Shown: positions 1 through 60,295 of the stretch, one piece after another
How the letters are laid out: every line of letters begins with the position of its first letter
Numbering within the stretch: the stretch's first letter is position 1
Virus record (IMG/VR): IMGVR_UViG_3300031972_003003
Location: 1-60,295 of that record
Direction: 5' to 3' (one strand)
Length of the DNA: 60,295 bases
DNA from: a virus
Made by a program: the position numbers and the translations under genes
The notes under the pieces: generated by a model
What the model saw: only the letters and a program-made list of their open reading frames with translations
Told to the model about the DNA's origin: nothing
The model's database searches: none

Positions 1-149
1 AGATAGATAAGTACTTCGATATTATTTTCTCTCATGATATTGAAAAGGCTAAAAAGAGAAGCCTAAGGATAATTAATGAAGACTTTACTGAAAGATTAAT
101 CGATAGAAGAATGTTCGTTGAACTAAAAAAATATATCGACGAAAAGTAG
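1..149 (+). CDS. 3' end of a hypothetical protein (partial)
   Basis: Frame 3 is open from the window edge to a TAG at 147-149 and gives 48 residues ending in KKYIDEK. The segment is rich in charged residues (FSHDIEKAKKRSLRIINED) and looks like the helical end of a soluble protein. Its start lies outside the window. The stop codon also supplies the -33 triplet of the next promoter. Function is unknown. Confidence 0.6.
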   Translation, partial: IDKYFDIIFSHDIEKAKKRSLRIINEDFTERLIDRRMFVELKKYIDEK

Positions 150-177
150 AAAGTCTGAAAGATATTTCGTATATTTA
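147..177 (+). promoter_or_regulatory. Host-type (Bacteroidota -33/-7) promoter for the 208 gene
   Basis: TAG at 147-149, exactly 20 bases, then TATATTTA at 170-177. The leader AGTATAGTTAAAAAGATAAA and the ending AATAGGTTATG recur in front of several other genes in this window. The match to the Bacteroidota TTG-N19-21-TAnnTTTG promoter is by family knowledge; the recurrence is seen directly. Confidence 0.75.
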
Positions 178-207
178 AGTATAGTTAAAAAGATAAAATA
201 ATAGGTT

Positions 208-597
208 ATGACAGTTGTAGATTTTATGAAAGGTAGAGAAGGTGAATTTAGATTTGTTCTTAAAGGAAGAAATGGATTCAGTATTAGTCACGCTTCACCA
301 ACTATGAATGCTACTTTCAATACGCATTTAGAGTTGACTCTATCTATGGGTAAAAAAGGAGTTGTTCAGACAGTTGAGTTTAATCCTGAAGGTAAAGGAG
401 CTTGGATGCCTATCTTTCAACGTAAAGGTAAGAAGATCTTCATTGATAAACAATTATTAAATGTTCTTACTGTTGGAACTATTAATGAATTATATCAGAA
501 TACTGAACTATACAATCAAGATCAGTATAAGTTAAATGGAGCTAAGACATGGGCTGACTTAGCTTATGGTAAAAACGAACTTGAAACAGTTAAATAA
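208..597 (+). CDS. Hypothetical early protein, 129 aa
   Basis: I do not recognise this 129-residue protein. It begins at the ATG that follows the conserved leader ending AATAGGTTATG, which fixes the start. It has no signal peptide or membrane segment and no Cys pattern. The middle contains short beta-like stretches (GEFRFVLKGRNGF, GVVQTVEFNPEGKG) and the end is helical. Because it has its own host-type promoter, it is probably expressed early after infection. The next gene begins 8 bases after its stop and probably shares the transcript. Confidence 0.6.
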   Translation: MTVVDFMKGREGEFRFVLKGRNGFSISHASPTMNATFNTHLELTLSMGKKGVVQTVEFNPEGKGAWMPIFQRKGKKIFIDKQLLNVLTVGTINELYQNTELYNQDQYKLNGAKTWADLAYGKNELETVK

Positions 598-604
598 TAA
601 AGGT

Positions 605-910
605 ATGCAAAAGAAAACTTTTAACGATATTAAATTTGGTCCTCATCCAGTAGGAACTGGAATCCTTGGTACAATAAACATAAATGGTTTAACTCTGAGT
701 GTTATTGCCGGAAAAGGATTCTACAGTACTTCTAATAGTGATGTTGATCCCTTTTTTCAAACTGCTGATGATTACAGCGCATTCGAGATTGCTGTCGTGG
801 ATCAAGATGGTGCTTATATAACTGATAAGTTCTTTGATGATGATCATGACAATGGAGTACGTGGCTGGCTTAGTCGAGATGATATCAATCATCTTATTTT
901 AAAACTATAG
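605..910 (+). CDS. Hypothetical early protein, 101 aa
   Basis: I start this gene at ATG 605, preceded by AATAATAAAGGT, rather than at an in-frame ATG at 566 that would overlap the previous gene. The protein is 101 residues, soluble and acidic near its end (DKFFDDDHDNGVRGW). It has no recognised domain. It appears to be the second gene of the transcript started at 147-177, since a new host-type promoter follows at 933. Confidence 0.55.
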   Translation: MQKKTFNDIKFGPHPVGTGILGTININGLTLSVIAGKGFYSTSNSDVDPFFQTADDYSAFEIAVVDQDGAYITDKFFDDDHDNGVRGWLSRDDINHLILKL

Positions 911-932
911 CATAAAATAATTTTATGTTTAG

Positions 933-963
933 TAGGAGAATTGAAATATAATTCTTATATTTA
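933..963 (+). promoter_or_regulatory. Host-type promoter for the 993 gene
   Basis: TAG at 933-935, a 20-base spacer, then TATATTTA at 956-963. The downstream leader AGTATAGTTAAAAAGATAAA and AATAGGTTATG is nearly identical to those at 178-210 and 6630-6661. Confidence 0.75.
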
Positions 964-992
964 AGTATAGTTAAAAAGATAAATAATAGGTT

Positions 993-1160
993 ATGAGTTC
1001 AATTATTAATACAATCATTAGTGCATTTCGATTTATTACTGGTCAAGAATCTTATGATGAGATATCTGATAATGCAAAGTTAGTAGGAATTGCTATGGTA
1101 GTATTCCTTGTATGGTTTGCTCTTCTTATTACTCAGGATGCTAATCCTGAAATACTTTAA
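993..1160 (+). CDS. Small single-pass membrane protein, 55 aa
   Basis: This 55-codon gene lies directly behind a conserved promoter and leader, which is the main reason to call it. The peptide runs MSSIINTIISAFRF, then a polar stretch, then a hydrophobic segment at about residues 29-46 (LVGIAMVVFLVWFALLI), then a short polar tail. It is a single-pass inner-membrane peptide by appearance. Function is unknown; early phage membrane peptides can alter the host envelope or exclude other phages, but nothing here shows that. Confidence 0.65.
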   Translation: MSSIINTIISAFRFITGQESYDEISDNAKLVGIAMVVFLVWFALLITQDANPEIL

Positions 1161-1167
1161 TTAGTAG

Positions 1168-1198
1168 TAGGAAGTCTGAAGATAATTTCTTATCTTTA
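1168..1198 (+). promoter_or_regulatory. Host-type promoter for the RecA-like ATPase operon
   Basis: TAG at 1168-1170, 20 bases, TATCTTTA at 1191-1198, then the conserved leader to ATG 1228. It is the last recognisable promoter before 6173, so it probably drives the whole run of small genes to about 6025. Confidence 0.75.
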
Positions 1199-1227
1199 AG
1201 TATAGTTAAAAAGTTAAAATAAAGGTT

Positions 1228-1965
1228 ATGAATAGCAAGATTGTAAAAATGAAGGATATAAACTTCGATGAGAGTTTATTTATCCCTATGGAGACTGGTA
1301 AAGTCGTTGATAATTTATTAAGTGGTACTGGAGGATTAATGAAAGGATGTAACTTCGCTTTTGTTGGAGATCCTGGTGTTGGTAAGTCTACTGTATTGTT
1401 AGATATCTTAGCTGACCTTCAGAAGAATGGTAGTAATGTATTATTTGTTTCTGGAGAGATGAATGCTATCGATATGTATGGTTACGTTAAGCGTTTCCCG
1501 AAGTTCGGTAATCTTCCGATCTTATTTATGGGTGATCATTTAGATAGCGATCCTCTGCAAGTATTAGAGAGTACTTTTAAGAAAGGATTCGATACTGTAC
1601 TTATCGATAGTATGGCTGAGATCGTAACTGTTGTTAGTGATTACCATCGTTGTACTAATAAGCAAGCTGAGACTATGATCTTAAATCTTTATGAGAAGCA
1701 TAACTTAGCTAACAACGATACTAATACTCATACGACGTTTATGATAATACAGCAGGTTACTAAGACTGGAAACTTTGCTGGTAGTAATCGCTTTAAGCAT
1801 ATGCTAACTGGAATGTGTCATATGATATTCGAATCTGAAGATCAGCGATTGATGTTCTTTAGTAAGAATCGCCGAGGAAGTAAAACTCGTCGACTATACT
1901 TTGATTTAGGTGCTGGTGGATCTGTTACTTGGATACATCCTGATTCTGTAACTACTGAAGCATAA
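1228..1965 (+). CDS. RecA-superfamily (RadA/DnaB-like) P-loop ATPase
   Basis: This 245-residue protein has a RecA-type ATPase core. Walker A is GDPGVGKST at residues 47-55, a candidate catalytic glutamate is E76 in VSGEMN, and Walker B is TVLIDS at 123-128. A later segment (TTFMIIQQVTKTGNFAGS) matches the motif 3 region of RadA and DnaB-type ATPases, where a glutamine senses nucleotide and DNA. A Cys-type zinc finger and a Lon-like domain, present in full RadA, are both absent, so this is a minimal core. It may act in phage recombination, repair or helicase loading. It is the first gene of an early operon. UvsX-like recombinase is less likely because the fold order and length differ. Confidence 0.8.
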   Translation: MNSKIVKMKDINFDESLFIPMETGKVVDNLLSGTGGLMKGCNFAFVGDPGVGKSTVLLDILADLQKNGSNVLFVSGEMNAIDMYGYVKRFPKFGNLPILFMGDHLDSDPLQVLESTFKKGFDTVLIDSMAEIVTVVSDYHRCTNKQAETMILNLYEKHNLANNDTNTHTTFMIIQQVTKTGNFAGSNRFKHMLTGMCHMIFESEDQRLMFFSKNRRGSKTRRLYFDLGAGGSVTWIHPDSVTTEA

Positions 1966-1969
1966 GATT

Positions 1970-2287
1970 ATGGATATGACTAGAAAAGAAGCAAGCGGAA
2001 GAGCTAATAGCTATTTGAAGGAATTGATTATAGGGTATTTTCGAGAAGCAGAAGTGCAAGAAGATAGCAGCGGTTTAAATTACGTTAGTATTTATAATCA
2101 GTATGGTAGAAGAATTCCATGGTTATATTATAGACGAGAGAATTTATGGAATGCTAGTCCTTTGGAGGTTAATTGTGGAGGAGGGTTACCTGGTTGTCCT
2201 AAATCAGTAATAGAGAAAGTAGTTGAGATTAATTACAAGTTTAATGATGGGATGGAAGCAGGAGGAATATGGAATGTTTTAAATTAG
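1970..2287 (+). CDS. Hypothetical protein, 105 aa
   Basis: This 105-residue soluble protein starts four bases after the ATPase stop, so the two are probably translated from one message. It contains a Tyr/Arg/Trp-rich middle (NQYGRRIPWLYYRRENLW) and a glycine/cysteine stretch (VNCGGGLPGCPKS). I do not recognise the family. Confidence 0.55.
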   Translation: MDMTRKEASGRANSYLKELIIGYFREAEVQEDSSGLNYVSIYNQYGRRIPWLYYRRENLWNASPLEVNCGGGLPGCPKSVIEKVVEINYKFNDGMEAGGIWNVLN

Positions 2288-2291
2288 AATT

Positions 2292-2492
2292 ATGGCAAAA
2301 AAATTAATAAAAATGGAATCGTATACAACCATCTGTTGGTATGAAGCTGAGATTACTGACGAGCAAGCTGAGTTATTTGAGAACGATCAAGATAAGTTTT
2401 ATGAGCTCCATTATGATGATATTGATGGGGTAATGGAATTACAAAGAGATAAGATTGTAAATGAAGAAACAGAATTCAGTGTCGAAGGATAA
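2292..2492 (+). CDS. Hypothetical acidic protein, 66 aa
   Basis: A 66-residue acidic protein with a WYEAEITDEQAELFENDQ segment that predicts a short beta-helix fold. It follows the previous gene by four bases. No family is recognised. Small acidic early proteins of phages often bind host enzymes, but that is only a generality. Confidence 0.5.
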   Translation: MAKKLIKMESYTTICWYEAEITDEQAELFENDQDKFYELHYDDIDGVMELQRDKIVNEETEFSVEG

Positions 2493-2682
2493 TACATTCT
2501 GGGAGATCCAATATGGACATAAGCCTAGTTTATTTCCGTCTAAGTTTTATGTCTTTGCCGGAAGTAAAAGAGAAGCTAAAAAGTCTGTGAAGGATAGATG
2601 GCATGGACATGAGTATGCTTGCGATACTAAAATAATTAAGATAGTAAAAAAGGAAGAAGGTTGGAGACCTTGGAAAGATTAA
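2461..2682 (+). CDS. Hypothetical basic protein, 73 aa
   Basis: The frame overlaps the end of the previous gene by 32 bases if it starts at ATG 2461; a GTG at 2479 would shorten it by six residues. The peptide contains FYVFAGSKREAKKSVKDRW, which looks like a beta strand followed by a basic helix, a layout seen in small nucleic-acid-binding modules. Function is unknown. Confidence 0.45.
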   Translation: MKKQNSVSKDNTFWEIQYGHKPSLFPSKFYVFAGSKREAKKSVKDRWHGHEYACDTKIIKIVKKEEGWRPWKD

Positions 2683-2691
2683 ATTTAAATT

Positions 2692-3027
2692 ATGAGTGTA
2701 GAAGAACATATAAATCAGTGGTACGATAATCTTATTGAAATGAACTTCTTTAAGCAAGAAGAAATCGATGAGGCGTTTGGTACGAAAGCTTTCTATGAGA
2801 TTGCAACAGAGGTTTGTAGTATGAATGATCTTCTTTATGATGATCCAACTCCTAATGAAAAGCAGTTCGGAGAGATACTTCAGGAGGTTGTTGTTTATGC
2901 AACTGCATTGAGTTTGAAAGAGAAAGGATTGGTGGAATTAGATGAAGAAAGAAACATGACTGTGACTGAAGAAGGTTATAACTACTTCATGAATCTTAAC
3001 GATTTTGGTAACATAAATTTTAACTAA
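2692..3027 (+). CDS. Hypothetical protein, 111 aa
   Basis: A 111-residue, largely helical, acidic protein. The part from about residue 65 (VVVYATALSLKEKGLVEL, then a turn and MTVTEEGYNYF) resembles a small winged-helix module, so a DNA-binding or transcription role is possible but not shown. Its stop codon TAA overlaps the next start by one base. Confidence 0.5.
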   Translation: MSVEEHINQWYDNLIEMNFFKQEEIDEAFGTKAFYEIATEVCSMNDLLYDDPTPNEKQFGEILQEVVVYATALSLKEKGLVELDEERNMTVTEEGYNYFMNLNDFGNINFN

Positions 3028-3281
3028 TGAGTTGGGGAAGAGCAATGCGAAACTTGAATAGATTCTTTAGGGCTTTAATTGCTATCCTTTTCACTCTGTT
3101 ATTATTTATATGCGTAAATGTTCTTGGTTCATGTACTACCAAAAAAGAGATAAGCATAGAGGTGGAAGAGCTTTGTATCGATCATTATCATGAGAATTTT
3201 TACTTAGAAAATTATGATTATTGGTTGTGTTTAACTTGTGATGCAGTTTGTAGAATTGATACTTTTTATATAGCAGAATGA
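3027..3281 (+). CDS. Small lipoprotein, 84 aa
   Basis: The N-terminus has basic residues, a hydrophobic stretch (ALIAILFTLLLFICVNVL) and then LGSC, a good lipobox, so the mature protein should begin at Cys36 and be lipid-anchored. After the lipobox comes a short region with several Cys and His residues (LCIDHYHENF, CLTCDAVCR) that could bind a metal or form disulfides in the periplasm. A start at ATG 3045 (MRNLNRFF) is also possible. Size and anchoring would fit an envelope or superinfection-exclusion lipoprotein or a spanin-like part, but there is no direct evidence. Confidence 0.55.
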   Translation: MSWGRAMRNLNRFFRALIAILFTLLLFICVNVLGSCTTKKEISIEVEELCIDHYHENFYLENYDYWLCLTCDAVCRIDTFYIAE

Positions 3282-3532
3282 AATATTTAATAATAACTTT
3301 TATACTTAACTTTGCATTACAAGCTAATGCTCAATCGGCTTATTTTCATACTTCAAAAGATGATATTGAGAAGGTAGCAAAGAAGGATGGTTATAGAGTT
3401 TCTACTGAAATGAAAATGGTAGGTGAAACTATGAATATTATTTACTATCTTAAGAAAGATGATATAATAATTAGAGTTGGATACGTTCCAGATATGAACA
3501 TGCCCGCTTGGATTAATTACACAGAAGAGTAG
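3278..3532 (+). CDS. Small secreted protein with Sec signal peptide, 84 aa
   Basis: The start ATG overlaps the previous stop (ATGA). Residues 1-18 form a signal peptide ending ALQANA, with cleavage expected before QSAYF. The mature part of about 65 residues is soluble and looks like one alpha/beta module. With the lipoprotein just upstream it forms a pair of envelope-targeted early products. Function is unknown. Confidence 0.55.
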   Translation: MKYLIITFILNFALQANAQSAYFHTSKDDIEKVAKKDGYRVSTEMKMVGETMNIIYYLKKDDIIIRVGYVPDMNMPAWINYTEE

Positions 3533-3544
3533 ATATTTATAGTG

Positions 3545-3628
3545 ATGATACAACAAGCATTATTAATCGTAGGAGGAATAGTTATAACGACTGGACTGAT
3601 TACATATTTACTTTTAAGAAAGAAATGA
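3545..3628 (+). CDS. Micro membrane peptide, 27 aa
   Basis: A 27-codon frame reads MIQQALLIVGGIVITTGLIT followed by YLLLRKK, a single hydrophobic helix with a positively charged end. It follows the secreted protein gene closely and its stop overlaps the next start (ATGA). Such overlaps continue through the cluster, which supports it as a real gene, but it is very short. Confidence 0.4.
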   Translation: MIQQALLIVGGIVITTGLITYLLLRKK

Positions 3629-3753
3629 AAATATTTTTATTGGTTAAAAAATTATTAGATAAATTTAGACGTAAAAGACCTTCAGTATGGGATATAAATC
3701 TTACCCCGGAGGGTGAATTTTTTGATGGTGACGATAGTTACGAAATTGAATAA
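3625..3753 (+). CDS. Small basic/acidic peptide, 42 aa
   Basis: A 42-codon frame starts in the ATGA overlap with the previous stop. The N-terminal half is an amphipathic basic helix (MKIFLLVKKLLDKFRRKR) and the C-terminal half is acidic (GEFFDGDDSYEIE). It ends one base before the next start. A peripheral membrane peptide is plausible; function is unknown. Confidence 0.4.
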   Translation: MKIFLLVKKLLDKFRRKRPSVWDINLTPEGEFFDGDDSYEIE

Positions 3754-3754
3754 T

Positions 3755-3928
3755 ATGACTGAAATTAAAAATGGTTGGGTGCCGGATCCTAAATGGCATG
3801 CGTATATAAGTTTTCTTAAATCGTCAGTTCGATTAGTAGGATATGGATTCATACCTTTTAACTTACTAACAGCAGCTGTTTTATTAGCTGGAGCTGAATT
3901 GTTAGGTATTATAGAGGAGATGGTATGA
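3755..3928 (+). CDS. Small membrane protein, 57 aa
   Basis: I start this at ATG 3755 (MTEIKNGWVPDPKWHAYISF), just after the previous stop, rather than at an upstream in-frame ATG at 3713 inside the previous gene. Residues 25-50 are hydrophobic (YGFIPFNLLTAAVLLAGAE). Its stop overlaps the next start (ATGA). Function is unknown. Confidence 0.5.
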   Translation: MTEIKNGWVPDPKWHAYISFLKSSVRLVGYGFIPFNLLTAAVLLAGAELLGIIEEMV

Positions 3929-4131
3929 AGCGATTACAAATTATGGCATACAATCCATGGAAAATAGATCTTGAAGATATATCATGGGGTAGAGGATATA
4001 CTGATGATAATTTATATGATATTATTGATAAAGCTAGAAAAGAATATCCTAAGCATAGTATAACTCTGTATTTTGATAATGGTAAAATTAAAACTTATAA
4101 TCCATTATACAGAGTACAAAAATATGTTTGA
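3925..4131 (+). CDS. Hypothetical protein, 68 aa
   Basis: A 68-residue soluble protein that starts in an ATGA overlap and ends in a TGATG overlap with the next frame. Sequence features are a central helix (LYDIIDKARKEYPKHS) and a terminal strand pair. The tight coupling on both sides supports it as real. Function is unknown. Confidence 0.5.
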   Translation: MKRLQIMAYNPWKIDLEDISWGRGYTDDNLYDIIDKARKEYPKHSITLYFDNGKIKTYNPLYRVQKYV

Positions 4132-4202
4132 TGGAAACAGTAAGCCTTTTATTTTTATTAGTATGTACTTTAATAGCTTTAGCAACAACCTTAAATGATT
4201 AA
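4131..4202 (+). CDS. Micro membrane peptide, 23 aa
   Basis: A 23-codon frame gives METVSLLFLLVCTLIALATT plus LND, almost entirely one hydrophobic helix. Its start overlaps the preceding stop (TGATG) and its stop abuts the next ATG with no gap. This perfect packing supports translation, though the length makes the call uncertain. Confidence 0.35.
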   Translation: METVSLLFLLVCTLIALATTLND

Positions 4203-4901
4203 ATGATTAAAATATTTTTACTCTCTTTACAGTTCTTTACTCCTATAACTCCATATTATAGTGCTCTTAATACTAATGGAGGTTGGTTAACTATGACACT
4301 CCAAACTGAAGACTCTTCTTGTACTGCATGTGGTGATTTTAATATTGTATATGAAGATGCGGATGCAACTTTAGGGTTTGATGCTTTGTATGATGGTTAT
4401 AATCTTCCATCACAAGAGCCTACTCCTACATTATTTACTATGCTGCCTGGAGATGATTTTATTTCTTTATCTAACTTTAACGGTTTAGCAGTTCAATGCT
4501 TCCCTAACTTAGGAATGGATTCTATAAAACTAGGGGCAGTAAGTTATAGAGATAGCGCTATGTTTACTTTTTATACTGGAGGTAATATTACATCAGCCAC
4601 CTTGCATGATAAATTATTAAATACATTTACTCCTATTGATTCCGGAAGCACATATTCCTTTATAGTGGATAGCTTAGGATGGAATGAGAAAGTAGATGAT
4701 AGATTTGTATTACATTTTCATAGAGATACATTATTGGTATTAGATCTAGAGCAGGATGGTATACAAGTTAATAATATATTAGATATAAACTATCCAGTTA
4801 GATATTATAATTTATCTGGAGAGCAGATAGACGAGCCTAGAAGTATTTGTATACGAGTAGTAGGTATTAGAGAACCTGAATTAATAATAGTAAAAGAATG
4901 A
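4203..4901 (+). CDS. Exported protein with a T9SS-like C-terminal domain, 232 aa
   Basis: Residues 1-20 form a hydrophobic signal peptide (MIKIFLLSLQFFTPITPYYS). The middle is beta-rich and contains SSCTACGDFNIVYED, a possible disulfide pair. The last 40 residues contain YYNLSGEQIDEP, then a short strand ICIRVVG, then ELIIVKE. That order matches the C-terminal sorting domain of type IX secretion substrates in Bacteroidota (a turn like YDLxGRxV, then GxYxV, then KKIIVK). If so, the phage protein would be exported across the inner membrane by Sec and then displayed or released by the host type IX machine. The sorting-domain reading is inference from pattern. It lies in the early operon, not among tail genes. 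Confidence 0.6.
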   Translation: MIKIFLLSLQFFTPITPYYSALNTNGGWLTMTLQTEDSSCTACGDFNIVYEDADATLGFDALYDGYNLPSQEPTPTLFTMLPGDDFISLSNFNGLAVQCFPNLGMDSIKLGAVSYRDSAMFTFYTGGNITSATLHDKLLNTFTPIDSGSTYSFIVDSLGWNEKVDDRFVLHFHRDTLLVLDLEQDGIQVNNILDINYPVRYYNLSGEQIDEPRSICIRVVGIREPELIIVKE

Positions 4902-5212
4902 GAAAGCCTTGGTTTAAAGTTATATTTTCGATAGCAATTATTATTGCAAGTATCCCTTCTGTAGTAACAGATATTAGGGAAGGATTTAGTGGAACGTATA
5001 CTCATTATGGTACGCTTCTGATTGGTATTAGTTATTTTATTGAGTCCTTATTTTGGGTACTTGAGATGTGGATAACTGATGTGAATAAAATTATAGATGA
5101 AGGGTTAGATGGGTATGATGGATTTGAAGAAGAGGTAGGTAAATGGATAATTGATCCTAATGCTAGAGATAAAGAGGCATGGGATAAAGAATGGAAAAGA
5201 ACAAATAAATAA
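4898..5212 (+). CDS. Two-pass membrane protein, 104 aa
   Basis: The start overlaps the previous stop (ATGA). Residues about 8-25 (VIFSIAIIIASIPSVV) and 39-58 (GTLLIGISYFIESLFWVLEM) are hydrophobic and should span the membrane. The C-terminal 45 residues are acidic and charged, probably cytoplasmic. No family is recognised. It could be a holin-like or membrane-remodelling protein, but early promoter placement argues against a holin. Confidence 0.5.
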   Translation: MRKPWFKVIFSIAIIIASIPSVVTDIREGFSGTYTHYGTLLIGISYFIESLFWVLEMWITDVNKIIDEGLDGYDGFEEEVGKWIIDPNARDKEAWDKEWKRTNK

Positions 5213-5218
5213 ATTGAT

Positions 5219-5332
5219 ATGGTAGATGCATTAATTATTATTGGATGTTTAACATTCATATTTGGTATATTTTATTATGTAGGAGAAACAATGTTTGATA
5301 ATTTAGAAGATGATGAAGATGGGACAGAATAG
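5219..5332 (+). CDS. Small membrane peptide, 37 aa
   Basis: A 37-codon frame has a hydrophobic helix (DALIIIGCLTFIFGIFYYV) followed by a strongly acidic tail (FDNLEDDEDGTE). It starts six bases after the previous stop and overlaps the next frame. Single-pass membrane topology is evident; function is unknown. Confidence 0.45.
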   Translation: MVDALIIIGCLTFIFGIFYYVGETMFDNLEDDEDGTE

Positions 5333-5597
5333 CTATGATAGACATATGGTAAACAAAAACTATAACGGACAAAGAACAAGAGTAAGAGGTGAGAGGAGTA
5401 ATCCAGTTATATCAAGAGGTATAGTAGAGATGGATACAATAGAAGAAATACTTTATAAAGCCTATAATAAAAATAAGTTTAATGAGGTAAGAGATAGAGC
5501 TATGGATATTATAGTAGAGAATAATAATAGAGTAATAAGTAGATTAGAAGCTTATACAATGGCTTATAATGAGATAATAGATAATAATGATGTATAA
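5310..5597 (+). CDS. Hypothetical protein, 95 aa
   Basis: A 95-residue basic N-terminal region (YNGQRTRVRGERSNPVISRG) precedes a helical domain (VRDRAMDIIVENNNRVISRL). Starts at 5310, 5313 or 5319 are all possible. It overlaps both neighbours by a few codons. A nucleic-acid-binding protein is possible from the arginine-rich start; nothing more can be said. Confidence 0.45.
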   Translation: MMKMGQNSYDRHMVNKNYNGQRTRVRGERSNPVISRGIVEMDTIEEILYKAYNKNKFNEVRDRAMDIIVENNNRVISRLEAYTMAYNEIIDNNDV

Positions 5598-5781
5598 GTT
5601 TGAATTAGACCTAATAGAACAAATGGTAGAAGAGTTAGGTGAAGAGAATAGAGTATTACTAGAACATATGGCTACTAAGTATCAATATGATGATATGTCG
5701 TTATCTAGAGAAAAAGCTTATAAGAAGGCATTTAACTATGTGAAAGAGGAAGTGTATAAAAATAATCAAAGTGTAGAATAA
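5587..5781 (+). CDS. Hypothetical helical protein, 64 aa
   Basis: A 64-residue, mostly helical protein (DLIEQMVEELGEENRVLLEH and KAYKKAFNYVKEEVYKN). Part of it resembles the end of the preceding protein, where a helix ends in AYTMAYNEIIDNN; both carry an A-Y-xx-A-[FY]-[NK] pattern, so the two may be related small proteins. It overlaps the previous stop by 11 bases. Confidence 0.45.
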   Translation: MMYKFELDLIEQMVEELGEENRVLLEHMATKYQYDDMSLSREKAYKKAFNYVKEEVYKNNQSVE

Positions 5782-5787
5782 AAGAAT

Positions 5788-5949
5788 ATGAATCTATTAA
5801 ACCAATACAAAGAATATATTAACTTCATGAGAGATAGTTCTGATGTAGTGGTATTAGCGTTAGTAGCATTTATATTTGGAAGTTATATCATAATTGATAA
5901 AGTTATTAACTACGTTAATAAAATTCATAATGATGATAACAATAATTAA
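5788..5949 (+). CDS. Small single-pass membrane protein, 53 aa
   Basis: A 53-codon frame with a hydrophobic helix (VVVLALVAFIFGSYIIID) flanked by polar ends (MNLLNQYKEYINFMRDSSD and KIHNDDNNN). It starts six bases after the previous stop. Function is unknown. Confidence 0.5.
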   Translation: MNLLNQYKEYINFMRDSSDVVVLALVAFIFGSYIIIDKVINYVNKIHNDDNNN

Positions 5950-6025
5950 TATTTTAGTGATATTGTATGTATTAAAAGTGATAAGAGAAGAGTATAAAGA
6001 TTATATTGATAATAAGAAATACTAG
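5930..6025 (+). CDS. Micro membrane peptide, 31 aa
   Basis: A 31-codon frame, MMITIINILVILYVLKVIRE followed by EYKDYIDNKKY, is one hydrophobic helix with a charged tail. It overlaps the end of the preceding gene by 20 bases and is the last frame of the small-gene cluster. Short length keeps confidence low. Confidence 0.35.
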   Translation: MMITIINILVILYVLKVIREEYKDYIDNKKY

Positions 6026-6172
6026 TGTGTAGGTTAGATAGGCACGTTGATTTATCATAAAAAAATTATATCAGGGGTATCCATCCCAATTAAACAACTT
6101 TTTTTTCTAGCAAAATTTATATATTCGATATCGATCGATTCGATAGGAAGGCCAACAAAGTAGTAAAGATAG
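6026..6172 (+). other. Intergenic stretch closing the small-gene cluster
   Basis: No gene is called here. The stretch holds a T-run (TTTTTTTT near 6110) preceded by a weak GGG/CCC inverted repeat near 6073-6088, which might act as a terminator, and a run of overlapping ATCGAT/TCGA palindromes near 6124-6148. A minus-strand frame that crosses this area is judged spurious. Confidence 0.35.
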
Positions 6173-6203
6173 TTGGAGGCCTGAGATATATTTCTTATAT
6201 TTA
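6173..6203 (+). promoter_or_regulatory. Host-type promoter for the 6232 gene
   Basis: TTG at 6173-6175, 20 bases, TATATTTA at 6196-6203, then the conserved AGTTAAAAAGATAA leader and AAAGGTTATG. This copy has the full TTG of the Bacteroidota -33 element. Confidence 0.8.
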
Positions 6204-6231
6204 AGATATAGTTAAAAAGATAATAAAGGTT

Positions 6232-6573
6232 ATGAGTAATATCAACATCAGCAAAATGAATCAGGAAGCCCTTCAAGCAATTGGTGAGGGGGAGTTTATT
6301 AAGTTTGAATACAAGCATCCAGTACTAGAGGATAAGAGAGCTTTATTTACTTTTGTAGGCCATGAGGCTAAAACTAAAGGTGAAACATTCTATACAGTAG
6401 AGCGTCTAGGTCAAGAGATGAATGTAGATTATATTAAAGATGGTATTCTGAAAGTGTATAACTTTGATATGATGGGTCAACGTACAACATACCAGTTTGA
6501 TCTATCTAAGATTGTGGTCCTAGGCTATACCTTCAATAATGAGGCTTACCGCACTAAGGGAGTTGTTGCGTAA
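6232..6573 (+). CDS. Hypothetical early protein, 113 aa
   Basis: A 113-residue protein that starts at the ATG of the conserved leader. It has a beta-rich centre (ALFTFVGHEAKTKGETFYTV and YQFDLSKIVVLGYTFN), suggesting a small beta barrel or sandwich, and no signal or membrane segment. A promoter on either side (6173 and 6599) means it is probably transcribed alone or nearly so. Function is unknown. Confidence 0.6.
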   Translation: MSNINISKMNQEALQAIGEGEFIKFEYKHPVLEDKRALFTFVGHEAKTKGETFYTVERLGQEMNVDYIKDGILKVYNFDMMGQRTTYQFDLSKIVVLGYTFNNEAYRTKGVVA

Positions 6574-6598
6574 CTGGCAAAGATAATTCACAAAACAG

Positions 6599-6629
6599 TT
6601 GGAAGTACGAAAGATAATTCGTATATTTA
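6599..6629 (+). promoter_or_regulatory. Host-type promoter for the 6659 gene
   Basis: TTG at 6599-6601, 20 bases, TATATTTA at 6622-6629, then the conserved leader and AATAGGTTATG. It is the cleanest copy of the element in the window. Confidence 0.8.
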
Positions 6630-6658
6630 ATATAAGTTAAAAAGATAAATAATAGGTT

Positions 6659-7153
6659 ATGATTTTACAAAGTAGTTCAAAGGTTAAGAAAGGTTCAAAG
6701 TTCGCTAAAGGTGAAGGTAATGATTGTGTGGTGTTAGCTATCGCTAATGCAATGGGAGTAGATTATGATACTGCTCATACTTATGCTCGTCGTCAATTAA
6801 ACCGTAGAGATGGTAGAGGGGTTCAAACCGTAAACATTCATAGTGAGTTCGGAAAAGGAAATATTAAAGTCGGAGATAGAGAAGCTACCTTTACTCAAAT
6901 GCTAGGACTTCAAATTAAAAACCGATACGTAGTCAAAGGAGAGACAATAGATAGACAGAAGACATTAAAGTCATTTATCCAGTCTCATCCTAAAGGAACA
7001 TATATAGTACTAGTAGCAAACCATGCTCTAGTAGTAAAAGATGGTATATTGATAGATCACCCTGGATTAGAGTTTAAGCCTACTAGAAAGGTTAAGGCTG
7101 CATATAACGTTACTCTTAAGGGATCTTATCAAAAACAATTAACCTTATTTTAA
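6659..7153 (+). CDS. Papain-fold (C39-like) cysteine peptidase candidate, 164 aa
   Basis: Residues 20-24 (GNDCV) followed by a helix with small residues (LAIANAMGVDYDTAHTYAR) fit the nucleophile Cys helix of C39 and other papain-fold peptidases, with Cys23 as nucleophile. Later GTYIVLVANHALVVKDG supplies His122, and LIDH supplies Asp133, in the expected order and strand context. No signal peptide or membrane domain is present, so it would act in the host cytoplasm. Its own early promoter suggests a role in host takeover, such as cutting a host protein. The family assignment rests on motif order only; a non-catalytic relative is possible. Confidence 0.5.
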   Translation: MILQSSSKVKKGSKFAKGEGNDCVVLAIANAMGVDYDTAHTYARRQLNRRDGRGVQTVNIHSEFGKGNIKVGDREATFTQMLGLQIKNRYVVKGETIDRQKTLKSFIQSHPKGTYIVLVANHALVVKDGILIDHPGLEFKPTRKVKAAYNVTLKGSYQKQLTLF

Positions 7154-7174
7154 CTGTAGATCGAGTAGAACTAG

Positions 7175-7197
7175 GATATCCTGAAATATTGGATATC
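7175..7197 (+). terminator. Weak hairpin, possible terminator of the early region
   Basis: GATATCC at 7175-7181 and GGATATC at 7191-7197 can form a 7-bp stem with a 9-base loop. It is followed by TTGGTTTTC rather than a clean T-run, so terminator function is uncertain. Confidence 0.35.
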
Positions 7198-7209
7198 TTG
7201 GTTTTCTCG

Positions 7210-7259
7210 GTTATTTCGGAAAAATAGGAAAACGCGGAAATCTTGGAAAATTAGGAAAA
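7210..7259 (+). repeat. GGAAA direct repeats
   Basis: Five copies of GGAAA or GGAAAA occur in about 50 bases, spaced 8 to 10 bases apart (CGGAAAAATA, GGAAAACG, CGGAAATCTT, GGAAAATTA, GGAAAAAG). The near-helical spacing is unusual for this otherwise AT-rich DNA and could be a protein-binding array or an origin element. Confidence 0.5.
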
Positions 7260-7427
7260 AGCAAAAAATGTAGTTTTTTTCCATATAGAGGTAAAACCGT
7301 AAAAAATCTTCCCAGAGTGGTGGATATAGAAATGATAGATTTTTGAGATAGAAACGGGTATATATTCTTGTTATATAGGGTATATATTTAAATATTGAAT
7401 ATATAAAACAATAAGCTTAGTAAAAAG

Positions 7428-7440
7428 ATATTTATTAATA
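7428..7440 (+). promoter_or_regulatory. Late-type promoter motif for the 7460 gene
   Basis: ATATTTATTAATA at 7428-7440, 19 bases before ATG 7460. It belongs to the TATTTAT(A/T)ATAATAA family found upstream of structural genes elsewhere in the window. Confidence 0.55.
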
Positions 7441-7459
7441 TTAAGAACAAAGCATTCCA

Positions 7460-8617
7460 ATGAACTACAAAAAAATCATCATGAAAGAAGTTTATAGCAA
7501 AATGAAAGAGAAATTAGACAAAGAGATGCATGAACTAATTGTACCAGAAGCTTCAGATGAAGATATTGAAAATCAGAAAAAAATGAATCAAGAGTTAGAA
7601 AAAACTAAAGAACTTAGAGATAAGCTACAAACAGAAGCGGATGCAGATGATATTAAGAGAGCACAAGATCTTAATAAGGAATTAGAGACTACTAAAAAGC
7701 ATGCCGATGATTTAACTAAAGCAAGTGCAGCTTCACCTATTGCAGAAAAGATTGCTCAAAAAGTAAGAGAAAGACTTAATAAAGAGGATATTGAAGAAGC
7801 TAAAGAGTCAACAGCAGATATTAAACAAGCAATTAAAGATTTAGTTCAGAAGCTTAAAGATCAAAACGATCATTTATACCCAGAAGGAGCCAAAGATTTA
7901 GCTATCGATATGATTAAAAAGATGGATATCAAAGAAGCATTAGAGTCAATGGGTACCGCAGATGAGGATACCATGAAATATTTACTACAAGATATAGGTA
8001 GAGAAGAATTAGTAAACTTTGAAAAACAATTTGTAGAAATGTTTGATACTCTTAGAGACATTAGATATGATGGTAGTGAGCAGTTAAGTAAAGGAGCATC
8101 AGAGATTAGTCAGAGAATTCATAACTTTATTACTATATTTAGACAAGCAATTAAAGGTAATCCGGTAATTAAAGAAGAAACTATTGATGAAGGTCTTTTA
8201 GATCAAAAATCTCCTCAAGAGATTAAAAGAATGCATAAAACATTAAAAGATGCCGCTACTCTTGTTAATGATTTTCTATATTACGGAACCGATAAACAAC
8301 AAATGTTAGCCGATAAAATTCATGGTACCGGTGGAATGTATAAATTAATGGCTACATTACAAGATGAACTTGAAAAAAGAGAAGGTGCACTAGATGAAGG
8401 TAAAACCGAATCTTTAACCAACAACCACTCTAACCCAGTGACAGAAGAATTCAGCGCCGGTCGATTAAAAAGGGTTCAAGATGATTTAATGAAACTCATT
8501 CATAAAATCGCCGACAAAGAAGAGATAGGTAAGAAAGAGGCTATCAAAAGAGCTATTATAGCTTTGCAAGATGCCCATAAAGGAAATATTTACGAGATAA
8601 TTAGTAAATTAGGGTAA
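7460..8617 (+). CDS. Candidate prohead cargo/core protein, coiled-coil, 385 aa
   Basis: The N-terminus, MNYKKIIMKEVYSKMKEKLD, continues to ELIVPEAS, giving an amphipathic helix that ends at a Glu followed by Ala, as in sites cut by T4 gp21. The rest is almost wholly helical, rich in Lys and Glu, with two related segments near the start (MNQELEKTKELRDKL and DLNKELETTKKHADDL) that predict coiled coil. A later site, NPVTEEFSAGRLKRV, precedes a C-terminal helical module. A late-type motif lies upstream. I infer that it is a scaffold-like or packaged internal head protein; no enzyme motif is visible. Confidence 0.5.
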   Translation: MNYKKIIMKEVYSKMKEKLDKEMHELIVPEASDEDIENQKKMNQELEKTKELRDKLQTEADADDIKRAQDLNKELETTKKHADDLTKASAASPIAEKIAQKVRERLNKEDIEEAKESTADIKQAIKDLVQKLKDQNDHLYPEGAKDLAIDMIKKMDIKEALESMGTADEDTMKYLLQDIGREELVNFEKQFVEMFDTLRDIRYDGSEQLSKGASEISQRIHNFITIFRQAIKGNPVIKEETIDEGLLDQKSPQEIKRMHKTLKDAATLVNDFLYYGTDKQQMLADKIHGTGGMYKLMATLQDELEKREGALDEGKTESLTNNHSNPVTEEFSAGRLKRVQDDLMKLIHKIADKEEIGKKEAIKRAIIALQDAHKGNIYEIISKLG

Positions 8618-8650
8618 AGGAATATATATAACTAACGAATTAAAAAAATT

Positions 8651-9304
8651 ATGAGCGACACGAATTTTAACTATAAAAAATATGTAAGTAATAACCCTTT
8701 ATTAGCTGAGGCGGATACTACACCTAGAAAAGTTACTCCAATTGGAAATGTAGCTGCTGGAGATATTGCAACTAGATTTGATGATAAGGAGTTTACTGTA
8801 ATTACTACCGGTACTCTTGGAGATCTTAAAAAATATGATGTTGAAAAGGTAACTAAGGATATCGATCCTGATACTGAAGCGATTGCTGTTGAGGATCCGA
8901 ACACCGGTTACGCTGTTTATACTTATGATCTTGGAGGAGCTGTTGTTTTTGAAGAAGGAGCTTTAGATGAGGAAGAAAGAAAAGAAGTAAGACCCGGTGT
9001 AAGATCAGCGGCTATTAAATTAGGTATGGCCCCAGACCATATTTATGATACTGATAAAAAAGGGAAGAAAAAAGTAAATGAGGTTGAAGATAGAACTGAA
9101 GCCTTAGATAAACTTAGAGATATTCTTGAGGATCTAAAATATATGTCTAGAGAAGCCAATGAATTACTAAGTAGTTATTTTCCAACTGCTCATTCTCGTG
9201 CGGAAGCATATGGTGCTCTTGATTTTGGAACATCATCTAATAGATATGATGTTACTTTAGAAAATATTATTGATGGTCTTGAGCGCGGTGTTGACGTTGA
9301 TTAA
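8651..9304 (+). CDS. Candidate prohead cargo protein, 217 aa
   Basis: The first 20 residues, MSDTNFNYKKYVSNNPLLAE, followed by AD, form the same leader as in the 10362 gene (FNYKKYLKNNPLLSE). It fits a capsid-targeting helix with a gp21-type cut after Glu20. The body has a beta-rich domain (residues about 25-110), then a helical domain (LDKLRDILEDLKYMSREANE). No catalytic motif is visible. An AT-rich region with A-rich bases (TTAAAAAAATT) precedes the start. The next gene starts 2 bases after its stop. Confidence 0.5.
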   Translation: MSDTNFNYKKYVSNNPLLAEADTTPRKVTPIGNVAAGDIATRFDDKEFTVITTGTLGDLKKYDVEKVTKDIDPDTEAIAVEDPNTGYAVYTYDLGGAVVFEEGALDEEERKEVRPGVRSAAIKLGMAPDHIYDTDKKGKKKVNEVEDRTEALDKLRDILEDLKYMSREANELLSSYFPTAHSRAEAYGALDFGTSSNRYDVTLENIIDGLERGVDVD

Positions 9305-9306
9305 TC

Positions 9307-9822
9307 ATGAAACTATTTCCTCTTATAAAAGAAATTATCTCTGAAGTTGGAGAAGGTACAGCTAAACCTTACAGCTATACTTCTAGACATGGTATACAAA
9401 GAGGTCAGCAGGGTAATGCAGCATATGATACTGCTTCCTTTACAACAGAGGATGGTGATAGATATGAAGTACAGTTAAATGCATATTGGGGTGATAATTA
9501 TTGGGCAAAAGAGGTAGGTAATCACTTTACAATAGACTTTTATCTTACAGATGAACTTTCAGGATTTAATGATGCAGAGACTGTTGTAAATAAAGGACGA
9601 TTATTCAGAGTAATGGCTACTATTGTACAGATAGCTAAAGAATTCATGGATCTAGTCGATTATAAGGAAAATTATATTGATCAATTAATAATATCACCAA
9701 CGAAAACAGAAGGCTATTATGATGATAGACGTGCTAATCTTTATATGGCATATATAAAGAAGCATTTACCTATTAAAAGAATCAATTATGATGGTGATGA
9801 AATTATAGCAATATTAAAATGA
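9307..9822 (+). CDS. Candidate prohead cargo protein, paralogue 1 of 2, 171 aa
   Basis: The start MKLFPLIKEIISEVGEGTA is an amphipathic helix ending in IISE followed by a small-residue stretch, which fits a targeting leader with a gp21-type cut after Glu13. The mature part begins KPYSYTSRHG and is a mixed alpha/beta domain with the segment RRANLYMAYIKKHLP. The adjacent gene codes for a protein of exactly the same length with the same layout, so the pair arose by tandem duplication. I recall related proteins in many phages, of unknown function; that recollection is not checked here. Confidence 0.6.
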   Translation: MKLFPLIKEIISEVGEGTAKPYSYTSRHGIQRGQQGNAAYDTASFTTEDGDRYEVQLNAYWGDNYWAKEVGNHFTIDFYLTDELSGFNDAETVVNKGRLFRVMATIVQIAKEFMDLVDYKENYIDQLIISPTKTEGYYDDRRANLYMAYIKKHLPIKRINYDGDEIIAILK

Positions 9823-10334
9823 TTAAACTTACCAACATATTAAAAGAAATTATATCTGAAGTTGGAGAAGGATCTGCTAATCCGTATTCTTATAGTGTAA
9901 ATGATAATGTCTTCAGAGGCAGCTCTAAAAATGTGGCAGGTAGAGATGTTACCTTCACAACAGAAGATGGAGATGATTATATAGTAAGCTTTGCTGCGTA
10001 TTATGGAAATCATTCAAATGCAGAAGGAAGAGGACCATATTTTAAAGTTGACTTTACTACAGTAGATGAATATGGATACGAAGATAGAGCTGATCGTGTT
10101 GTAAATAAGGGTAGATTATTTAGAATTATGGCTACTATTGTAAAAGCTACCAAAGAATTCCTAAATGATATTGATTATAAGGAAAAAGGTATTAAAAAAA
10201 TGTTAGTATTTCCTGCTAAATCTGATTTTGGTGATGATAGACGGGCTAACCTTTATTCAGCATATATTAAAAAGCAATTACCTGTTAGTGATGTTACCTA
10301 TGATGGTAAATTAATGGTAGCATTTTTAAAATAA
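9819..10334 (+). CDS. Candidate prohead cargo protein, paralogue 2 of 2, 171 aa
   Basis: Its start overlaps the stop of the first copy (ATGA). The leader MIKLTNILKEIISEVGEGSA mirrors that of the neighbour, and conserved blocks continue through the whole length, including NKGRLFRIMATIVKATKEFL and RRANLYSAYIKKQLP. The two differ most at residues 25-50, which could be a recognition surface. Role in the virion is inferred from the leader only. Confidence 0.6.
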   Translation: MIKLTNILKEIISEVGEGSANPYSYSVNDNVFRGSSKNVAGRDVTFTTEDGDDYIVSFAAYYGNHSNAEGRGPYFKVDFTTVDEYGYEDRADRVVNKGRLFRIMATIVKATKEFLNDIDYKEKGIKKMLVFPAKSDFGDDRRANLYSAYIKKQLPVSDVTYDGKLMVAFLK

Positions 10335-10341
10335 AAAAAAT

Positions 10342-10357
10342 ATATTTATAATAATAA
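10342..10357 (+). promoter_or_regulatory. Late-type promoter motif, exact 16-mer
   Basis: ATATTTATAATAATAA at 10342-10357, four bases before ATG 10362. The same 16 bases recur exactly at 30851, 50436 and, on the minus strand, 14234-14249, each time just upstream of a structural or cargo gene. Confidence 0.7.
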
Positions 10358-10361
10358 GATT

Positions 10362-10595
10362 ATGGATAATTTTAACTATAAAAAATATTTAAAAAATAAC
10401 CCACTTTTATCTGAGGAGGATTCTATAAAAGAAGGTAAAAGATTATTCCATTATACTATTCCAAAAAATGAATTCGGAATGACTAGAATGGTCATTAAAG
10501 CAAAAGATAGAGAAGAAGCAGATGAAAAAATAGCTGCTGAATATCCTGATGGAGGATATGAATATAAAGGTAAAGGAGCTAAATTTGAATATTAA
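10362..10595 (+). CDS. Candidate prohead cargo protein, 77 aa
   Basis: MDNFNYKKYLKNNPLLSE followed by ED repeats the leader of the 8651 gene, giving a likely gp21-type cut after Glu18. The remaining 59 residues form a small alpha/beta module (RLFHYTIPKNEFGMTRMVIK, then REEADEKIAAEYP). It is directly behind an exact late motif. Function after packaging is unknown. Confidence 0.55.
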   Translation: MDNFNYKKYLKNNPLLSEEDSIKEGKRLFHYTIPKNEFGMTRMVIKAKDREEADEKIAAEYPDGGYEYKGKGAKFEY

Positions 10596-10596
10596 T

Positions 10597-10923
10597 ATGG
10601 AGCCTGTAGAAATATTTAACCAGTATTACGGGACCGATCTAGAGTTTCAACCTACTGATAATCTAGATATTAAAATTAATAATCTTGATGTAGAAGATAT
10701 GACCTATCTTCCTATGGTAGCTGATAAAGTATCTATTATAGAAAGAAAAATAGATGATTATACAGTATATGAAATGGTTTTCTTATTAACCGGTAAAGCT
10801 GTTATATCAACTATTGTGGGAAAAGTACAGAATAATGAATTTATCCCTTTCTCTAATGAAGAATTTAAGGAATATGATAGTCTTATACCTTCTCACCTAG
10901 AAGTACGCTTAAAACAAAGGTAA
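10597..10923 (+). CDS. Hypothetical protein, 108 aa
   Basis: I start this at ATG 10597 (MEPVEIFNQYYGTDLEF), one base after the previous stop; an in-frame ATG at 10549 would overlap that gene. The protein is acidic and beta-rich with no signal, membrane segment or targeting leader. It may be translated by reinitiation after the 10362 gene. Function is unknown. Confidence 0.5.
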   Translation: MEPVEIFNQYYGTDLEFQPTDNLDIKINNLDVEDMTYLPMVADKVSIIERKIDDYTVYEMVFLLTGKAVISTIVGKVQNNEFIPFSNEEFKEYDSLIPSHLEVRLKQR

Positions 10924-10937
10924 AAACACTAAATTTA

Positions 10938-11594
10938 ATGAAAATACAAGTTCTTGACAATACATTCTATAGGAGACCCTATATTACTAAACCACTTGAT
11001 TATATCACATTTCAAACTACTTCTAACGCGTATTTTGATAAAGATGGGTATGAATTAAACAAATTAGAGCAGGAATTCTATAAAATCAATGGAATTAACA
11101 TAGGATTAGACCAACAATACCATAAAGCCTGTCAAATTGAGTGGTTTTCCATGGATTTAGAGGGTTTTGGCATATATACCGATCATTGTATGCTAGTTCA
11201 ACGCATGGCTTATGATGGATATGCTAAAGATCAAATAGAAAGATATGTAAGAGGAGAGTCGTCGGTGGGTAAAGATATTGATAAAACCTATAGAAAACTA
11301 CTAGAAATACGACCTAAATATGGTTTAGATATATCTTTAGATTACATTGATGACGATCACTGTTTTGAGTTACTACATTATGAAGCAGATTTCTTTGATA
11401 TCGATCAAGCTATAGAATATAAGGAGAGAGCAGAGTCTCTATTGCTAGATACTGATTGGAAAACATTAATAAATAAAGTTATAGATACTAAAGATCAATG
11501 GTCTAAGCTTAATTCTGACGATCAATCTGATTATAAAGCACAAATCTTTGGATTTAAACGTGCTTTTGATAATTTAAAAGTAATAGGTATTTAA
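10938..11594 (+). CDS. Conserved phage protein of unknown function, 218 aa
   Basis: A 218-residue soluble protein with a distinctive first third: NTFYRRPYITKPLDYITFQT, then GINIGLDQQYHKACQIEW, then MDLEGFGIYTDHCMLVQRM. I recall similar proteins in marine T4-like phages, always unnamed; that is from memory. There is no capsid-targeting leader. Its TAA stop abuts the stop of the convergent baseplate gene with no base between, so transcription from the two sides meets here without a visible terminator. Confidence 0.6.
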   Translation: MKIQVLDNTFYRRPYITKPLDYITFQTTSNAYFDKDGYELNKLEQEFYKINGINIGLDQQYHKACQIEWFSMDLEGFGIYTDHCMLVQRMAYDGYAKDQIERYVRGESSVGKDIDKTYRKLLEIRPKYGLDISLDYIDDDHCFELLHYEADFFDIDQAIEYKERAESLLLDTDWKTLINKVIDTKDQWSKLNSDDQSDYKAQIFGFKRAFDNLKVIGI

Positions 11595-13481
11595 TTAAAA
11601 ACTTACTACCTTTCCTCTAATATCATTTCTAGGGAATCTTACTTCAAAAATACACGGATCTAATGCTGGATATACTACTCTATTAATAGTAGCACCATGT
11701 ATATCATAGCTATATTGACTATATCCTAAATCCTCTCCAACTTTATTAGTTATTTCTATATTATTAACTGTTTGAACTCCTTCTACTCTATCTAATAAAT
11801 TATATAAATTACGTATTTCTATAGGTTGATTAATATTCCATTTATCTAAATCAAAATATTCATTAATTCTAATAATACATTGACTTAATACAATATTAGC
11901 ATTATAATTTGGTTGAGTAATAATTTCGAAATCTACTCCAATATTAATAATATATGCATCTCGTATCTCGACTGTATCACCTACCATTTTATATTCATTT
12001 AGATAGGTTCTGATATTTTCTTTAACTGTATTAGTTAAATAAGTAAGTCTTCCTTCCGCATTTTCTCCTAAAACATATAGATTAACAGTTTCAATCGTAG
12101 ATGTTTGTTGATCAGATAGTTGAGGTTTTTGCGCATATACTTTACCGATTCGTCCATATATTGATGGTAAAGATAAAGCTCGTATAATATAATCATCTAA
12201 TGTAACTGTTCGTAGTTGTGAACCGTAACTTGATAAACTATTTTCTTTAATTTCTGCAAGTGTATCACCTCCTCTTCCACCTGTTAATGCATCTGGATTA
12301 TTGCATGATAAACTATTAATAACATAATTAGCTGTAGTTGAAACAGGAGGTACATTATTAAATCTAACTAATGTTGCATCAATAATATTTATAGAATTTG
12401 CAGGTGAATTAGTCTGTATACCTCCACCAGCAAACATTCTTATTTGTATAGTTGTATTAGATGGTGCAATACCGTAACTGTTAGTAAATATAAAATTTTG
12501 CGGAGAATATGCAGTAGTTAATCTATTTTGCTCATATGGTAATCCTAAACCTACATTATTTTGATTAGGAATTATGTCTTCATCATCTCCAGAGCTATAT
12601 CTTCCTGAACCAAATTGTAATCTAATAGTATTACTATCAATCACTCTTAAAATATATCTTCTTTCACTTTTTATAGCTGATAATACATATGGTGCATCAT
12701 CTATATTTTGTGTTTTATTAGGATCTAAATAATTTTTATTTGGTTCTTTTCTAAAAATAGTTTCCTGTCCTAAATAATCAACTTCATAATAAACATTACC
12801 ATCCGAATCAATAACATCTATCATATTAAGAAATGTAGGAGCAGATATATCTCTACTTGGAAATTCTTCATATTCATTAAATTGAAGTGTTCTAGTAACT
12901 ATATTACCTGAGGTAATTTTTGTTGTTTTCTTTAATAAGAAAAATATTGGATTACCTGATCCGTCTATCTCGTATACTGTTAGTTCAGTTGGATCTATTG
13001 ATGATGAAACTGAAAAATCTAAATCATTTAAAGTATAAAATCTATATGCTTCGTTTCCTGCTCCTGTTCTAACGCTAGTATATTGAGGAACTTTAATTGT
13101 ATAGCTATAATCTGGAACATATTGTGTACCATCAAAAATAGCTGGTATTTGTTGAAATATATTTAAATCACCGCTAGCTGCGTTGCTTAATTTAGGTTTA
13201 TAACCATACATATATGCAGCTTGATATATGTTATCGGATTGTCTTGCTAATAATAAAAAGTTTTCTTGTATTTGATTATCAAGATAAAAAGCTAAAACAT
13301 CACCAACATAGGCAGACATCTCCATAAATATTCTAGCTGGAGAGGCTGGACTAAAATCAGTAAATGTATTAGGAAAATACGTTCGAGAAAATGTAGTTAG
13401 ATCATTTAAAAAGCTACCAAAATCTTTATTTAGGTATCTAATGATTTTACTACTATTATTATTTGAATTATATGTTGGCAT
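11595..13481 (-). CDS. gp6: Baseplate wedge protein, T4 gp6-like (baseplate J family)
   Basis: This 628-residue protein is close in length to T4 gp6 (660). The opening block (IIRYLNKDFGSFLNDLTTF, then TDFSPASPARIFMEMSAYVG and DVLAFYLDNQIQENFLLLAR) is typical of gp6 and baseplate J proteins in marine T4-like phages. gp6 dimers form the inner ring of the baseplate wedges and join gp25 and gp53. The gene lies downstream of gp25 with one base between them, as expected for a coupled wedge operon. It is the last gene of the minus-strand block. Confidence 0.9.
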   Translation of the reverse strand: MPTYNSNNNSSKIIRYLNKDFGSFLNDLTTFSRTYFPNTFTDFSPASPARIFMEMSAYVGDVLAFYLDNQIQENFLLLARQSDNIYQAAYMYGYKPKLSNAASGDLNIFQQIPAIFDGTQYVPDYSYTIKVPQYTSVRTGAGNEAYRFYTLNDLDFSVSSSIDPTELTVYEIDGSGNPIFFLLKKTTKITSGNIVTRTLQFNEYEEFPSRDISAPTFLNMIDVIDSDGNVYYEVDYLGQETIFRKEPNKNYLDPNKTQNIDDAPYVLSAIKSERRYILRVIDSNTIRLQFGSGRYSSGDDEDIIPNQNNVGLGLPYEQNRLTTAYSPQNFIFTNSYGIAPSNTTIQIRMFAGGGIQTNSPANSINIIDATLVRFNNVPPVSTTANYVINSLSCNNPDALTGGRGGDTLAEIKENSLSSYGSQLRTVTLDDYIIRALSLPSIYGRIGKVYAQKPQLSDQQTSTIETVNLYVLGENAEGRLTYLTNTVKENIRTYLNEYKMVGDTVEIRDAYIINIGVDFEIITQPNYNANIVLSQCIIRINEYFDLDKWNINQPIEIRNLYNLLDRVEGVQTVNNIEITNKVGEDLGYSQYSYDIHGATINRVVYPALDPCIFEVRFPRNDIRGKVVSF

Positions 13482-13482
13482 A

Positions 13483-13887
13483 TTATAATGTTATAAAAAC
13501 TCTATCACTTTCACCAGTATTAGATATAAAATAAGAAAATTTTATTGTAATTTGATTTCGATTAAAGTCAGGAATAGCTTCTAACTTACGCACTTTTATG
13601 TTGGGAAAAAATTGTCCCAGCTTACTAATAATATAACCTTTAACACTATCTACAGTATTATTTTGGAGTTGTTCAAATATAAACTGTCTTAGTCCACCAC
13701 CAAAATCTGTATTCATATATCTTTCACCTGGATTAGTAAGGAAAAAATTAAGTAGGTTTGCTTTAATAGAGTCTTTTGACATATCAGTCTGTCTAAACAC
13801 TCCTGGTACATTAAAAGGAAAACCAAATCCAATGTAAGAATTTTTATTTAAATCATTAAAATTAATATTTTTTCCACCGTATGCCAT
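13483..13887 (-). CDS. gp25: Baseplate wedge protein, T4 gp25-like
   Basis: A 134-residue protein that fits the GPW/gp25 family, close to the 132 residues of T4 gp25. Recognisable blocks are YIGFGFPFNVPGVF, SIKANLLNFFLTNPGERYMN and DFGGGLRQFIFEQ, including the family's conserved NPGER-type turn. gp25 sits next to the gp6 ring and helps start sheath contraction. Its start overlaps the stop of the upstream gene. Confidence 0.93.
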   Translation of the reverse strand: MAYGGKNINFNDLNKNSYIGFGFPFNVPGVFRQTDMSKDSIKANLLNFFLTNPGERYMNTDFGGGLRQFIFEQLQNNTVDSVKGYIISKLGQFFPNIKVRKLEAIPDFNRNQITIKFSYFISNTGESDRVFITL

Positions 13888-14228
13888 TACTTACTAATTA
13901 AGTTAGTGATTTGATCTAAAGAAACCTCACCTTCAGGCATATTACCGCTAATAGGATCAACTCCTTGAGGATTAAATTTTTGTACATCATATGAATTAAA
14001 AGACATTGCTGTCTCACCTATAACATCCATATATGCTTGTCTTTTATTTATTAAAGATTTAGGATTAGGTTTTGATGTTAAAGTAGGTTGAGGTATAGTT
14101 ACTGATTCAGTTATAGTAGGGTTAGAGTTATTGTTTTTTAAAGATTCCAAAAGAATATCTTTCAATTCATCCCTAAATACTTCTCTTACACACTCTTTAA
14201 TTATTTTTTTAAATGTTGTACTTTTCAT
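13887..14228 (-). CDS. Baseplate-operon protein with a capsid-targeting-like N-terminus, 113 aa
   Basis: The first 30 residues (MKSTTFKKIIKECVREVFRD, then ELKDILLES) form an amphipathic helix of the type seen in the candidate cargo proteins, with LLES as a possible cut site. The rest is Pro/Asn-rich and flexible, ending in a short helix. It sits directly upstream of gp25 and behind an exact late motif. It could be packed in the head or be a small virion protein of the tail; both readings are inference. Confidence 0.45.
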   Translation of the reverse strand: MKSTTFKKIIKECVREVFRDELKDILLESLKNNNSNPTITESVTIPQPTLTSKPNPKSLINKRQAYMDVIGETAMSFNSYDVQKFNPQGVDPISGNMPEGEVSLDQITNLISK

Positions 14229-14233
14229 AAATC

Positions 14234-14249
14234 TTATTATTATAAATAT
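14234..14249 (-). promoter_or_regulatory. Late-type promoter motif, exact 16-mer, minus strand
   Basis: The minus strand reads ATATTTATAATAATAA here, five bases upstream of the ATG at 14228. It matches three plus-strand copies base for base, which shows the element is directional and tied to gene starts. Confidence 0.7.
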
Positions 14250-14251
14250 TG

Positions 14252-17086
14252 TTATTGTGATTTTAAATTATTTTCTCTAATAAAGAATTTTAATTCATCT
14301 ATTAATATTTTAGTATCCGCTGCAAATGAAAATTCTCCCTTTAATACTACTACATTATTAATATCTTTTGCAATAGCTCTTCTCCTTTTATATTCATTAG
14401 TAGTTTTTTCGGTTTCTATTTCAAATGTAAAATTTTGAAATTCTTCATCCGTTTCTTCTGGAGTTTCTAATAATCTTAATAGATCAGGATTAATAGGAGT
14501 TAATTGTTGATCTTTAGCACATTTATCTACTAATTTATCTACATTTGATAATAATTTAAGAATTATTTGTAATATATTACCTAAAATAGCTAAAAATAAT
14601 AATATACCAGTATTTATACCACTTAATTTATCTAAAGTTCTTTTTTTATCTTCTATTCTAGATGATATAGTAGTAACTACATTAGCAGGGACTCCTACTC
14701 CTAAAGGAGCTCCTAACGGTATAGGTATACCTTGTAAAGTATTTAATAGTATATTAATAGTTGAGATTAATGTTTGTGAAATACCTAAAGCAATTGTTGT
14801 GGTATTAATTATTTTATAAGTACTATTAATTTTATCAGCTAAATTATTTCTTCTCCGTATAATATCATCTAATTCATTCGGTGTAGGACATTTAGTATTA
14901 TCATTTACAATATTATCTTTTGACATATCTTCTAATTTAGATATCCCAAACTTTGCACCTAATCTTAAAGCAGTTGGAACTAATCTTTGTATTAAAGATT
15001 CTAAAAATTGAGCTCTTTTTTTACTTTGATTTATTTCTCTTGTTTGTTTATCAAATTTAGGTACTTTTTTACGTATTTTATTAGGTGATAATTCTAGTTT
15101 AGCATTTTCAATATCTTTTTCTAAATTAAGAGTTTCATTAATAAGTTTAATATCCCCTAAATTAGTTTTTTTAGTTCCATCTTTTAATACAACGTTAATT
15201 GTTTTTCTACTATAACCTTCTTTTGATATAATAATAGTATTAGGTATAGTATTGTATGAAGTACCAAATTTTAAAGAAAATCTACCTTTTTTATCAGTTT
15301 TTGCTGTAAAAGCAATTATTTTTTTATCTCCAATTTGTATACCTGGAATATCATTAAAATTTGGATTTTCATCGGGATTAGGTACACTGGTTTCGATAAA
15401 ATTAGGAGATCCATCTAGTATTGGTGTATCGGTTTGTATACTAAGCCTATCAATTGTTCCGGATACCTCAGGTAGGGAGAGAAAATCTATTATTCTTGAT
15501 ACTCTCTCTCCATTAGGTGTATCTCTTGTAAAGGAATTTGAATTTGACGATATAGGATATAGTGCTAAGTCACCGTATATTTTATCATTAATTGATTTCC
15601 CAGCTTGACCTAAATCGTTAGGATTAATATATTTAATATGTTCAAAAATAGTCTGAGTTCCTATTCCTCTAAATAATAATCTAAATTTAGTAAAATTAGA
15701 TTCATCGCTAAACATTCTTATCGGAAGATTAATTACTGTATTTATTTTACCTTCTAGATTAGCTTTAATGGATTTAACTATTTTATTATTTTCGTCTATT
15801 ATATAAACTGTCCCGCCTGGTATACCTGTTCTTCTTCTACCTGAAAATACGTTTGTCTGTCTTAATATAGCTTCTTCTTCAAGAGTTAACCCGCTTTCAG
15901 TTTCATCAGTATTTGGTCTTACTAAATTTACTTGAAGACGAAAGTTAAAAGTATTTTCTTCAATAATAGGTTCGTTATTTACCTCTGAACTTACTTGTAC
16001 TTCATTAATAGTTTGTAATGAATAAATAATCTCAGCTGAAATAGGTTTTAAGCTTACAGAGTCAATAACTCTTCCTTTAACTTTTTTCTTTATTATATTT
16101 ACCTCACTTTTACGTGTATTTTCTTCTTGAACCTCTAATAAATTATTTTCTGCTATTTCATTGTTAGGTTCGGCTCTTTGTCTTCTTTTTTTATTTTTTG
16201 GTTTTCTTCTTTTTATTTTTTTACTGTTATCTAGTGTTTCAGTTATATTATTACCAGTAGTTATTTGACTAGGTATATTAACTATATTTTCAGTATATTC
16301 AACATTATCAGGTATAGGATTGTTAATTATATCTATTCCTGTAGTATTTAATTCACCTTCAAATACAGCAGCTTGGTTTTGCTGTACTTGCAATTCATTA
16401 TCTAATTCAGTTGGCGATTCAACTTTATTAATTTGTGGTTGAATTATATTTGGTTTATTAGAAAAGTCGGATCTAATAATATTATTATATTGAATAGGAG
16501 TTGGAATAGTGGTATCATAAAATCCGTAAAAATCTCCATCATTATAATAACTTTGAGCTATAGTATCAAGTGTAATACTACTTCCATTAAGATACTGTAG
16601 TTCGTATTGATAATTTAGTTTTTCATCTCCAGGCATAGTCATTCCAAGTATTGGAAATGTAGTAGGAGGATACCACACATCACCCTCTCCAGCTGTTGTA
16701 AAAGATATACCTACTGTAGATAGTCTCTCTATTAATATATTTAATACTTTTTTATATACCTCTTCTACTCCTATAACTTGAGAATTGCCAAATTTTTCTA
16801 AAAAATTATTAGTATATTCACGCGCTAATCTTCTATCCATCTCCTTACGGATTGCATCTTTATTGATATTATTTATAAAGGCTGAATTAGATGGATCTTC
16901 ACCATATTCAAGAGTTTGTATTGGCAGTCTACTATCGTTAGGTACTATAATTATTGAAAATCCTATTAATAATGCATCATCTGTATCGTTTTCATTTTCT
17001 ACTATTAATAATTCATTAAAAGAATAAAATACTAGATTAGATACACTAACTTTATAATCATGATATATAGCACCTTGAATAGCCAT
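14252..17086 (-). CDS. Large baseplate/tail protein with LysM-like and CarboxypepD-like segments, 944 aa
   Basis: Residues about 160-185 (LNGSSITLDTIAQSYYNDGD) look like a degenerate LysM repeat, a module common in phage baseplate hub and cap proteins. Two later segments, near residue 338 (KGRVIDSVSLKPISAEIIY) and in the range 590-660 (KKGRFSLKFGT, then SKEGYSRKTINVVLKDG), fit carboxypeptidase-regulatory-like beta sandwiches, which are frequent in Bacteroidota surface proteins. Two hydrophobic stretches around residues 765-790 and 825-850 are long enough to be membrane-seeking, and could insert in the host membrane during injection. It is co-transcribed with the gp5-like hub gene. Exact role is unknown. 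Confidence 0.6.
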   Translation of the reverse strand: MAIQGAIYHDYKVSVSNLVFYSFNELLIVENENDTDDALLIGFSIIIVPNDSRLPIQTLEYGEDPSNSAFINNINKDAIRKEMDRRLAREYTNNFLEKFGNSQVIGVEEVYKKVLNILIERLSTVGISFTTAGEGDVWYPPTTFPILGMTMPGDEKLNYQYELQYLNGSSITLDTIAQSYYNDGDFYGFYDTTIPTPIQYNNIIRSDFSNKPNIIQPQINKVESPTELDNELQVQQNQAAVFEGELNTTGIDIINNPIPDNVEYTENIVNIPSQITTGNNITETLDNSKKIKRRKPKNKKRRQRAEPNNEIAENNLLEVQEENTRKSEVNIIKKKVKGRVIDSVSLKPISAEIIYSLQTINEVQVSSEVNNEPIIEENTFNFRLQVNLVRPNTDETESGLTLEEEAILRQTNVFSGRRRTGIPGGTVYIIDENNKIVKSIKANLEGKINTVINLPIRMFSDESNFTKFRLLFRGIGTQTIFEHIKYINPNDLGQAGKSINDKIYGDLALYPISSNSNSFTRDTPNGERVSRIIDFLSLPEVSGTIDRLSIQTDTPILDGSPNFIETSVPNPDENPNFNDIPGIQIGDKKIIAFTAKTDKKGRFSLKFGTSYNTIPNTIIISKEGYSRKTINVVLKDGTKKTNLGDIKLINETLNLEKDIENAKLELSPNKIRKKVPKFDKQTREINQSKKRAQFLESLIQRLVPTALRLGAKFGISKLEDMSKDNIVNDNTKCPTPNELDDIIRRRNNLADKINSTYKIINTTTIALGISQTLISTINILLNTLQGIPIPLGAPLGVGVPANVVTTISSRIEDKKRTLDKLSGINTGILLFLAILGNILQIILKLLSNVDKLVDKCAKDQQLTPINPDLLRLLETPEETDEEFQNFTFEIETEKTTNEYKRRRAIAKDINNVVVLKGEFSFAADTKILIDELKFFIRENNLKSQ

Positions 17087-18333
17087 TATGTTGTAAATGT
17101 AGTTTTTGAAAGGTGAGACTCTCCGCTGAGGACGCTTAATACTTCATTTATCCTATTCTGTGTAGATATAGCCTGCATAATAACTGGTTCGTTAGGAGCT
17201 GGTTGACCTCCAGGAAATATTTTACTATCTTCTAATGTTTCTATAAGCTCGTTAATACTTGTAAGAGCTTTTATAAGAAGATCATTTGTTTTATTACCAA
17301 GCATTACTGGTTCAGTTGCATTTACATTCCCCAGTCTAATATTATTACTATTAACTGAAAATTCATTCCTTGCATCTATTCCGATATTTTTACCTGATAA
17401 ATTAATATTCTTTCCAGCTCCTATTATTATACTATCTTTTTTTGCAGCTAATACTAATCTATCTGAATTAATTAATATTTGAGGATTGCTATAGGAGAGT
17501 AGAGATTCGGGCGGCTCAGTACTAGAATTAAAGTTTATTTCAGGTCTATTTATAGGTAAAACTTGTGTTGAGGTTAAGTAAATACTACTTTTATCATCTG
17601 TAGGGTTTTCGGAAAAAGGTATGAAAGATGCTACCCCGCTATCATGAATACCATTATTTAGTATTGTAATAGGATCACCGTTTGCAGTACCGGGAGATGG
17701 ATTTGACCATGAGTTTCCTGATCCAGGTCTAGTAGAGGAAAATCTTAAATTACTTCCAAATCTACCTTGAAATACTATGTCTCCTGTAAATATTTTTGTT
17801 TGTCTAACTCTTCCACTATCAATAAATGTTGAGTTACCACTTGGAGTTGGTTCATATGATCCAGCATCTGCTGATTTTGGTGTTATAGGGAGTATAACGC
17901 TTTTACTATTTGTTCTAACTGGATCTCTTAATACAAGTAATTCGTTGGTAAAGTTAGATGGATTATAAGAGGGGGTGTTAAATAAATTAACATTAGGTAG
18001 GTAATAGTATACTTGTGTACCTTCGTTTGTCTTAACTGGATTTTGTGAAAGAGATTTTATAATTATAACTACTTCTCCTATTAATGGATAGCAGGTAATA
18101 TAGGGAAATAGTGGTTTTGCTTTTAAATTATCTTTTGGAGTACCGGGATTATCATTATCTATTACTTCAAAATTAATAGTTCCCATACTGTTATAGCCAT
18201 CTTTAGCGTCAGGGAAGCCTGTACTATTATCATTTAATATAACTGATGTAACTATACCACTTAAAATATCCTGTGAATTAAAGGATCTTCTAGTTGGATT
18301 AAGAGTTCTATTTCCACCTGATAAAGCACTCAT
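17086..18333 (-). CDS. Baseplate hub/spike protein, T4 gp5-like, no lysozyme domain
   Basis: The N-terminal 130 residues are consistent with the OB-fold of gp5-family hub proteins (SQDILSGIVTSVILND, then LFPYITCYPLIGEVVIIIKS). The C-terminal part has short repeated strands (DSIIIGAGKNINLSGKNIGI, then NNIRLGN) that resemble the start of a gp5 beta-helix spike. The lysozyme domain found in T4 gp5 is missing, so cell-wall cutting must be done by another protein. The ATG overlaps the next stop by one base. Assignment is by fold-like pattern and operon position. Confidence 0.65.
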   Translation of the reverse strand: MSALSGGNRTLNPTRRSFNSQDILSGIVTSVILNDNSTGFPDAKDGYNSMGTINFEVIDNDNPGTPKDNLKAKPLFPYITCYPLIGEVVIIIKSLSQNPVKTNEGTQVYYYLPNVNLFNTPSYNPSNFTNELLVLRDPVRTNSKSVILPITPKSADAGSYEPTPSGNSTFIDSGRVRQTKIFTGDIVFQGRFGSNLRFSSTRPGSGNSWSNPSPGTANGDPITILNNGIHDSGVASFIPFSENPTDDKSSIYLTSTQVLPINRPEINFNSSTEPPESLLSYSNPQILINSDRLVLAAKKDSIIIGAGKNINLSGKNIGIDARNEFSVNSNNIRLGNVNATEPVMLGNKTNDLLIKALTSINELIETLEDSKIFPGGQPAPNEPVIMQAISTQNRINEVLSVLSGESHLSKTTFTT

Positions 18334-18334
18334 A

Positions 18335-18670
18335 TTAATTATCCTTCAACTTATTAATTTCTTTCATTAGTTGAGCTTTTTCTTCTTCGGATATTAACTC
18401 TCCAGTACCATTATTTTCAGTTGATTTAACCATACGTTGTATTATAGTAGCTACTTTTATAAGTTGCTCATCATTTTTAATACCTAAATCTAAATATTCT
18501 TTAATGAGAGGAACTATTAAAGTTGCATCTCCAATATCTTGTATTAACGGTTTAAGTTCACTAATTAAGACAGAAATTTGTTGTTGTTTCTGCTTTTGGT
18601 TATCGTATATTTCAGATAAAATATCAGAAAACTTTTTCTTCTTAAAGACTATTTTATCAAAATCACTCAT
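18335..18670 (-). CDS. Small helical protein of the baseplate operon, 111 aa
   Basis: A 111-residue, nearly all-helical protein with a long coiled-coil segment (ILSEIYDNQKQKQQQISVLI) and a second helix pair. It is the first gene after a late motif and ends one base before the gp5-like gene. Size and shape would suit an assembly chaperone or small baseplate component. No family is recognised. Confidence 0.5.
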   Translation of the reverse strand: MSDFDKIVFKKKKFSDILSEIYDNQKQKQQQISVLISELKPLIQDIGDATLIVPLIKEYLDLGIKNDEQLIKVATIIQRMVKSTENNGTGELISEEEKAQLMKEINKLKDN

Positions 18671-18679
18671 AATCTTTTC

Positions 18680-18688
18680 TAATAAATA
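18680..18688 (-). promoter_or_regulatory. Late-type promoter motif, minus strand
   Basis: The minus strand reads CTATTTATTAGAAAAGATT just upstream of the ATG at 18670, with the core TATTTATTA at 18688-18680. It separates the gp55 operon upstream from the baseplate operon downstream. Confidence 0.55.
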
Positions 18689-18694
18689 GAAAAA

Positions 18695-19399
18695 TTATGA
18701 ATTTTCAAGTTCAAAGGATATCTCTTTAAATTGAATATAATTCTCTAAACCGGAATAAAATACCTTTTTTAATACTCTTACAACAGGAGTTATATGTGTT
18801 GTAGGTACATCTACTATTTCCTTAACAAATATATACAATGCTTTTTTATTAAAATTTTGTATAAAGCCTCTTTTTCTAAATATTTCTAAAACTGCATCTG
18901 CTATTTTAATATTATATTCATCATCAAATAACTTATATAAATTATCTGTTGCATAGATAGTGAAAGCATCAATATAGTCATGTAAATCTAATTCTTCATT
19001 ATCCATTACATAGGAATAGTTAGTATTAGATTGTATTACTGAAGTATCTACATGAGTAATTTTTTTATTATAATTTTTTCTATTATATTGTATAAGGTAA
19101 TTTTTTGTTATAGTACCAAAATATGAATATGCTTTAGTACCTTTAGATTCATCAAAAAGATGGATTTTTGATAATAAAAAAGTTATTACTTCATGCTGCA
19201 AATGTTCAATATTATCAACTTCAGTATTATAAAATTTATACCTATGTATAATATTTTGAGTTAATTTAAAAAAAGGATAGTGTATATGATCTTTATATAT
19301 TTGACTTCTTACTTCACTATCTTTAGTATTATTATATTCAATAATTTTAGCCTCAGTTTCAAGCGTAAAATAATTTTTATCTGATTTTTTTCTTCCCAT
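18695..19399 (-). CDS. gp55: Late-transcription sigma factor, T4 gp55-like
   Basis: This 234-residue protein fits the gp55 family of highly diverged sigma factors. A region 2-like block is present: HLQHEVITFLLSKIHLFDES, then KGTKAYSYFGTITKNYLIQY. gp55 binds host RNA polymerase and directs it to short -10-only late promoters, working with a sliding clamp coactivator. The gene is the third in an operon that starts with a host-type promoter at 20496-20466, which makes sense because the late sigma must itself be made earlier. It is slightly longer than T4 gp55 (185 residues). Confidence 0.85.
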   Translation of the reverse strand: MGRKKSDKNYFTLETEAKIIEYNNTKDSEVRSQIYKDHIHYPFFKLTQNIIHRYKFYNTEVDNIEHLQHEVITFLLSKIHLFDESKGTKAYSYFGTITKNYLIQYNRKNYNKKITHVDTSVIQSNTNYSYVMDNEELDLHDYIDAFTIYATDNLYKLFDDEYNIKIADAVLEIFRKRGFIQNFNKKALYIFVKEIVDVPTTHITPVVRVLKKVFYSGLENYIQFKEISFELENS

Positions 19400-19671
19400 T
19401 ATTTTTTTAAAGTAAAGTCTGATAATAAGCTATTAAGCTTTTTTATTTCATTAAAAAAGAAACCTATTTCATCATCAGACTTAAAAGAATCAGTTTTATC
19501 TAATTCTTCCACTTTATTATTAATAAATTCAATTATTCTTGATACACTATCGAGATAATTAAAATATGAAGACGTAACTGTTTCAGCTACTATTAATTTT
19601 TTATATAAATTATAAATAATAAAAATACAAATAAATAAAAGTATTACTAGAGTTGTAATTATCCAAACCAT
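19399..19671 (-). CDS. N-terminally anchored membrane protein, 90 aa
   Basis: Residues 2-21 (VWIITTLVILLFICIFIIYN) form one membrane helix, followed by about 65 residues of cytoplasmic coiled coil (SVSRIIEFINNKVEELDKTD, then FFNEIKKLNSLL). Both ends overlap neighbouring genes by one base, so it is translated with the HD hydrolase and gp55. T4-like phages often have a small anchored protein here; function is not known to me. Confidence 0.5.
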   Translation of the reverse strand: MVWIITTLVILLFICIFIIYNLYKKLIVAETVTSSYFNYLDSVSRIIEFINNKVEELDKTDSFKSDDEIGFFFNEIKKLNSLLSDFTLKK

Positions 19672-20450
19672 TATAAATCGTTTAATATATTTAATAAATT
19701 CGAATCTTTTGATTTTTTGGCTGTTTCTGTAATAGCTTTATTTTGTACTGATTGCTTTTTAACATTAAGATTAAAAGGCTTTTTTTCTTGTTTAGGTTGC
19801 TCTTCTTTATTATAATAAAATTGTTCGAATTCAATTCTAGCAGCCATCATATCAGCATGATGAATAATAATTGGAAGAGAGCTCTTAAATTTAGAATCTG
19901 GTAAAAAGCTAATAAAGTATTTTTTATTTGCATCATCATAAAGCCCATCATGAGTTTGAATACAAACATATTCATTTTGAGTTACTTTAATTCCATAATC
20001 TTGCAATAGAAATAATGAGCGATCTGGAATAGACATAAAATCTACTTCTGAGTTATGCTTATAATGTTCTCCAAGATTCTTACGTCTCCATTGATCAGTC
20101 TGTTGAAGATACATTAAATTTTCCTTATCACCTATCTTACCTAAGTCATGATTAATAGCAGAAAATACTAACTCCTCTTCAGTATAATCTTCAGTTCGGC
20201 ATCCCATCTCTTGCCAAATTTTATTTAACTTAAGAGCACACTCTACAACGCGATTAACGTGATCAACATATCCTCCTGGGAATGCATTATGAAAGGAATC
20301 TTTATGAGATGCTGGATATAAAACTAAATCCTCTTCTCGTTCTTGATAAAAATTAATTAACTGCTCTTGTCTATCTCCAGTAATATAATTTTTAATATTA
20401 TCAATAAATGTATTCCAATTAGATTGTAACTGTTCAGGGGTAAGATTCAT
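19671..20450 (-). CDS. HD-domain phosphohydrolase, 259 aa
   Basis: The HD metal site is visible: His64 in YVDHVNR, His101-Asp102 in NHDLGKIGD, and His197-His198 with Asp200 in IIIHHADMMAARIEFE. This is the order expected of HD-superfamily phosphohydrolases acting on nucleotides or cyclic nucleotides. Residues from about 210 onward are a basic, disordered tail. As first gene of the gp55 operon behind a host-type promoter, it is expressed before late genes. Likely roles are nucleotide pool control or removal of a host signalling nucleotide; the substrate cannot be read from sequence. Confidence 0.75.
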   Translation of the reverse strand: MNLTPEQLQSNWNTFIDNIKNYITGDRQEQLINFYQEREEDLVLYPASHKDSFHNAFPGGYVDHVNRVVECALKLNKIWQEMGCRTEDYTEEELVFSAINHDLGKIGDKENLMYLQQTDQWRRKNLGEHYKHNSEVDFMSIPDRSLFLLQDYGIKVTQNEYVCIQTHDGLYDDANKKYFISFLPDSKFKSSLPIIIHHADMMAARIEFEQFYYNKEEQPKQEKKPFNLNVKKQSVQNKAITETAKKSKDSNLLNILNDL

Positions 20451-20465
20451 TTAAATATATTTTTC

Positions 20466-20496
20466 TTAATATACGAAATAAATCTCAATTAAACAA
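20466..20496 (-). promoter_or_regulatory. Host-type promoter for the HD-gp55 operon, minus strand
   Basis: On the minus strand TTG (20496-20494), 20 bases, TATATTAA (20473-20466), then an A/T-rich leader to the ATG at 20450. The spacing is the same 20 bases as in the other eight copies. Confidence 0.7.
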
Positions 20497-20501
20497 CTAT
20501 C

Positions 20502-20894
20502 TTAAAAAGATAATGTAAAATTGCCAGTTCCTCTATATCTTACTAAACCCCCTCTTGAAGTATCAACAGGTGTAAACCTGACTGTATTTGTACCTCTCGG
20601 GACAACAATACTAAATTTATATTTATTTTGAACAATACTAGATTCAGATATTCCACCAAAAGCATCAAAAACCCCCTCAGTATAATCAACTGCCTCCAGA
20701 GGCATAGATTCATCAGAGTTCCTTTTAATATTATTTGTACTATCTTGAACTTGCTCTAACGTAAAATATGCAGGAGAATCATCAGTAGTAGTTAAAGTAG
20801 AGGATGGATAAGTAAATGTAAAGGTTTTAGTACCATTAAGTGACCCAACAGTAGTTCCTGCTCCTTTTAATTGTTGTGGGGTAAATGTAGGCAT
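20502..20894 (-). CDS. Small beta-rich virion protein candidate, 130 aa
   Basis: A 130-residue protein almost free of Lys and Glu helices, rich in Thr, Ser, Phe and Gly (LKGAGTTVGSLNGTKTFTFT, then a final GNFTLSF). That composition fits a beta-sandwich decoration or fibre-tip protein. A late-type motif stands directly upstream. No family is recognised. Confidence 0.55.
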   Translation of the reverse strand: MPTFTPQQLKGAGTTVGSLNGTKTFTFTYPSSTLTTTDDSPAYFTLEQVQDSTNNIKRNSDESMPLEAVDYTEGVFDAFGGISESSIVQNKYKFSIVVPRGTNTVRFTPVDTSRGGLVRYRGTGNFTLSF

Positions 20895-20903
20895 ATTATT
20901 TCT

Positions 20904-20912
20904 TTATAAATA
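20904..20912 (-). promoter_or_regulatory. Late-type promoter motif, minus strand
   Basis: The minus strand reads TTATTTATAAAGAAATAATATG, with the core TATTTATAA at 20912-20904, ten bases upstream of the ATG at 20894. Confidence 0.5.
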
Positions 20913-20913
20913 A

Positions 20914-21048
20914 TCAAAAGAATAATCTTCCACAATATTCCATTGCTTTCATCTTCTCATCATATATTTTATTATTAAATTTAATTATTTTATTAATAAT
21001 ATTATATATTTTTTTAATTATTTTAAATATTATTTTAATTATAATCAT
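20914..21048 (-). CDS. Possible small basic peptide, 44 aa
   Basis: A 44-codon frame fills most of an otherwise empty gap. It starts MIIIKIIFKIIKKIYNIINK, a Lys/Ile amphipathic helix, and ends KMKAMEYCGRLFF. The extreme AT content means the Ile/Lys/Asn part could be chance, but the ending is not AT-driven, which gives some support. A membrane-active peptide would fit the sequence; no evidence for expression. Confidence 0.3.
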   Translation of the reverse strand: MIIIKIIFKIIKKIYNIINKIIKFNNKIYDEKMKAMEYCGRLFF

Positions 21049-21085
21049 AATATAATTTTGAAGATAATAAAAATTTTACAGAAAA

Positions 21086-21535
21086 TCAACTATTTTGTAT
21101 AATATCTTGGATTTTTTTTAAAAAACCACACTTTTCATACTCTTCTACTGATTCATAGTAATCTAAACAATCTAAAATATAAGCTTCTAAATTCTTTTCT
21201 GACCATAGTTTTATACTATCAACTACCATCTCATTATCAAGATCTAGATCCTTAATATGTCTATATCTTAACATATTAAAAACTAAATCAAATTCTTGTT
21301 TATTGTTACCATCAATATCAATGCCTGGTAACATAAATAATACATCCGATTGATTATCTACATTATTAATATTTTTTAATGAGTGTATTATTTTAAATTC
21401 AGATAATCTAATAAACATACCAATTTTAAAAACTGGTGTTTCTTCTTGATACAATTCTATATTATCCTCATTTAATAATTCACCATCAGTATTATTATCT
21501 TCTTTAAAAAATTTAAAAAAACGGTTTAGGTCCAT
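21086..21535 (-). CDS. Hypothetical early protein, 149 aa
   Basis: A 149-residue acidic protein whose ATG lies just downstream of a host-type promoter at 21570-21540. It contains ETPVFKIGMFIRLSEFKIIH and a helical C-terminal half ending KCGFLKKIQDIIQNS. No domain is recognised. It is divergent from the 21625 gene and should be expressed at the same time, before late genes. Confidence 0.55.
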   Translation of the reverse strand: MDLNRFFKFFKEDNNTDGELLNEDNIELYQEETPVFKIGMFIRLSEFKIIHSLKNINNVDNQSDVLFMLPGIDIDGNNKQEFDLVFNMLRYRHIKDLDLDNEMVVDSIKLWSEKNLEAYILDCLDYYESVEEYEKCGFLKKIQDIIQNS

Positions 21536-21539
21536 AGCA

Positions 21540-21570
21540 TTAAGATACGAAAAATAAATATAATAAACAA
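21540..21570 (-). promoter_or_regulatory. Host-type promoter for the 21535 gene, minus strand
   Basis: On the minus strand TTG (21570-21568), 20 bases, TATCTTAA (21547-21540). The -7 element ends only about five bases upstream of the ATG, so the leader would be very short or absent. Confidence 0.65.
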
Positions 21571-21571
21571 G

Positions 21572-21602
21572 TTGAAAAATTAAATTATTTTTCTTATATT
21601 TA
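21572..21602 (+). promoter_or_regulatory. Host-type promoter for the 21625 gene
   Basis: TTG at 21572-21574, 20 bases, TATATTTA at 21595-21602, then AAAAATAAAGGTTATG. It is back to back with the minus-strand promoter; their -33 triplets are separated by one base. Confidence 0.75.
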
Positions 21603-21624
21603 ATAAATATTAAAAATAAAGGTT

Positions 21625-21807
21625 ATGGCGAGAACAAACTCTTACGGCAATCTTCCAATTTCTATTATCTTTAAAACATCTAATAGAAAAAATGCAAAAA
21701 CAAAAACTAAGACCTGGAAAAATAAAAATATAGATCAAATTTTGTCTATGAAAAAAATACCCGGAATTCCAGAAAAAGCAATAATTTTAAAAATAAAGGT
21801 AGGATAA
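21625..21807 (+). CDS. Small basic early protein, 60 aa
   Basis: A 60-residue Lys-rich protein (FKTSNRKNAKTKTKTWKNKN) behind a clear promoter and AAAGGTTATG start. The charge suggests nucleic-acid or acidic-protein binding. Its stop overlaps the next start by one base. Function is unknown. Confidence 0.55.
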   Translation: MARTNSYGNLPISIIFKTSNRKNAKTKTKTWKNKNIDQILSMKKIPGIPEKAIILKIKVG

Positions 21808-22115
21808 TGAGTGAAAAAAGAGGAGATACTGGAAAGTTAATTTATGACTTTAATGAATGTTGGTTAACTGAAGTTCAAAATAAAGAAGGAAGATGGTACA
21901 GAACTACTTGTAGAATGTTTCGATCTTGGGATGGTCCTAGAAGAATAAAAGAATCTACAAATATGTACGAATATGATACTACTCAATTTCAGGAGTATAA
22001 TGGTCCGCTATTTATGTATAATACGAATCTAGAGGTTGAACCGGATGGTAGATGTGATATAAGATGGGAGCCTGGTTATGTTCATACTCAATCTCTTAAT
22101 AGACATCGTAAGTGA
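21807..22115 (+). CDS. Hypothetical early protein, 102 aa
   Basis: A 102-residue Trp/Tyr/Arg-rich soluble protein (WYRTTCRMFRSWDGPRRIKE) translated with the previous gene through a one-base overlap. No domain is recognised. The aromatic and arginine content is unusual for this genome, where Lys and Ile dominate. Confidence 0.55.
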   Translation: MSEKRGDTGKLIYDFNECWLTEVQNKEGRWYRTTCRMFRSWDGPRRIKESTNMYEYDTTQFQEYNGPLFMYNTNLEVEPDGRCDIRWEPGYVHTQSLNRHRK

Positions 22116-22127
22116 TATTTATTAATA
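22115..22127 (+). promoter_or_regulatory. Late-type promoter motif abutting the 22127 start
   Basis: ATATTTATTAATA spans 22115-22127, and its last base is the first base of the ATG at 22127. If it works as a -10 element, transcription would begin at or just inside the gene, so either the message is leaderless or the motif is a chance match. Confidence 0.35.
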
Positions 22128-22426
22128 TGAAAATTAATATAATTAAAAAAATAATTAGAGAGGAGATAAAATCTATGCTTAAAGAAGCAGCTCCTGGATT
22201 CAAACATGATTGTGCTGCAAAAGTAGTTCATAGTAAATATGGAAAAGGAAATACTATTCCTGAAAAACATACCTTAGTTAAGGAAGGAAATAAACATGTT
22301 GTAACACATTATGATGTTTTATTTGAAAATGGAAAAAAAGTAGAAGATATTCCAGTTAGTGAGTTAAAAATTATTACAATGACTGAACACTGGCATAAAG
22401 GGTATAAAAAGAAAAAGAAAAAATAG
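22127..22426 (+). CDS. Candidate prohead cargo protein, 99 aa
   Basis: I start at ATG 22127 rather than at an in-frame ATG five codons earlier, because this gives MKINIIKKIIREEIKSMLKE followed by AAPG. That is a textbook amphipathic leader with an LKE-Ala cut site of the T4 gp21 type. The mature 79 residues form a small beta-rich domain (AAKVVHSKYGKGNTIPEKH, then THYDVLFENGKKVEDIPVSE), similar in outline to CarD or KOW-like barrels that bind RNA polymerase or nucleic acid. It has a basic Lys tail. Delivery into the host with the DNA is inference. Confidence 0.55.
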   Translation: MKINIIKKIIREEIKSMLKEAAPGFKHDCAAKVVHSKYGKGNTIPEKHTLVKEGNKHVVTHYDVLFENGKKVEDIPVSELKIITMTEHWHKGYKKKKKK

Positions 22427-22457
22427 TTGGAATAAATTATATTTTTTCGTATTTTTA
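22427..22457 (+). promoter_or_regulatory. Host-type promoter for the 22470 gene
   Basis: TTG at 22427-22429, 20 bases, TATTTTTA at 22450-22457, with the ATG 13 bases further on. The leader is shorter than in the upstream copies and lacks the AGGTT block. Confidence 0.65.
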
Positions 22458-22469
22458 TAAAAAATTAAT

Positions 22470-22799
22470 ATGATTAGATATAGTACAAGAGAAGAGTTTT
22501 GCGAAGGTCAAACATCTATCTTTGATGAAAGAATCGAACCTTTTTTTATAGTTAAAGGAAATAGTGGAGAATATTTAGTGTGTGAAGAAACAACTACTTC
22601 CTCTGATCATCACCTATCAAACGGAGAAGATAAAACAGTTGTAAAAGTTCATTCTTATCCAAGTACTTTTAATAACGCTCTAAGATCTATTATACATAGA
22701 AAAACTCTTCAAGAAGGTAAACATTACTCTACCATTAATGAATACATTGAAAAGTTTGATAGCATTATGAATGATATGCGAAACCTAGTTGGTTATTAA
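22470..22799 (+). CDS. Hypothetical early protein, 109 aa
   Basis: A 109-residue protein with a beta-rich first half (PFFIVKGNSGEYLVCEETTT) and a helical second half (NNALRSIIHRKTLQEGKHYS, then IEKFDSIMNDMRNLVG). The strand-strand-helix outline is common in small phage regulators, but I do not recognise a family. It has its own promoter and is closed by a strong terminator at 22828-22850. Confidence 0.55.
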   Translation: MIRYSTREEFCEGQTSIFDERIEPFFIVKGNSGEYLVCEETTTSSDHHLSNGEDKTVVKVHSYPSTFNNALRSIIHRKTLQEGKHYSTINEYIEKFDSIMNDMRNLVGY

Positions 22800-22827
22800 A
22801 TAATATTTATTATATAAAGTAATAAAG

Positions 22828-22850
22828 GCGAGCATAGGCTCGCTTTTTTT
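22828..22850 (+). terminator. Rho-independent terminator after the 22470 gene
   Basis: GCGAGC at 22828-22833, loop ATAG, GCTCGC at 22838-22843, then seven T at 22844-22850. It separates the short early cluster from the late tail block. Confidence 0.9.
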
Positions 22851-22857
22851 ATTTATG

Positions 22858-22870
22858 ATATTTATTAATA
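22858..22870 (+). promoter_or_regulatory. Late-type promoter motif for the tail block
   Basis: ATATTTATTAATA at 22858-22870, four bases before the GTG at 22875 and directly after the terminator. This is the expected place for the promoter of the 22875-33524 block. Confidence 0.6.
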
Positions 22871-22874
22871 AAAG

Positions 22875-24032
22875 GTGGCTGTATATAAATTTTTCCCAAC
22901 CAAAGATGCATCTTTATATTCATATTTTCCATCAAGATCTGCTGGAATAGATGAAATGCTAGAAGTCTATAATCAAAATAATATTACAGTATCTCCACAA
23001 GTATCAAGATACGTAATAAAATTTGATCAAGAATCTATTGATAGCTTTATATCAAATAACAGTGCCACTGAATCTATTAATTTCTCTCTTAAAAATTTTA
23101 TAGCTTATGCTCAAGGATTTAATCTTGATACAGAACTATATGTATATCCAGTATCAGGATCATGGGAAAATGGCACAGGAAAGTTTGCTGATAACCCAGA
23201 AACCACTAATGGTGTAAGCTGGTTATTTAGAGATTCTAAAGATTTAGGAACTAATTGGAATTTTGCAGGGGTACCATATAGTACACAATCCTTTAATACT
23301 ACATATTCACCCGAAGGTGGAGGAGTATGGTATACAGGATCTGCACAAGGTAAGCGTATAGAAGTATCGCAATCCTTTTCATTAAGAAGTGATAAAGATC
23401 TAAATATAGATGTAACTGATATTGGACTAGCATGGTATAGCAGTTCAAACTCTATTGGATCAGATACTGATATTCCTAACAATGGATTCTTAGTTAAATT
23501 AGATAACTCTATTGAATTTAGTCTATCACAATCACAACAACCTATAAGCAGATACTTCTCCGTAGATACCAATACAATATACCCACCTATACTAGAATTT
23601 AAATGGGATGATTATCTTAATAATTCTACAGGATCATCTACCACCAATATAACAGGCAGTACAAACAATTGGGTAGCATCATTAAGAGAGAATAAAGAGG
23701 AATATCAGCAAGATTCAGTAACCAGATTCTTTATTTATGTAAGACCCAAATATCCTATTAGAACATATATTACTACATCTAATCAAGTAATTAATTATTA
23801 TTTACCGGATGAATCTTTTTATGCTATTAAAGATTTAGATACAGATGAATTTATTATAAATTTTGATACTATATATACTAAAATTTCAAGAAACAATACT
23901 TTAAACTACTTTGATATCCATATGAATGGTCTCGAGCCTGAAAGATATTATAAAATATTAATTAAATCAATTTATGGTAATAGAACTGATATTATTGATA
24001 ATGAAATGTATTTTAAAGTAACTAACGGTTAA
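22875..24032 (+). CDS. Virion structural protein, tail/baseplate region, 385 aa
   Basis: The gene starts with GTG (MAVYKFFPTKDASLYSYFPS). The opening, with ATxDASLYS-like residues, recalls DNRLRE-type beta modules of surface and fibre proteins; the middle is Ser/Thr/Gly/Asn-rich and beta-structured. It is the first gene of a late block and is followed two bases later by another structural gene. Proteins of this type occur beside large tail proteins in marine T4-like phages. Specific role is unknown. Confidence 0.6.
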   Translation: MAVYKFFPTKDASLYSYFPSRSAGIDEMLEVYNQNNITVSPQVSRYVIKFDQESIDSFISNNSATESINFSLKNFIAYAQGFNLDTELYVYPVSGSWENGTGKFADNPETTNGVSWLFRDSKDLGTNWNFAGVPYSTQSFNTTYSPEGGGVWYTGSAQGKRIEVSQSFSLRSDKDLNIDVTDIGLAWYSSSNSIGSDTDIPNNGFLVKLDNSIEFSLSQSQQPISRYFSVDTNTIYPPILEFKWDDYLNNSTGSSTTNITGSTNNWVASLRENKEEYQQDSVTRFFIYVRPKYPIRTYITTSNQVINYYLPDESFYAIKDLDTDEFIINFDTIYTKISRNNTLNYFDIHMNGLEPERYYKILIKSIYGNRTDIIDNEMYFKVTNG

Positions 24033-24034
24033 GT

Positions 24035-24559
24035 ATGGCAAGTTTTTATACTAATGGAGGTGAATTTACACTAGAGAACGGAGAGATATACATAGGGTAC
24101 TACCATTTAATGGACTCAGGAAGGTATATGACTGGAATCCAACACTCAACAATGAGTGAAAGATTAATAGCAATAGAAGGAGTAGGTATAGAGACAGGTA
24201 TAATTAATCTTGAAACTACTAAAATAGGAAAAGAGCAGTATAAAAAAAGAATTAATACCGAGTTTACAGAGTTAATAAACACTACTGAAGAAAATAATAT
24301 TTTTAATGCATTAGCAGAAGAAAGTACATTAAATATTACTACATTTTTTGATCTTTATAATAAATTTTTTTATGATATACCAAAAACAGGTCAAATTAAT
24401 TCACATGAAACATTAATTAAACAAAGTACAGAGTATATAGATTTTAACCCTAATGAAGATTTAATTAATTCATTACAAGATGAAATTACTTCTTTAAGAG
24501 AAGAGTTGCTTGAAGAGCAACAAAAAAATGCTGATCTTCTAAACTCTTTAAATAATTAA
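24035..24559 (+). CDS. Virion structural protein, 174 aa
   Basis: A 174-residue protein with a beta-rich first part (FYTNGGEFTLENGEIYIGYY, then HLMDSGRYMTG) and a C-terminal coiled coil (LINSLQDEITSLREELLEEQ). The layout suits a baseplate-attached or fibre-anchoring protein. It sits between two structural genes with gaps of two bases on each side. No exact T4 counterpart is recognised. Confidence 0.6.
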   Translation: MASFYTNGGEFTLENGEIYIGYYHLMDSGRYMTGIQHSTMSERLIAIEGVGIETGIINLETTKIGKEQYKKRINTEFTELINTTEENNIFNALAEESTLNITTFFDLYNKFFYDIPKTGQINSHETLIKQSTEYIDFNPNEDLINSLQDEITSLREELLEEQQKNADLLNSLNN

Positions 24560-24561
24560 AA

Positions 24562-27500
24562 ATGTCAAGAATATCAATTGAACTTCTTAAAGATTTATCT
24601 GGTGTATCAGGATCATTTAGTTTTTCCGGTAATGATGATCTACAATATAATGCCACTCAAAATATAAAAGCACAAGTTAGTGAAGAAACTTACGTAGAAT
24701 ACGTTTTAAGTGATCCTGAAAATAATACTATAAGTGTAGTTGATTATTATAATAACTATTTTATAGACAGCGATGGTGAAACACTTACAGTTAATCTGGA
24801 AAATGATATATTAACATATTTTAATGTTCTTTCAGGAGAATATATTGTTGAATATAATGTATATAATAAAAAATGTGGATCCTCTTCTGAAAAAAACTTT
24901 TTTATTAATGAAATATCACCATCAAGAACTGAAATAAGAGCTGATTCTAGCGTTATAGATGATTTTGTTTTAGCTGATAAAACTCTTCAATTTTTAAATG
25001 AACGTGAACAATCAACTTATTTTAAGGAATTTTTATTAAATTTTGGAAATAATAATCTTATTGCTGGTGTAAATATTGCTTTAGATACTACAAGTGATAA
25101 TACTCAAATATTAATAAAATTAAAAAATCCTCTTCCTAACGATTTTGATATTAATAGTCAATTCTGGATAGTTGAGCAGATAGGTGCTAATCCTAATTAT
25201 CTTATAGAGTTTTCTCCAGATATTAGAGAACCATTAACTGTAGGTATTCCACTATCAGGACCTAATTTAAATTTAATTGATAGAGATCTAACAAGTAAGG
25301 AAACCTTTACAGCTACTCTAGAATCCCTTGAGACTACTAATCTTCCAAGCTCCTCTATATATCAGTTAAATAGTGTAATATCTTCTTCAGGTATTAACAT
25401 TAATTTAGATTATAATAAATTTGAAGAATTTGTTTTCTTTTCTTCTGCTACAGAAAGACTAAAAAACTTTTTTTATAAAATTAGTCTATTACAAGATTAT
25501 TCTAGCTCTTTAAATACAGCAAACTCCACAGCCAATAATACATCTACAACATCTCATATATTTAGAGATAAAATTAATCAATTAGTATCAAATTTTGATA
25601 ACTATGAAAAATTTCTATATTATGAAAGCGGATCAAATAGCTGGCCAAAAGTAAATGATACACCACCATTTCAACTTCATGTTACAAGTAGTACTGAGGT
25701 ATTACAATGGTATGGATCTCTAGATGAACAATCATCAAATTATGGTGGAATATTATTAAGTGCATCATTGTATGATAATTTAAATAGAAATAATTTATTA
25801 TACTCTATCCCTGAATTTATTAGACTAGATCCTAATAATAAACAATACGAAGTATTTATTTCAATGATAGGTCAACATTATGATAATATCTGGACCTATA
25901 CAAAAGATATAACGAAAAAATTTGATGCTGATAATAGAATAAATTTTGGTATATCAAAAGACTTAGTAGCTGACGCTATAAAAGATTTTAGTTTAAAAAT
26001 ATATGAAAATAATTTTTCAACTTACGATCTATATAGTGCATTTACAGGGTTCCCACAAGATAGTAGCTCACTAGGAGTAACAGGATTATCAGATTTTCCA
26101 CCACTAATTTATGGATTTTCTTCCTTTGGTAGTGGATTATATGGACCACTACCTTTAGGTACTCAATTAGTAACTAACCTAGTAACAGCTTCTAATGATA
26201 TTATACCTATTGATGATATTAATAAAAGAACATATAAGAAAATATATCACAATGTTCCTTATCTTTTAAGATCTAAAGGAACTAAAACAGGTTTAAAAAG
26301 TTTAATTAGCTTGTATGGTATTCCGGAAACCATACTACAAGTAAATGAATTTGGTGCTAAAGATAAAGTATCAGGTAATGATTGGGATTTTTATAGAAAA
26401 ATTTATAACAAAGCTTTATTCATTTCAGGAAGTAGCTCACCTGATAATATGATTAATACCCAATGGGCTAATCATGATAATGATAATGGATTAAACCCTG
26501 ACTGGGGTATATCACCCTTAGTACCACGCACTGTTGAATATAGATTTAAATCTACTCTTGATCCAAACACCCTACCATCACAATCTAATATAAGACAATC
26601 TACCTTTACTATATTAGATAGTAATATTAGTTCAACATCATCATCAGTATCAGTAGTTTTAGAATATAACGGATCAGGATCATATACTGGCTCCTATTCA
26701 GGTAGTATTATGGATCCAAGAAACAATTACGCAGACCTTACCCTTTATGTAAGTGGATCAAGTCAATATTATTCCTCCTCGATTAATTTACCGTTTTTAA
26801 ATAAAGATTGGTGGAGTGTAATGTTACAATATCATAGCTCATCCAATACCTTTGAACTTTACTCAGGTAATAAAATATACAATGGAGGCAACGGCACTAA
26901 ACTAGGCTTTACTGGTAGCACAACCATTACAGTACCAGGAGCAGATGATACTTTATGCTGGAGAAGCGGAAGCTTAGCCCGAATAGGAGCTAGCAAAAAT
27001 TCCTATAACTTTGCTCCCGGAATAACAGGATCAAGTGAACTATCAGGATCAGTTCAAGAAGTCCGATATTGGATAAACACTCTATCAGAAAGTGTATGGC
27101 ATAATCATATTATGAACCCGCTATCAATTGAAAATGGTGTTTTAACAGGATCAGAATCTGCTAGAGAATCGCTAGCATTTAGAACTAGAGAGGGTGAAGA
27201 TTATTCAATAAAAGGTACACTTACAAATACTATATCTGGAAGCTCTATACACCCAAAAGTAACAGGATCATTAATAACTACTGCATCCTTTATAAGTGGA
27301 GGTAATAAAAATAGCTTTTACAATACTACCGGATTATATAAATCAAATTCAGAAACTCAATTTTTAAATCAACCAGTAGTAGGTATAAAAAATAGAGTTA
27401 CGGATAGAATTAGAGTAGAAAATTTAGAATTTCCTCAAGGAAATGCACTATCACCCTATCGTAGAATTGAACAAAACAATTATTCCTCAAGATCATTCAC

Positions 27501-30500
27501 TGAAGGAATAAATTATATTGAAGTAGGATTTTCTCCCTCAAATCAAATAAATGATGATATTATATCAGAGCTAGGTGGATTTAATATTGAAGATTATATA
27601 GGTGATCCTAGATTAGCCTCTTCTAGCTTAAATTATTATCCTGCTTTAAATGATTTAAGAGATAAATTTTTCGAAAAATATTTAAAAAATTATGAAGTTT
27701 TAGATTTTATTAGATTAATTAAGAATTTTGATAATTCTTTATTTAAAATGATAAAAGATTTTACTCCTATAAGAAACTCTTCCGCTACTGGTGTAATAAT
27801 AAAACAACACCTTCTAGAAAGACAAAAATATCCTGAACCTGTAATGACATTTACGAATGTAAGTAAAACAGGATCGATATTACCATCATCTAAAAATTTT
27901 ATAACGGGATCTAGCGACTTTCCACAATATTCAACCTCTGGATCCTCTATATATAAATTTAGCGGAGGTACTGGAGGATCATTTGAGGTATTTAATAGTA
28001 CTGCCTTTCATCCATACGGTCCTAACGGAACAGGGCCCGATAATAGATTTGATATAACTCAATCACTATCTGAATCTATTATATTCCAATCAGGAAGTAC
28101 TGAAAGAATTTATACTAATCAAGATGAATTTTATGATGGTATTTTCCCTGGAACTAATATAATAGTAACAACTCAATCCTTAAATCCAGGTTGCTTACAG
28201 TTTTCTAATATAAATACCGAAGGTGTTGAAGTTGAGCATGAATATGATAGATTTGTATATAGACAACAAAGCTGTTCATTAGATAGATTTGAAAATCCTA
28301 ATACAGCTCCTCGTACTGGGGAAATATTTTTCTTTAAAAAATTCGGTCAAAATAAATTTACTAATATTAAGATATCTAATACAACTAAAGCTGGTATAGA
28401 TATTTCAAACGTATTAACGCAAATAACTACACTAGCTTTTGATTTTTCTGGTATAAATCAAAGTATAGCTGTAGATTTTGTACAAAGTGGTCAAGGATTT
28501 ACTGAATATGAAGTAGTATCACCATTTAGTACTTACGATATATCCAACTTTACATCTAATTTTTTAAATTATTCAGCTTCAGTTGAAAAAACATCTTCAT
28601 TTCATTTAGTAAAAATTGCAGATCAAGGAACAGTACCATCCTCATTTACTGAAACTATTATTATTGATAATTTTGATATTGAAAATGATCCAAGCGGACT
28701 TTTAAATAGTCAAAGTGGTATATATACATCACCATTAACTAATAATAGAAGACTTAATTTTACCTGTTCTATCTCAGGCTCTTATGCATTTACTAACAAT
28801 ACTACCGCAAATATACAGTATGGTGTAAAAGTAGGGTTAAAAAATATAACAAGAAACGAAATATTAAAAAGTAACGGATTTACAGTAGGATTAACTGCAG
28901 GAAATACCTTTACACAATCATTTGATTTTGATTTTAAAGAGGAACTTTTTCCACAACAAGCATTAGTTACAGGAGATCAAGTTGCAGTAGTAGTAGAAAC
29001 GGATTTTGATAATAATATGTTTGATTTATTTGGATCAAGCTCTTTATCAATCTCCTCTTCATTATTTGCTATTAATCAAAATGGAGTAACAAGTAATGGT
29101 CCAGTATCAACTATAACTTCTATTCAACCAGGATACTTATCTGATAACACACACTTCTTTAATCATTTTGATTGTCAACCACTACTAAATAATGTTTCAG
29201 AAAATACAACTTCAGGAATATTTTTTGATATAGATTATTCATCAGGAACAGTTTTACCAGTAAACTTTTTACAAATTTTAAACAGAACTGCTGTAAAAGC
29301 TCAAGTACAAGATTCTAATTATTTCTCTAAATCTTGGTCTAATATAAGATATAATGGAGTAAAATTAACTAGTGCTATATTAAATGAATATACCGCTGCC
29401 AATACTCTTGTACTTCCTGATGGTACAATATGGAAAGGAGATATATCGTTTGGTAAAGAACCTGTGATAGAACAAACTAAACCGAATTTTGGGTTTTTTA
29501 AATTATTAGTCCCAACCTCTCCTGAATTAGAAAAAGGAACTCAAGTTAAATTACAATATTTAATAAATAAACAAGGTCAAGCATTTAAACCATTATTAAA
29601 TTCTCCATCATTCTTTGATGTGGAAGGAACATATGAAACTAATAATTTAGTAGATATAGCTCTTAATGATAGTTTTCAAACTGATGGAGGAAACTTTCCA
29701 ACTAATGCAGCAGCTGGTATAAATTTAGATAATTTTAATACTCAAGCTAGAGTTATAAGAGGAGCTAGAAGAGTAGATCCAATCCTAACTACTCAATTTG
29801 CATCTATATTTGATGGAAGTGTTGGTGAAGAATTTACAGGATCTATTAACTTTACTAATCCATCAGGATTAGATACCAACTTTAGCTTTCAAGGTGGAAA
29901 ATTTGCTGATACAACTTACAATCCAACATCCAACCCAAGCACAGGGATCTTAACAGTAAGCTGCTCTAATGAGGGATACGATCCAGCAGGACTATACGAC
30001 CACCCAAATAGTATATGGGAAAATACTACTGGAGATAGATTTAATCTAACACCAATACGCTTTAGGTTTCAAGGTGCAGTACTAAACAGTACAACAGCAA
30101 CATCTAATATATCTATTGAATGGATAAGAACCGGCGTACCAAATGTATTTTTTGGATTAACTAATATACCTGCAAATACTTCTTTAATATTTAATGATGG
30201 TAGTGTTGCAGCTGGAGATCCTTTAGCAGTACCTGATTTAGTAACTCCATATATTTTTCCTGCAGCAGGGGATCAGGTTAGAGTTAGACTAGAATTTACT
30301 AGTTTAGGAGTTGTTAATTTACAAAATACTAATTTTTACGGAGAACCTGAACAACTTCCAGTAGTGGCACTTACAGGAAGTTTCTGGGAAACAGGAAGCG
30401 CGTTTCCTAACAGTACACAACTTACATCCTCTAGAGATTTAGCTCAATATTATAATACATCAACTCAAGTACAGTATCCAGAATCAACATTTAAACCTAT

Positions 30501-30843
30501 TAATGAAATATTTACTATTAAATCAGGAGATCAATTTAGATTTTTAGGATCAGAAAATAATGTACATACAGTAAGTAATGTATCAATAATTAATCAAGGT
30601 GCTGAAACAGGTAAAATATTAGTTGATATTCAACCACCTATTGGTAATGGATTAAATTTAGATAAATTTTTAATTAGAAGATTTAATAAAGATGGTACGT
30701 CAGTAATATTAGATCTTAATCCTCCTAACTCAGGATTTGGTACAACAAGTGGAGTAGTAAAAAATGTTACAGTAAATGAAGAAGTAGAAAGTAATATTAA
30801 TGTTATACTATCAGATTTAGTTAAGGATGGTACTATAAATTAA
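24562..30843 (+). CDS. Giant tail/fibre structural protein, 2093 aa
   Basis: This is the largest protein of the window. The N-terminal 600 residues contain a conserved-looking stretch (YKKIYHNVPYLLRSKGTKTG, then LISLYGIPETILQVNEFGAK) that resembles the tail-protein-I style region of baseplate proteins. Residues about 658-850 look like a LamG/concanavalin-type sandwich (VEYRFKST, then WWSVMLQYHSSSNTFELYSG, then SGSVQEVRYWINTLSES), a likely carbohydrate-binding unit. The remainder is Ser/Thr/Asn-rich beta structure. Length and composition indicate a baseplate-periphery or long-fibre protein used in host recognition. It is the centre of the late tail block. Confidence 0.7.
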   Translation: MSRISIELLKDLSGVSGSFSFSGNDDLQYNATQNIKAQVSEETYVEYVLSDPENNTISVVDYYNNYFIDSDGETLTVNLENDILTYFNVLSGEYIVEYNVYNKKCGSSSEKNFFINEISPSRTEIRADSSVIDDFVLADKTLQFLNEREQSTYFKEFLLNFGNNNLIAGVNIALDTTSDNTQILIKLKNPLPNDFDINSQFWIVEQIGANPNYLIEFSPDIREPLTVGIPLSGPNLNLIDRDLTSKETFTATLESLETTNLPSSSIYQLNSVISSSGININLDYNKFEEFVFFSSATERLKNFFYKISLLQDYSSSLNTANSTANNTSTTSHIFRDKINQLVSNFDNYEKFLYYESGSNSWPKVNDTPPFQLHVTSSTEVLQWYGSLDEQSSNYGGILLSASLYDNLNRNNLLYSIPEFIRLDPNNKQYEVFISMIGQHYDNIWTYTKDITKKFDADNRINFGISKDLVADAIKDFSLKIYENNFSTYDLYSAFTGFPQDSSSLGVTGLSDFPPLIYGFSSFGSGLYGPLPLGTQLVTNLVTASNDIIPIDDINKRTYKKIYHNVPYLLRSKGTKTGLKSLISLYGIPETILQVNEFGAKDKVSGNDWDFYRKIYNKALFISGSSSPDNMINTQWANHDNDNGLNPDWGISPLVPRTVEYRFKSTLDPNTLPSQSNIRQSTFTILDSNISSTSSSVSVVLEYNGSGSYTGSYSGSIMDPRNNYADLTLYVSGSSQYYSSSINLPFLNKDWWSVMLQYHSSSNTFELYSGNKIYNGGNGTKLGFTGSTTITVPGADDTLCWRSGSLARIGASKNSYNFAPGITGSSELSGSVQEVRYWINTLSESVWHNHIMNPLSIENGVLTGSESARESLAFRTREGEDYSIKGTLTNTISGSSIHPKVTGSLITTASFISGGNKNSFYNTTGLYKSNSETQFLNQPVVGIKNRVTDRIRVENLEFPQGNALSPYRRIEQNNYSSRSFTEGINYIEVGFSPSNQINDDIISELGGFNIEDYIGDPRLASSSLNYYPALNDLRDKFFEKYLKNYEVLDFIRLIKNFDNSLFKMIKDFTPIRNSSATGVIIKQHLLERQKYPEPVMTFTNVSKTGSILPSSKNFITGSSDFPQYSTSGSSIYKFSGGTGGSFEVFNSTAFHPYGPNGTGPDNRFDITQSLSESIIFQSGSTERIYTNQDEFYDGIFPGTNIIVTTQSLNPGCLQFSNINTEGVEVEHEYDRFVYRQQSCSLDRFENPNTAPRTGEIFFFKKFGQNKFTNIKISNTTKAGIDISNVLTQITTLAFDFSGINQSIAVDFVQSGQGFTEYEVVSPFSTYDISNFTSNFLNYSASVEKTSSFHLVKIADQGTVPSSFTETIIIDNFDIENDPSGLLNSQSGIYTSPLTNNRRLNFTCSISGSYAFTNNTTANIQYGVKVGLKNITRNEILKSNGFTVGLTAGNTFTQSFDFDFKEELFPQQALVTGDQVAVVVETDFDNNMFDLFGSSSLSISSSLFAINQNGVTSNGPVSTITSIQPGYLSDNTHFFNHFDCQPLLNNVSENTTSGIFFDIDYSSGTVLPVNFLQILNRTAVKAQVQDSNYFSKSWSNIRYNGVKLTSAILNEYTAANTLVLPDGTIWKGDISFGKEPVIEQTKPNFGFFKLLVPTSPELEKGTQVKLQYLINKQGQAFKPLLNSPSFFDVEGTYETNNLVDIALNDSFQTDGGNFPTNAAAGINLDNFNTQARVIRGARRVDPILTTQFASIFDGSVGEEFTGSINFTNPSGLDTNFSFQGGKFADTTYNPTSNPSTGILTVSCSNEGYDPAGLYDHPNSIWENTTGDRFNLTPIRFRFQGAVLNSTTATSNISIEWIRTGVPNVFFGLTNIPANTSLIFNDGSVAAGDPLAVPDLVTPYIFPAAGDQVRVRLEFTSLGVVNLQNTNFYGEPEQLPVVALTGSFWETGSAFPNSTQLTSSRDLAQYYNTSTQVQYPESTFKPINEIFTIKSGDQFRFLGSENNVHTVSNVSIINQGAETGKILVDIQPPIGNGLNLDKFLIRRFNKDGTSVILDLNPPNSGFGTTSGVVKNVTVNEEVESNINVILSDLVKDGTIN

Positions 30844-30850
30844 AATTAAT

Positions 30851-30885
30851 ATATTTATAATAATAAAAAGAGAATATTTATAATT
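30851..30885 (+). promoter_or_regulatory. Two tandem late-type promoter motifs
   Basis: An exact 16-mer ATATTTATAATAATAA at 30851-30866 is followed by ATATTTATAATT at 30874-30885, the second abutting ATG 30886. Two copies may give two start sites, or the second may yield a leaderless message. Confidence 0.6.
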
Positions 30886-31557
30886 ATGGGTTACTTAAAT
30901 AATCAAGTCGTAACAGTAGACGCGATTTTAACTAAAAAAGGAAGAGAGCTTTTAGCAAGAAATGATGGCTCCTTTAGAATTACACAATTTGCAGTAGCAG
31001 ATGATGAAATTGATTATACTTTATATAATCCAACTCACCCTTCAGGATCAACATTTTACGGAGAAGCATTAGAAAATATGCCTCTACTAGAAGCTTTTCC
31101 TGATGAAAATCAAATTATGAAATATAAGCTTGTAACCCTACCACGAGGTACTGCAAAACTACCAGTACTCGATTTAGGTTACTCTGCAATATCATTAAAG
31201 CAAGGAGCTTCTCTTGCTATTACACCGCAAACATTAAATTATTTAGGTAACCAACAAATAAATGAAACTGCTGGATATACCTGCACTGTAGCGGATGTAA
31301 GGTTACTAAGTACCTTTACTGGGACAGGAATAAATTCACAAGCAGCAACAGGTCAAAATGTACCAATAAATCAAACACTTGGTACTAATATATCTGCCAC
31401 TAGAATAGGTACACAAATTAACCTAAAAGGTACAACAATCAATACTTTATTTGGTAATAATGCTCTTCCTGGAGCTTTAATCAGAACAACTCTAACCTTT
31501 ACTGGTATTGATTCAGGAGCTAGATTAACTATCCCATTAACAATTGAAAAAGTATAA
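30886..31557 (+). CDS. Virion structural protein, 223 aa
   Basis: A 223-residue protein beginning MGYLNNQVVTVDAILTKKGR, then ELLARNDGSFRITQFAVADD. This start, with a KKGRELLA block followed by FAVADDEIDY, is typical of a tail protein family that I recall from marine T4-like phages. The rest is beta-rich and polar. It has its own late motifs and is followed by two related structural genes. It may be a baseplate or fibre-connector component. Confidence 0.65.
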   Translation: MGYLNNQVVTVDAILTKKGRELLARNDGSFRITQFAVADDEIDYTLYNPTHPSGSTFYGEALENMPLLEAFPDENQIMKYKLVTLPRGTAKLPVLDLGYSAISLKQGASLAITPQTLNYLGNQQINETAGYTCTVADVRLLSTFTGTGINSQAATGQNVPINQTLGTNISATRIGTQINLKGTTINTLFGNNALPGALIRTTLTFTGIDSGARLTIPLTIEKV

Positions 31558-31560
31558 TAA

Positions 31561-32574
31561 ATGAGTTACAAAAGATTTGATACTGAAGATATAGTAGTAA
31601 GTAGTGATTCTATAACTTCCGCAGCTTGGTCGGATAATGTTCCTACTTTAACAAGCTTTTTTACATCATCTATTCAAAAGAACGGATCCTCAGGGAAATA
31701 TTATATGAGTGTTTATAACGGGAACCCTGTTACATCAACCTCTGCATCTGTTCAATTTGAAGTAGCTTATTGTGATAACCTTGGTAGTGGTAGTGAATTT
31801 TTTAACGATTTAGTACCTTTTTTATCACCAACAAGAACTAATTTTGGTCAATATAGAACATTAGTTTTAGAAGATGAAAATTCAAGCTTTAAATTCGGTA
31901 GTGAAACTAATATTGTTACAGGATCTAATTTTTGGGCTATCTCAGTCGAAAGATCTAGATATAAAGAAAAATTATTACCTGGAACTTTAAATTTACATCT
32001 TAGTGCATCCGGAGGAAAAATTAAACTTACTGATGATTCTAAAGAAGTATTAGTTAATACATTTATAGGAGCTCAAAGAGCATTCCAATTAATCTCAGGA
32101 AGTAATGGTGAATCATATGATACATCTAATGGCTATGTAGCTGGAAGTGGATCCTATGGATTATTTTTACCAGATATAGGAACTATTTTAATTAATCCAC
32201 TTGCTACATCGCAGTCTATAAACCTGGAGGCTTCTCAAAGCTATGATTCACCTGGTTTAAATAACGATGCTATTTATGATGCTATTAGATTAGGAGGAAA
32301 CTTTCAAGTTAACTCACAAGAAACCGTATCATCAGATTTTGTATTTGTAAGACTAAGAAATTCAGAATTTAATTATACAGAAAATCCTTCCTTTATTTCA
32401 GGCTCAACTGGAGAAGTAATCTATACCGATTTTATTAATCAACCTCAAGTATTTTTAACTACAGTAGGTATGTATAATGATGCAAATGAATTATTAGCGG
32501 TAGCTAAATTATCAAGACCACTCTTAAAAGATTTTACTAAAGAAGCTTTAATTAGAGTTAAATTAGATTTTTAA
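31561..32574 (+). CDS. Virion structural protein, paralogue 1 of 2, 337 aa
   Basis: A 337-residue beta-rich protein. Its last 75 residues (NSEFNYTENPSFISGSTGEV, then TTVGMYNDANELLAVAKLSR) match those of the next gene product (ENEFNFSTNPTLISGSNGTP, then TAVGLYNNKYDLIAVGKLAQ). The two are thus tandem paralogues that share a C-terminal domain and differ in the N-terminal half. That domain is likely to mediate attachment to the same virion partner. Exact role is unknown. Confidence 0.65.
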   Translation: MSYKRFDTEDIVVSSDSITSAAWSDNVPTLTSFFTSSIQKNGSSGKYYMSVYNGNPVTSTSASVQFEVAYCDNLGSGSEFFNDLVPFLSPTRTNFGQYRTLVLEDENSSFKFGSETNIVTGSNFWAISVERSRYKEKLLPGTLNLHLSASGGKIKLTDDSKEVLVNTFIGAQRAFQLISGSNGESYDTSNGYVAGSGSYGLFLPDIGTILINPLATSQSINLEASQSYDSPGLNNDAIYDAIRLGGNFQVNSQETVSSDFVFVRLRNSEFNYTENPSFISGSTGEVIYTDFINQPQVFLTTVGMYNDANELLAVAKLSRPLLKDFTKEALIRVKLDF

Positions 32575-32579
32575 GGTGA

Positions 32580-33524
32580 ATGAGCTTTACATACAAACAA
32601 CTTACAACTGCTGATACTGTAGTAACTCCTTTTACAGTTAATAAAAGTTTTAATTTTGAAGGTAAAACTAACTTTAGTAGTTCAAATATAAATATTGATT
32701 TATTTATAGGAGCAGCTCCATCACAATCATTAAGTTCTAGTTTTGATAGTGCAAGCTTTGAATCAACCGGACTAAGAGATAATCAATATACTGAATTAGT
32801 ATTTAGATCTATAAGGCAACTTTATTATAGTAATTATTTAACTCAAACATTTGGAGACCCTGCAGCTACTGCATCTTTTAATATAGACGGGACTATAAGT
32901 GGTAAAAGAGCAACTACTAATAATTATAATTTTTTATCTAATACCTTAACACAATCTCGTGCTCTTCTTCCTGGAGGAGGTAATGCTATAGGTGTACTAT
33001 CTATACCAAGAAGATTATTCGGAGAAACTATACAACCTGGTACATTTTTATTTGATGACGGTGTATATAGATTTACGGATGATAAACAAGGTAATATTTT
33101 TACTACAACTAATATAGGAAAAACTCATGTAGGTAATATAATATACGAGCACGGTTTAGCAATTTTTACATATAAATTAATAGCTACAGGATCTTCTTTA
33201 CCAAATACCCAAGCTATTAGAACATCCTTTTCAAGAGAAAACTTATCATGTTCATTTAGTAGCACTAGAACAATAAATGAAGCACAATTTATGTGTAAGA
33301 TAAGAGAAAATGAATTTAACTTTTCTACTAATCCAACATTAATATCTGGTTCAAACGGTACTCCCTATGGTTATGTTACTGAATCATTTTTTAATCCATA
33401 TATTACAGCAGTTGGACTATATAATAACAAATATGATTTAATTGCTGTAGGTAAACTAGCACAACCTATCTTAAAATCAGATATAAACGATACAAATATT
33501 ATTATAAATTTAGATATGAATTAA
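32580..33524 (+). CDS. Virion structural protein, paralogue 2 of 2, 314 aa
   Basis: A 314-residue protein starting after GGTGAATG, with TGA-free junction to the previous gene. It keeps the paired C-terminal domain and a shared N-terminal pattern (YKQLTTADTVVTPFTVNK against YKRFDTEDIVVSSDSITS). Duplication followed by divergence is evident. It closes the late tail block; replication genes follow within two bases. Confidence 0.65.
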   Translation: MSFTYKQLTTADTVVTPFTVNKSFNFEGKTNFSSSNINIDLFIGAAPSQSLSSSFDSASFESTGLRDNQYTELVFRSIRQLYYSNYLTQTFGDPAATASFNIDGTISGKRATTNNYNFLSNTLTQSRALLPGGGNAIGVLSIPRRLFGETIQPGTFLFDDGVYRFTDDKQGNIFTTTNIGKTHVGNIIYEHGLAIFTYKLIATGSSLPNTQAIRTSFSRENLSCSFSSTRTINEAQFMCKIRENEFNFSTNPTLISGSNGTPYGYVTESFFNPYITAVGLYNNKYDLIAVGKLAQPILKSDINDTNIIINLDMN

Positions 33525-33525
33525 A

Positions 33526-33966
33526 ATGTTTTGGATTTACAAAAAAGGAAAAATCGAATCCTTAAACGATTTTCCTGAAGGTGCTTTTGGTTTTATTTAT
33601 GAAATTGAACATATCCCATCAGGTAAAAAATATATAGGAAAAAAACAGTTGCATTTTACAAGAAAACTTCCTCCATTGAAAGGTCAAAAAAGATGGAGAA
33701 AAGTAGAAAAAGAATCTGATTGGTTAAAATATACAGGTTCTCATACTTTTTTAAAAGAGATAAGAAAGGAAAATAGATATGATGAATTACGAAGAGAAAT
33801 ACTTTTAATTTGTTTTACTAAGAAAATTTTAACATATAATGAACTAAAATATCAAATGATGTTTGAAGTTCTGGAAGAAAGTTCGTATCTTAATGATAAT
33901 CTTCTAGGTAAATTCTACCGAAAAGATTTTATAAGAGAAAATGAGAGTAAATCAATTATTAGTTAA
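33526..33966 (+). CDS. GIY-YIG-like endonuclease, 146 aa
   Basis: Residues 23-27 (FIYEI) and 36-40 (YIGKK) give the two short motifs of a GIY-YIG nuclease in diverged form, separated by the usual ten or so residues. A Lys/Arg-rich part follows, with WLKYTGSH, a block often seen in phage members of the fold. It lacks an extra DNA-binding domain of homing endonucleases, so a resident nuclease or structure-specific role is more likely than a mobile element. It overlaps the primase start by 26 bases. Confidence 0.6.
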   Translation: MFWIYKKGKIESLNDFPEGAFGFIYEIEHIPSGKKYIGKKQLHFTRKLPPLKGQKRWRKVEKESDWLKYTGSHTFLKEIRKENRYDELRREILLICFTKKILTYNELKYQMMFEVLEESSYLNDNLLGKFYRKDFIRENESKSIIS

Positions 33967-34870
33967 TCTACTGAATTCAGTATTAGGTCCATCACGAAAT
34001 ACATCTGGAGGTAATTATTCTTATAAATGTCCTAAATGTAACCATCGTAAGAATAAACTAGAAGTAAATTTAGATCAAGAATCTAAACATTTTCAGAGTT
34101 ATCAATGCTGGGTATGTGGAGATGACTTTAGTGGTAAATCTCTTTTGAAACTCTTTCGTAGATTAAAAGCATCCCAAGAACAAGTTATTGAATTATCAAA
34201 GTATGTTAAGGTACGGACAACAAAGATTAACAATGATATAGAAAATAAAATAGAGTTACCTAAAGAGTTTAAAAAATTTGATAGTTCTTTTGAATCAAGA
34301 CGTGCTTTATCTTACTTGAAACAAAGGGGAATAACCGAAAAAGATATTGAAAGATATAATATTGGATATTGTACTACAGGTAAATTTCAAAATAGAATAA
34401 TTATTCCTTCTTATGATAAAGATGGTAATTTAAATTATTTTATAGGTAGAAGCTTTGAAGAATGGTCATCATTAAAATATAAAAATCCAACAGTTACAAG
34501 AGATATTATACCTTTTGAATACTATATTAACTGGAATATTCCAATTATATTGTGTGAAGGAGCATTTGATATGATGGCAATAAAAAGAAATGCAATACCA
34601 TTATTAGGTAAATCAATTAATAATGCATTAATGAAAAAACTTATCTCTTCTCAAGTAGATAAAATATATTTAGCATTAGATAATGATGCGATTAAAAAAA
34701 CTTTAAAATATAGCGAATACTTACTTAAGCAAGGTAAAGAAGTCTATATTGTTGATACAACAGAAAACGATCCTTCAGATTTAGGATTCGATAAATTTGT
34801 AGAAATTCTACAACAAACACAGCCAATAGACGAATATTCGTTTATGTCTTACAAACTACAACTCATATGA
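33941..34870 (+). CDS. DNA primase, T4 gp61/DnaG-like
   Basis: A 309-residue primase. The zinc site is Cys30, Cys33, Cys56, Cys59 (YKCPKCNHRK and QCWVCGDD). The TOPRIM core has Glu206 in ILCEGAFDMMA and Asp247/Asp249 in LALDNDA. It would lay RNA primers at the phage fork with the replicative helicase, which is not in this window. The gene overlaps both neighbours, so it is translationally coupled with the nuclease genes. Confidence 0.85.
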   Translation: MRVNQLLVNLLNSVLGPSRNTSGGNYSYKCPKCNHRKNKLEVNLDQESKHFQSYQCWVCGDDFSGKSLLKLFRRLKASQEQVIELSKYVKVRTTKINNDIENKIELPKEFKKFDSSFESRRALSYLKQRGITEKDIERYNIGYCTTGKFQNRIIIPSYDKDGNLNYFIGRSFEEWSSLKYKNPTVTRDIIPFEYYINWNIPIILCEGAFDMMAIKRNAIPLLGKSINNALMKKLISSQVDKIYLALDNDAIKKTLKYSEYLLKQGKEVYIVDTTENDPSDLGFDKFVEILQQTQPIDEYSFMSYKLQLI

Positions 34871-35634
34871 GTATTTTAAAAAAATCTTATAATAGATTAT
34901 TAGAAATTTCCGACGATCACAAACAAATTACTTTAAAAGATTCTCGGTTTTATCAAAGAAATGGTGAATATTATCCATCAGTTACTTATGTTTTAGGATG
35001 TTATCCAAAAGGAAAGCATTTTGAAGATTGGTTAAAAAGAGTTGGATACTCTGCCGATTATATTGTTAAAAAAGCAGGAGAGCAAGGTACTCAAGTTCAC
35101 GATTTATGTGAAAGATACTTAAAAGGAGAAGAAATTAAATACTTTGCTGAGTTTTCAACACCATTATATGAACCATTAGTATGGGAAATGTTCTTAAGAT
35201 TCGTAGAATTTTGGGAAACTTTTAAACCTACTCTTATAGAAACAGAGGTATTTTTATTTACTGATAAGATGAAAGTAGCAGGAACTTGTGATTTAGTAGT
35301 AGAAATTAATGGTGAAAGATGGATACTTGATATTAAGACATCTAATACGATTGCATCTACTTACGAACTACAAACAGCTATTTATAAAGAAATGTATGAA
35401 GAGTGTTATGGTAAAGAAATTCATAGAACTGGTATCTTATGGTTAAAATCCAGTAAGAGAGGTCCTAGGAAAGATAAGTTTCAAGGGAAAGGATGGGAGA
35501 TTATTGAAAGTAAACGCTCATTTGAAGATAATATAGAAATCTACAAATGTGTTAAGAAGCTTTTTGATATAGAAAATCCTAAACCTGAACCATTAATGAA
35601 AAAATTAAATACTGTAATAAAACAAAGTGAATAG
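34867..35634 (+). CDS. PD-(D/E)XK exonuclease, RecB/Cas4-like, 255 aa
   Basis: The motif order of RecB-family nucleases is visible: GEQGTQVHDL with His78, VAGTCDLVVE with Asp142, ILDIKTS with Asp155 and Lys157, and YELQTAIYKEMY with Gln169. It probably trims or processes DNA ends in replication and recombination or degrades host DNA. No iron-sulfur cysteines of Cas4 are present. It starts in an ATGA overlap with primase and ends eight bases inside the 1614-codon gene. Confidence 0.8.
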   Translation: MSILKKSYNRLLEISDDHKQITLKDSRFYQRNGEYYPSVTYVLGCYPKGKHFEDWLKRVGYSADYIVKKAGEQGTQVHDLCERYLKGEEIKYFAEFSTPLYEPLVWEMFLRFVEFWETFKPTLIETEVFLFTDKMKVAGTCDLVVEINGERWILDIKTSNTIASTYELQTAIYKEMYEECYGKEIHRTGILWLKSSKRGPRKDKFQGKGWEIIESKRSFEDNIEIYKCVKKLFDIENPKPEPLMKKLNTVIKQSE

Positions 35635-38600
35635 TCTTTCTCAATTTTTAGTAGAGTCCATTATGGATGAAAAAGGAACGATAGTTTCTTATGGTGGAGG
35701 ATTTAAACCACCTCATAAAGGACATTTTAATGTAATCAAAAGGATGATTGAAAAATATCCTGATGCAGAAGTATACAATGTCTTTGTTGGTAGTAAAGAT
35801 AGAGGTGGTATTTCACAACAAAATGCATTAGATATTTGGAAAATATATAAAAAATATTTAAGCCCTAAAGTATCAGTAAGACAATCTCAAATACCAATTA
35901 CTGATGTTTATGGTACAGCTAAAGAAAATCCTGATAAGAACGTTATTTTTGCAGCCGGATCAAGAGGGGAAGAAGATGATAAAGAACTATTAAGGAGATT
36001 AAGCTCATATCATAAGTATGATAACCTCCAGTTAGATGTAGTTAGAGATGAAGGAGGTATTTCTGCAACTCAATTAAGAAAAACTAATCCTGATCAATTA
36101 GCTACCTTTTTTCCGGATGAATTATCAGATGAAGATTTAGAAATAGTAACAAATATAGTTCTAGGAGTTAACGAAGATACAACTCGTACTACTAAAAAAG
36201 GAGCCCCTGGTACATTTAAAGCAAAAATTACAAAAGCATATGGAGGGCCGGTTACTATAGCTAAAGCAAAAAAGTTTAAAAATAGAAAAGGAGCTACTGC
36301 TCATGATAAATCACAAGCTAATTGGTTTATTAATATGCATAGTGCTAAAGAAGGCTTTGATCCTAAGCTAGGAAAAGACCCATATGGCATTTCTCAATAT
36401 TCTAGAGAGATTATGGAAGCTAAAAAAGCATCTGAAATGGATCCCCTCTTTATAAAAGATATTGAAAAAAATTATGGTGAAGTTGATTTAGAAAATGACT
36501 ATTTTAATGATGAATTAACACGATATTATAAAACAACTGATATAAATAAAGAAACAGGAGGAATTACTCACGATGTTATTAATCTTCCATCCTTTAAAGA
36601 TTCATTTGATAAACTAAAATCAGCATTCGCTTCAATAAAACAACTACAAACTACCAAACAAGTAGCAAACGACCAGAAATTTCCTGAGTTAGTAGACAAA
36701 GTTAAAGATGCATTTAATAAATATCGTACACATTTACGTACAAAATACCCTTCTCAATATAAAACTATTAAAGAAGAAGTAGATAAAATGGTAAATCTTC
36801 TTAATGAAGGAGTTTATGATTCTATTACTACTGAAGTTTCTAGCGATATATTTAATGCTTGGAAAGAATTTCATGATAAATACCCTGACCAGGAGGAATT
36901 TATTTATCAAAAAAATTACGAACTACAAGATAAGAAAGGTCGCGATATGGAATTTGATCTTCAAGCAAAAATTGTATTTAAAGAAACAGAAGAAGGTATT
37001 TATAGTGTAGATGGAGGAGCAGAAGAAGGAGATGAAGACATTCAAGGAGAGCTCACTGTAATATTCCAAGTAGATCCAAGAGATTTACCTAATATGTGGT
37101 CTACTATTTCAATGGATCTTAAAGATGTAGTTAGACACGAAATAGAACATTTATCTCAAAGAGGATATAATGTTGTTTATAGTAAAGAAATGGAAGATAA
37201 TAGAGCATTAAGAGCTCTTATAAAAGCAAAACTACTACCAGATAAAGAATATTATAAGCTAGAAGATGAAATTCCCGCTATGCTGCAAGGAATGTACTTG
37301 AAAGCAAAAAAATCTAAAGTTCCTTTCAAAGATATAATACAAAACTACTTTGATAAAGTAGGATTATCTCAAGAAGATCGTAATGAAATCATTGCTCTCT
37401 GGAAGCAATACTTACCATCTTTATCTTTACCTCCTATCGATGAAATTATAAGAGAGCAAAAAGAAAAAATTAAGTTTAAAAGACCTAAATTAAATTATTC
37501 ATACACTTCTTTACAACCTTATATTGATAAGGAAACTATGGAAGAGCATTTTGATAAGCATTTTAAAGGATATACTGATAAACTTAACACAGAATTAGAA
37601 GAAAAGAATATTACTGTAGATGCTGAAGATCAAATTCAAGCAATACAAAAAATATTAAGCAAATATCCTAAAAATACTAAGATTAGAAATAATGGAGGTG
37701 GTTTTTACAATCACGTTTTATATTTTGAGAATATGACTCCTGATTACAAAGCTCCATCAGCTAATTTTAGAAAGATGTTAGAAGAAAACTTTAATTCTTT
37801 CTCAGAATTCAAAGAAAAATTTAAGGAAGCTGGGTTAGGTCAATTCGGATCAGGATGGGTTTTCTTAATTAAAAAAGGAAATAAGTTAGTTATCGAAGCT
37901 TATCCTAATCAAGATAATCCATATTTAGATAAAGACTTTGATGGTAAGATTTTGATTGCTATGGATGTTTGGGAACATTCTTATTATCTTAAACATAAAT
38001 CTAAAAGAGGTAATTATATAAATGATTTCTTTAGAGTAGTAGATTATAAAGTAGCTGAAGAAAGATTAGAGGAAGAAGAACTTTTAAACGAAAGTTTATG
38101 GGCAAATATAAATGCTAAGAAAAAAAGAGGTGAAAAATCTTCACATAAAAACTCTAAAGCTTACAAAGCTGCTGTAAAATCTGGAGAAAAGTTAAAAAAA
38201 AGTAAACTAAAAGAAGAAGATCCTAAAAAAGGTACTGGAAAAAAGCCTGAAGGATCTGGAAGACGTCTTTATACAGATGAAAACCCAAAAGATACAGTAA
38301 AAGTTAAGTTTAGAACTAAAGAAGATATAGTTGATACTCTAAATACAAAGACTTTTAAGTCTAAATCACATGCACGACAATCACAAGTTATTAACTTAAT
38401 ACATCAAAGAGTACGAGCTGCATACCAAAATGCAAAAGATCCAGATACAAAGAGTAGATTAAAGAGAGCTTTCGATTATATTACTGATAGAAAGGAAGCT
38501 TCTAAGGAAAAAACAAAAAGATTACAAAAGAACGAAGGTAAAAAAGGTGGTGGAAGAGGAAATGTTGGTTCTCGATATAGAGCTATAGAAAAAAGAGGAA

Positions 38601-40471
38601 ATAAATTTTATTATAGACAAGATGATCCATTAGGGGCAGGTGTAAGACAAGAATTTGGTCCATTTAAAACTAAAGCTGCTGCTTTAAGGAAAATGGGAGA
38701 ATTTCCTCCCGCTACAAGCTACAGAGATATAACTGAAGGGGTAGATAATCAATTATTAACTGAATTTATAACATTTTGTTGTAAAAAACTTGGTATTTCT
38801 GATAATTTTTTCGTATCTTTACATAGTAATAGGGATAAATTACAAACTTTAGCTCAATATAATCTAGTAGATAATTCTATAGATGTATATGTTAAAGATA
38901 GACTAATGGCTGATATTTTAAGAAGTATAGCACACGAATTAGTACACCATCAACAACTAGAAAATGGTGATATTGATTTAAATAACATGCCACAAGATAT
39001 TGGAGGTACTATTGAGGATGAAGCTAATGCAGTAGCTGGTCAATTAGTTAAAGAGTTTGGTTATGATAATCCAGAAATCTTCGAAAATATAGACCCAAAA
39101 GCTCAAAAAAAGCATCAAAAGAATCCAACAGCAGTTCCATTTGGTTCGGCATATTCTCCTGTTAAAGAAGATGGTAAGGAAGTATCTGATAAAAATATGG
39201 ATGATTATAAAAAATCAAACATTAAAGAGGATAACGGTAAACCAAAAGCTATTTTTATGGCTGGTCCTGCCGGATCAGGTAAAACTTATATTTTAAATAA
39301 ATTAGGAATAAAAGGATTTACTACAATTAATATAGATGATGAATTTGAAGAGCTTTTAAAGAAACAAATTGGTAAAAGTAGGTTTGCTGATATGTCTCCT
39401 GAAGAACTTTCACAAGCTGCAAAGTTAATGGGTCAAGCTCGAAAAACAACTTCTGCTAAATTAGATAAAGCAAGAGAATCTTTAACTGATGTTATTATTG
39501 ATGGAACTGGAGCAGCTTCTAATCCTATTCTTAAGAAGAAAAAACAATTTGAAGATCTAGGATATGAAACATTTATGATATTAATTTATGTTTCTCCTAT
39601 TACTTCATTAATGAGAAATAAAGGTAGAGATAGAAGTTTACCACCAAGTGCTATTTTACAAACCTGGAAAGGAGTAGCACAAAATATGGAGATTTATAAG
39701 AAAGAATTTGGAGATAATATCGTTCTAATTAATAACGATCCAGAAGATGCAGATAAAACATTTGATGATCCGCAAGAGATAATGAAACAATTTCCATCTC
39801 CAAAAGGTAAACCTAAAACTCCAGAAGAAATAGAAAAAGCTCGAGAAAAGAAAAAGAAACTAAATCAAGAGATACAAGATTTATTAAAAATAGAAAGAGA
39901 GTTTGATAATACAAAAGATGCTAAATCGAAAGTTATGAATTTTACAAAAGGTTTTATTAAAGAAGAAAAAGAAGGTAAGTTTAACATCTATTTAGATATG
40001 GATGGAGTAGTAGCTGACTTTGATCAACGATTTATAGATTTAAGTGGTATGCTACCAAAAGAGTTCGAAAATAAATTTGGTCGAAAAGAATTTTGGAACT
40101 TTATAGATGAAAAAAATAAATTAAAATTCTGGGTAGGAATACCAGAAATGTCAGATGCTAAGCAATTAGTAGATTATATTACTCCACACGGATTTCAAAT
40201 GTTAACAGCTCCTTCTATTAAAAAACAATCCTATTTAGGAAAAATGCTTTGGATTAAAAATCATGTAGGATCTTTATTTTCTTTTAAACCATATATTAAT
40301 TTTAAGAAAGCAAAAGAAAAGCATAATGTTAAATCTAATTTAACTCCTAACGATATACTTATTGATGATAGAGAAGATACTATTGATAGATGGAATGCAG
40401 CAGGCGGCACCGGTGTACATCACACTTCAGCTTCCTCAACTATAAATAAATTAAAGAAATTAGGTATATGA
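35627..40471 (+). CDS. Multi-enzyme candidate capsid-cargo polyprotein, 1614 aa
   Basis: The frame starts at GTG 35627 (MNSLSQFLVESIMDE, a cargo-type leader); ATG 35663 is an alternative. In order: residues 17-175 nucleotidyltransferase with HKGH at 30-33 and ISATQLR at 145-151; 184-387 basic and helical; 395-615 a domain with HEIEH at 504-508; 620-816 a full Mn-type superoxide dismutase with ligands His641, His696, Asp780, His784 and the NQD glutamine; 823-1038 basic modules (SLWANINAKKKRGEK, GSGRRLYTDENPKD); 1047-1180 with HELVHH at 1103-1108; 1205-1400 P-loop kinase, GPAGSGKT at 1213-1220, zeta-toxin-like; 1450-1614 HAD or deoxyribonucleotidase-like with DMDG at 1457-1460 and IDDRED near 1580. 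Short segments ending in Glu (VNE 183, LLNE 394, LLNE 822, LLTE 1046, IKE 1201, IKE 1446) separate the units like gp21 cut sites. Packaging and cleavage are inferred. Confidence 0.75.
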   Translation: MNSLSQFLVESIMDEKGTIVSYGGGFKPPHKGHFNVIKRMIEKYPDAEVYNVFVGSKDRGGISQQNALDIWKIYKKYLSPKVSVRQSQIPITDVYGTAKENPDKNVIFAAGSRGEEDDKELLRRLSSYHKYDNLQLDVVRDEGGISATQLRKTNPDQLATFFPDELSDEDLEIVTNIVLGVNEDTTRTTKKGAPGTFKAKITKAYGGPVTIAKAKKFKNRKGATAHDKSQANWFINMHSAKEGFDPKLGKDPYGISQYSREIMEAKKASEMDPLFIKDIEKNYGEVDLENDYFNDELTRYYKTTDINKETGGITHDVINLPSFKDSFDKLKSAFASIKQLQTTKQVANDQKFPELVDKVKDAFNKYRTHLRTKYPSQYKTIKEEVDKMVNLLNEGVYDSITTEVSSDIFNAWKEFHDKYPDQEEFIYQKNYELQDKKGRDMEFDLQAKIVFKETEEGIYSVDGGAEEGDEDIQGELTVIFQVDPRDLPNMWSTISMDLKDVVRHEIEHLSQRGYNVVYSKEMEDNRALRALIKAKLLPDKEYYKLEDEIPAMLQGMYLKAKKSKVPFKDIIQNYFDKVGLSQEDRNEIIALWKQYLPSLSLPPIDEIIREQKEKIKFKRPKLNYSYTSLQPYIDKETMEEHFDKHFKGYTDKLNTELEEKNITVDAEDQIQAIQKILSKYPKNTKIRNNGGGFYNHVLYFENMTPDYKAPSANFRKMLEENFNSFSEFKEKFKEAGLGQFGSGWVFLIKKGNKLVIEAYPNQDNPYLDKDFDGKILIAMDVWEHSYYLKHKSKRGNYINDFFRVVDYKVAEERLEEEELLNESLWANINAKKKRGEKSSHKNSKAYKAAVKSGEKLKKSKLKEEDPKKGTGKKPEGSGRRLYTDENPKDTVKVKFRTKEDIVDTLNTKTFKSKSHARQSQVINLIHQRVRAAYQNAKDPDTKSRLKRAFDYITDRKEASKEKTKRLQKNEGKKGGGRGNVGSRYRAIEKRGNKFYYRQDDPLGAGVRQEFGPFKTKAAALRKMGEFPPATSYRDITEGVDNQLLTEFITFCCKKLGISDNFFVSLHSNRDKLQTLAQYNLVDNSIDVYVKDRLMADILRSIAHELVHHQQLENGDIDLNNMPQDIGGTIEDEANAVAGQLVKEFGYDNPEIFENIDPKAQKKHQKNPTAVPFGSAYSPVKEDGKEVSDKNMDDYKKSNIKEDNGKPKAIFMAGPAGSGKTYILNKLGIKGFTTINIDDEFEELLKKQIGKSRFADMSPEELSQAAKLMGQARKTTSAKLDKARESLTDVIIDGTGAASNPILKKKKQFEDLGYETFMILIYVSPITSLMRNKGRDRSLPPSAILQTWKGVAQNMEIYKKEFGDNIVLINNDPEDADKTFDDPQEIMKQFPSPKGKPKTPEEIEKAREKKKKLNQEIQDLLKIEREFDNTKDAKSKVMNFTKGFIKEEKEGKFNIYLDMDGVVADFDQRFIDLSGMLPKEFENKFGRKEFWNFIDEKNKLKFWVGIPEMSDAKQLVDYITPHGFQMLTAPSIKKQSYLGKMLWIKNHVGSLFSFKPYINFKKAKEKHNVKSNLTPNDILIDDREDTIDRWNAAGGTGVHHTSASSTINKLKKLGI

Positions 40472-41040
40472 GAGATACAGTTTTAAAAAAACAGTTTCAA
40501 GAAAAAGATATTAAAAGAATGCGTAACCTCATTAAAGGTGAGGGAAATAAAGCTACACAAATTCAATTAGGATATAAGAAAAAGCAAATTGATAGAAAAG
40601 AAGGTGATGTTTGGGAAGAGGATGGTCGAAAATGGACTATAAAAAATGGTATAAAAAAGAATTTTACAAAAAATAGTTTAGCAAAAAAAATTAATGCACC
40701 TCTTTTTTGTCCATCTTGTAATAAAATTATGAATAAACAAACTGATCCTTTCTTTTATAGTATTAGACAAACATGCTCAGATTGTTTTTACGATTGGCAA
40801 ACAAATATGAAAGTACAGGGTAAGTGGGAAGAATACAAAAAAAATGTAAATAATAAAGATATTGATTACATGAAGCAGGAATTATCGCAATTTTTTGAAG
40901 CATTTACAACCTATTCAGATGAAAGCTATATAACGGAAGGAGGTGATGTAGAAAAATGGGTAGGAAAAACTAATACTGATGAAATGAAGAAAGGGTTAGA
41001 TTATATGCTTAAAAAATTAGATGAGCTAAAGAAAGATTAA
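40468..41040 (+). CDS. Zinc-ribbon protein, 190 aa
   Basis: The start overlaps the previous stop (ATGA). A four-cysteine site, FCPSCNK and later TCSDCFYDW, at about residues 80-112 should bind zinc. The N-terminus is basic (KRMRNLIKGEGNKATQIQLG) and the middle carries a Trp-containing strand pair (EGDVWEEDGRKWTI). It may bind nucleic acid or the packaging machinery. I recall similar proteins near head genes of marine T4-like phages. Function is unknown. Confidence 0.6.
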   Translation: MRDTVLKKQFQEKDIKRMRNLIKGEGNKATQIQLGYKKKQIDRKEGDVWEEDGRKWTIKNGIKKNFTKNSLAKKINAPLFCPSCNKIMNKQTDPFFYSIRQTCSDCFYDWQTNMKVQGKWEEYKKNVNNKDIDYMKQELSQFFEAFTTYSDESYITEGGDVEKWVGKTNTDEMKKGLDYMLKKLDELKKD

Positions 41041-41047
41041 ATTTCTT

Positions 41048-41057
41048 ATATTTATAA
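41048..41057 (+). promoter_or_regulatory. Late-type promoter motif for the 41073 gene
   Basis: ATATTTATAA at 41048-41057 within CTTATATTTATAAAAATAAA, 15 bases before ATG 41073. Confidence 0.5.
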
Positions 41058-41072
41058 AAATAAATTTATACT

Positions 41073-41339
41073 ATGAGTAAACAGGAATTCAACATTCATA
41101 ACTGGAGATTTAAACAAGCTATCAAAGAAGCTGAAGAAGAAGAAACAGTTGAAAAAGAAGAAGAAACGGAAGAAGTTGAAACAGAAGCTGATACTGAAGA
41201 GGTAGCTGATGATGATGAATCAAGAGTTCCTTATAATAGATTATACAAACTATTAAGCAAAGGATTAGGAAAATCATTTACAGAACTATATCCTACACCG
41301 GATTATTTCTTTGATATTGCTAGTCAATTATTTAAATAA
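41073..41339 (+). CDS. Acidic candidate prohead cargo protein, 88 aa
   Basis: The start MSKQEFNIHNWRFKQAIKEA continues into a long run of Glu, Thr and Val (residues 20-50), then a short folded part (RLYKLLSKGLGKSFTELYPT). The leader has the same NFNI-like opening as the 42259 protein. The acidic run recalls internal head and scaffold proteins. A late motif lies upstream. Confidence 0.5.
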   Translation: MSKQEFNIHNWRFKQAIKEAEEEETVEKEEETEEVETEADTEEVADDDESRVPYNRLYKLLSKGLGKSFTELYPTPDYFFDIASQLFK

Positions 41340-41349
41340 AACAAATATT

Positions 41350-41514
41350 ATGAGCAAATTAGCTAAAATAAAAGAAGTTTTAACATCTGAATATTTTGTT
41401 GTTAGTGTAGCTGGTCTTACCGGAGCAGTCGTTTATTTCAAGGGTTTACCACTAATTGGAGGTATTGCAATTGGAGTTGCTGCAACTAAACTTTGGGAGG
41501 TTTTAAGAAAATAA
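41350..41514 (+). CDS. Small two-helix membrane protein, 54 aa
   Basis: I use ATG 41350 (MSKLAKIKEVLTSEYFVVSV); an in-frame ATG at 41311 lies within the previous gene. Residues 16-31 (FVVSVAGLTGAVVYFK) and 33-47 (LPLIGGIAIGVAATKL) are hydrophobic. Size and shape would allow a holin-like role, but no lysis gene is next to it. It is followed by a terminator. Confidence 0.5.
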   Translation: MSKLAKIKEVLTSEYFVVSVAGLTGAVVYFKGLPLIGGIAIGVAATKLWEVLRK

Positions 41515-41539
41515 TTTATGTTAATTATTATTAATTTAG

Positions 41540-41570
41540 CAGGTCGGTTGTAATATACCGGCCTGTTTTT
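41540..41570 (+). terminator. Rho-independent terminator
   Basis: CAGGTCGG at 41540-41547 pairs with CCGGCCTG at 41558-41565, one G-U pair included, followed by TTTTT. The 10-base loop is long but the stem is strong for this AT-rich genome. Confidence 0.8.
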
Positions 41571-41582
41571 ATTTTAAATATT

Positions 41583-42254
41583 ATGAAACTAATACAAGCA
41601 TATAAACAAATAATAAGAGAAGATAAAACCTGCCCACCAGCTACTCAAGATTTAGATCTTAATCTAAAAAATCGTAATAAAGCTTTTAAAGAATATAATT
41701 ACGGTCCAGCAGATCCAAGATTAGATCTTAAATTAGATGTTGATGTATCATCTATTAAATTTGATAAAAATAGATTATATACAGATGCTCAAGGGGAAGA
41801 TATTTTTTTAAGTGAAGATGAGTTAAAAGAAAAAGGTAATTATACCTATTGGAAAAAATTAGCTGATGTTTATAATCAAGAAAGTATAAACGAATCTTTA
41901 CAAATGAGATGTGGTAATTGTGCTGCATTTGTTATTACTTCAGAAATGAAAGCTTGTATTGAAAAAGGTATATCTGATGTAGAATCTGCATTAACTGAAA
42001 AAGCAGGAGAATTAGGTTACTGTCAATTTTTAAAATTTAAATGCGCAGCTGCTCGAACCTGTCAATCATGGGTTGGTGGAGGACCAATTAAAGATGAAGA
42101 AGTTGAAGAACGCAAATTAACTAAAAAAGAAAAGAAGGGATTAAGAAAATTAGAAAAAGATATCCCAATGAAAAGTTTTAAAAAGCAGTATGGTAAAGAT
42201 GCTGAAGATATTTATTATGGTACGCTAACTAATTTAGCAAAGAAAAAATATTAA
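41583..42254 (+). CDS. Candidate prohead cargo protein with Cys cluster, 223 aa
   Basis: The leader MKLIQAYKQIIRED is of the cargo type. Residues about 105-165 hold a cysteine cluster: MRCGNCAAF, then ACIEKG, then GYCQFLKFKCAAARTCQSW and GGGP. This spacing resembles a small iron-sulfur (HiPIP-like) or zinc domain that I recall seeing in phage head regions. A C-terminal piece (MKSFKKQYGKDAEDIYYGTL, then NLAKKK) forms a basic helix pair. If packed in the virion it would bring a redox or metal centre into the host. The metal type cannot be told from sequence. Confidence 0.55.
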   Translation: MKLIQAYKQIIREDKTCPPATQDLDLNLKNRNKAFKEYNYGPADPRLDLKLDVDVSSIKFDKNRLYTDAQGEDIFLSEDELKEKGNYTYWKKLADVYNQESINESLQMRCGNCAAFVITSEMKACIEKGISDVESALTEKAGELGYCQFLKFKCAAARTCQSWVGGGPIKDEEVEERKLTKKEKKGLRKLEKDIPMKSFKKQYGKDAEDIYYGTLTNLAKKKY

Positions 42255-42258
42255 AAAA

Positions 42259-42762
42259 ATGGCACAAGATAACTTTAACATCGGTAAATTCTTAAAAGAA
42301 TCAGTAAAAAACTCTTATACTAAACAAGTAGCAGGAGAAGAGAAAAAAGAATTATTAAATGAAAATTTCGTTGGTTTAGAACCTATTAATACTATTCCTA
42401 CTAGAAATAAAGAAGATTATGAATTAGCATTTTCTAAATTTTTAGGAGAAGAAAAAGAAGAAACTCACGAAGAAATGGAAGAAGATTTACATGTAGTACC
42501 TGTTGGAGTAGATAATAAGATTGATCATTCTAATCATGGTATAGATGATGAAGGTAGAATGGCTAAATCTCAATTATATAAAATTGCTAAATATGCTTCT
42601 GAATTATATAAAATGATGGATGATAATACACAACTTGATGCATGGGTACAAGCTAAGCTTACAAAAGCATGTGATTACGTTGGTACTGTAAAACATTATC
42701 TAGAAGGAGAGGAAGCAATTGATATGTTAGGAGAAGAAAAAGAAGATGAACATAAAGGATAG
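42259..42762 (+). CDS. Candidate prohead core/cargo protein, 167 aa
   Basis: The start MAQDNFNIGKFLKESVKNSY is followed at residues 34-65 by a module (NENFVGLEPIN, then KEDYELAFSKFLGEE) that is repeated in the 51541 protein of the head operon. Several Glu-ending sites (LLNE, FLGEE) could be cut by gp21. The C-terminal half is helical (SQLYKIAKYASELYKMMDDN). The match to a protein encoded next to the prohead protease is the best evidence that this distant cluster belongs to the head. Confidence 0.6.
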   Translation: MAQDNFNIGKFLKESVKNSYTKQVAGEEKKELLNENFVGLEPINTIPTRNKEDYELAFSKFLGEEKEETHEEMEEDLHVVPVGVDNKIDHSNHGIDDEGRMAKSQLYKIAKYASELYKMMDDNTQLDAWVQAKLTKACDYVGTVKHYLEGEEAIDMLGEEKEDEHKG

Positions 42763-43195
42763 GATAAAGAATCTTGTTAAAGATGTATTTAATCAGTTAG
42801 AAAAACCACAGTATAAACCAGCAGGTTTAGATGTTTTAACTGACTATCCTTCTTTATATGAAACTTTAAATGATCTTTTTGATAATCAATATTTTAATTT
42901 TGTAAAAACTATTGATTGGGTATCTCCAATACCAACAACATTTAGAATAGTACTAGTTAATGGAGCTGAGTTTTATTTAATTTATTCTAAAAATTCATGG
43001 ATAGCCCAAGTTGCAGGTAAAAAATATTTTTTAATTAAATTACCTCAAAAACAAAGAGCAGTAAACGCTATATCAAGATTATTAAGACATTATTATGTTG
43101 ATGTTAATAATGAAGAAGATAGCGGAGGAGTAAGTATTGAACCACCAGCTGATGATACTCCAGCAGAGGAACCACCAGCTCCAGAAGAAGAGTAA
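42746..43195 (+). CDS. Hypothetical head-cluster protein, 149 aa
   Basis: The start overlaps the previous gene by 17 bases. MNIKDRIKNLVKDVFNQLEK is an amphipathic leader-like helix, followed by a small alpha/beta domain (PTTFRIVLVNGAEFYLIYSK, then AQVAGKKYFLIKLPQKQRAV) and a Pro/Glu-rich acidic tail of about 30 residues. The acidic tail and leader fit an internal head protein. Function is unknown. Confidence 0.5.
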   Translation: MNIKDRIKNLVKDVFNQLEKPQYKPAGLDVLTDYPSLYETLNDLFDNQYFNFVKTIDWVSPIPTTFRIVLVNGAEFYLIYSKNSWIAQVAGKKYFLIKLPQKQRAVNAISRLLRHYYVDVNNEEDSGGVSIEPPADDTPAEEPPAPEEE

Positions 43196-43196
43196 T

Positions 43197-43550
43197 ATGA
43201 ATAGCTTTGATTTAAAAAAATATCTATCTGAAAATAAACTTACTGAAGAACATTACTCAGTAAAAATACCACCTGCAATGATGCAAATAGCATGTAGATG
43301 CTTAGATAAAGCTAATATTCCACATAGTGTAGATAATACTACTTCATCAGTTATATTTAATAACGAATCTGGAATGAAAAGGGGTAAAGATATTTTTAAT
43401 ATGATTTATAGAGGAGTAGATCAATTTAATGAAGGTGTAGATATTGATGATAATGAAGCAGATTCTAGAGAAACTTCTGTAGATGATAATGAAACATATT
43501 CAGGTCAAAACAGAGATGAGACAGATAATATAGAAAAAATGGGCTTATAA
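43197..43550 (+). CDS. Candidate prohead cargo protein, 117 aa
   Basis: I start at ATG 43197, just after the previous stop, because MNSFDLKKYLSENKLTE matches the leader of the 10362 and 8651 proteins; an earlier in-frame ATG at 43137 would overlap the previous gene. A cut after Glu17 would leave a 100-residue domain with VKIPPAMMQIACRCLDKANI and an acidic C-terminal tail. Function is unknown. Confidence 0.55.
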   Translation: MNSFDLKKYLSENKLTEEHYSVKIPPAMMQIACRCLDKANIPHSVDNTTSSVIFNNESGMKRGKDIFNMIYRGVDQFNEGVDIDDNEADSRETSVDDNETYSGQNRDETDNIEKMGL

Positions 43551-43551
43551 T

Positions 43552-44808
43552 ATGGATCCTATAACAAGATTTTTAAATAAAGTTTCCCATAAATTCCCAA
43601 AAGGGTATCCTGAACTTACAGAAGAAAAGGATATTCTTTTATTACAATCATTATTAGAAAATTTAGATTTAAAAGTAAATTTACAAGAATTAGTTAAGTT
43701 AGAATATGATATTCTTTCTGATAAGGCAAAAAAAATAGCTGAAGAATTAATTACATTACTAGGAATTACTAAAGAACAAATTAAACCAGCCTCTAAAAAT
43801 AAAATTGTTATATATGATGATAACAGAGATGTTTTAATTGATAGAATTGAAGATTCTAATAAATACGGTCAAAGAAGACATCCTAGAAGTGGTAATTTTA
43901 AAATAGATGATGTATTTATTATTTTAAAACCAGGAGCTAAAGGAGGTGAATATTACGAATTAAAACCACAACAGCTAGGAATTACTTTAGATGAAAAAAT
44001 AACTCTTGATCAATTATTTAAAGAATTAGAACGAGGAGTAAAAGATAATAAAATAATGTCGGACACTCAGAAAAAAGTTCTTTTATATACTATTAATAAG
44101 CAAGATAAACCAAGTAGTGAAGAAATAGAAGAAGCAATGTCAGCTCCTAGTTTTTATAATGAAGTATTAAAAAATTTAGGAGAGCCATTAGGGGCATTAG
44201 TATATGGTAAGTCAATAGGAGCTGAAGGAGTTGAATTTCCTGGAGCTGGAAATTATCCTTTAATTGATTATTTACTGTATCAAGGAGATGATCAAATCCA
44301 AGTAAGTGCTAAAACTTCTAAAGGAATGGGTAATACGGTTAAGTTAAATGATCTTAAAAAAGTAGTTGAGAAAAAAGATGGTGAAATAGATGCTGATAAA
44401 ATGTTAGTAATTGATGAAATAACAAAAGGATCAGTATTAGAGGGGCCCCTTAATTTGATAGAAAAAATAGGTAGCTCTACCTTAAAAAAACAACTAAAAG
44501 AATTTTACGAAAAATATCCTGAATTTCCTAAAATTAATAATCCTTATGATAGGGAAGCTCATGCAGATAGAATTAGGTTAGAAAAAGCATTAATTAAAGA
44601 ATTAAATGCAGATCCAAAATATAATTACAACGATTTATTTAACGAATATGTAGCTGTAAGATATGTTAAATACAAACTAAATCAAAAAAATCTTGAAGAT
44701 GGATTTGATATAATCGATGCAGGACAATTTAACGTAACACTAGCTTCTAAAAACAGTCCAGGTCATGATTCAGATAGAGTTGGTTTAGCAGTTAAAAAAT
44801 TAAAATAA
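43552..44808 (+). CDS. Possible PD-(D/E)XK-type protein in the head-cargo cluster, 418 aa
   Basis: A 418-residue protein. The centre reads GNYPLIDYLLYQGDDQIQVS then AKTSKGMGNTVKLNDLKKVV. An Asp in a strand, followed about 12 residues later by Q-V-S-A-K and a Lys-Gly-rich turn, resembles the active site of restriction-type nucleases, although the usual D/E before x-K is Ser here, which may mean a variant or inactive site. The rest is helical. It has no clear capsid leader but lies within the cargo run, two bases after the previous gene. I recall similar proteins in T4-like marine phages without known function. Confidence 0.45.
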   Translation: MDPITRFLNKVSHKFPKGYPELTEEKDILLLQSLLENLDLKVNLQELVKLEYDILSDKAKKIAEELITLLGITKEQIKPASKNKIVIYDDNRDVLIDRIEDSNKYGQRRHPRSGNFKIDDVFIILKPGAKGGEYYELKPQQLGITLDEKITLDQLFKELERGVKDNKIMSDTQKKVLLYTINKQDKPSSEEIEEAMSAPSFYNEVLKNLGEPLGALVYGKSIGAEGVEFPGAGNYPLIDYLLYQGDDQIQVSAKTSKGMGNTVKLNDLKKVVEKKDGEIDADKMLVIDEITKGSVLEGPLNLIEKIGSSTLKKQLKEFYEKYPEFPKINNPYDREAHADRIRLEKALIKELNADPKYNYNDLFNEYVAVRYVKYKLNQKNLEDGFDIIDAGQFNVTLASKNSPGHDSDRVGLAVKKLK

Positions 44809-44809
44809 T

Positions 44810-45403
44810 ATGTGTAAATGTGGATGTAATACATGCGATGATAATAAAGCTCCTATTATAAAAGAGGAGAAAAAAGGACTTTTATCTGAAGGTTTAAAGT
44901 ATCATCTTGAATATAATATCCCATTATCGGAAAATATCTATCGTATAGGATCCGAAGAATATTGTAAATTATTTCAAGAAGCTCGTAAATTATATACTAA
45001 AGGACTAATTGAAGTAAATGATAATGATAAGTGGTATCTAACTGAAAATGTTGGTGAATTAGCATATTTTAAAGGAAGAAAAGTTATATTAGATACTCCA
45101 TTTGAAATAAAAGAAGCTGAATATCAAGGTAAACAAGTTGATCTTAATAAACCTAAAAGAGGAGGCAGAAAAAAATTTTATGTTTATGTAAAAACTCCAA
45201 CAGGAAGAATAAAAAAAGTTGAATTCGGTGGAACTACAGGATTAAAAGTTAAACTTAAAGATACAGCTAGAAGAAAAGCATTTGCTGATAGACATAATTG
45301 TAAAGATAAAAAAGATAAAACTAAACCTGGCTATTGGTCTTGTAATCTACCAAGATATGCTCATCAGTTAGGATTAGGTAAAAACATGAATACTTTTTGG
45401 TAA
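44810..45403 (+). CDS. Candidate prohead cargo protein, conserved FYVYVK family, 197 aa
   Basis: It begins MCKCGCNTCDDNKAPIIKEE, a Cys-rich start followed by KKGLLSEG, a possible gp21-type cut. The C-terminal 80 residues (GRKKFYVYVKTPTGRIKKVE, then KDTARRKAFADRHNC and PGYWSCNLPRYA) form a strongly conserved module that I recall from many phage head regions and some giant viruses; its role is unknown. The conserved Cys and His could bind zinc. Its stop and the next start share bases (TAATG). Confidence 0.6.
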   Translation: MCKCGCNTCDDNKAPIIKEEKKGLLSEGLKYHLEYNIPLSENIYRIGSEEYCKLFQEARKLYTKGLIEVNDNDKWYLTENVGELAYFKGRKVILDTPFEIKEAEYQGKQVDLNKPKRGGRKKFYVYVKTPTGRIKKVEFGGTTGLKVKLKDTARRKAFADRHNCKDKKDKTKPGYWSCNLPRYAHQLGLGKNMNTFW

Positions 45404-45951
45404 TGGATAGAATAGATAAATTAGTAGAGCAATATCTTAAAGAGCTTAAAGAAAAGACTGAAGTTAAGCAAGATAAGGATATTAAAGGTAGAAAAGGAAC
45501 TCAACCTGCAAAATATCATAAAGGATTAAGCAAATCAACTAAAGCAAAAAGAGATGCTCAGTTTAAAAAGCAGGCTAAAATGTCAGATAAAGATCCTAGC
45601 GCTTATAAAAAAGCACCAGGAGATGCTAGAGCAAAAACTAAACCATCACAATATACTAAGAAGTTTGAAAAAATGTTTGGTGAAATAAAACAAACATTAA
45701 ATGAAGAAGATAAAGTTACAAAAGCTTTAAAAAATAAAGCAAAAAAAGCTAATGCTCCTTTAGGTGCTCTTAGAGCTATATACAATAAAGGATTAGCCGC
45801 TTGGAAAACAGGTCATAGACCTGGTGCAGGAATGCATCAATGGGGAATGGCAAGAGTTAATTCTGTTTTAACTGGAGGAAAAGCAAGAAAAGTTGATGCT
45901 GCACAATGGAAAAAAATCCAAAAATACCGCAAAAACAAGAAAAAGAAGTAG
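45403..45951 (+). CDS. Basic candidate prohead cargo protein, 182 aa
   Basis: The start at ATG 45403 overlaps the previous stop and gives MDRIDKLVEQYLKELKEKTE, a leader-like helix. Two Lys-rich segments follow, the second ending in IKQTLNEEDKVT. The C-terminal domain (APLGALRAIYNKGLAAWKTG, then HRPGAGMHQWGMARVNSVL) is a conserved Trp-containing block that I believe is a named domain of unknown function in phages and giant viruses. The high charge would suit DNA binding within the capsid. Confidence 0.6.
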   Translation: MDRIDKLVEQYLKELKEKTEVKQDKDIKGRKGTQPAKYHKGLSKSTKAKRDAQFKKQAKMSDKDPSAYKKAPGDARAKTKPSQYTKKFEKMFGEIKQTLNEEDKVTKALKNKAKKANAPLGALRAIYNKGLAAWKTGHRPGAGMHQWGMARVNSVLTGGKARKVDAAQWKKIQKYRKNKKKK

Positions 45952-46211
45952 TTTTTACCGATAATTCTTATCAAGATTATTTTATTCGCACTATTTCAAA
46001 AGATGTTGATATAATGTCCTTAATATGGCATAAAGATCAATACACAAGAGATATAGAAGTAATACAATCAAATAATTGGCAGTTTCAATTTGATAATAAA
46101 GTACCTTTTAAGTTGGAAAATAATCAAAAATTTACTATCTTAAAGGAACGTATACATAGAGTAATTAAAGGTAAAGGTGATTTAATTTTAAAAATAAAGG
46201 AACAAAAATAA
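45906..46211 (+). CDS. Small cupin-like protein, 101 aa
   Basis: It overlaps the previous gene by 46 bases. The segment WHKDQYTRDIEVIQSNNWQF, then FKLENNQKFTILKERIHRVI and GDLILKIKE, has the strand order and the His-rich turns (WHKD, IHRV) of a minimal cupin barrel. A metal site is possible but incomplete. It is the last gene before the head block; function is unknown. Confidence 0.5.
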   Translation: MEKNPKIPQKQEKEVVFTDNSYQDYFIRTISKDVDIMSLIWHKDQYTRDIEVIQSNNWQFQFDNKVPFKLENNQKFTILKERIHRVIKGKGDLILKIKEQK

Positions 46212-46217
46212 ATAAAG

Positions 46218-46230
46218 ATATTTATAAATA
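46218..46230 (+). promoter_or_regulatory. Late-type promoter motif abutting the 46231 start
   Basis: ATATTTATAAATA at 46218-46230 ends at the base before ATG 46231. It would place the transcription start at or within the gene and is one of three motifs that abut a start codon. Confidence 0.5.
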
Positions 46231-46899
46231 ATGCAACAACAACCACATAGATACGAAAAATTTAGAGTAATAAATACCATTTTAATAGTAGTATTAATTA
46301 TTGTTTTACTAATGAAAGGATGTGGGGATGGTAATGGAGGTCCTACTGAACCTGTTATTATTAGAGATACTACATCTGTGGTTACTTATGATACAGTTAC
46401 TAATGAAACAGTTAGTTACGTACCTCAATATTATGAGAGAGAAACAATAAAATATATTCATGATACAATCACCCAGATTGAATATAAAATTGAGCCAACT
46501 GATACGTCTGCCATTCTAGAAGATTACTTTGCTAAGTATTATTATGTGGATACTGTAATTCATACCGATAGTATTACTTTCATTGTATACGATACTATTA
46601 CTCAAAATCAAATAGCAGGTAGATCTTCTAAGTATAATATTTTATATCCTACTATTACAAATACAATTACTGAAAAGCATTATATTAATGCAAGAGAGCT
46701 ATATTTAGGATTTAATACAGGCTTTATAGTTAAACCCTTTAATTTAGCTAACGCTAATTTAGGAGTATTATTACGAACTAAAAGAAGATATATTATAGGA
46801 TTAAATGGAGGAGTTCAATTTAGTCATGATAATGGTAATTTTATAAATACTACACCTTATTTAGGAGTTAGTTATTATCAAAAACTTACAAAAAAATAG
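46231..46899 (+). CDS. Membrane-anchored envelope protein candidate, 222 aa
   Basis: Residues 13-29 (INTILIVVLIIVLLMKG) form a membrane helix, followed by CGDGNGG. The Cys could be lipidated but the lipobox is poor. A long Thr/Tyr/Asp-rich region with repeated DT and YDT steps follows (RDTTSVVTYDTVTNET, then YIHDTITQIEY), as in periplasm-spanning stalks. The last 70 residues (ARELYLGFNTGFIVKPFNLA, then YIIGLNGGVQFSHDNG, then YLGVSYYQK) look like strands of a small outer-membrane barrel. A spanin-like lysis or envelope protein is possible. It ends one base inside the terminase gene. Confidence 0.5.
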   Translation: MQQQPHRYEKFRVINTILIVVLIIVLLMKGCGDGNGGPTEPVIIRDTTSVVTYDTVTNETVSYVPQYYERETIKYIHDTITQIEYKIEPTDTSAILEDYFAKYYYVDTVIHTDSITFIVYDTITQNQIAGRSSKYNILYPTITNTITEKHYINARELYLGFNTGFIVKPFNLANANLGVLLRTKRRYIIGLNGGVQFSHDNGNFINTTPYLGVSYYQKLTKK

Positions 46900-48467
46900 T
46901 GTCGGATATTAAACAAATAATTAAGCAAGAATATATAAAGTGCGCAACTGATCCTGTACACTTTATGAAGAAGTATTGCTTTATCCAACACCCTCAAAGA
47001 GGTAAAATTAATTTTCATTTATATCCTTTTCAAGAAAGAGTAATGACATTATGGAAAGATAATCCATATTCTATTATTCTTAAATCAAGACAGTTAGGTA
47101 TTTCAACATTAGGTGCAGGATATGCATTATGGTTAATGTCTTTCTTTGAAAATAAAAATGTATTAGCATTAGCAACAACCCAGGCAACAGCACGTAACTT
47201 AGTTACTAAAGTGCAATTTATGTATAATAATTTACCTTCATGGTTAAAAGTTGATAATGTAGAAAATAATAAATTATCTTTAAGATTAAAGAATGGTTCA
47301 AGAATTCAAGCTAAATCTTCTTCTCCAGATGCAGCTCGTTCAGAAGCAGTATCTCTATTGATTGTTGATGAGGCTGCATTTATTGATAATATTGGTGAGA
47401 CCTGGGCAGCAGCTCAACAAACACTAGCAACAGGTGGTGGTGCATTAGTTTTATCTACTCCATATGGTGTAGGAAATTGGTTTCATAAAATGTGGGTTAG
47501 TGCACAAGAAGGTACTAATAATTTTTTACCTATAAAATTACCCTGGGATGTACATCCAGAAAGAGATCAAGAATGGAGAGATAGACAAGATTTATTATTA
47601 GGAGATCCTAAAAAAGCTGCTCAAGAATGCGATTGTGATTTTAATACTTCCGGTGATACAGTCTTTCCAGCTAATCAATTAACTCATATTACAGAAGAAA
47701 CTACCGTAAACCCACAAGAAAAAAGAGGTATTGATAAATCATTATGGGTATGGGAGCCGGTAGATTATTCTAAAAATTATATAGTAGCTGCTGATGTAGC
47801 GAGAGGAGATGGTCAAGATTACTCAGCATTTCATATTATTGATATAGCTTCTAATACTCAGGTTGCTGAATATAAAGGTAAGTTACCAACATTGGATTTT
47901 GGTAATTTATTAGTTTCTATTGCGACTGAGTATAATAATGCTTTATTAGTAGTAGAGAACTCAACTATTGGATGGGCAGTTATTCAAGCAATCCAACAAA
48001 GAGGATATAGAAATTTATATCATTCACCGAAGGGAGGTAGCGTAACGGTTGAATCTTTCTTTTCTGAATGGTCCGATCATAGTAAGCTTACCCCTGGGTT
48101 CTCAATGAATCTAAAAACTAGACCATTAGCTATCTCTAAATTTTTAGAATTTGTTAACGATAGAAGTGTTACTATTAAATCTAAAAGATTATTAGAGGAA
48201 ATGAAAACATTTGTATGGAGAAATGGAAAAGCTGCTTCACAAGAAGGATATAATGATGACTTAGTTATGTCATTTGCTATTGCAATGTTTATGAGAGATA
48301 TATCACTAGCTTATAAGTCACAATCCACTGATATGTCAAAAACTTTATTAAACGGAATAGTTAACAGTAAAAATAACAATATTTATACAAATAATAGTAT
48401 GGTAAGAAATCCATACGAAGTAGATTTAGATAAAGACAAAGGTCACGATATAAAGTGGCTTTTATAA
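46899..48467 (+). CDS. gp17: Terminase large subunit, T4 gp17-like
   Basis: The gene starts at GTG 46899, which overlaps the previous stop. The ATPase has SRQLGIST (63-70) as Walker A-like motif and LLIVDEAAF (153-161) as Walker B with its catalytic Glu. The RNase H-like nuclease half has AADVARGDGQDYSAFHI near residue 300 and VVENSTIG near 350. It pumps DNA into the prohead and cuts the concatemer. At 522 residues it is shorter than T4 gp17 (610). The portal gene follows after nine bases; in T4 the sheath and tube genes lie between the two. Confidence 0.95.
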   Translation: MSDIKQIIKQEYIKCATDPVHFMKKYCFIQHPQRGKINFHLYPFQERVMTLWKDNPYSIILKSRQLGISTLGAGYALWLMSFFENKNVLALATTQATARNLVTKVQFMYNNLPSWLKVDNVENNKLSLRLKNGSRIQAKSSSPDAARSEAVSLLIVDEAAFIDNIGETWAAAQQTLATGGGALVLSTPYGVGNWFHKMWVSAQEGTNNFLPIKLPWDVHPERDQEWRDRQDLLLGDPKKAAQECDCDFNTSGDTVFPANQLTHITEETTVNPQEKRGIDKSLWVWEPVDYSKNYIVAADVARGDGQDYSAFHIIDIASNTQVAEYKGKLPTLDFGNLLVSIATEYNNALLVVENSTIGWAVIQAIQQRGYRNLYHSPKGGSVTVESFFSEWSDHSKLTPGFSMNLKTRPLAISKFLEFVNDRSVTIKSKRLLEEMKTFVWRNGKAASQEGYNDDLVMSFAIAMFMRDISLAYKSQSTDMSKTLLNGIVNSKNNNIYTNNSMVRNPYEVDLDKDKGHDIKWLL

Positions 48468-48476
48468 ATTTAAAAT

Positions 48477-50435
48477 ATGGCTGATATTAATAATCCAATG
48501 CCACCATACGAAGATGGTAAGAATGAAGGTCAAATGGGACCTCAAACAGGTATTTTTGCAACTCTTAGAAGACTATTTTCTACTGATGTAGTAATTAGAA
48601 ATGCAGGTGGTAAAGAATTAACTGTAGTTGATAGTGATCATATCCAATCATATGGTAAATATGATACTAATGCATTAGTTGATAGATTTAATAGAATTTA
48701 TACATCTGGTCCTACTTCATTATATGGATATCAAAGTAATTTTAATTATCAATTATTAAGACCACAATTATACTCTGAATATGATGTAATGGATACTGAT
48801 GCTATTATAGCTTCAGCCCTTGATATAGTAGCTGATGAATCAACTTTAAAAAATGATATGGGGGAGGTATTGCAAATACAATCTTCCGATGATGATATTC
48901 AACAAATATTATATAACTTATTTTATGATATATTAAATATTGAATTTAATATGTGGCCATGGGTAAGAAATATGTGTAAATATGGAGACTTTTTTCTTAA
49001 ATTAGAAATATCTGAAAAATATGGTGTATATAATGTTATACCATATTCAGCATTTCATATTGAAAGGCAAGAAGGATGGAATAGAGATAATCCATCAGAG
49101 GTAAGATTTAAGTATTTTCCACAAGGCATATCTCAAGGTCAAACAGGATACTATAATGTAATGGGAGCAGGATCAGAGGATAATAAAAACCAAATTATTC
49201 TCGATAACTATGAAGTAGCTCACTTTAGACTATTAACTGATACAAATTACTTACCATATGGTAGAAGTTATTTAGAACCTGGTCGCAAATTATTCAAGCA
49301 ATATACTTTAATGGAGGATGCAATGTTAATCCACCGTATAGTAAGAGCTCCTGAAAAAAGAATTTTTTATATTAATATTGGTAATATTGCTCCTAACGAA
49401 GTTGATAATTTCATGCAAAAAGTAGTTTCAAAAATAAAAAGAACTCCTTATATGGATGAACAAACTGGAGAATATAATCTAAAATACAATTTACAAAATC
49501 AATTAGAAGATTTCTATATACCAGTGCGTGGTAATGATGCTGCTACAAAAATTGAAACAACTAAAGGTTTAGAATATGACGGTATTCAAGATGTAGCTTA
49601 TTTAAGAGAAAAATTATTTGCTGCATTAAAAGTTCCTAAAGCATTTATGGGTTATGATGAAAACTTAGATGGTAAAGCAACTTTAGCAGCACAAGATATT
49701 AGATTTGCAAGAACAGTTGAAAGGATTCAAAGAATTATAGTGTCTGAACTATACAAAATAGCATTTGTTCATTTATATACATTAGGATATAGAGATGATA
49801 ATTTAACTAATTTTAAATTATCTGCAACTACTCCATCAATTATTTATGATCAGGAAAGAGTTGCACTACTAAAAGAAAAAGTAGACTTAGCAAATCAAAT
49901 AAAAGATAATAATCTATTACCAACTGATTGGATTTATGAAAATATATTCCATTTTGGAGAAGAAGAGTATCAAGAATATAGAGATTTACAAATCGAAGAT
50001 GCAAAGCGTAAGTTTAGATTATCTCAAGTAGAAGCAGAAGGTAATGATCCTGTTAAAACTGGTAAATCGTATGGTACTCCTCATGATTTAGCATCATTAT
50101 ATGGTCCAGGAAGATATGGGCAAAAACAAGAAGTACCAAAAGGTTATGATGAAGAAAACCCAGAGGGTAGACCAAAAGAAAGAGCATCTACTATAGGTAC
50201 TCAAAATAATAACTTTGGTAGAGATCCGTTAGGAAGTGGTGGCGTTAAGAATGATGTAAATGATAATGGACGTATAAATCCTAATGCAAAGAAATTCAAA
50301 TTTAGTCAAGCAGAAGCTAAAGTAAATAATTTATCTAACAATGGTTTATTTAATCGTTTAGATTCTAAAAAACGCGTAATCTTAAAAGAAGAAGATGGGT
50401 TATTAGATGAAAATAATATTTTAAATAACGATTAA
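48477..50435 (+). CDS. gp20: Portal protein, T4 gp20-like
   Basis: A 652-residue portal protein. Typical blocks are LRPQLYSEYDVMDTDAIIAS, LDIVADEST, LPYGRSYLEPGRKLFKQYTL, RIVRAPEKRIFYINIGN and VPKAFMGYDENLDGKATLA. The dodecameric portal forms the DNA entry vertex and starts prohead assembly. The C-terminal 90 residues are hydrophilic and flexible. Gene order with terminase and protease supports the call. Confidence 0.95.
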   Translation: MADINNPMPPYEDGKNEGQMGPQTGIFATLRRLFSTDVVIRNAGGKELTVVDSDHIQSYGKYDTNALVDRFNRIYTSGPTSLYGYQSNFNYQLLRPQLYSEYDVMDTDAIIASALDIVADESTLKNDMGEVLQIQSSDDDIQQILYNLFYDILNIEFNMWPWVRNMCKYGDFFLKLEISEKYGVYNVIPYSAFHIERQEGWNRDNPSEVRFKYFPQGISQGQTGYYNVMGAGSEDNKNQIILDNYEVAHFRLLTDTNYLPYGRSYLEPGRKLFKQYTLMEDAMLIHRIVRAPEKRIFYINIGNIAPNEVDNFMQKVVSKIKRTPYMDEQTGEYNLKYNLQNQLEDFYIPVRGNDAATKIETTKGLEYDGIQDVAYLREKLFAALKVPKAFMGYDENLDGKATLAAQDIRFARTVERIQRIIVSELYKIAFVHLYTLGYRDDNLTNFKLSATTPSIIYDQERVALLKEKVDLANQIKDNNLLPTDWIYENIFHFGEEEYQEYRDLQIEDAKRKFRLSQVEAEGNDPVKTGKSYGTPHDLASLYGPGRYGQKQEVPKGYDEENPEGRPKERASTIGTQNNNFGRDPLGSGGVKNDVNDNGRINPNAKKFKFSQAEAKVNNLSNNGLFNRLDSKKRVILKEEDGLLDENNILNND

Positions 50436-50451
50436 ATATTTATAATAATAA
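50436..50451 (+). promoter_or_regulatory. Late-type promoter motif, exact 16-mer
   Basis: ATATTTATAATAATAA starts at the base after the portal stop and ends nine bases before ATG 50461. Confidence 0.7.
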
Positions 50452-50460
50452 ATAAATATA

Positions 50461-51303
50461 ATGGCTAAACATTCGAAGTATAAAAATACAGGTATAATTT
50501 TTGAATTACTTGTAAGGCAGCTTACCGAAGATACCATAAATCAGAGATCAAGCAAATGTCAATCTCTTATTAAAAAATATTTTAATAAATCTACTTTACT
50601 TTCTGAGTATAAACTATATAAAAGAATAGTAGAAAAAAAAGAAGATACAGAGGCTAGAGCTAATTTAATAATTGAATCAACTATTAAATACTCTGAAAAA
50701 ATTAATTTAGAAGAGAATCGAAAATTAAAATATAATTTAATTAAAGAAATCTCTAATCATTATGATGTAAAAGAATTTTTTAATCATAATATTCCAAACT
50801 ATAAACCGTATGCAGCTTTATATTGTTTAATGGAAGATAATAGATTAGATAATAGTGATTATGAAACTACTTTAAAGAATAAAATTACTTTAGTAGAACA
50901 TATTACTCAAAAAACAGAAACTAAAAGAGTAAATAATCAATTATCTGATTTTTTAGCAGAAGATAAAGATACAAGAAAATTAGTTTATCAAGTACTTTTA
51001 CAGGAATTTAATTCTAAATATGATGGTTTACTTGATACACAAAAACAAGCTTTAAGAGAAATTCTTAATAATATTGATAATAAAGAAAGATTAAAATCAT
51101 TTTATAATTTAAAAATAAATGAAATTAAATCGGATCTTAAACAAGCTATTCCTAATATAACTGATAAAGTAATTAAAATTAAAGTTAATACTTTAGCTGA
51201 TCTTTTAAAAGAGGCAAGAGTTTATAAGGAAGTTAATGACGAGTCAATAGCTAGACTTCTAAAATATTATGAATTACTTAAAGATATAGAGCATGGAGTC
51301 TAA
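50461..51303 (+). CDS. Head-operon protein of unknown function, 280 aa
   Basis: A 280-residue, all-helical, Lys/Glu-rich protein starting MAKHSKYKNTGIIFELLVRQ. I recall a protein with this opening between portal and protease in marine T4-like phages, probably a prohead assembly or core factor. It contains NQLSDFLAEDKD, a possible gp21-type site near the middle. It overlaps the next gene by 11 bases. Confidence 0.6.
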   Translation: MAKHSKYKNTGIIFELLVRQLTEDTINQRSSKCQSLIKKYFNKSTLLSEYKLYKRIVEKKEDTEARANLIIESTIKYSEKINLEENRKLKYNLIKEISNHYDVKEFFNHNIPNYKPYAALYCLMEDNRLDNSDYETTLKNKITLVEHITQKTETKRVNNQLSDFLAEDKDTRKLVYQVLLQEFNSKYDGLLDTQKQALREILNNIDNKERLKSFYNLKINEIKSDLKQAIPNITDKVIKIKVNTLADLLKEARVYKEVNDESIARLLKYYELLKDIEHGV

Positions 51304-51541
51304 ATTAAGAGAAAGAATTAGAGGCTTGATTAGATTAGATGAAGTATCTGCAACTGCTACAGGAGCCGGATCTTCCGCCTTTACAGCTAATGCTGGAACT
51401 GGTGCACAATATGCAACTCCACGAGCTTTTAGAAAAGATAAAGACGCTAAAGGAGCTGAACATATTTATTATTATAAATTAGGTTTTAAACCGGTGCCAA
51501 AAATTAAACCAAGGTCTTACGACATAAAAAAAATATATTAA
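51293..51541 (+). CDS. Small prohead protein sharing a motif with the capsid protein, 82 aa
   Basis: MESKLRERIRGLIRLDE is a targeting helix with a likely cut after Glu17. After the site, residues 26-41 (GSSAFTANAGTGAQYA) match residues 68-83 of the major capsid protein (GGSAFTSNAGTGANWA) at 12 of 16 positions, and both follow the cut site closely. The rest (HIYYYKLGFKPVPKIKPRSY) is a short basic strand pair. It may occupy capsid-like binding positions in the prohead or be a minor shell protein. Its stop overlaps the next start. Confidence 0.6.
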   Translation: MESKLRERIRGLIRLDEVSATATGAGSSAFTANAGTGAQYATPRAFRKDKDAKGAEHIYYYKLGFKPVPKIKPRSYDIKKIY

Positions 51542-52329
51542 TGAGCTCATTACAGAATCAATATAATAGTATAAAAAAAGGAAAAGGAAATAAAGATGGA
51601 CTATTAAGAGAATCCAAAAGATTATTTCCAAATTATATTCCTAACTCTGCTAATTATAATCAAGCTATAGATATTTTAAAATCTAGACAAATTATAAATG
51701 AAAACGTTGTAGGACTTCAACCTATTAATCAACTTCAACCTGCTAAAAAAGAAAACTTCGAAAAAGCATTCGAAAAATTTTTAGCAGAAGAAACAGTAGA
51801 TGCAAAAGCAACTGAAAGAAAACAATCTAAATTAGTGGATGAGCCTTTATCACATCAGTATCCATATCAAGAAAAAGATAGATTAGATAATCAAATATTT
51901 GATCAAATTATGTCTGGATATTATACTGAGATGAAAGATCCTAAAAATACTGATAAAACTGAAGAAGAATTAAAAGCAATTGTTCTTAAGAATCTTGAAA
52001 AAGATCCATTATATTATACTAAAGAAGCACAATTTGGTATTAAAGGTCTCGGATATAGAGATGACGTACCTGGTGCAGGTTTAGTAAAAGAACCAACTGG
52101 AAAGTATAAAGCTTCTGGATATGGTGATCTAAAAGAGAGTAAACAAGTAACTGAAGCTTCTTCAATGCCAAGCGAAGAATTATTATCTTTATTAGATGAT
52201 ATGTTAGAAGATTTAGTTGATAATTCTGTTGACGCAGAACAAGCAGTAAAAAAAGTAATCAGTATGAATCCTGCACTTAAGCATTATGAAACTGCACTTT
52301 TACAATTAGCTGAACCAAAATTCCCATGA
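51541..52329 (+). CDS. Prohead core protein candidate, 262 aa
   Basis: A 262-residue protein between the small prohead protein and the protease. Residues 53-84 (NENVVGLQPIN, then KKENFEKAFEKFLAEE) are the module shared with the 42259 protein. The C-terminal 60 residues are acidic and helical (EELLSLLDDMLEDLVDNSVD). Sites such as FLAEE and LKESK could be cut by gp21. Position corresponds to internal core proteins gp67/gp68 of T4, though sequence similarity is not evident. Confidence 0.6.
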   Translation: MSSLQNQYNSIKKGKGNKDGLLRESKRLFPNYIPNSANYNQAIDILKSRQIINENVVGLQPINQLQPAKKENFEKAFEKFLAEETVDAKATERKQSKLVDEPLSHQYPYQEKDRLDNQIFDQIMSGYYTEMKDPKNTDKTEEELKAIVLKNLEKDPLYYTKEAQFGIKGLGYRDDVPGAGLVKEPTGKYKASGYGDLKESKQVTEASSMPSEELLSLLDDMLEDLVDNSVDAEQAVKKVISMNPALKHYETALLQLAEPKFP

Positions 52330-52916
52330 AGCAAGTTTTAGTAGAAACGATTAATTTTTCACCTGTTAGAGCACTAACAGAGTCAAAATCTCATAGAGGT
52401 AATCCTATAGTAGAAGGAATACTTGCTACAGTAGAGACTGTAAACGAGAACGGTCGTTTTTATAAAAAGTCTATTTGGGATAGAGAAGTAGATAAATATA
52501 AAGTACTAATAGCGGAAAAAAGAGCATTAGGAGAATTAGATCATCCTGATTCTATGAATATAAATTTAAAAAATGTTTGTCATAATATTGTAGATTTATA
52601 TTGGGATGGTAAAAATATAATGGGTAAATTAGAAATCTTACCAACACCATCAGGTCAAATAGTAAAAAATCTAATTGATAATGGAATTACTTTAGGAGTA
52701 TCTTCTAGAGGAACAGGTACATTACAACAAAGAGATGGTGTAAATGAAGTACAAGATGACTTTGAGCTATTATGTTGGGACTTTGTATCTACACCATCTA
52801 ATCCAGGATCATTTGTACATCCTATAAGAGAATCAAAAGAATTTAAATCTACTCCTATTACAATACATAATACTATTTCTGAACTATTATGTATGCACGG
52901 TCAGTGCGAAATATAA
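52326..52916 (+). CDS. gp21: Prohead protease, T4 gp21-like
   Basis: A 196-residue serine protease of the herpesvirus-like/prohead fold. His73 lies in GELDHPDS and the nucleophile is Ser126 or Ser127 in LGVSSRGTG, followed by DFVSTPSNPGS. It matures the prohead by cutting the scaffold, the capsid N-terminus and, in T4, packed internal proteins after Glu in L/I-x-E sites. In this phage its substrates probably include the many cargo leaders noted elsewhere. The start overlaps the previous stop (ATGA). Confidence 0.93.
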   Translation: MKQVLVETINFSPVRALTESKSHRGNPIVEGILATVETVNENGRFYKKSIWDREVDKYKVLIAEKRALGELDHPDSMNINLKNVCHNIVDLYWDGKNIMGKLEILPTPSGQIVKNLIDNGITLGVSSRGTGTLQQRDGVNEVQDDFELLCWDFVSTPSNPGSFVHPIRESKEFKSTPITIHNTISELLCMHGQCEI

Positions 52917-52933
52917 TTTTTATATTTTTAACT

Positions 52934-52948
52934 ATATTTATATTATAT
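52934..52948 (+). promoter_or_regulatory. Late-type promoter motif for scaffold and capsid genes
   Basis: ATATTTATATTATAT at 52934-52948, about 80 bases upstream of the gp22 start. The leader is much longer than at other late genes and contains two hairpins. Confidence 0.5.
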
Positions 52949-53009
52949 CACCATCCTAATATGGTGTAACTAATATTATATTAATACTATTATATCTCTA
53001 CTAGATATA
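52949..53009 (+). promoter_or_regulatory. Two hairpins in the gp22 leader
   Basis: CACCAT (52949-52954) pairs with ATGGTG (52961-52966) around a 6-base loop, and TATATCT (52991-52997) pairs with AGATATA (53003-53009) around a 5-base loop. Neither is followed by a T-run, so they look like 5' leader structures that could stabilise or tune the message for the most abundant head proteins. Confidence 0.5.
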
Positions 53010-53028
53010 GAATTTCAAAACATTTATT

Positions 53029-54159
53029 ATGGCAACATCTGATATGTTAAGACAAGCTATTGCTGATGCTAAAATTATTAAAGAGACAGCAATTGCTAAT
53101 GCTAAAAACGCATTAGAAGAGGCATTTACGCCTAAGTTAAAAGAACTTCTTTCTGAGAAAATTGAAGAAATGGATATGGAAGAAGAAATGGATGAGGGTA
53201 TGTATTCTGAAGAAGAAAAGATGCACGAAAAAGATATGCACGAAGGTGACATGGATGAAGAAATGCATAAAGAAGAAATGCATAAAGAAGAAATGCATAA
53301 AGAAGAAACATCTGAACCTCATGGTAATATTGGTCAACATACCCCAGAAGGAGAACCTCTTGGTTTTCTAGAAGGAGATATGGAAGAAGAAATGACTGAA
53401 GAAGATCTCGAAGAAATGCTTAAAGAGATGGAGAAAGAAATGCATGAAGGTGATATGGAAGAAGGTGAAAAGATGCATGAAAAAGATGACATGCATGAAG
53501 AGAAAGATATGCACGAAGGTGACATGGATGAAGAAAAACATCACGAAGAAAAACATCACGAAGAAAAAATGCATGAAGAAATGGATGAAGAAAAACATCA
53601 CGAAGAAAAAATGCATGAAGAAGTATCTGATGAAGATTTAATGGATCTTATTAAAGATGTAGTTAAATCTATGGCAGATGCAGGCGAGCTAGAAGGTGTA
53701 GAAGTTGAATTTGATGAAACTGAAGAAGAAGGTGAAGAAGAAGAAATGGAAGCACCAGAAACTGAAGAAGAAGAAACGGAAGAGCTTGCTGAAATGAGAA
53801 AAGAAAACGCTGAATTAAAAGAAGCTGTAGAGTTTCTAACAACTCAGCTTAATGAAATTAACGTACTTAATGCTAAATTACTTTACGTTAACAAAATTTT
53901 CAAAGCTAAAAACTTGTCAGAAAGTAAAAAAGTTAAGCTATTATCTCAATTCGATGGAGCTAGTTCCATCAAAGAGGTGAAATTAGTTTATAATACTGTA
54001 GTGGCAAATCTAGCAGAGGAAACTAAAGTTACTAAAAAGACGTCTTTGAAAGAAGGTGTAGGTAGAGCGTCAAAACCTAGCGGAGTTTCAAGTAGAAAGC
54101 CAATTGTAAATGTTGATCCAACAATTGCAAGGTTTCAAAAACTCGCAGGTATTAGATAA
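53029..54159 (+). CDS. gp22: Prohead scaffold protein, T4 gp22-like
   Basis: A 376-residue scaffold. The first 45 residues and last 130 are helical, with a likely cut site (KELLSE) near the start and LNEINVLNAKLLYVNKIFKA and IARFQKLAGIR at the end, as in gp22 of other T4-like phages. The middle (residues 50-205) is an unusual run of Glu, Met, His and Lys in short repeats such as EMHKE, MHEGDMDEE and HHEEKHHEEKMHEE. It is the core around which gp23 assembles and is removed by gp21. The His/Met content could bind metal, which is inference. Confidence 0.88.
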   Translation: MATSDMLRQAIADAKIIKETAIANAKNALEEAFTPKLKELLSEKIEEMDMEEEMDEGMYSEEEKMHEKDMHEGDMDEEMHKEEMHKEEMHKEETSEPHGNIGQHTPEGEPLGFLEGDMEEEMTEEDLEEMLKEMEKEMHEGDMEEGEKMHEKDDMHEEKDMHEGDMDEEKHHEEKHHEEKMHEEMDEEKHHEEKMHEEVSDEDLMDLIKDVVKSMADAGELEGVEVEFDETEEEGEEEEMEAPETEEEETEELAEMRKENAELKEAVEFLTTQLNEINVLNAKLLYVNKIFKAKNLSESKKVKLLSQFDGASSIKEVKLVYNTVVANLAEETKVTKKTSLKEGVGRASKPSGVSSRKPIVNVDPTIARFQKLAGIR

Positions 54160-54176
54160 TTTTTTAACAAATAACA

Positions 54177-55889
54177 ATGGCAAATTTAATTAACAACTTG
54201 TTAGAAAGCTCTGCTTCAGGATGGAAATCCATGCAGGGTGATGCGGCGCGCTTAGCCGGCAAGTGGGCTAAAACTGGTCTACTTGAAGGAATTGAAGGCG
54301 AAGTAGAGCGCAATAATATGGCTATGATTCTTGAGAATCAGGCTAAACAACTCGTAGTTGAGCAATCATCTACACAAGGAGGTTCAGCATTTACATCTAA
54401 TGCAGGAACTGGTGCTAACTGGGCAGGAATTGCTCTTCCGTTAGTAAGAAAGGTATTCGGACAAATTTCTTCTAAAGAGTTTGTTTCCGTACAACCTATG
54501 AACTTACCTTCAGGTCTTGTATTCTTTCTAGACTTCCAATATGGTGGTACAGGAGATGCAACAAATAAAACATTTACAGCTGGAGGTAATGTATTCGAAT
54601 CAGGATCTATGTATGGTCTTACTGATTCAGGAGGAGGTGATCCATCGGAAGGTCTTTATGGAGCAGGTAGATTTGGTTATTCATTAAACCAGTTCTCTTC
54701 TTCAAACTTGACTTTCCATTCTGGATCTACTTCAACTTATGCTGTTAATACAGCATCTCTTGCTGTTTGGGCTGACGTTCAGTATAATTCTGATCTTTCA
54801 GCTTCAGTTGCAGCAGGTGAACTTACTAAGATTGTTGTAGATGCATCTGATTTAACTACTCCAGATCTTAGAGCAGTAAGATCATTTGTACTTACATCTG
54901 GTTCAAGCTTAACAAATATTGCTAATTCATTACCAAAGTATACTACTACTAGAGATAATGATACTAAAGTAGTATTTGTATTTGATAATCAGATCCGTAC
55001 GATTATGAAAGATACTCGTACTGATTATAACTGTTTCTTCTATAAGCAGCCTGAAGATAATTCAAGAGGTGATTTTGAAGATAATTCAGGTGCAGGTCGT
55101 CCTAATGCAAGAACACAAGCTACTGATGCATTAAATATTCCTCAAGTAGATGTGAAGCTTAAGTCTGAAGGTATTATTGCTAAGACTCGTAAGCTTAAAG
55201 CACAATGGACTCCTGAATTCGCTCAAGATTTGAATGCTTATCAAGCACTTGATGCAGAAGCTGAATTGACATCTATTATGTCTGAGTATATTGCACTTGA
55301 GATTGATCTTGAGATTCTTGATATGCTTATTGTAGATGCAACTGCTGCTGACGAGTATTGGTATGCTACTAATAACCGAGCTCTAAATTCAACTAAAACT
55401 GGATACGATGATGCTGGATTTTATAATACTCAAGGTCAATGGTTCCAAACTTTAGGAACTAAGATGCAAAAAGTATCTAATAAAATCCATCAGAAAACGT
55501 TAAGAGGAGGAGCTAATTTTGTAGTAACTTCACCAACTGTAGCAACAATTCTTGAGTCTATCCCAGGATTTGCTTCTGCAGGTAATGGAGATGCTGCTGC
55601 AGCTACTTATGCTTTCGGTATTCAAAAAGTGGGACAACTTAATAACAGATATACTGTTTATAAGAACCCATATATGAATGAAGGATTAATCTTAATGGGA
55701 TATAGAGGATCTCAATTCCTTGAAACTGGTGCTACTTTTGCTCCATATATTCCATTGATCATGACTCCTTTAGTATACGATCCAGAAACCTTCACACCAC
55801 GTAAAGGTCTATTGACTCGATATGCTAAGAAAATGATTCGTCCAGAATTTTATGGTCGTATCTTTGTCAACGACTTGAACGTACTTTAA
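54177..55889 (+). CDS. gp23: Major capsid protein, T4 gp23-like
   Basis: A 570-residue HK97-fold capsid protein. The N-terminal 62 residues are the removable part, with a likely gp21 cut in LVVE at Glu62, close to Glu65 in T4. Later blocks (ALPLVRKVFGQISSKEFVSV, QPMNLPSGLVFFLDFQYG, RKLKAQWTPEFAQDLNAYQA, and the C-terminal TPRKGLLTRYAKKMIRPEFY) are classic gp23 signatures. Codon choice is less AT-biased than neighbours, as expected of a very highly expressed gene. A strong terminator follows. Confidence 0.96.
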   Translation: MANLINNLLESSASGWKSMQGDAARLAGKWAKTGLLEGIEGEVERNNMAMILENQAKQLVVEQSSTQGGSAFTSNAGTGANWAGIALPLVRKVFGQISSKEFVSVQPMNLPSGLVFFLDFQYGGTGDATNKTFTAGGNVFESGSMYGLTDSGGGDPSEGLYGAGRFGYSLNQFSSSNLTFHSGSTSTYAVNTASLAVWADVQYNSDLSASVAAGELTKIVVDASDLTTPDLRAVRSFVLTSGSSLTNIANSLPKYTTTRDNDTKVVFVFDNQIRTIMKDTRTDYNCFFYKQPEDNSRGDFEDNSGAGRPNARTQATDALNIPQVDVKLKSEGIIAKTRKLKAQWTPEFAQDLNAYQALDAEAELTSIMSEYIALEIDLEILDMLIVDATAADEYWYATNNRALNSTKTGYDDAGFYNTQGQWFQTLGTKMQKVSNKIHQKTLRGGANFVVTSPTVATILESIPGFASAGNGDAAAATYAFGIQKVGQLNNRYTVYKNPYMNEGLILMGYRGSQFLETGATFAPYIPLIMTPLVYDPETFTPRKGLLTRYAKKMIRPEFYGRIFVNDLNVL

Positions 55890-55914
55890 TATAATCGTTT
55901 AAGTTAGGAAATTA

Positions 55915-55942
55915 GGGGGGACTTCGGTCCCCTCTTTTTTTT
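55915..55942 (+). terminator. Strong rho-independent terminator after the capsid gene
   Basis: GGGGGGAC at 55915-55922, UUCG-type loop TTCG at 55923-55926, GTCCCCTC at 55927-55934, then eight T. This GC-rich stem with a stable tetraloop stands out sharply in the AT-rich sequence. Confidence 0.95.
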
Positions 55943-56010
55943 GTATATAGGTTATACCTCTTATGAGAATTTTTAATATTTTTTTATGTTCATATCTTTT
56001 GCTATTAATC

Positions 56011-56023
56011 TATTTATTAATAA
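56011..56023 (+). promoter_or_regulatory. Late-type promoter motif for phoH
   Basis: TATTTATTAATAA at 56011-56023, 14 bases before ATG 56038. The preceding AT-rich stretch also contains TATCTTTTG, which resembles a Bacteroidota -7 element, but no -33 triplet is found at the proper distance. Confidence 0.45.
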
Positions 56024-56037
56024 CTTAACTGTTTTAA

Positions 56038-56703
56038 ATGAATACAAATAATAATAGTTCTCAAAAAAGGAAACCAAAGAATCCAATTAAATTTAAACTA
56101 CAACTTACTGAAGAACAAAAACTAGGAAAAGCTACTATCTTAGATAATAAGATTACAGTTGTTACAGGTAAAGCGGGATCTTCTAAAACTTTTTTATGTT
56201 GTAATGTAGCTTTAGATTTATTATTTACAAAGCAGATCGAAAAAATTGTTATTATGCGACCTATGGTTGGTACTGAAGATATAGGACATTTACCTGGAGA
56301 TATTAATGATAAAATGCAACCCTGGATGACTCCTATTATAGAAAATATGTATGATTTATATGATAAAACGAAAATAGAAAAAGAAATAGTAGAGGGTCGT
56401 ATTCGAATTTTACCTTTACAATTTACACAAGGAGTAACATTTAGAAACTCTGCAGTAATAGTTGATGAAGCACAAAATTGTACAAAAGAACAATTAAAAA
56501 TGATTCTTACTAGAACTGGTATAGATTCTAAAATAATGATTGCAGGAGATCCTCAACAAATACAAATAAGAAGAAAATCAGATTCAGGATTATCAAAATT
56601 AATAGATGTAGCGGAAAGAATTGATAAATTAGCTTTAATTCATTTAACTTCTAATTATAGAGATCCTATAGTAGAGCAAATTATAGATGAATACGATAAT
56701 TAA
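56038..56703 (+). CDS. phoH: PhoH-like P-loop ATPase
   Basis: A 221-residue protein with Walker A GKAGSSKT at residues 44-51 and Walker B VIVDEAQN at 140-147, plus the family blocks IVIMRPMVGTEDIGHLPGDI and IMIAGDPQQ. PhoH proteins are widespread in marine phages; the fold is that of superfamily 1 helicase-type ATPases and an RNA-related role is suspected in bacteria. It stands alone between the capsid terminator and the fibre genes. Confidence 0.92.
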   Translation: MNTNNNSSQKRKPKNPIKFKLQLTEEQKLGKATILDNKITVVTGKAGSSKTFLCCNVALDLLFTKQIEKIVIMRPMVGTEDIGHLPGDINDKMQPWMTPIIENMYDLYDKTKIEKEIVEGRIRILPLQFTQGVTFRNSAVIVDEAQNCTKEQLKMILTRTGIDSKIMIAGDPQQIQIRRKSDSGLSKLIDVAERIDKLALIHLTSNYRDPIVEQIIDEYDN

Positions 56704-56704
56704 G

Positions 56705-56720
56705 ATACTTATAATAATAA
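56705..56720 (+). promoter_or_regulatory. Late-type promoter motif, one-base variant of the 16-mer
   Basis: ATACTTATAATAATAA at 56705-56720 differs from the exact 16-mer by one base and lies nine bases before ATG 56730. Confidence 0.6.
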
Positions 56721-56729
56721 ACTATAAGT

Positions 56730-57131
56730 ATGGCAGCAGGTAAATATAATTTTACAATTGAACAAGGAGCTACTACTAATTTTGAAATAGCTTATAAAGA
56801 TTCTAATAATAATCCTATAGATCTAACAAGCTACTCAGGAAGATTACAAATTAGATCTAATTTTGCAGATGATTCTGGAACTATTTTTTTAACTCTTTCT
56901 TCATCTAGAAATAGTGATGGTACAGGACTAAATTTTAGTGGATCTAATAGTATAACTCCACCAACTTCAGGTAGTATAGGTATTTTTATTGCTGCATGTA
57001 CTAGCTCTACCTTAACATTTAATCAAGCTTTATATGATTTAGAAATATATAGTGGTAGTAGTGAATGTCCATTTACGGTTAGACTAATTCAAGGAACAGT
57101 AAAATTAAGTAAAGAAGTAACTAGAATATAA
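56730..57131 (+). CDS. Small beta-sandwich virion protein, 133 aa
   Basis: A 133-residue protein (MAAGKYNFTIEQGATTNFEI, then AYKDSNNNPIDLTSYSGRLQ) whose pattern resembles the N-terminal domain of BppU-type baseplate upper proteins and other fibre-anchoring sandwiches. It ends in KLSKEVTRI and its stop overlaps the fibre gene by one base, so the two are probably partners. Confidence 0.6.
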   Translation: MAAGKYNFTIEQGATTNFEIAYKDSNNNPIDLTSYSGRLQIRSNFADDSGTIFLTLSSSRNSDGTGLNFSGSNSITPPTSGSIGIFIAACTSSTLTFNQALYDLEIYSGSSECPFTVRLIQGTVKLSKEVTRI

Positions 57132-58951
57132 TGTCTAATACAGTAAACGTAAATACTAATAATAATATAGTAACTGTTAATCAAGGGGCTACTGAAATAA
57201 TTTCAGTTTCTACACCTGGACCTAGAGGAGTTAACGGACCAGCAGGACCAGCAGGACCTACAGGAAGTATTGATTCTGGATCATTTGCTACTACAGGTTC
57301 AAATGTGTTTATAGGAGATCAAACAATAACCGGGTCTTTATTAATATCAGGATCTTCTACTTTTACAAATATAGGTCCTGCTATATTTTCAGGATCTACT
57401 ACTATAACAGGTAGTTTAAATATTACCGGATCATTAACAATATCTGGTTCAGGAGATATAATTACTAGTGAAGATACAGGATCATTTGTTACTAATTCTC
57501 AGACTAGTTCGTTTGTAACTAACTCTCAAACAGGATCTTTTGCTACTACAGGGTCTAACTCATTTACTGGCAGTTTAGATGTAAGTGGAAGTTTAATCAT
57601 AACAGGATCTATACTAATATCAGGTTCAGGAGATATTATTACGAGTAATGATACAGGTTCGTTTGTAACTAATTCTCAAACTGGGTCTTTTGTAACTAAT
57701 TCTCAAACTGGGTCTTTTGCCACTACAGGCTCGAACTCATTTACTGGTAGTTTAGATATAAGTGGAAGTTTAACTATAACAGGATCATTAACAGTTTCGG
57801 GTTCAGGAACTTTTAATAATATTGGTCCTTTTAATCAAACAGGTGAATCATCATTTATTGGTAATATAACATCATCCGGTAATATTAGTGCAAGTGGAGA
57901 TATAATAGGTGATACTATTAAAACAAATACTATAGATTCTCTAGGAAGTGGTTTTGTTAGCATTGTACCCATATCAAGTAGTCAAATGAAATTATCTGGT
58001 GTAGATGCTAACTCCGGTATATATTTTGCTAATCTTAGTGATAAACCTATTTTTCATACTTTTAATGATGTTTTAACTCTAGGCTCTCTTGTACATCAAA
58101 CACCTATCAAGTTACTATATGATGTAACTGCATCGGCAAACATAAGTGCAAGTGCAATTATACAAGCTGGAACAATTCAATCTAATGGTGTATCAACAGC
58201 TAAAACAAGAGTAATTATTGACCCAGGAACTGGGAATGGAGCACAGTTGGAAATGTCATCAGCTGGAAATCTAGCAATAGCTACTGATGAAGGAGGTACA
58301 CTAACATCTACTACTTTTCTTAGTAATAATGTTATAGCATCTAATAATATAAGTGCAAGTGGAGAAATGGCAGCCGATTCTTTTAGAATAGAAAATCGTG
58401 CATCAGGAGTTACTGCTGATTTAATAATAACAGGATCTACATTTGATGGAGATTCGAGAGATGTACAAATCATTTATCCTAGTCATGGATTACATTTTAA
58501 TAGTGATGCATCCCATAATCGCACATTAGCATTAGCAGGTCCTAATGTAGGAGTAAGAATACAACCAGATAGTAGCAAAGCAGCTTTAACTGTATCTGGT
58601 AGTATTAACTTAATAGATGGTCATATAACAGCATCTGGTAACATAAGTGCAAGCGGTGATATAATAGCTAATAAAGTAACAGCTGATGTAGTTGATACTA
58701 GCTTTGAAACATTTTTAAATTTTGAAGCCGCTACCGCATTTACATTTATTGCTCCATTTCCTATGACTATAAACTTTACAGGTTCATCTACAAGTTCAAT
58801 GGATTTAGCAGGATTTGTAACAGCAAGTGCTAATACAAGTTCTTTTTCTTCTCAACAAGTTATACCAATAACATTAAATAGATTTGATAAATTAAAAATA
58901 ACTCCATCATCATCTGGTTTATTTACTCTAAGTGGTTCTAGAATAATATGA
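57131..58951 (+). CDS. Repeat-rich tail fibre with collagen-like segment, 606 aa
   Basis: After a short N-terminal domain comes TPGPRGVNGPAGPAGPTGS, a short collagen-like Gly-x-y run. Residues about 48-240 are built from short Gly-Ser strands (SGSLTISGSG, TGSFVTNSQTG, FTGSLDVSGS) with a 59-residue repeat. The C-terminal part is a mixed beta region with repeated NISASGDI or NISASGEM turns. This is a trimeric fibre of the type found in marine phages. Repeats could allow length change by recombination. It overlaps the following adhesin gene (ATGA). Confidence 0.75.
   Translation: MSNTVNVNTNNNIVTVNQGATEIISVSTPGPRGVNGPAGPAGPTGSIDSGSFATTGSNVFIGDQTITGSLLISGSSTFTNIGPAIFSGSTTITGSLNITGSLTISGSGDIITSEDTGSFVTNSQTSSFVTNSQTGSFATTGSNSFTGSLDVSGSLIITGSILISGSGDIITSNDTGSFVTNSQTGSFVTNSQTGSFATTGSNSFTGSLDISGSLTITGSLTVSGSGTFNNIGPFNQTGESSFIGNITSSGNISASGDIIGDTIKTNTIDSLGSGFVSIVPISSSQMKLSGVDANSGIYFANLSDKPIFHTFNDVLTLGSLVHQTPIKLLYDVTASANISASAIIQAGTIQSNGVSTAKTRVIIDPGTGNGAQLEMSSAGNLAIATDEGGTLTSTTFLSNNVIASNNISASGEMAADSFRIENRASGVTADLIITGSTFDGDSRDVQIIYPSHGLHFNSDASHNRTLALAGPNVGVRIQPDSSKAALTVSGSINLIDGHITASGNISASGDIIANKVTADVVDTSFETFLNFEAATAFTFIAPFPMTINFTGSSTSSMDLAGFVTASANTSSFSSQQVIPITLNRFDKLKITPSSSGLFTLSGSRII
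57482..57835 (+). repeat. Tandem 177-base repeat in the fibre gene
   Basis: The unit at 57482-57658 is repeated at 57659-57835 with many identical stretches, for example the block coding for TNSQTGSFATTGSNSFTGSL in each unit. The 59-codon period keeps the frame, so gain or loss of a unit would change fibre length without a frameshift. A second, shorter duplication (TGSFVTNSQ twice) lies inside each unit. Confidence 0.75.
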
Positions 58952-60295
58952 TACAATACATAAATATACCCGCACCCTCAACTGGAGGAGGATTTGATTT
59001 AACACTATCTCAATCAGTAACTAGAAGTGTATATCTATCTGGTTCAGCTACCTTTACAGCTACTACTGATACAGCAGGAGTAACTTTAACAACAGCTGAT
59101 TGGTATGATAATGGAAAATATATAGGATCAGGATTAACTTTACCATATACATCTAGCTACCTTCTCGGTGATGTTGAAATAAAATGTGTAGCTTCTGATG
59201 GTACCTCAGCTGCATCAGGTTCATTTACTCATGAAGTAGTAGGTATAATTTATGATGATGTAAGACCTGATTGGCCTGATATTAAATCTCTTGTTAGTGA
59301 CGGAGATGAAAAAATTGTAATTCAATCAGCTGTTTTTGAAACAGGATCAAACTTTTTAGGATTTAGAGTACAAGGAGCTTATACTGTAGATTGGGGTGAT
59401 GGAGTAACAGAAAATTTTGCTGATGATGCTGATTGTGGTCATTTTTATACTTCATCGGATTTTCCTGCATCTAGCGGTTCTTCAAGAGGATACAAAGTAG
59501 CAACTGCAACTGTTACTCCTCAAGGAGGTCAACAATTAACTACATTTGAATTTGGTCCATTTGATCCACCATCACCAGCTGTTGCAGGTACAGTAAGTAC
59601 AGCTTTAGATATTAGATTAGCTGGTGGTAACTTTACAAACGTTAGAGTAGAACAAGATGATCATATCCCAAGACCTATGCTTGAAAGAGTAGAATTTGTT
59701 GGTGATGGAGGAACTTTTGTAAATGCCGGTTTTGCAATTGCCTCAAATCCAGCACTCCTATACTTTAGAATGCCTAATCCTAATGCAACTAATCTACACT
59801 TAGATGCAGATTTTGCTTCTAATAATTCATTGCGTGCATGTACAATCGGTGACAGAGAATATAGACAAGATGTTTCCTCTGCTACAGGTTTAAATAGCAC
59901 TTTTTCAAATAATCACTCTATGTACCATTATGATGGTCCTTCAGGTAGCTTAAGTGCATCTTCTGCTGATTCTTTACAAAGTTGTTTTGCAAATAATTAT
60001 TCTTTAAGAAATGTAGGTAATATGGAGTTTACCTCATGTACATCTAATAATGCAACTTTTCAAAATTGTAATAATTTAGTAAAAATAGGTAATCAAACGG
60101 TTAATGAAAATGGAAGAGCTAATTCAGATGGTAAATTTGCCTTTCCTAATTCAACTACCACAGTCAATATGTTCAAAAGCTGTATTCAATTATCCTCTGA
60201 CCTGTTTCCACCTAATCTAGTATTTCCATCTGTTACTCAAGCAGATTCTATGTTTCAAGGATGCTCTTCATTAGAAGTATTTAGACCTAACCCTG
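58948..60295 (+). CDS. Adhesin-like fibre protein with BspA-type repeats (partial, runs off the window)
   Basis: The frame opens at ATG 58948 in an ATGA overlap with the fibre stop and stays open to the window end (about 449 codons). It starts MIQYINIPAPSTGGGFDLTL. Residues about 20-100 look like an Ig-type sandwich (ATTDTAGVTLTTADWYDNGK), followed by a region with VDWGDGVTEN, the PKD-type WGDG turn. From about residue 310 it shows BspA-like leucine-rich repeat units (SLQSCFANNYSLRNVGN, TVNMFKSCIQLSS, QADSMFQGCSSLEVF). Such repeats bind protein or cell surfaces. It is a good candidate for the host receptor-binding protein. Confidence 0.7.
   Translation, partial: MIQYINIPAPSTGGGFDLTLSQSVTRSVYLSGSATFTATTDTAGVTLTTADWYDNGKYIGSGLTLPYTSSYLLGDVEIKCVASDGTSAASGSFTHEVVGIIYDDVRPDWPDIKSLVSDGDEKIVIQSAVFETGSNFLGFRVQGAYTVDWGDGVTENFADDADCGHFYTSSDFPASSGSSRGYKVATATVTPQGGQQLTTFEFGPFDPPSPAVAGTVSTALDIRLAGGNFTNVRVEQDDHIPRPMLERVEFVGDGGTFVNAGFAIASNPALLYFRMPNPNATNLHLDADFASNNSLRACTIGDREYRQDVSSATGLNSTFSNNHSMYHYDGPSGSLSASSADSLQSCFANNYSLRNVGNMEFTSCTSNNATFQNCNNLVKIGNQTVNENGRANSDGKFAFPNSTTTVNMFKSCIQLSSDLFPPNLVFPSVTQADSMFQGCSSLEVFRPNP

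Follow-up and report, generated by a model that had tools for sequence, protein, structure and literature searches.

A candidate modular head-cargo polyprotein with prohead-protease-type joints in a marine T4-like phage

Background

The packaging of internal proteins into the phage head has been dissected for IPIII of T4, in which ten residues are enough for targeting and packaging: positions 4 and 7 of this leader matter for targeting and positions 8 and 10 for processing, Asp at position 10 stopping processing and leaving targeting unaffected (PMC9026906). In the ejection proteins of phiKZ and SPN3US, the prohead protease cuts propeptides after x-x-Glu, often at several sites in each propeptide (PMC10052503). 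A further class, the polyvalent proteins (Iyer et al. 2017, PMC5512222), joins many unrelated domains, including zincins, in single chains, whose delivery with the DNA has been proposed.

The gene described here, found in a marine T4-like phage, has features of all these systems. It probably encodes a modular head-cargo polyprotein, which would be packaged, cut by gp21 and injected as freed modules, as far as can be judged from sequence.

Phage and locus

The window, i.e. the whole stretch of DNA analysed (60,295 nucleotides; IMG/VR virus record IMGVR_UViG_3300031972_003003), belongs to a marine T4-like phage encoding terminase, portal, gp21 (S77), gp23 and PhoH. Its terminase is closest to that of Flavobacterium phage immuto (58% identity). 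The head genes of interest are the following:

48477..50435, + strand, portal protein gp20, head assembly context (PHROG 213, 7e-57)
52326..52916, + strand, prohead core protease gp21 (peptidase S77), proposed processing enzyme (Pfam PF03420, E=1.4e-30)
54177..55889, + strand, major capsid protein gp23 (Pfam PF07068, 8e-73)

From its sequence, gp23 carries a leader of its own, MANLINNLLE↓ (Glu at residue 10; arrows mark putative cuts), and a likely maturation site, QLVVE↓Q (Glu 61); immuto gp23 likewise has a leader of similar short type and a VxE maturation site. Between gp21 and gp23, a putative scaffold gene (window 53029-54159) contains long Met/His/Glu-rich repeats (MHEGDMDEEMHKEE) with a metal-binding look, and the tail region includes an ORF of 2093 residues without a PHROG match (window 24562-30843).

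The gene under study is a single ORF of 1614 residues on the plus strand (35627-40471), with a GTG start, lying where the original prediction had placed it. Its N- and C-terminal parts are repeated at 99-100% identity on contigs of other metagenomes, residues ~615-789 being the only stretch without such a copy. With most of the ORF recurring on other contigs and fusions of the same modules present in diverged relatives, it is a real ORF, and an assembly artefact or false fusion was rejected. An alternative, leaderless start at the ATG of residue 13 was also rejected, because homologues have an ATG at the GTG position, followed by the same leader.

Module organisation of the protein

The claim that one gene joins several enzymes was confirmed: a nucleotidyltransferase (NT), two HExxH domains (MP1, MP2), a Mn-type superoxide dismutase (SOD), a kinase (KIN) and a HAD domain were recognised by profiles or motifs. 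The modules, all on the plus strand, are arranged as follows:

35627..35671, +, N-terminal leader, capsid-targeting-like, MNSLSQFLVE↓SIMDE↓ (LxE at residue 10, MxE at 15)
35672..36175, +, NT, HIGH-superfamily nucleotidyltransferase (NMN/NaMN adenylyltransferase-like), residues 16-183 (GGFKPPHKGH and ISATQLR motifs)
36176..36808, +, U1/U2, basic and helical region, residues 184-394 (partial matches in relatives)
36809..37456, +, MP1, zincin-like metallopeptidase domain, residues 395-610 (HEIEH, downstream Glu)
37457..38092, +, SOD, complete Mn-type superoxide dismutase, residues 611-822, ending LLNE822 (Pfam Sod_Fe_N/C, E=2e-18/1e-28)
38093..38215, +, SLW, short basic module SLWANINAKKKRGEK, residues 823-863, ending LKE863 (stand-alone and fused copies in relatives)
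38216..38581, +, DPK, basic helical module, residues 864-985, highly conserved in the alignment of relatives (DPKKGTGKKPxGSxRRLYTDE)
38582..38737, +, B2, small module RYRAIEKRGNKFYYRQDDPLG, residues 986-1037, ending DITE1037 (homologous modules in relatives L011, L022, L023 and L026)
38738..39076, +, LLTE1046 spacer, then MP2, second zincin-like domain, from residue 1047 (HELVHH, downstream E)
39077..39229, +, linker module (..NIDPKAQKKHQKNPTAVPFGSAYSPVKE..), ending NIKE1201 (swapped in or out between LxE sites, L026 vs L041)
39230..39901, +, KIN, P-loop kinase, zeta/PezT-like, residues 1202-1425 (Pfam zeta_toxin 7e-10; 2p5t PezT 1e-7)
39902..39964, +, linker, ending IKE1446 (from sequence)
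39965..40468, +, HAD, 5'-3' deoxyribonucleotidase-like domain (DMDGV), residues 1447-1614 (PHROG 2643, E=6e-24)

The NT domain matches the profile of 2h29, a nicotinate-nucleotide adenylyltransferase (E=2e-4), and weakly Pfam CTP_transf; it is followed by the U1/U2 region with candidate sites VNE183, IME264 and LLNE394. MP1 begins immediately after E394 and ends with IIRE610. Its RHExEHL motif and the downstream Glu are invariant in an alignment of 19 sequences, and its AlphaFold model (pLDDT 85.6) is folded from residue 4, only the last 4 residues falling below 50. Sequence and fold searches of the PDB gave no solved-structure match for MP1, the only matches in the fold search being uncharacterised phage proteins. 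In MP2, HExxHH is invariant in an alignment of 22; Pfam M78 matches weakly, and a sequence search found no solved structure. The SOD has both domains and all the metal ligands, with 3tjt as the best solved match (1.5e-47). DPK, whose mean column identity is 74% in 14 sequences, is predicted to be helical (pLDDT 71); a fold search in the PDB gave nothing usable, and its one match in phage records was partial, to a Pelagibacter phage. For HAD, a sequence search gave no PDB match. At least two domains of unrelated activity thus share one phage polypeptide and, with HEIEH and HELVHH conserved, the chain includes predicted zincin-like metallopeptidase domains, both as in polyvalent proteins.

The N-terminal leader

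This protein begins MNSLSQFLVE↓S and T4 IPII and IPIII begin MKTYQEFIAE↓A, with identical spacing; the leader of about ten residues thus ends in hydrophobic-x-Glu as in the T4 internal proteins, and the S77 protease is encoded by the same phage. Homologues start with ATG and read MNQLTKFLVE/DGILNE; three of them (L013, L026 and L022) have Asp at position 10, with another LxE following at 14-15. The NT-led protein of many relatives has no leader and starts right at the domain (MIALYPGAFKPP), so that it would need some other way into the head, or else stays cytoplasmic. Moreover, leader-like N-termini were counted in immuto in 8/140 early-region ORFs vs 13/81 late ones, and the motif is therefore not exclusive to late genes.

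Other genes of the window carry related starts. Two tandem genes of 171 aa (window 9307-9822 and 9819-10334) have very similar N-termini, with leaders ..LIKEIISE↓VGEG and ..ILKEIISE↓VGEG, and are likely further head-cargo candidates. A longer leader type, FNYKKYLxNNPLLxE / FDLKKYLSENKLTE, is found on several genes (window 8651-9304, 10362-10595, 42259-42762 and 43137-43550); in immuto, MENFDLKKFLVE↓NKLT, found on three genes, may be compared with it.

Protease-type sites within the chain

The Glu sites listed by the original prediction (394, 822, 1046, 1201 and 1446) are all present at those residues, and further ones were found at E610, before the SOD, and at E863, E1037, E15 and E264. Protease-type sites stand at every module joint, those of SLW being weaker. 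The strict pattern [LI]xE occurs 18 times in the protein: 14 copies lie between domain cores, in stretches that make up 27% of the protein, against 4 within the cores, so that the pattern is roughly 10-fold denser between cores (Fisher p=1e-4, computed over Glu). As the core boundaries were delimited by the analyst, this spacing test is supportive and not blind.

A blind test was made with a site matrix built solely from the leaders of the relatives' stand-alone genes and scored on 127 Glu. E10, E394, E610 and E1046 took ranks 1-4, followed by E1425, E863 and E1037, each of which sits at a joint or within a linker; low ranks (~20-28) went to E822, E1201 and E1446. Scores of individual sites do not exceed the shuffled maxima; the single-site matrix being weak against shuffles, the case rests instead on the homologous joints of relatives.

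Separate genes, fusions and swaps in relatives

One scan of viral contigs gave 161 related stretches, the best 80 of which were examined. Among the matches listed, about 70 marine viral contigs carry the same modules, either unfused and side by side or fused in a different order. Most of these listed matches have individual genes next to one another, running KIN, NT(+MP2, +MP1), HAD, while their SOD and basic modules stand alone or are fused elsewhere. The original prediction had suggested searching related phages for the same domains as separate, leader-bearing genes, and such genes were found for KIN, SOD, HAD, B1 and MP1: a leader of ~10 residues ending L/I-x-E (e.g. MIKLSDLILE↓) directly precedes the domain. 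In fused proteins, an LxE stands at the joint, the point homologous to the end of the stand-alone leader. Thus, stand-alone KIN reads MISLVQLLNE↓VEGKPKAI vs fused YKKSNIKE↓DNGKPKAI; SLW reads MKLAELKQLVRE↓GLWANINAKKK in a relative vs fused ELLNE↓SLWANINAKKK; and SOD reads MKLSKLILE↓NKEFKLPALSFGY stand-alone vs IIRE↓QKEKIKFKRPKLNYSY fused. Since relatives encode these parts in individual genes that bear the same tag, the chain looks like a strip of cargo to be packed and cut.

The joints were counted in the fused relatives among the matches listed, near-identical ones excluded, as [LIVMF]xE at most 2 residues from the module start. The pattern was found at 18/18 joints of MP1, 14/17 of DPK, 5/6 of HAD and 4/5 of SOD, vs 99/1466 (6.8%) at shifted control positions; at the SLW joints of these listed matches, Glu is kept in 26/29 and a hydrophobic P3 in 9/29 only. 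Glu-anchored fused joints have a hydrophobic residue at P3 in 70%, at P2 in 4% and at P5 in 13%, P1' is mostly G/S/A, and no signal appears at P5-P12. Because the rows share descent, p-values from such counts are too small, yet the upstream contexts differ widely.

Whole modules are also exchanged at these borders. L008, whose two flanks share 93-95% identity with those of this protein, has ~75 residues in place of residues 607-1038 (SOD, SLW, DPK and B2); the swap borders are PPIDEIIRE610 (PPIQE↓S in L008) and DITE1037/LLTE1046 (ILDN in L008). The near-identical phages L026 and L041 differ by one module, bordered by AVKE↓N and VNE↓K. In another pair, L046 vs L048 (ORF residues 278-442), a whole 165-residue module is inserted right after MKE↓E in a 96% identical protein. 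Further modules found in relatives are plastocyanin (4e-16), Pol-beta palm and GNAT. A plastocyanin/azurin-type copper domain adjoins the SOD in L012 (residues 664-747 of the ORF at 1428-5660, Pfam 4e-16), which has a GNAT domain too, and in L013 (residues 829-913 of the ORF at 3062-6829, Pfam 7e-14). The gp21 gene is present on 7/12 relative contigs, all of them fragments.

Alternative explanations

A cargo polyprotein with prohead-protease-type joints, as originally predicted, is strongly supported at the level of sequence by the separate-gene homologues with a leader, the conserved LxE in fused homologues, the T4-type leader and gp21 on the contig. The existence of the modules as separate leader-bearing genes, together with the leaderless NT of many relatives, could also fit a cytoplasmic multifunctional enzyme formed by gene fusion, its LxE joints being uncut scars of former leaders. 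This is unlikely: the joints conserve only P4-P1 and P1', the rest of the leader being lost, which is the pattern expected under selection for cutting rather than from ancestry, and the N-terminal leader is retained in this phage. The chain might also be a polyvalent protein as defined by Iyer et al. (2017): it would be injected in one piece, or not packaged at all, its zincins would cut it inside the host, and LxE would be incidental. Two zincin domains are indeed in the chain, and zincin-driven processing of multidomain phage proteins has been proposed (PMC5512222); however, the LxE joints are equally kept in zincin-free two-module proteins (L032; L054, a 268-aa DPK-SLW protein), LxE also ends the leaders of single-domain genes, and the joint signature (hydrophobic P3, Glu P1, small P1') is of the prohead protease type, so that own-zincin cutting appears distinctly unlikely.

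Finally, the chain might be packaged through its leader, with the leader alone being cut and the enzymes reaching the host still joined together. No site scores higher in the matrix than the leader, but the LxE of internal joints is conserved in diverged fusions, and leader-only cutting is considered very improbable. Against the cargo polyprotein itself speak the SLW joints, often without hydrophobic P3, the ILDN that replaces LLTE1046 in L008, and the often leaderless NT. A literature search for published virion proteomics of immuto or related phages found none.

Proposed mechanism and meaning

Packaging, cleavage and injection of this polyprotein are what we infer from these data. The T4-type capsid-targeting leader would take the chain into the prohead core, where gp21 (S77), once active, would cut after L/I-x-E at the joints, freeing the nucleotidyltransferase, zincin MP1, SOD, basic modules, zincin MP2, kinase and nucleotidase. 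The freed modules would stay in the mature head and may enter the host with the DNA, to act before phage gene expression; for this delivery, the leader is the basis. The modules behave as interchangeable cassettes: in relatives they are separate, each with its own leader, or fused in other orders, with plastocyanin, Pol-beta NTase or GNAT added. For marine T4-like phages in general, the balance tips slightly towards a cassette system in which any LxE-tagged enzyme travels alone with a leader or in a gp21-cut polyprotein, a varied redox, NAD/nucleotide and peptidase set, comprising SOD, plastocyanin, adenylyltransferase, kinase, nucleotidase and zincins, being delivered in fixed ratio at infection.

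The roles in the host (superoxide removal, restoration of NAD or nucleotides, cutting of host proteins) are speculative. SOD, plus plastocyanin in relatives, might suggest redox protection, and NT, KIN and HAD, equally speculatively, a part in the metabolism of NAD or nucleotides, which is a known theme in the counter-defence of phages (PMC9503650). If the proposal is true, a tailed phage would use its head-maturation protease as many RNA viruses use polyprotein proteases, obtaining equal enzyme amounts from one chain. The tag would also allow head cargo to be picked from sequence only among uncharacterised genes of marine T4-like phages. Furthermore, the delivery of preformed SOD and NAD/nucleotide enzymes by phages would become a testable case, with a bearing on how phages counter NAD depletion or oxidative stress as host defences.

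Comparison with known systems

A relative from a named phage, whose host is Flavobacterium sp. LMO8, is gp088 of Flavobacterium phage immuto 2-6A (annotated NadR-like, 907 aa), which, like this protein, joins several modules in one chain: Pol-beta NTase, NT, MP2 and MP1. It has a KVMAE↓GRYD joint, and an adjoining HAD gene, gp087, carries the leader MGNLADLLLE↓. Unlike the present protein, gp088 lacks SOD, kinase and basic modules, and its HAD is a separate gene.

The proposed head cargo resembles IPI, IPII, IPIII and Alt of T4 in its ten-residue leader, hydrophobic at position 8 and with Glu at 10, and in the S77 protease and gp23 on the contig. The T4 internal proteins are small and single, with one leader each, whereas this chain contains several enzymes with internal sites. 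With the phiKZ/SPN3US ejection proteins it shares multiple x-x-Glu sites of prohead protease type; those proteins, in contrast, lose propeptides only, no multi-enzyme chain being released (PMC10052503). Polyvalent proteins are alike in their many unrelated domains, their zincins and the proposed delivery with DNA, but own-zincin cutting has been proposed for them (PMC5512222), while the joints of this chain are prohead-protease-type sites; a word search of that paper gave no mention of SOD.

A literature search found no description of a chain that holds several enzymes, has prohead-protease joints and exchanges its modules. The original prediction, that such a cargo had not been described, thus holds in part: injected polyvalent proteins of several domains were already known, as were internal proteins of T4 that are targeted by a leader and cut by gp21, and it is the combination of T4 internal-protein targeting with polyvalent-type multidomain cargo that seems new, as far as the literature was searched.

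Follow-up and report, generated by a model that had tools for sequence, protein, structure and literature searches.

A superoxide dismutase module in a predicted head-cargo polyprotein of a T4-like phage

Organization of the locus

The window, i.e., the whole stretch of DNA analyzed (60,295 bases, the complete source record, with 29.8% GC), is a T4-like contig. Its head genes comprise the terminase large subunit (T4 gp17-like, 46899..48467; phrog_2, 1.5e-54), the portal (gp20-like, 48477..50435; phrog_213, 7.4e-57), a gp21-like prohead protease of the Peptidase_S77 family (52326..52916; PF03420, 1.4e-30; phrog_207, 8.3e-61), and the major capsid protein gp23 (54177..55889; PF07068, 8.1e-73), which has LLE/S and VVE/Q in its N-terminal region (here and below, a slash marks a predicted cut). 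The protease is the presumed cutting enzyme for the sites described below. These genes, and all parts of the polyprotein located below, are on the + strand. A count of T4-type late promoters gave 27 against 26.4 expected by chance, so that a signal of late expression was absent.

The gene studied is an ORF of 1,614 amino acids (35627..40471) with a GTG start, in support of which many homologues can be aligned with it from residue 1 onward. The earlier note had called its product a head-cluster protein; this holds only approximately, since ca. 6 kb separate the end of the ORF from the downstream terminase-portal-gp21-gp23 block. The protein begins with a stretch resembling a capsid-targeting sequence (35627..35656, MNSLSQFLVE/S, with the E at position 10; homologues start with MNQLTKFLI or MNSLTKVLLE) and continues as a string of modules. 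The first is an NMN-adenylyltransferase-like nucleotidyltransferase (NTase; 35681..36160) with the motif GGGFKPPHKGH, assigned by alignment, by a match to TIGR00125 that stays under the cut-off of the model (8.6e-4), and by a homologue in Flavobacterium phage immuto annotated as NadR-like. After LLNE/G (residue 394) follows a module of the “GRYDS” type with the HExxH motif HEIEH (36809..37432), a motif that suggests a metallopeptidase-like function.

The superoxide dismutase (SOD) domain comes next, between a 5' joint with two [LI]xE sites, PIDE(606)/IIRE(610)/Q (37433..37456), and a 3' joint with RLEE(816) and LLNE(822)/S (38066..38092). Behind it are a DPKKGTGKKP module after LKE(863)/E (38216..38737; site found in 20/20 joints), a second HExxH module (AHELVHH, 38765..39085) between LLTE(1046) and IFE(1153), for which the Pfam search gave only 0.15 with Peptidase_M78, a P-loop/zeta-toxin-like kinase after IKE(1201)/D (39230..39946; PF06414, 7.1e-10), and a HAD 5'-3' deoxyribonucleotidase after IKE(1446)/E (39965..40465; phrog_2643, 6.5e-24). 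Elsewhere in the window, an ORF of 2,093 amino acids (24562-30843) had no Pfam match at E up to 0.01.

Among cultured phages, the closest relative found was immuto, in which, as in the window, a NAD-synthetase-like gene is followed by the primase, the exonuclease, the NTase polyprotein, and the nucleotidase, with further genes interspersed. In immuto the nucleotidase is a separate tagged gene (gp87, N-terminus MKKVMGNLADLLLE/E). Given this kinship and the common gene order, a Bacteroidota host is likely. No paper on virion proteomics of immuto was found in the open-licence PMC literature.

The SOD domain and its relatives

The earlier note, made from the sequence alone, had reported a complete manganese-type SOD here, and the domain is indeed complete, spanning residues 617 to 813 (37475..38065). 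Sod_Fe_C (PF02777; 9.6e-29, 99.9 bits, cut-off 20.9, residues 711-813) and Sod_Fe_N (PF00081; 2.3e-18, 66.9 bits, cut-off 27, residues 617-704) were the two top Pfam matches of the entire 1,614-residue protein. The four metal ligands, H641 (37547), H696 (37712), D780 (37964), and H784 (37976), aligned exactly as the note had numbered them, and the glutamine of the NQD motif (Q762), Y649, and E783 are kept as well. Among NCBIfam models the best was PRK10925, “superoxide dismutase [Mn]” (1.3e-42), ahead of the Fe model (1.4e-31); the scores with both models are under the equivalog cut-offs. The NQD glutamine and the higher score of the Mn model suggest manganese as the metal.

A phmmer search against PDB chains returned 157 distinct sequences with E-values of 0.001 or less, led by the Clostridioides difficile SOD 3tjt (3.3e-47), which was also the top Foldseek match (TM 0.88, E 8.9e-19) of an AlphaFold2 model of the domain (203 residues, mean pLDDT 83.8, pTM 0.84). 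The model is weakest at its residues 171 to 180 (block mean 53), directly past the last two ligands. Together, the Pfam, phmmer, and Foldseek matches rule out a chance resemblance. Selection on the domain is purifying, with dN/dS of 0.04 to 0.13 against eight close relatives (dS up to 1.33, near saturation in some pairs), and this, with the kept ligands, rules out a degenerate SOD.

Phage-encoded SODs had been described as rare in the earlier note, which has to be corrected, as they are not especially rare: a single scan of IMG/VR with two patterns yielded 109 confirmed relatives, from which 80 viral loci were retained (70 standalone, 8 long or fused, and 2 truncated). The four ligands (H, H, D, H), Tyr34, and Glu170 are present in 81/81 phage rows of the alignment, near-identical rows included. 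Two classes could be distinguished. The canonical Mn-type class, with 49 rows and including the SOD of the window, also keeps the gate His and Gln146, whereas in a short divergent class of 32 rows (L153-L182 and L023), to which jumbo phage PA5oct belongs, the gate His is replaced by Leu and Gln146 by His while the ligands are kept.

Beyond the window, SOD was found in four other polyproteins (L002/L107, L003, L004, and L009/L112), each time with differing neighbors, and two further loci (L117 and L118) have it fused behind a HAD module. In such varied company, SOD appears to act like a movable cassette. Two of these polyproteins contain a plastocyanin-like copper domain (PF00127) alongside the SOD (L003:1428-5660, 4e-16; L004:3062-6829, 6.8e-14); L003 also has a GNAT-like domain close to its open 3' end, and L009 a weak RegB-like match.

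As in bacterial Fe/Mn SODs (PF00081/PF02777), the fold, the ligands, and the Mn-type glutamine are present. The domain of the window is 38 to 47% identical to SODs at 80 bacterial genome loci, nearly all labeled Bacteroidota or Chlorobiota. Unlike the bacterial enzymes, the phage copies bear a propeptide or a fusion, and in a quick tree they lie apart from the bacterial SODs sampled (SH-aLRT 99, a single change separating the two sides). The earlier note had pointed to Bacteroidota SODs as the comparison to make; the sampled phage SODs were not nested inside the sampled bacterial ones, mostly labeled Bacteroidota. A recent gain of the gene from the sampled hosts is thus unsupported. Because the bacterial side is a narrow, biased best-match sample (21 rows plus three outgroups) with some long branches, the tree speaks against that scenario only.

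Capsid-targeting-like tags and prohead-protease sites

In T4, a short N-terminal capsid-targeting sequence gives cargo entry into the head, 10 residues being enough for IPIII, and gp21 cleaves after L/I-X-E, as described in PMC9026906. The start of the window polyprotein, MNSLSQFLVE, has the form of such a tag, i.e., a propeptide of ca. 10 residues ending in [LI]xE. Among standalone phage SODs, [LI]xE was found between the start and the SOD core in 41/41 sequences dereplicated at 95% identity and in 19/19 at 80%, extending to sequences with only ca. 25% identity (examples are MIKLTDILKE/V, MKLMSILTE/A, MKIKDILFE/Q, and MELRDHINLVE/A). When the start was set by a nearest-Met rule, 40 of 44 distinct extensions retained the motif; three of the four exceptions have an inner Met past the tag and one lacks an ATG. 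With the E required at positions 6 to 15, the motif was present in 43/45 distinct extensions, against 4 for [LI]xK, 4 for xD, 3 for xS, 8 for xN, and 8 for xQ. Only 3 of 79 bacterial SODs had [LI]xE; by eye, most of them lack any extension and a few have an apparent signal peptide. The SOD of Vibrio phage 2.275.O (L024:2992-3558) has no N-terminal tag; it carries an additional C-terminal tail, MLDE/SVNIRHLINFISK, which could be the counterpart of the tag at that end.

The tag is also frequent around these genes. Among ORFs of at least 100 amino acids in viral SOD loci, 173/539 had it at positions 6 to 15, compared with 10.9% at positions 36 to 45 and with 6.7% of bacterial ORFs (n = 254), while control letters at the same viral N-termini gave 19% for [LI]xK and 8 to 12% for the others. 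From these counts the phages seem to bear many tagged cargo genes, which suggests large head-cargo repertoires near viral SOD genes. A tag common to the SOD and its neighbors at the same locus was weak as a signal, with at least 5/9 identical residues in 6/24 loci and in 0/24 controls.

Tags are found on related polyproteins and on their modules as well. Of 57 NTase-led polyproteins, 37 have space for a tag before the NTase, with [LIV]xE there in 37/37 and [LI]xE in 36. The other 20 have no N-terminal tag when only ATG starts are considered (18 begin at the NTase and 2 have other sequence ahead); they include two of the five SOD-bearing polyproteins (L107/L002 and L003) and that of the cultured immuto, and either use another route or have a misread start. 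Several modules occur singly with tags of their own, namely, the kinase (MISLVQLLKE/), the nucleotidase (MYKLTDLYKQIKE/), the “GRYDS”-type HExxH module (MISLKNIIVE/GRYDS), and, in contig L115, the DPKKG module (MIKLVDILKE/ITE/GDPK).

Within the window chain there are 18 [LI]xE sites in 1,614 residues. The earlier note had described the SOD as joined to other enzymes, with prohead-type sites on its flanks, and T4-type [LI]xE is indeed found at both ends, at 606/610 and 816/822. Cutting there would yield a mature SOD of residues 611 to 822 (37457..38092). Two more sites lie inside the domain (659 and 720), so that the release of an intact SOD requires the fold to shield them. A depletion of internal sites, considered as evidence of cleavage, was absent in the SOD class of the window (2.08 observed against 1.95 in shuffled sequences) and slight in the short class (1.3 against 1.64). 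Contig L022 has the same 3' joint, with 825/825 residues identical to the window; a search for a second contig across the 5' junction found none.

The pattern at the SOD recurs among the 57 NTase-led polyproteins. In these chains, [LIV]xE occurred within 14 amino acids before the start of a module in 71/75 cases, against 18.8% of random windows, and in 66/70 when identical upstream stretches were merged. Control motifs were not enriched at the joints ([LIV]xK, 0.19 against 0.24; [LIV]xD, 0.13 against 0.20), polar-x-E stood at 0.59 against 0.51, and shuffling within the same 14-mers gave a mean of 22.9 and a maximum of 40 [LI]xE (2,000 rounds) where 56 were observed. The control motifs and the within-window shuffles rule out Glu-rich linkers as the source of the signal. 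Since the module motifs were written after the sequences had been read and the polyproteins are related rather than independent, we treat these counts as a strong pattern and not as a clean probability.

The SOD as candidate head cargo

Cargo genes of T4 are, as far as is known, single. The genes described here resemble those for the T4 internal head proteins (IPI, IPII, IPIII, and Alt) in their propeptide of ca. 10 residues ending in L/I-x-E, in the presence of a gp21-family protease and a gp23 head in the same genome, and in the unrelated content of the tagged genes. They differ in that the cargo is a metabolic enzyme and that a single chain unites many cargoes, separated by cut sites. For a foreign enzyme, delivery has a precedent in T4 (PMC9026906).

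With good confidence, we propose that the SOD is enzymatic capsid cargo, freed by gp21 and probably injected. The reading of packaging and cutting is based on the intact SOD, the tag-like N-termini, the joint sites, and the matching protease in the genome; the tags on standalone SODs and the sites at polyprotein joints strengthen the idea of packaging in particular, which the earlier note had raised in suggesting that the virion may carry an active SOD against oxidative defenses on entry. What we infer for the SOD, namely, packaging, cleavage, injection, activity, and a benefit, would proceed as follows. The N-terminal T4-type capsid-targeting sequence would pull the entire 1,614-residue chain into the prohead core, where the gp21-type protease would cleave after [L/I]-x-E in the linkers, inside the head, liberating the SOD (about residues 611 to 822) and the remaining modules. 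These would be packaged alongside the DNA and, most likely, injected when the phage infects a cell, where the SOD would clear superoxide early in the infection.

A packaged SOD could alternatively guard the DNA inside the virion. In this form, the enzyme would stay with the packaged DNA and limit photochemical superoxide damage in sunlit water. Packaging and cutting are common to both readings, so the same tag and joint evidence applies, and the plastocyanin-like module in two related polyproteins would also fit; many T4 internal proteins, however, are ejected into the host (PMC9026906), and we regard a role confined to the virion as rather unlikely.

The chain might also be packaged and injected whole, with the SOD acting as a domain of an uncut protein. 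The polyvalent proteins of phages and conjugative elements are similar, with shuffled domains and predicted travel with the DNA (Iyer et al. 2017, PMC5512222), and the multiple disparate domains in shuffled order of the five SOD-bearing and 57 related chains match this published class. The word “superoxide” is absent from the main text of that article. The two HExxH modules inside the chain itself and the tag missing from 20/57 related chains would be compatible with an uncut protein too. Unlike polyvalent proteins, however, the joints here bear sites for a separate prohead protease, with the gp21 motif specifically and not the control motifs, the same modules exist singly with their own tags, and the matching protease is encoded in the window. 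We therefore find delivery of the uncut chain improbable.

Phage metabolic genes are common, and the SOD could be an ordinary metabolic enzyme of the infected cell, with the fusion and the tag motifs incidental. Leu/Glu-rich termini may fit a short motif by chance, and 32% of neighboring ORFs match it. Against such a coincidence, 41/41 standalone SODs are tagged compared with that 32% locally and with the 6.7% bacterial background, control motifs appear in only 3 to 8 of the 45 extensions, and the joints are specific for the gp21 motif, which makes this explanation quite doubtful. Finally, a structural or scaffold piece kept for its fold after losing catalysis would suit the sites at the joints and the cutting of head core proteins by T4 gp21 (PMC9026906), but it is very improbable given the ligands kept in 81/81 phage rows, the gate His and Gln146 in the 49 rows of the class of the window, and the strong purifying selection.

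Beyond this locus, we lean toward the view that an antioxidant enzyme in the head is a general strategy of T4-like and some jumbo phages, and that one lineage, probably infecting Bacteroidota, made its head cargo modular, as a polyprotein in which tagged effectors were strung together, co-packaged in equal copy number by one tag, and cut by the prohead protease before injection. Among the 41 SOD-bearing records, gp21 was found in 12 and gp23 in 11, all of them among those 12; a search for gp21 failed in the other 29, four of which exceed 100 kb. These absences can be explained, short of proof, by fragmentary records. The SOD of PA5oct-type jumbo phages (EST35_0261) has the four ligands, as in the window, and the N-terminus MNDSIKKYISIAE/A, although it belongs to the short divergent class with the replaced gate His (Leu) and Gln146 (His). 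Its record carries an ESI-MS/MS mark, which we take as weak support for a virion protein because ribonucleotide reductase, among other enzymes, is marked likewise.

Viruses of eukaryotes offer another comparison. Their Cu/Zn SODs have a fold unrelated to that of Fe/Mn SODs, and we know of no gp21 processing among them; the SOD of PBCV-1 is packaged in the virion. The phage enzymes resemble those of PBCV-1, Megavirus (also in PMC9270025), and an entomopoxvirus in being virus encoded and differ in metal type, the latter being Cu/Zn enzymes according to PMC7700475. The parts of the system are known (T4 internal proteins, polyvalent proteins, and Fe/Mn SOD) and their combination is new; neither a phage SOD described as head cargo nor a cargo polyprotein cut by gp21 turned up in searches of the open-licence PMC literature.

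If the cargo reading is true, phages would deliver a ready-made antioxidant enzyme at entry, linking infection to oxidative defense. The [LI]xE tags and joints would also provide a sequence rule by which metagenomes could be read directly for the cargo that uncultured T4-like phages carry in their heads, with the SOD and the plastocyanin-like, kinase, nucleotidase, HExxH, and NMN-adenylyltransferase-like modules as candidate early effectors. Other ORFs of the window have similar beginnings. Two adjacent, similar-looking ORFs (9307-9822 and 9819-10334) show the tag-like starts MKLFPLIKEIISE and MIKLTNILKEIISE, the second of which almost equals the tag MIKLTDILKE of some standalone SODs, and starts of the [LI]xE type or similar are present in the ORFs at 41583-42254, 42259-42762, 22112-22426, and 21086-21535, which are candidate head cargo as well.
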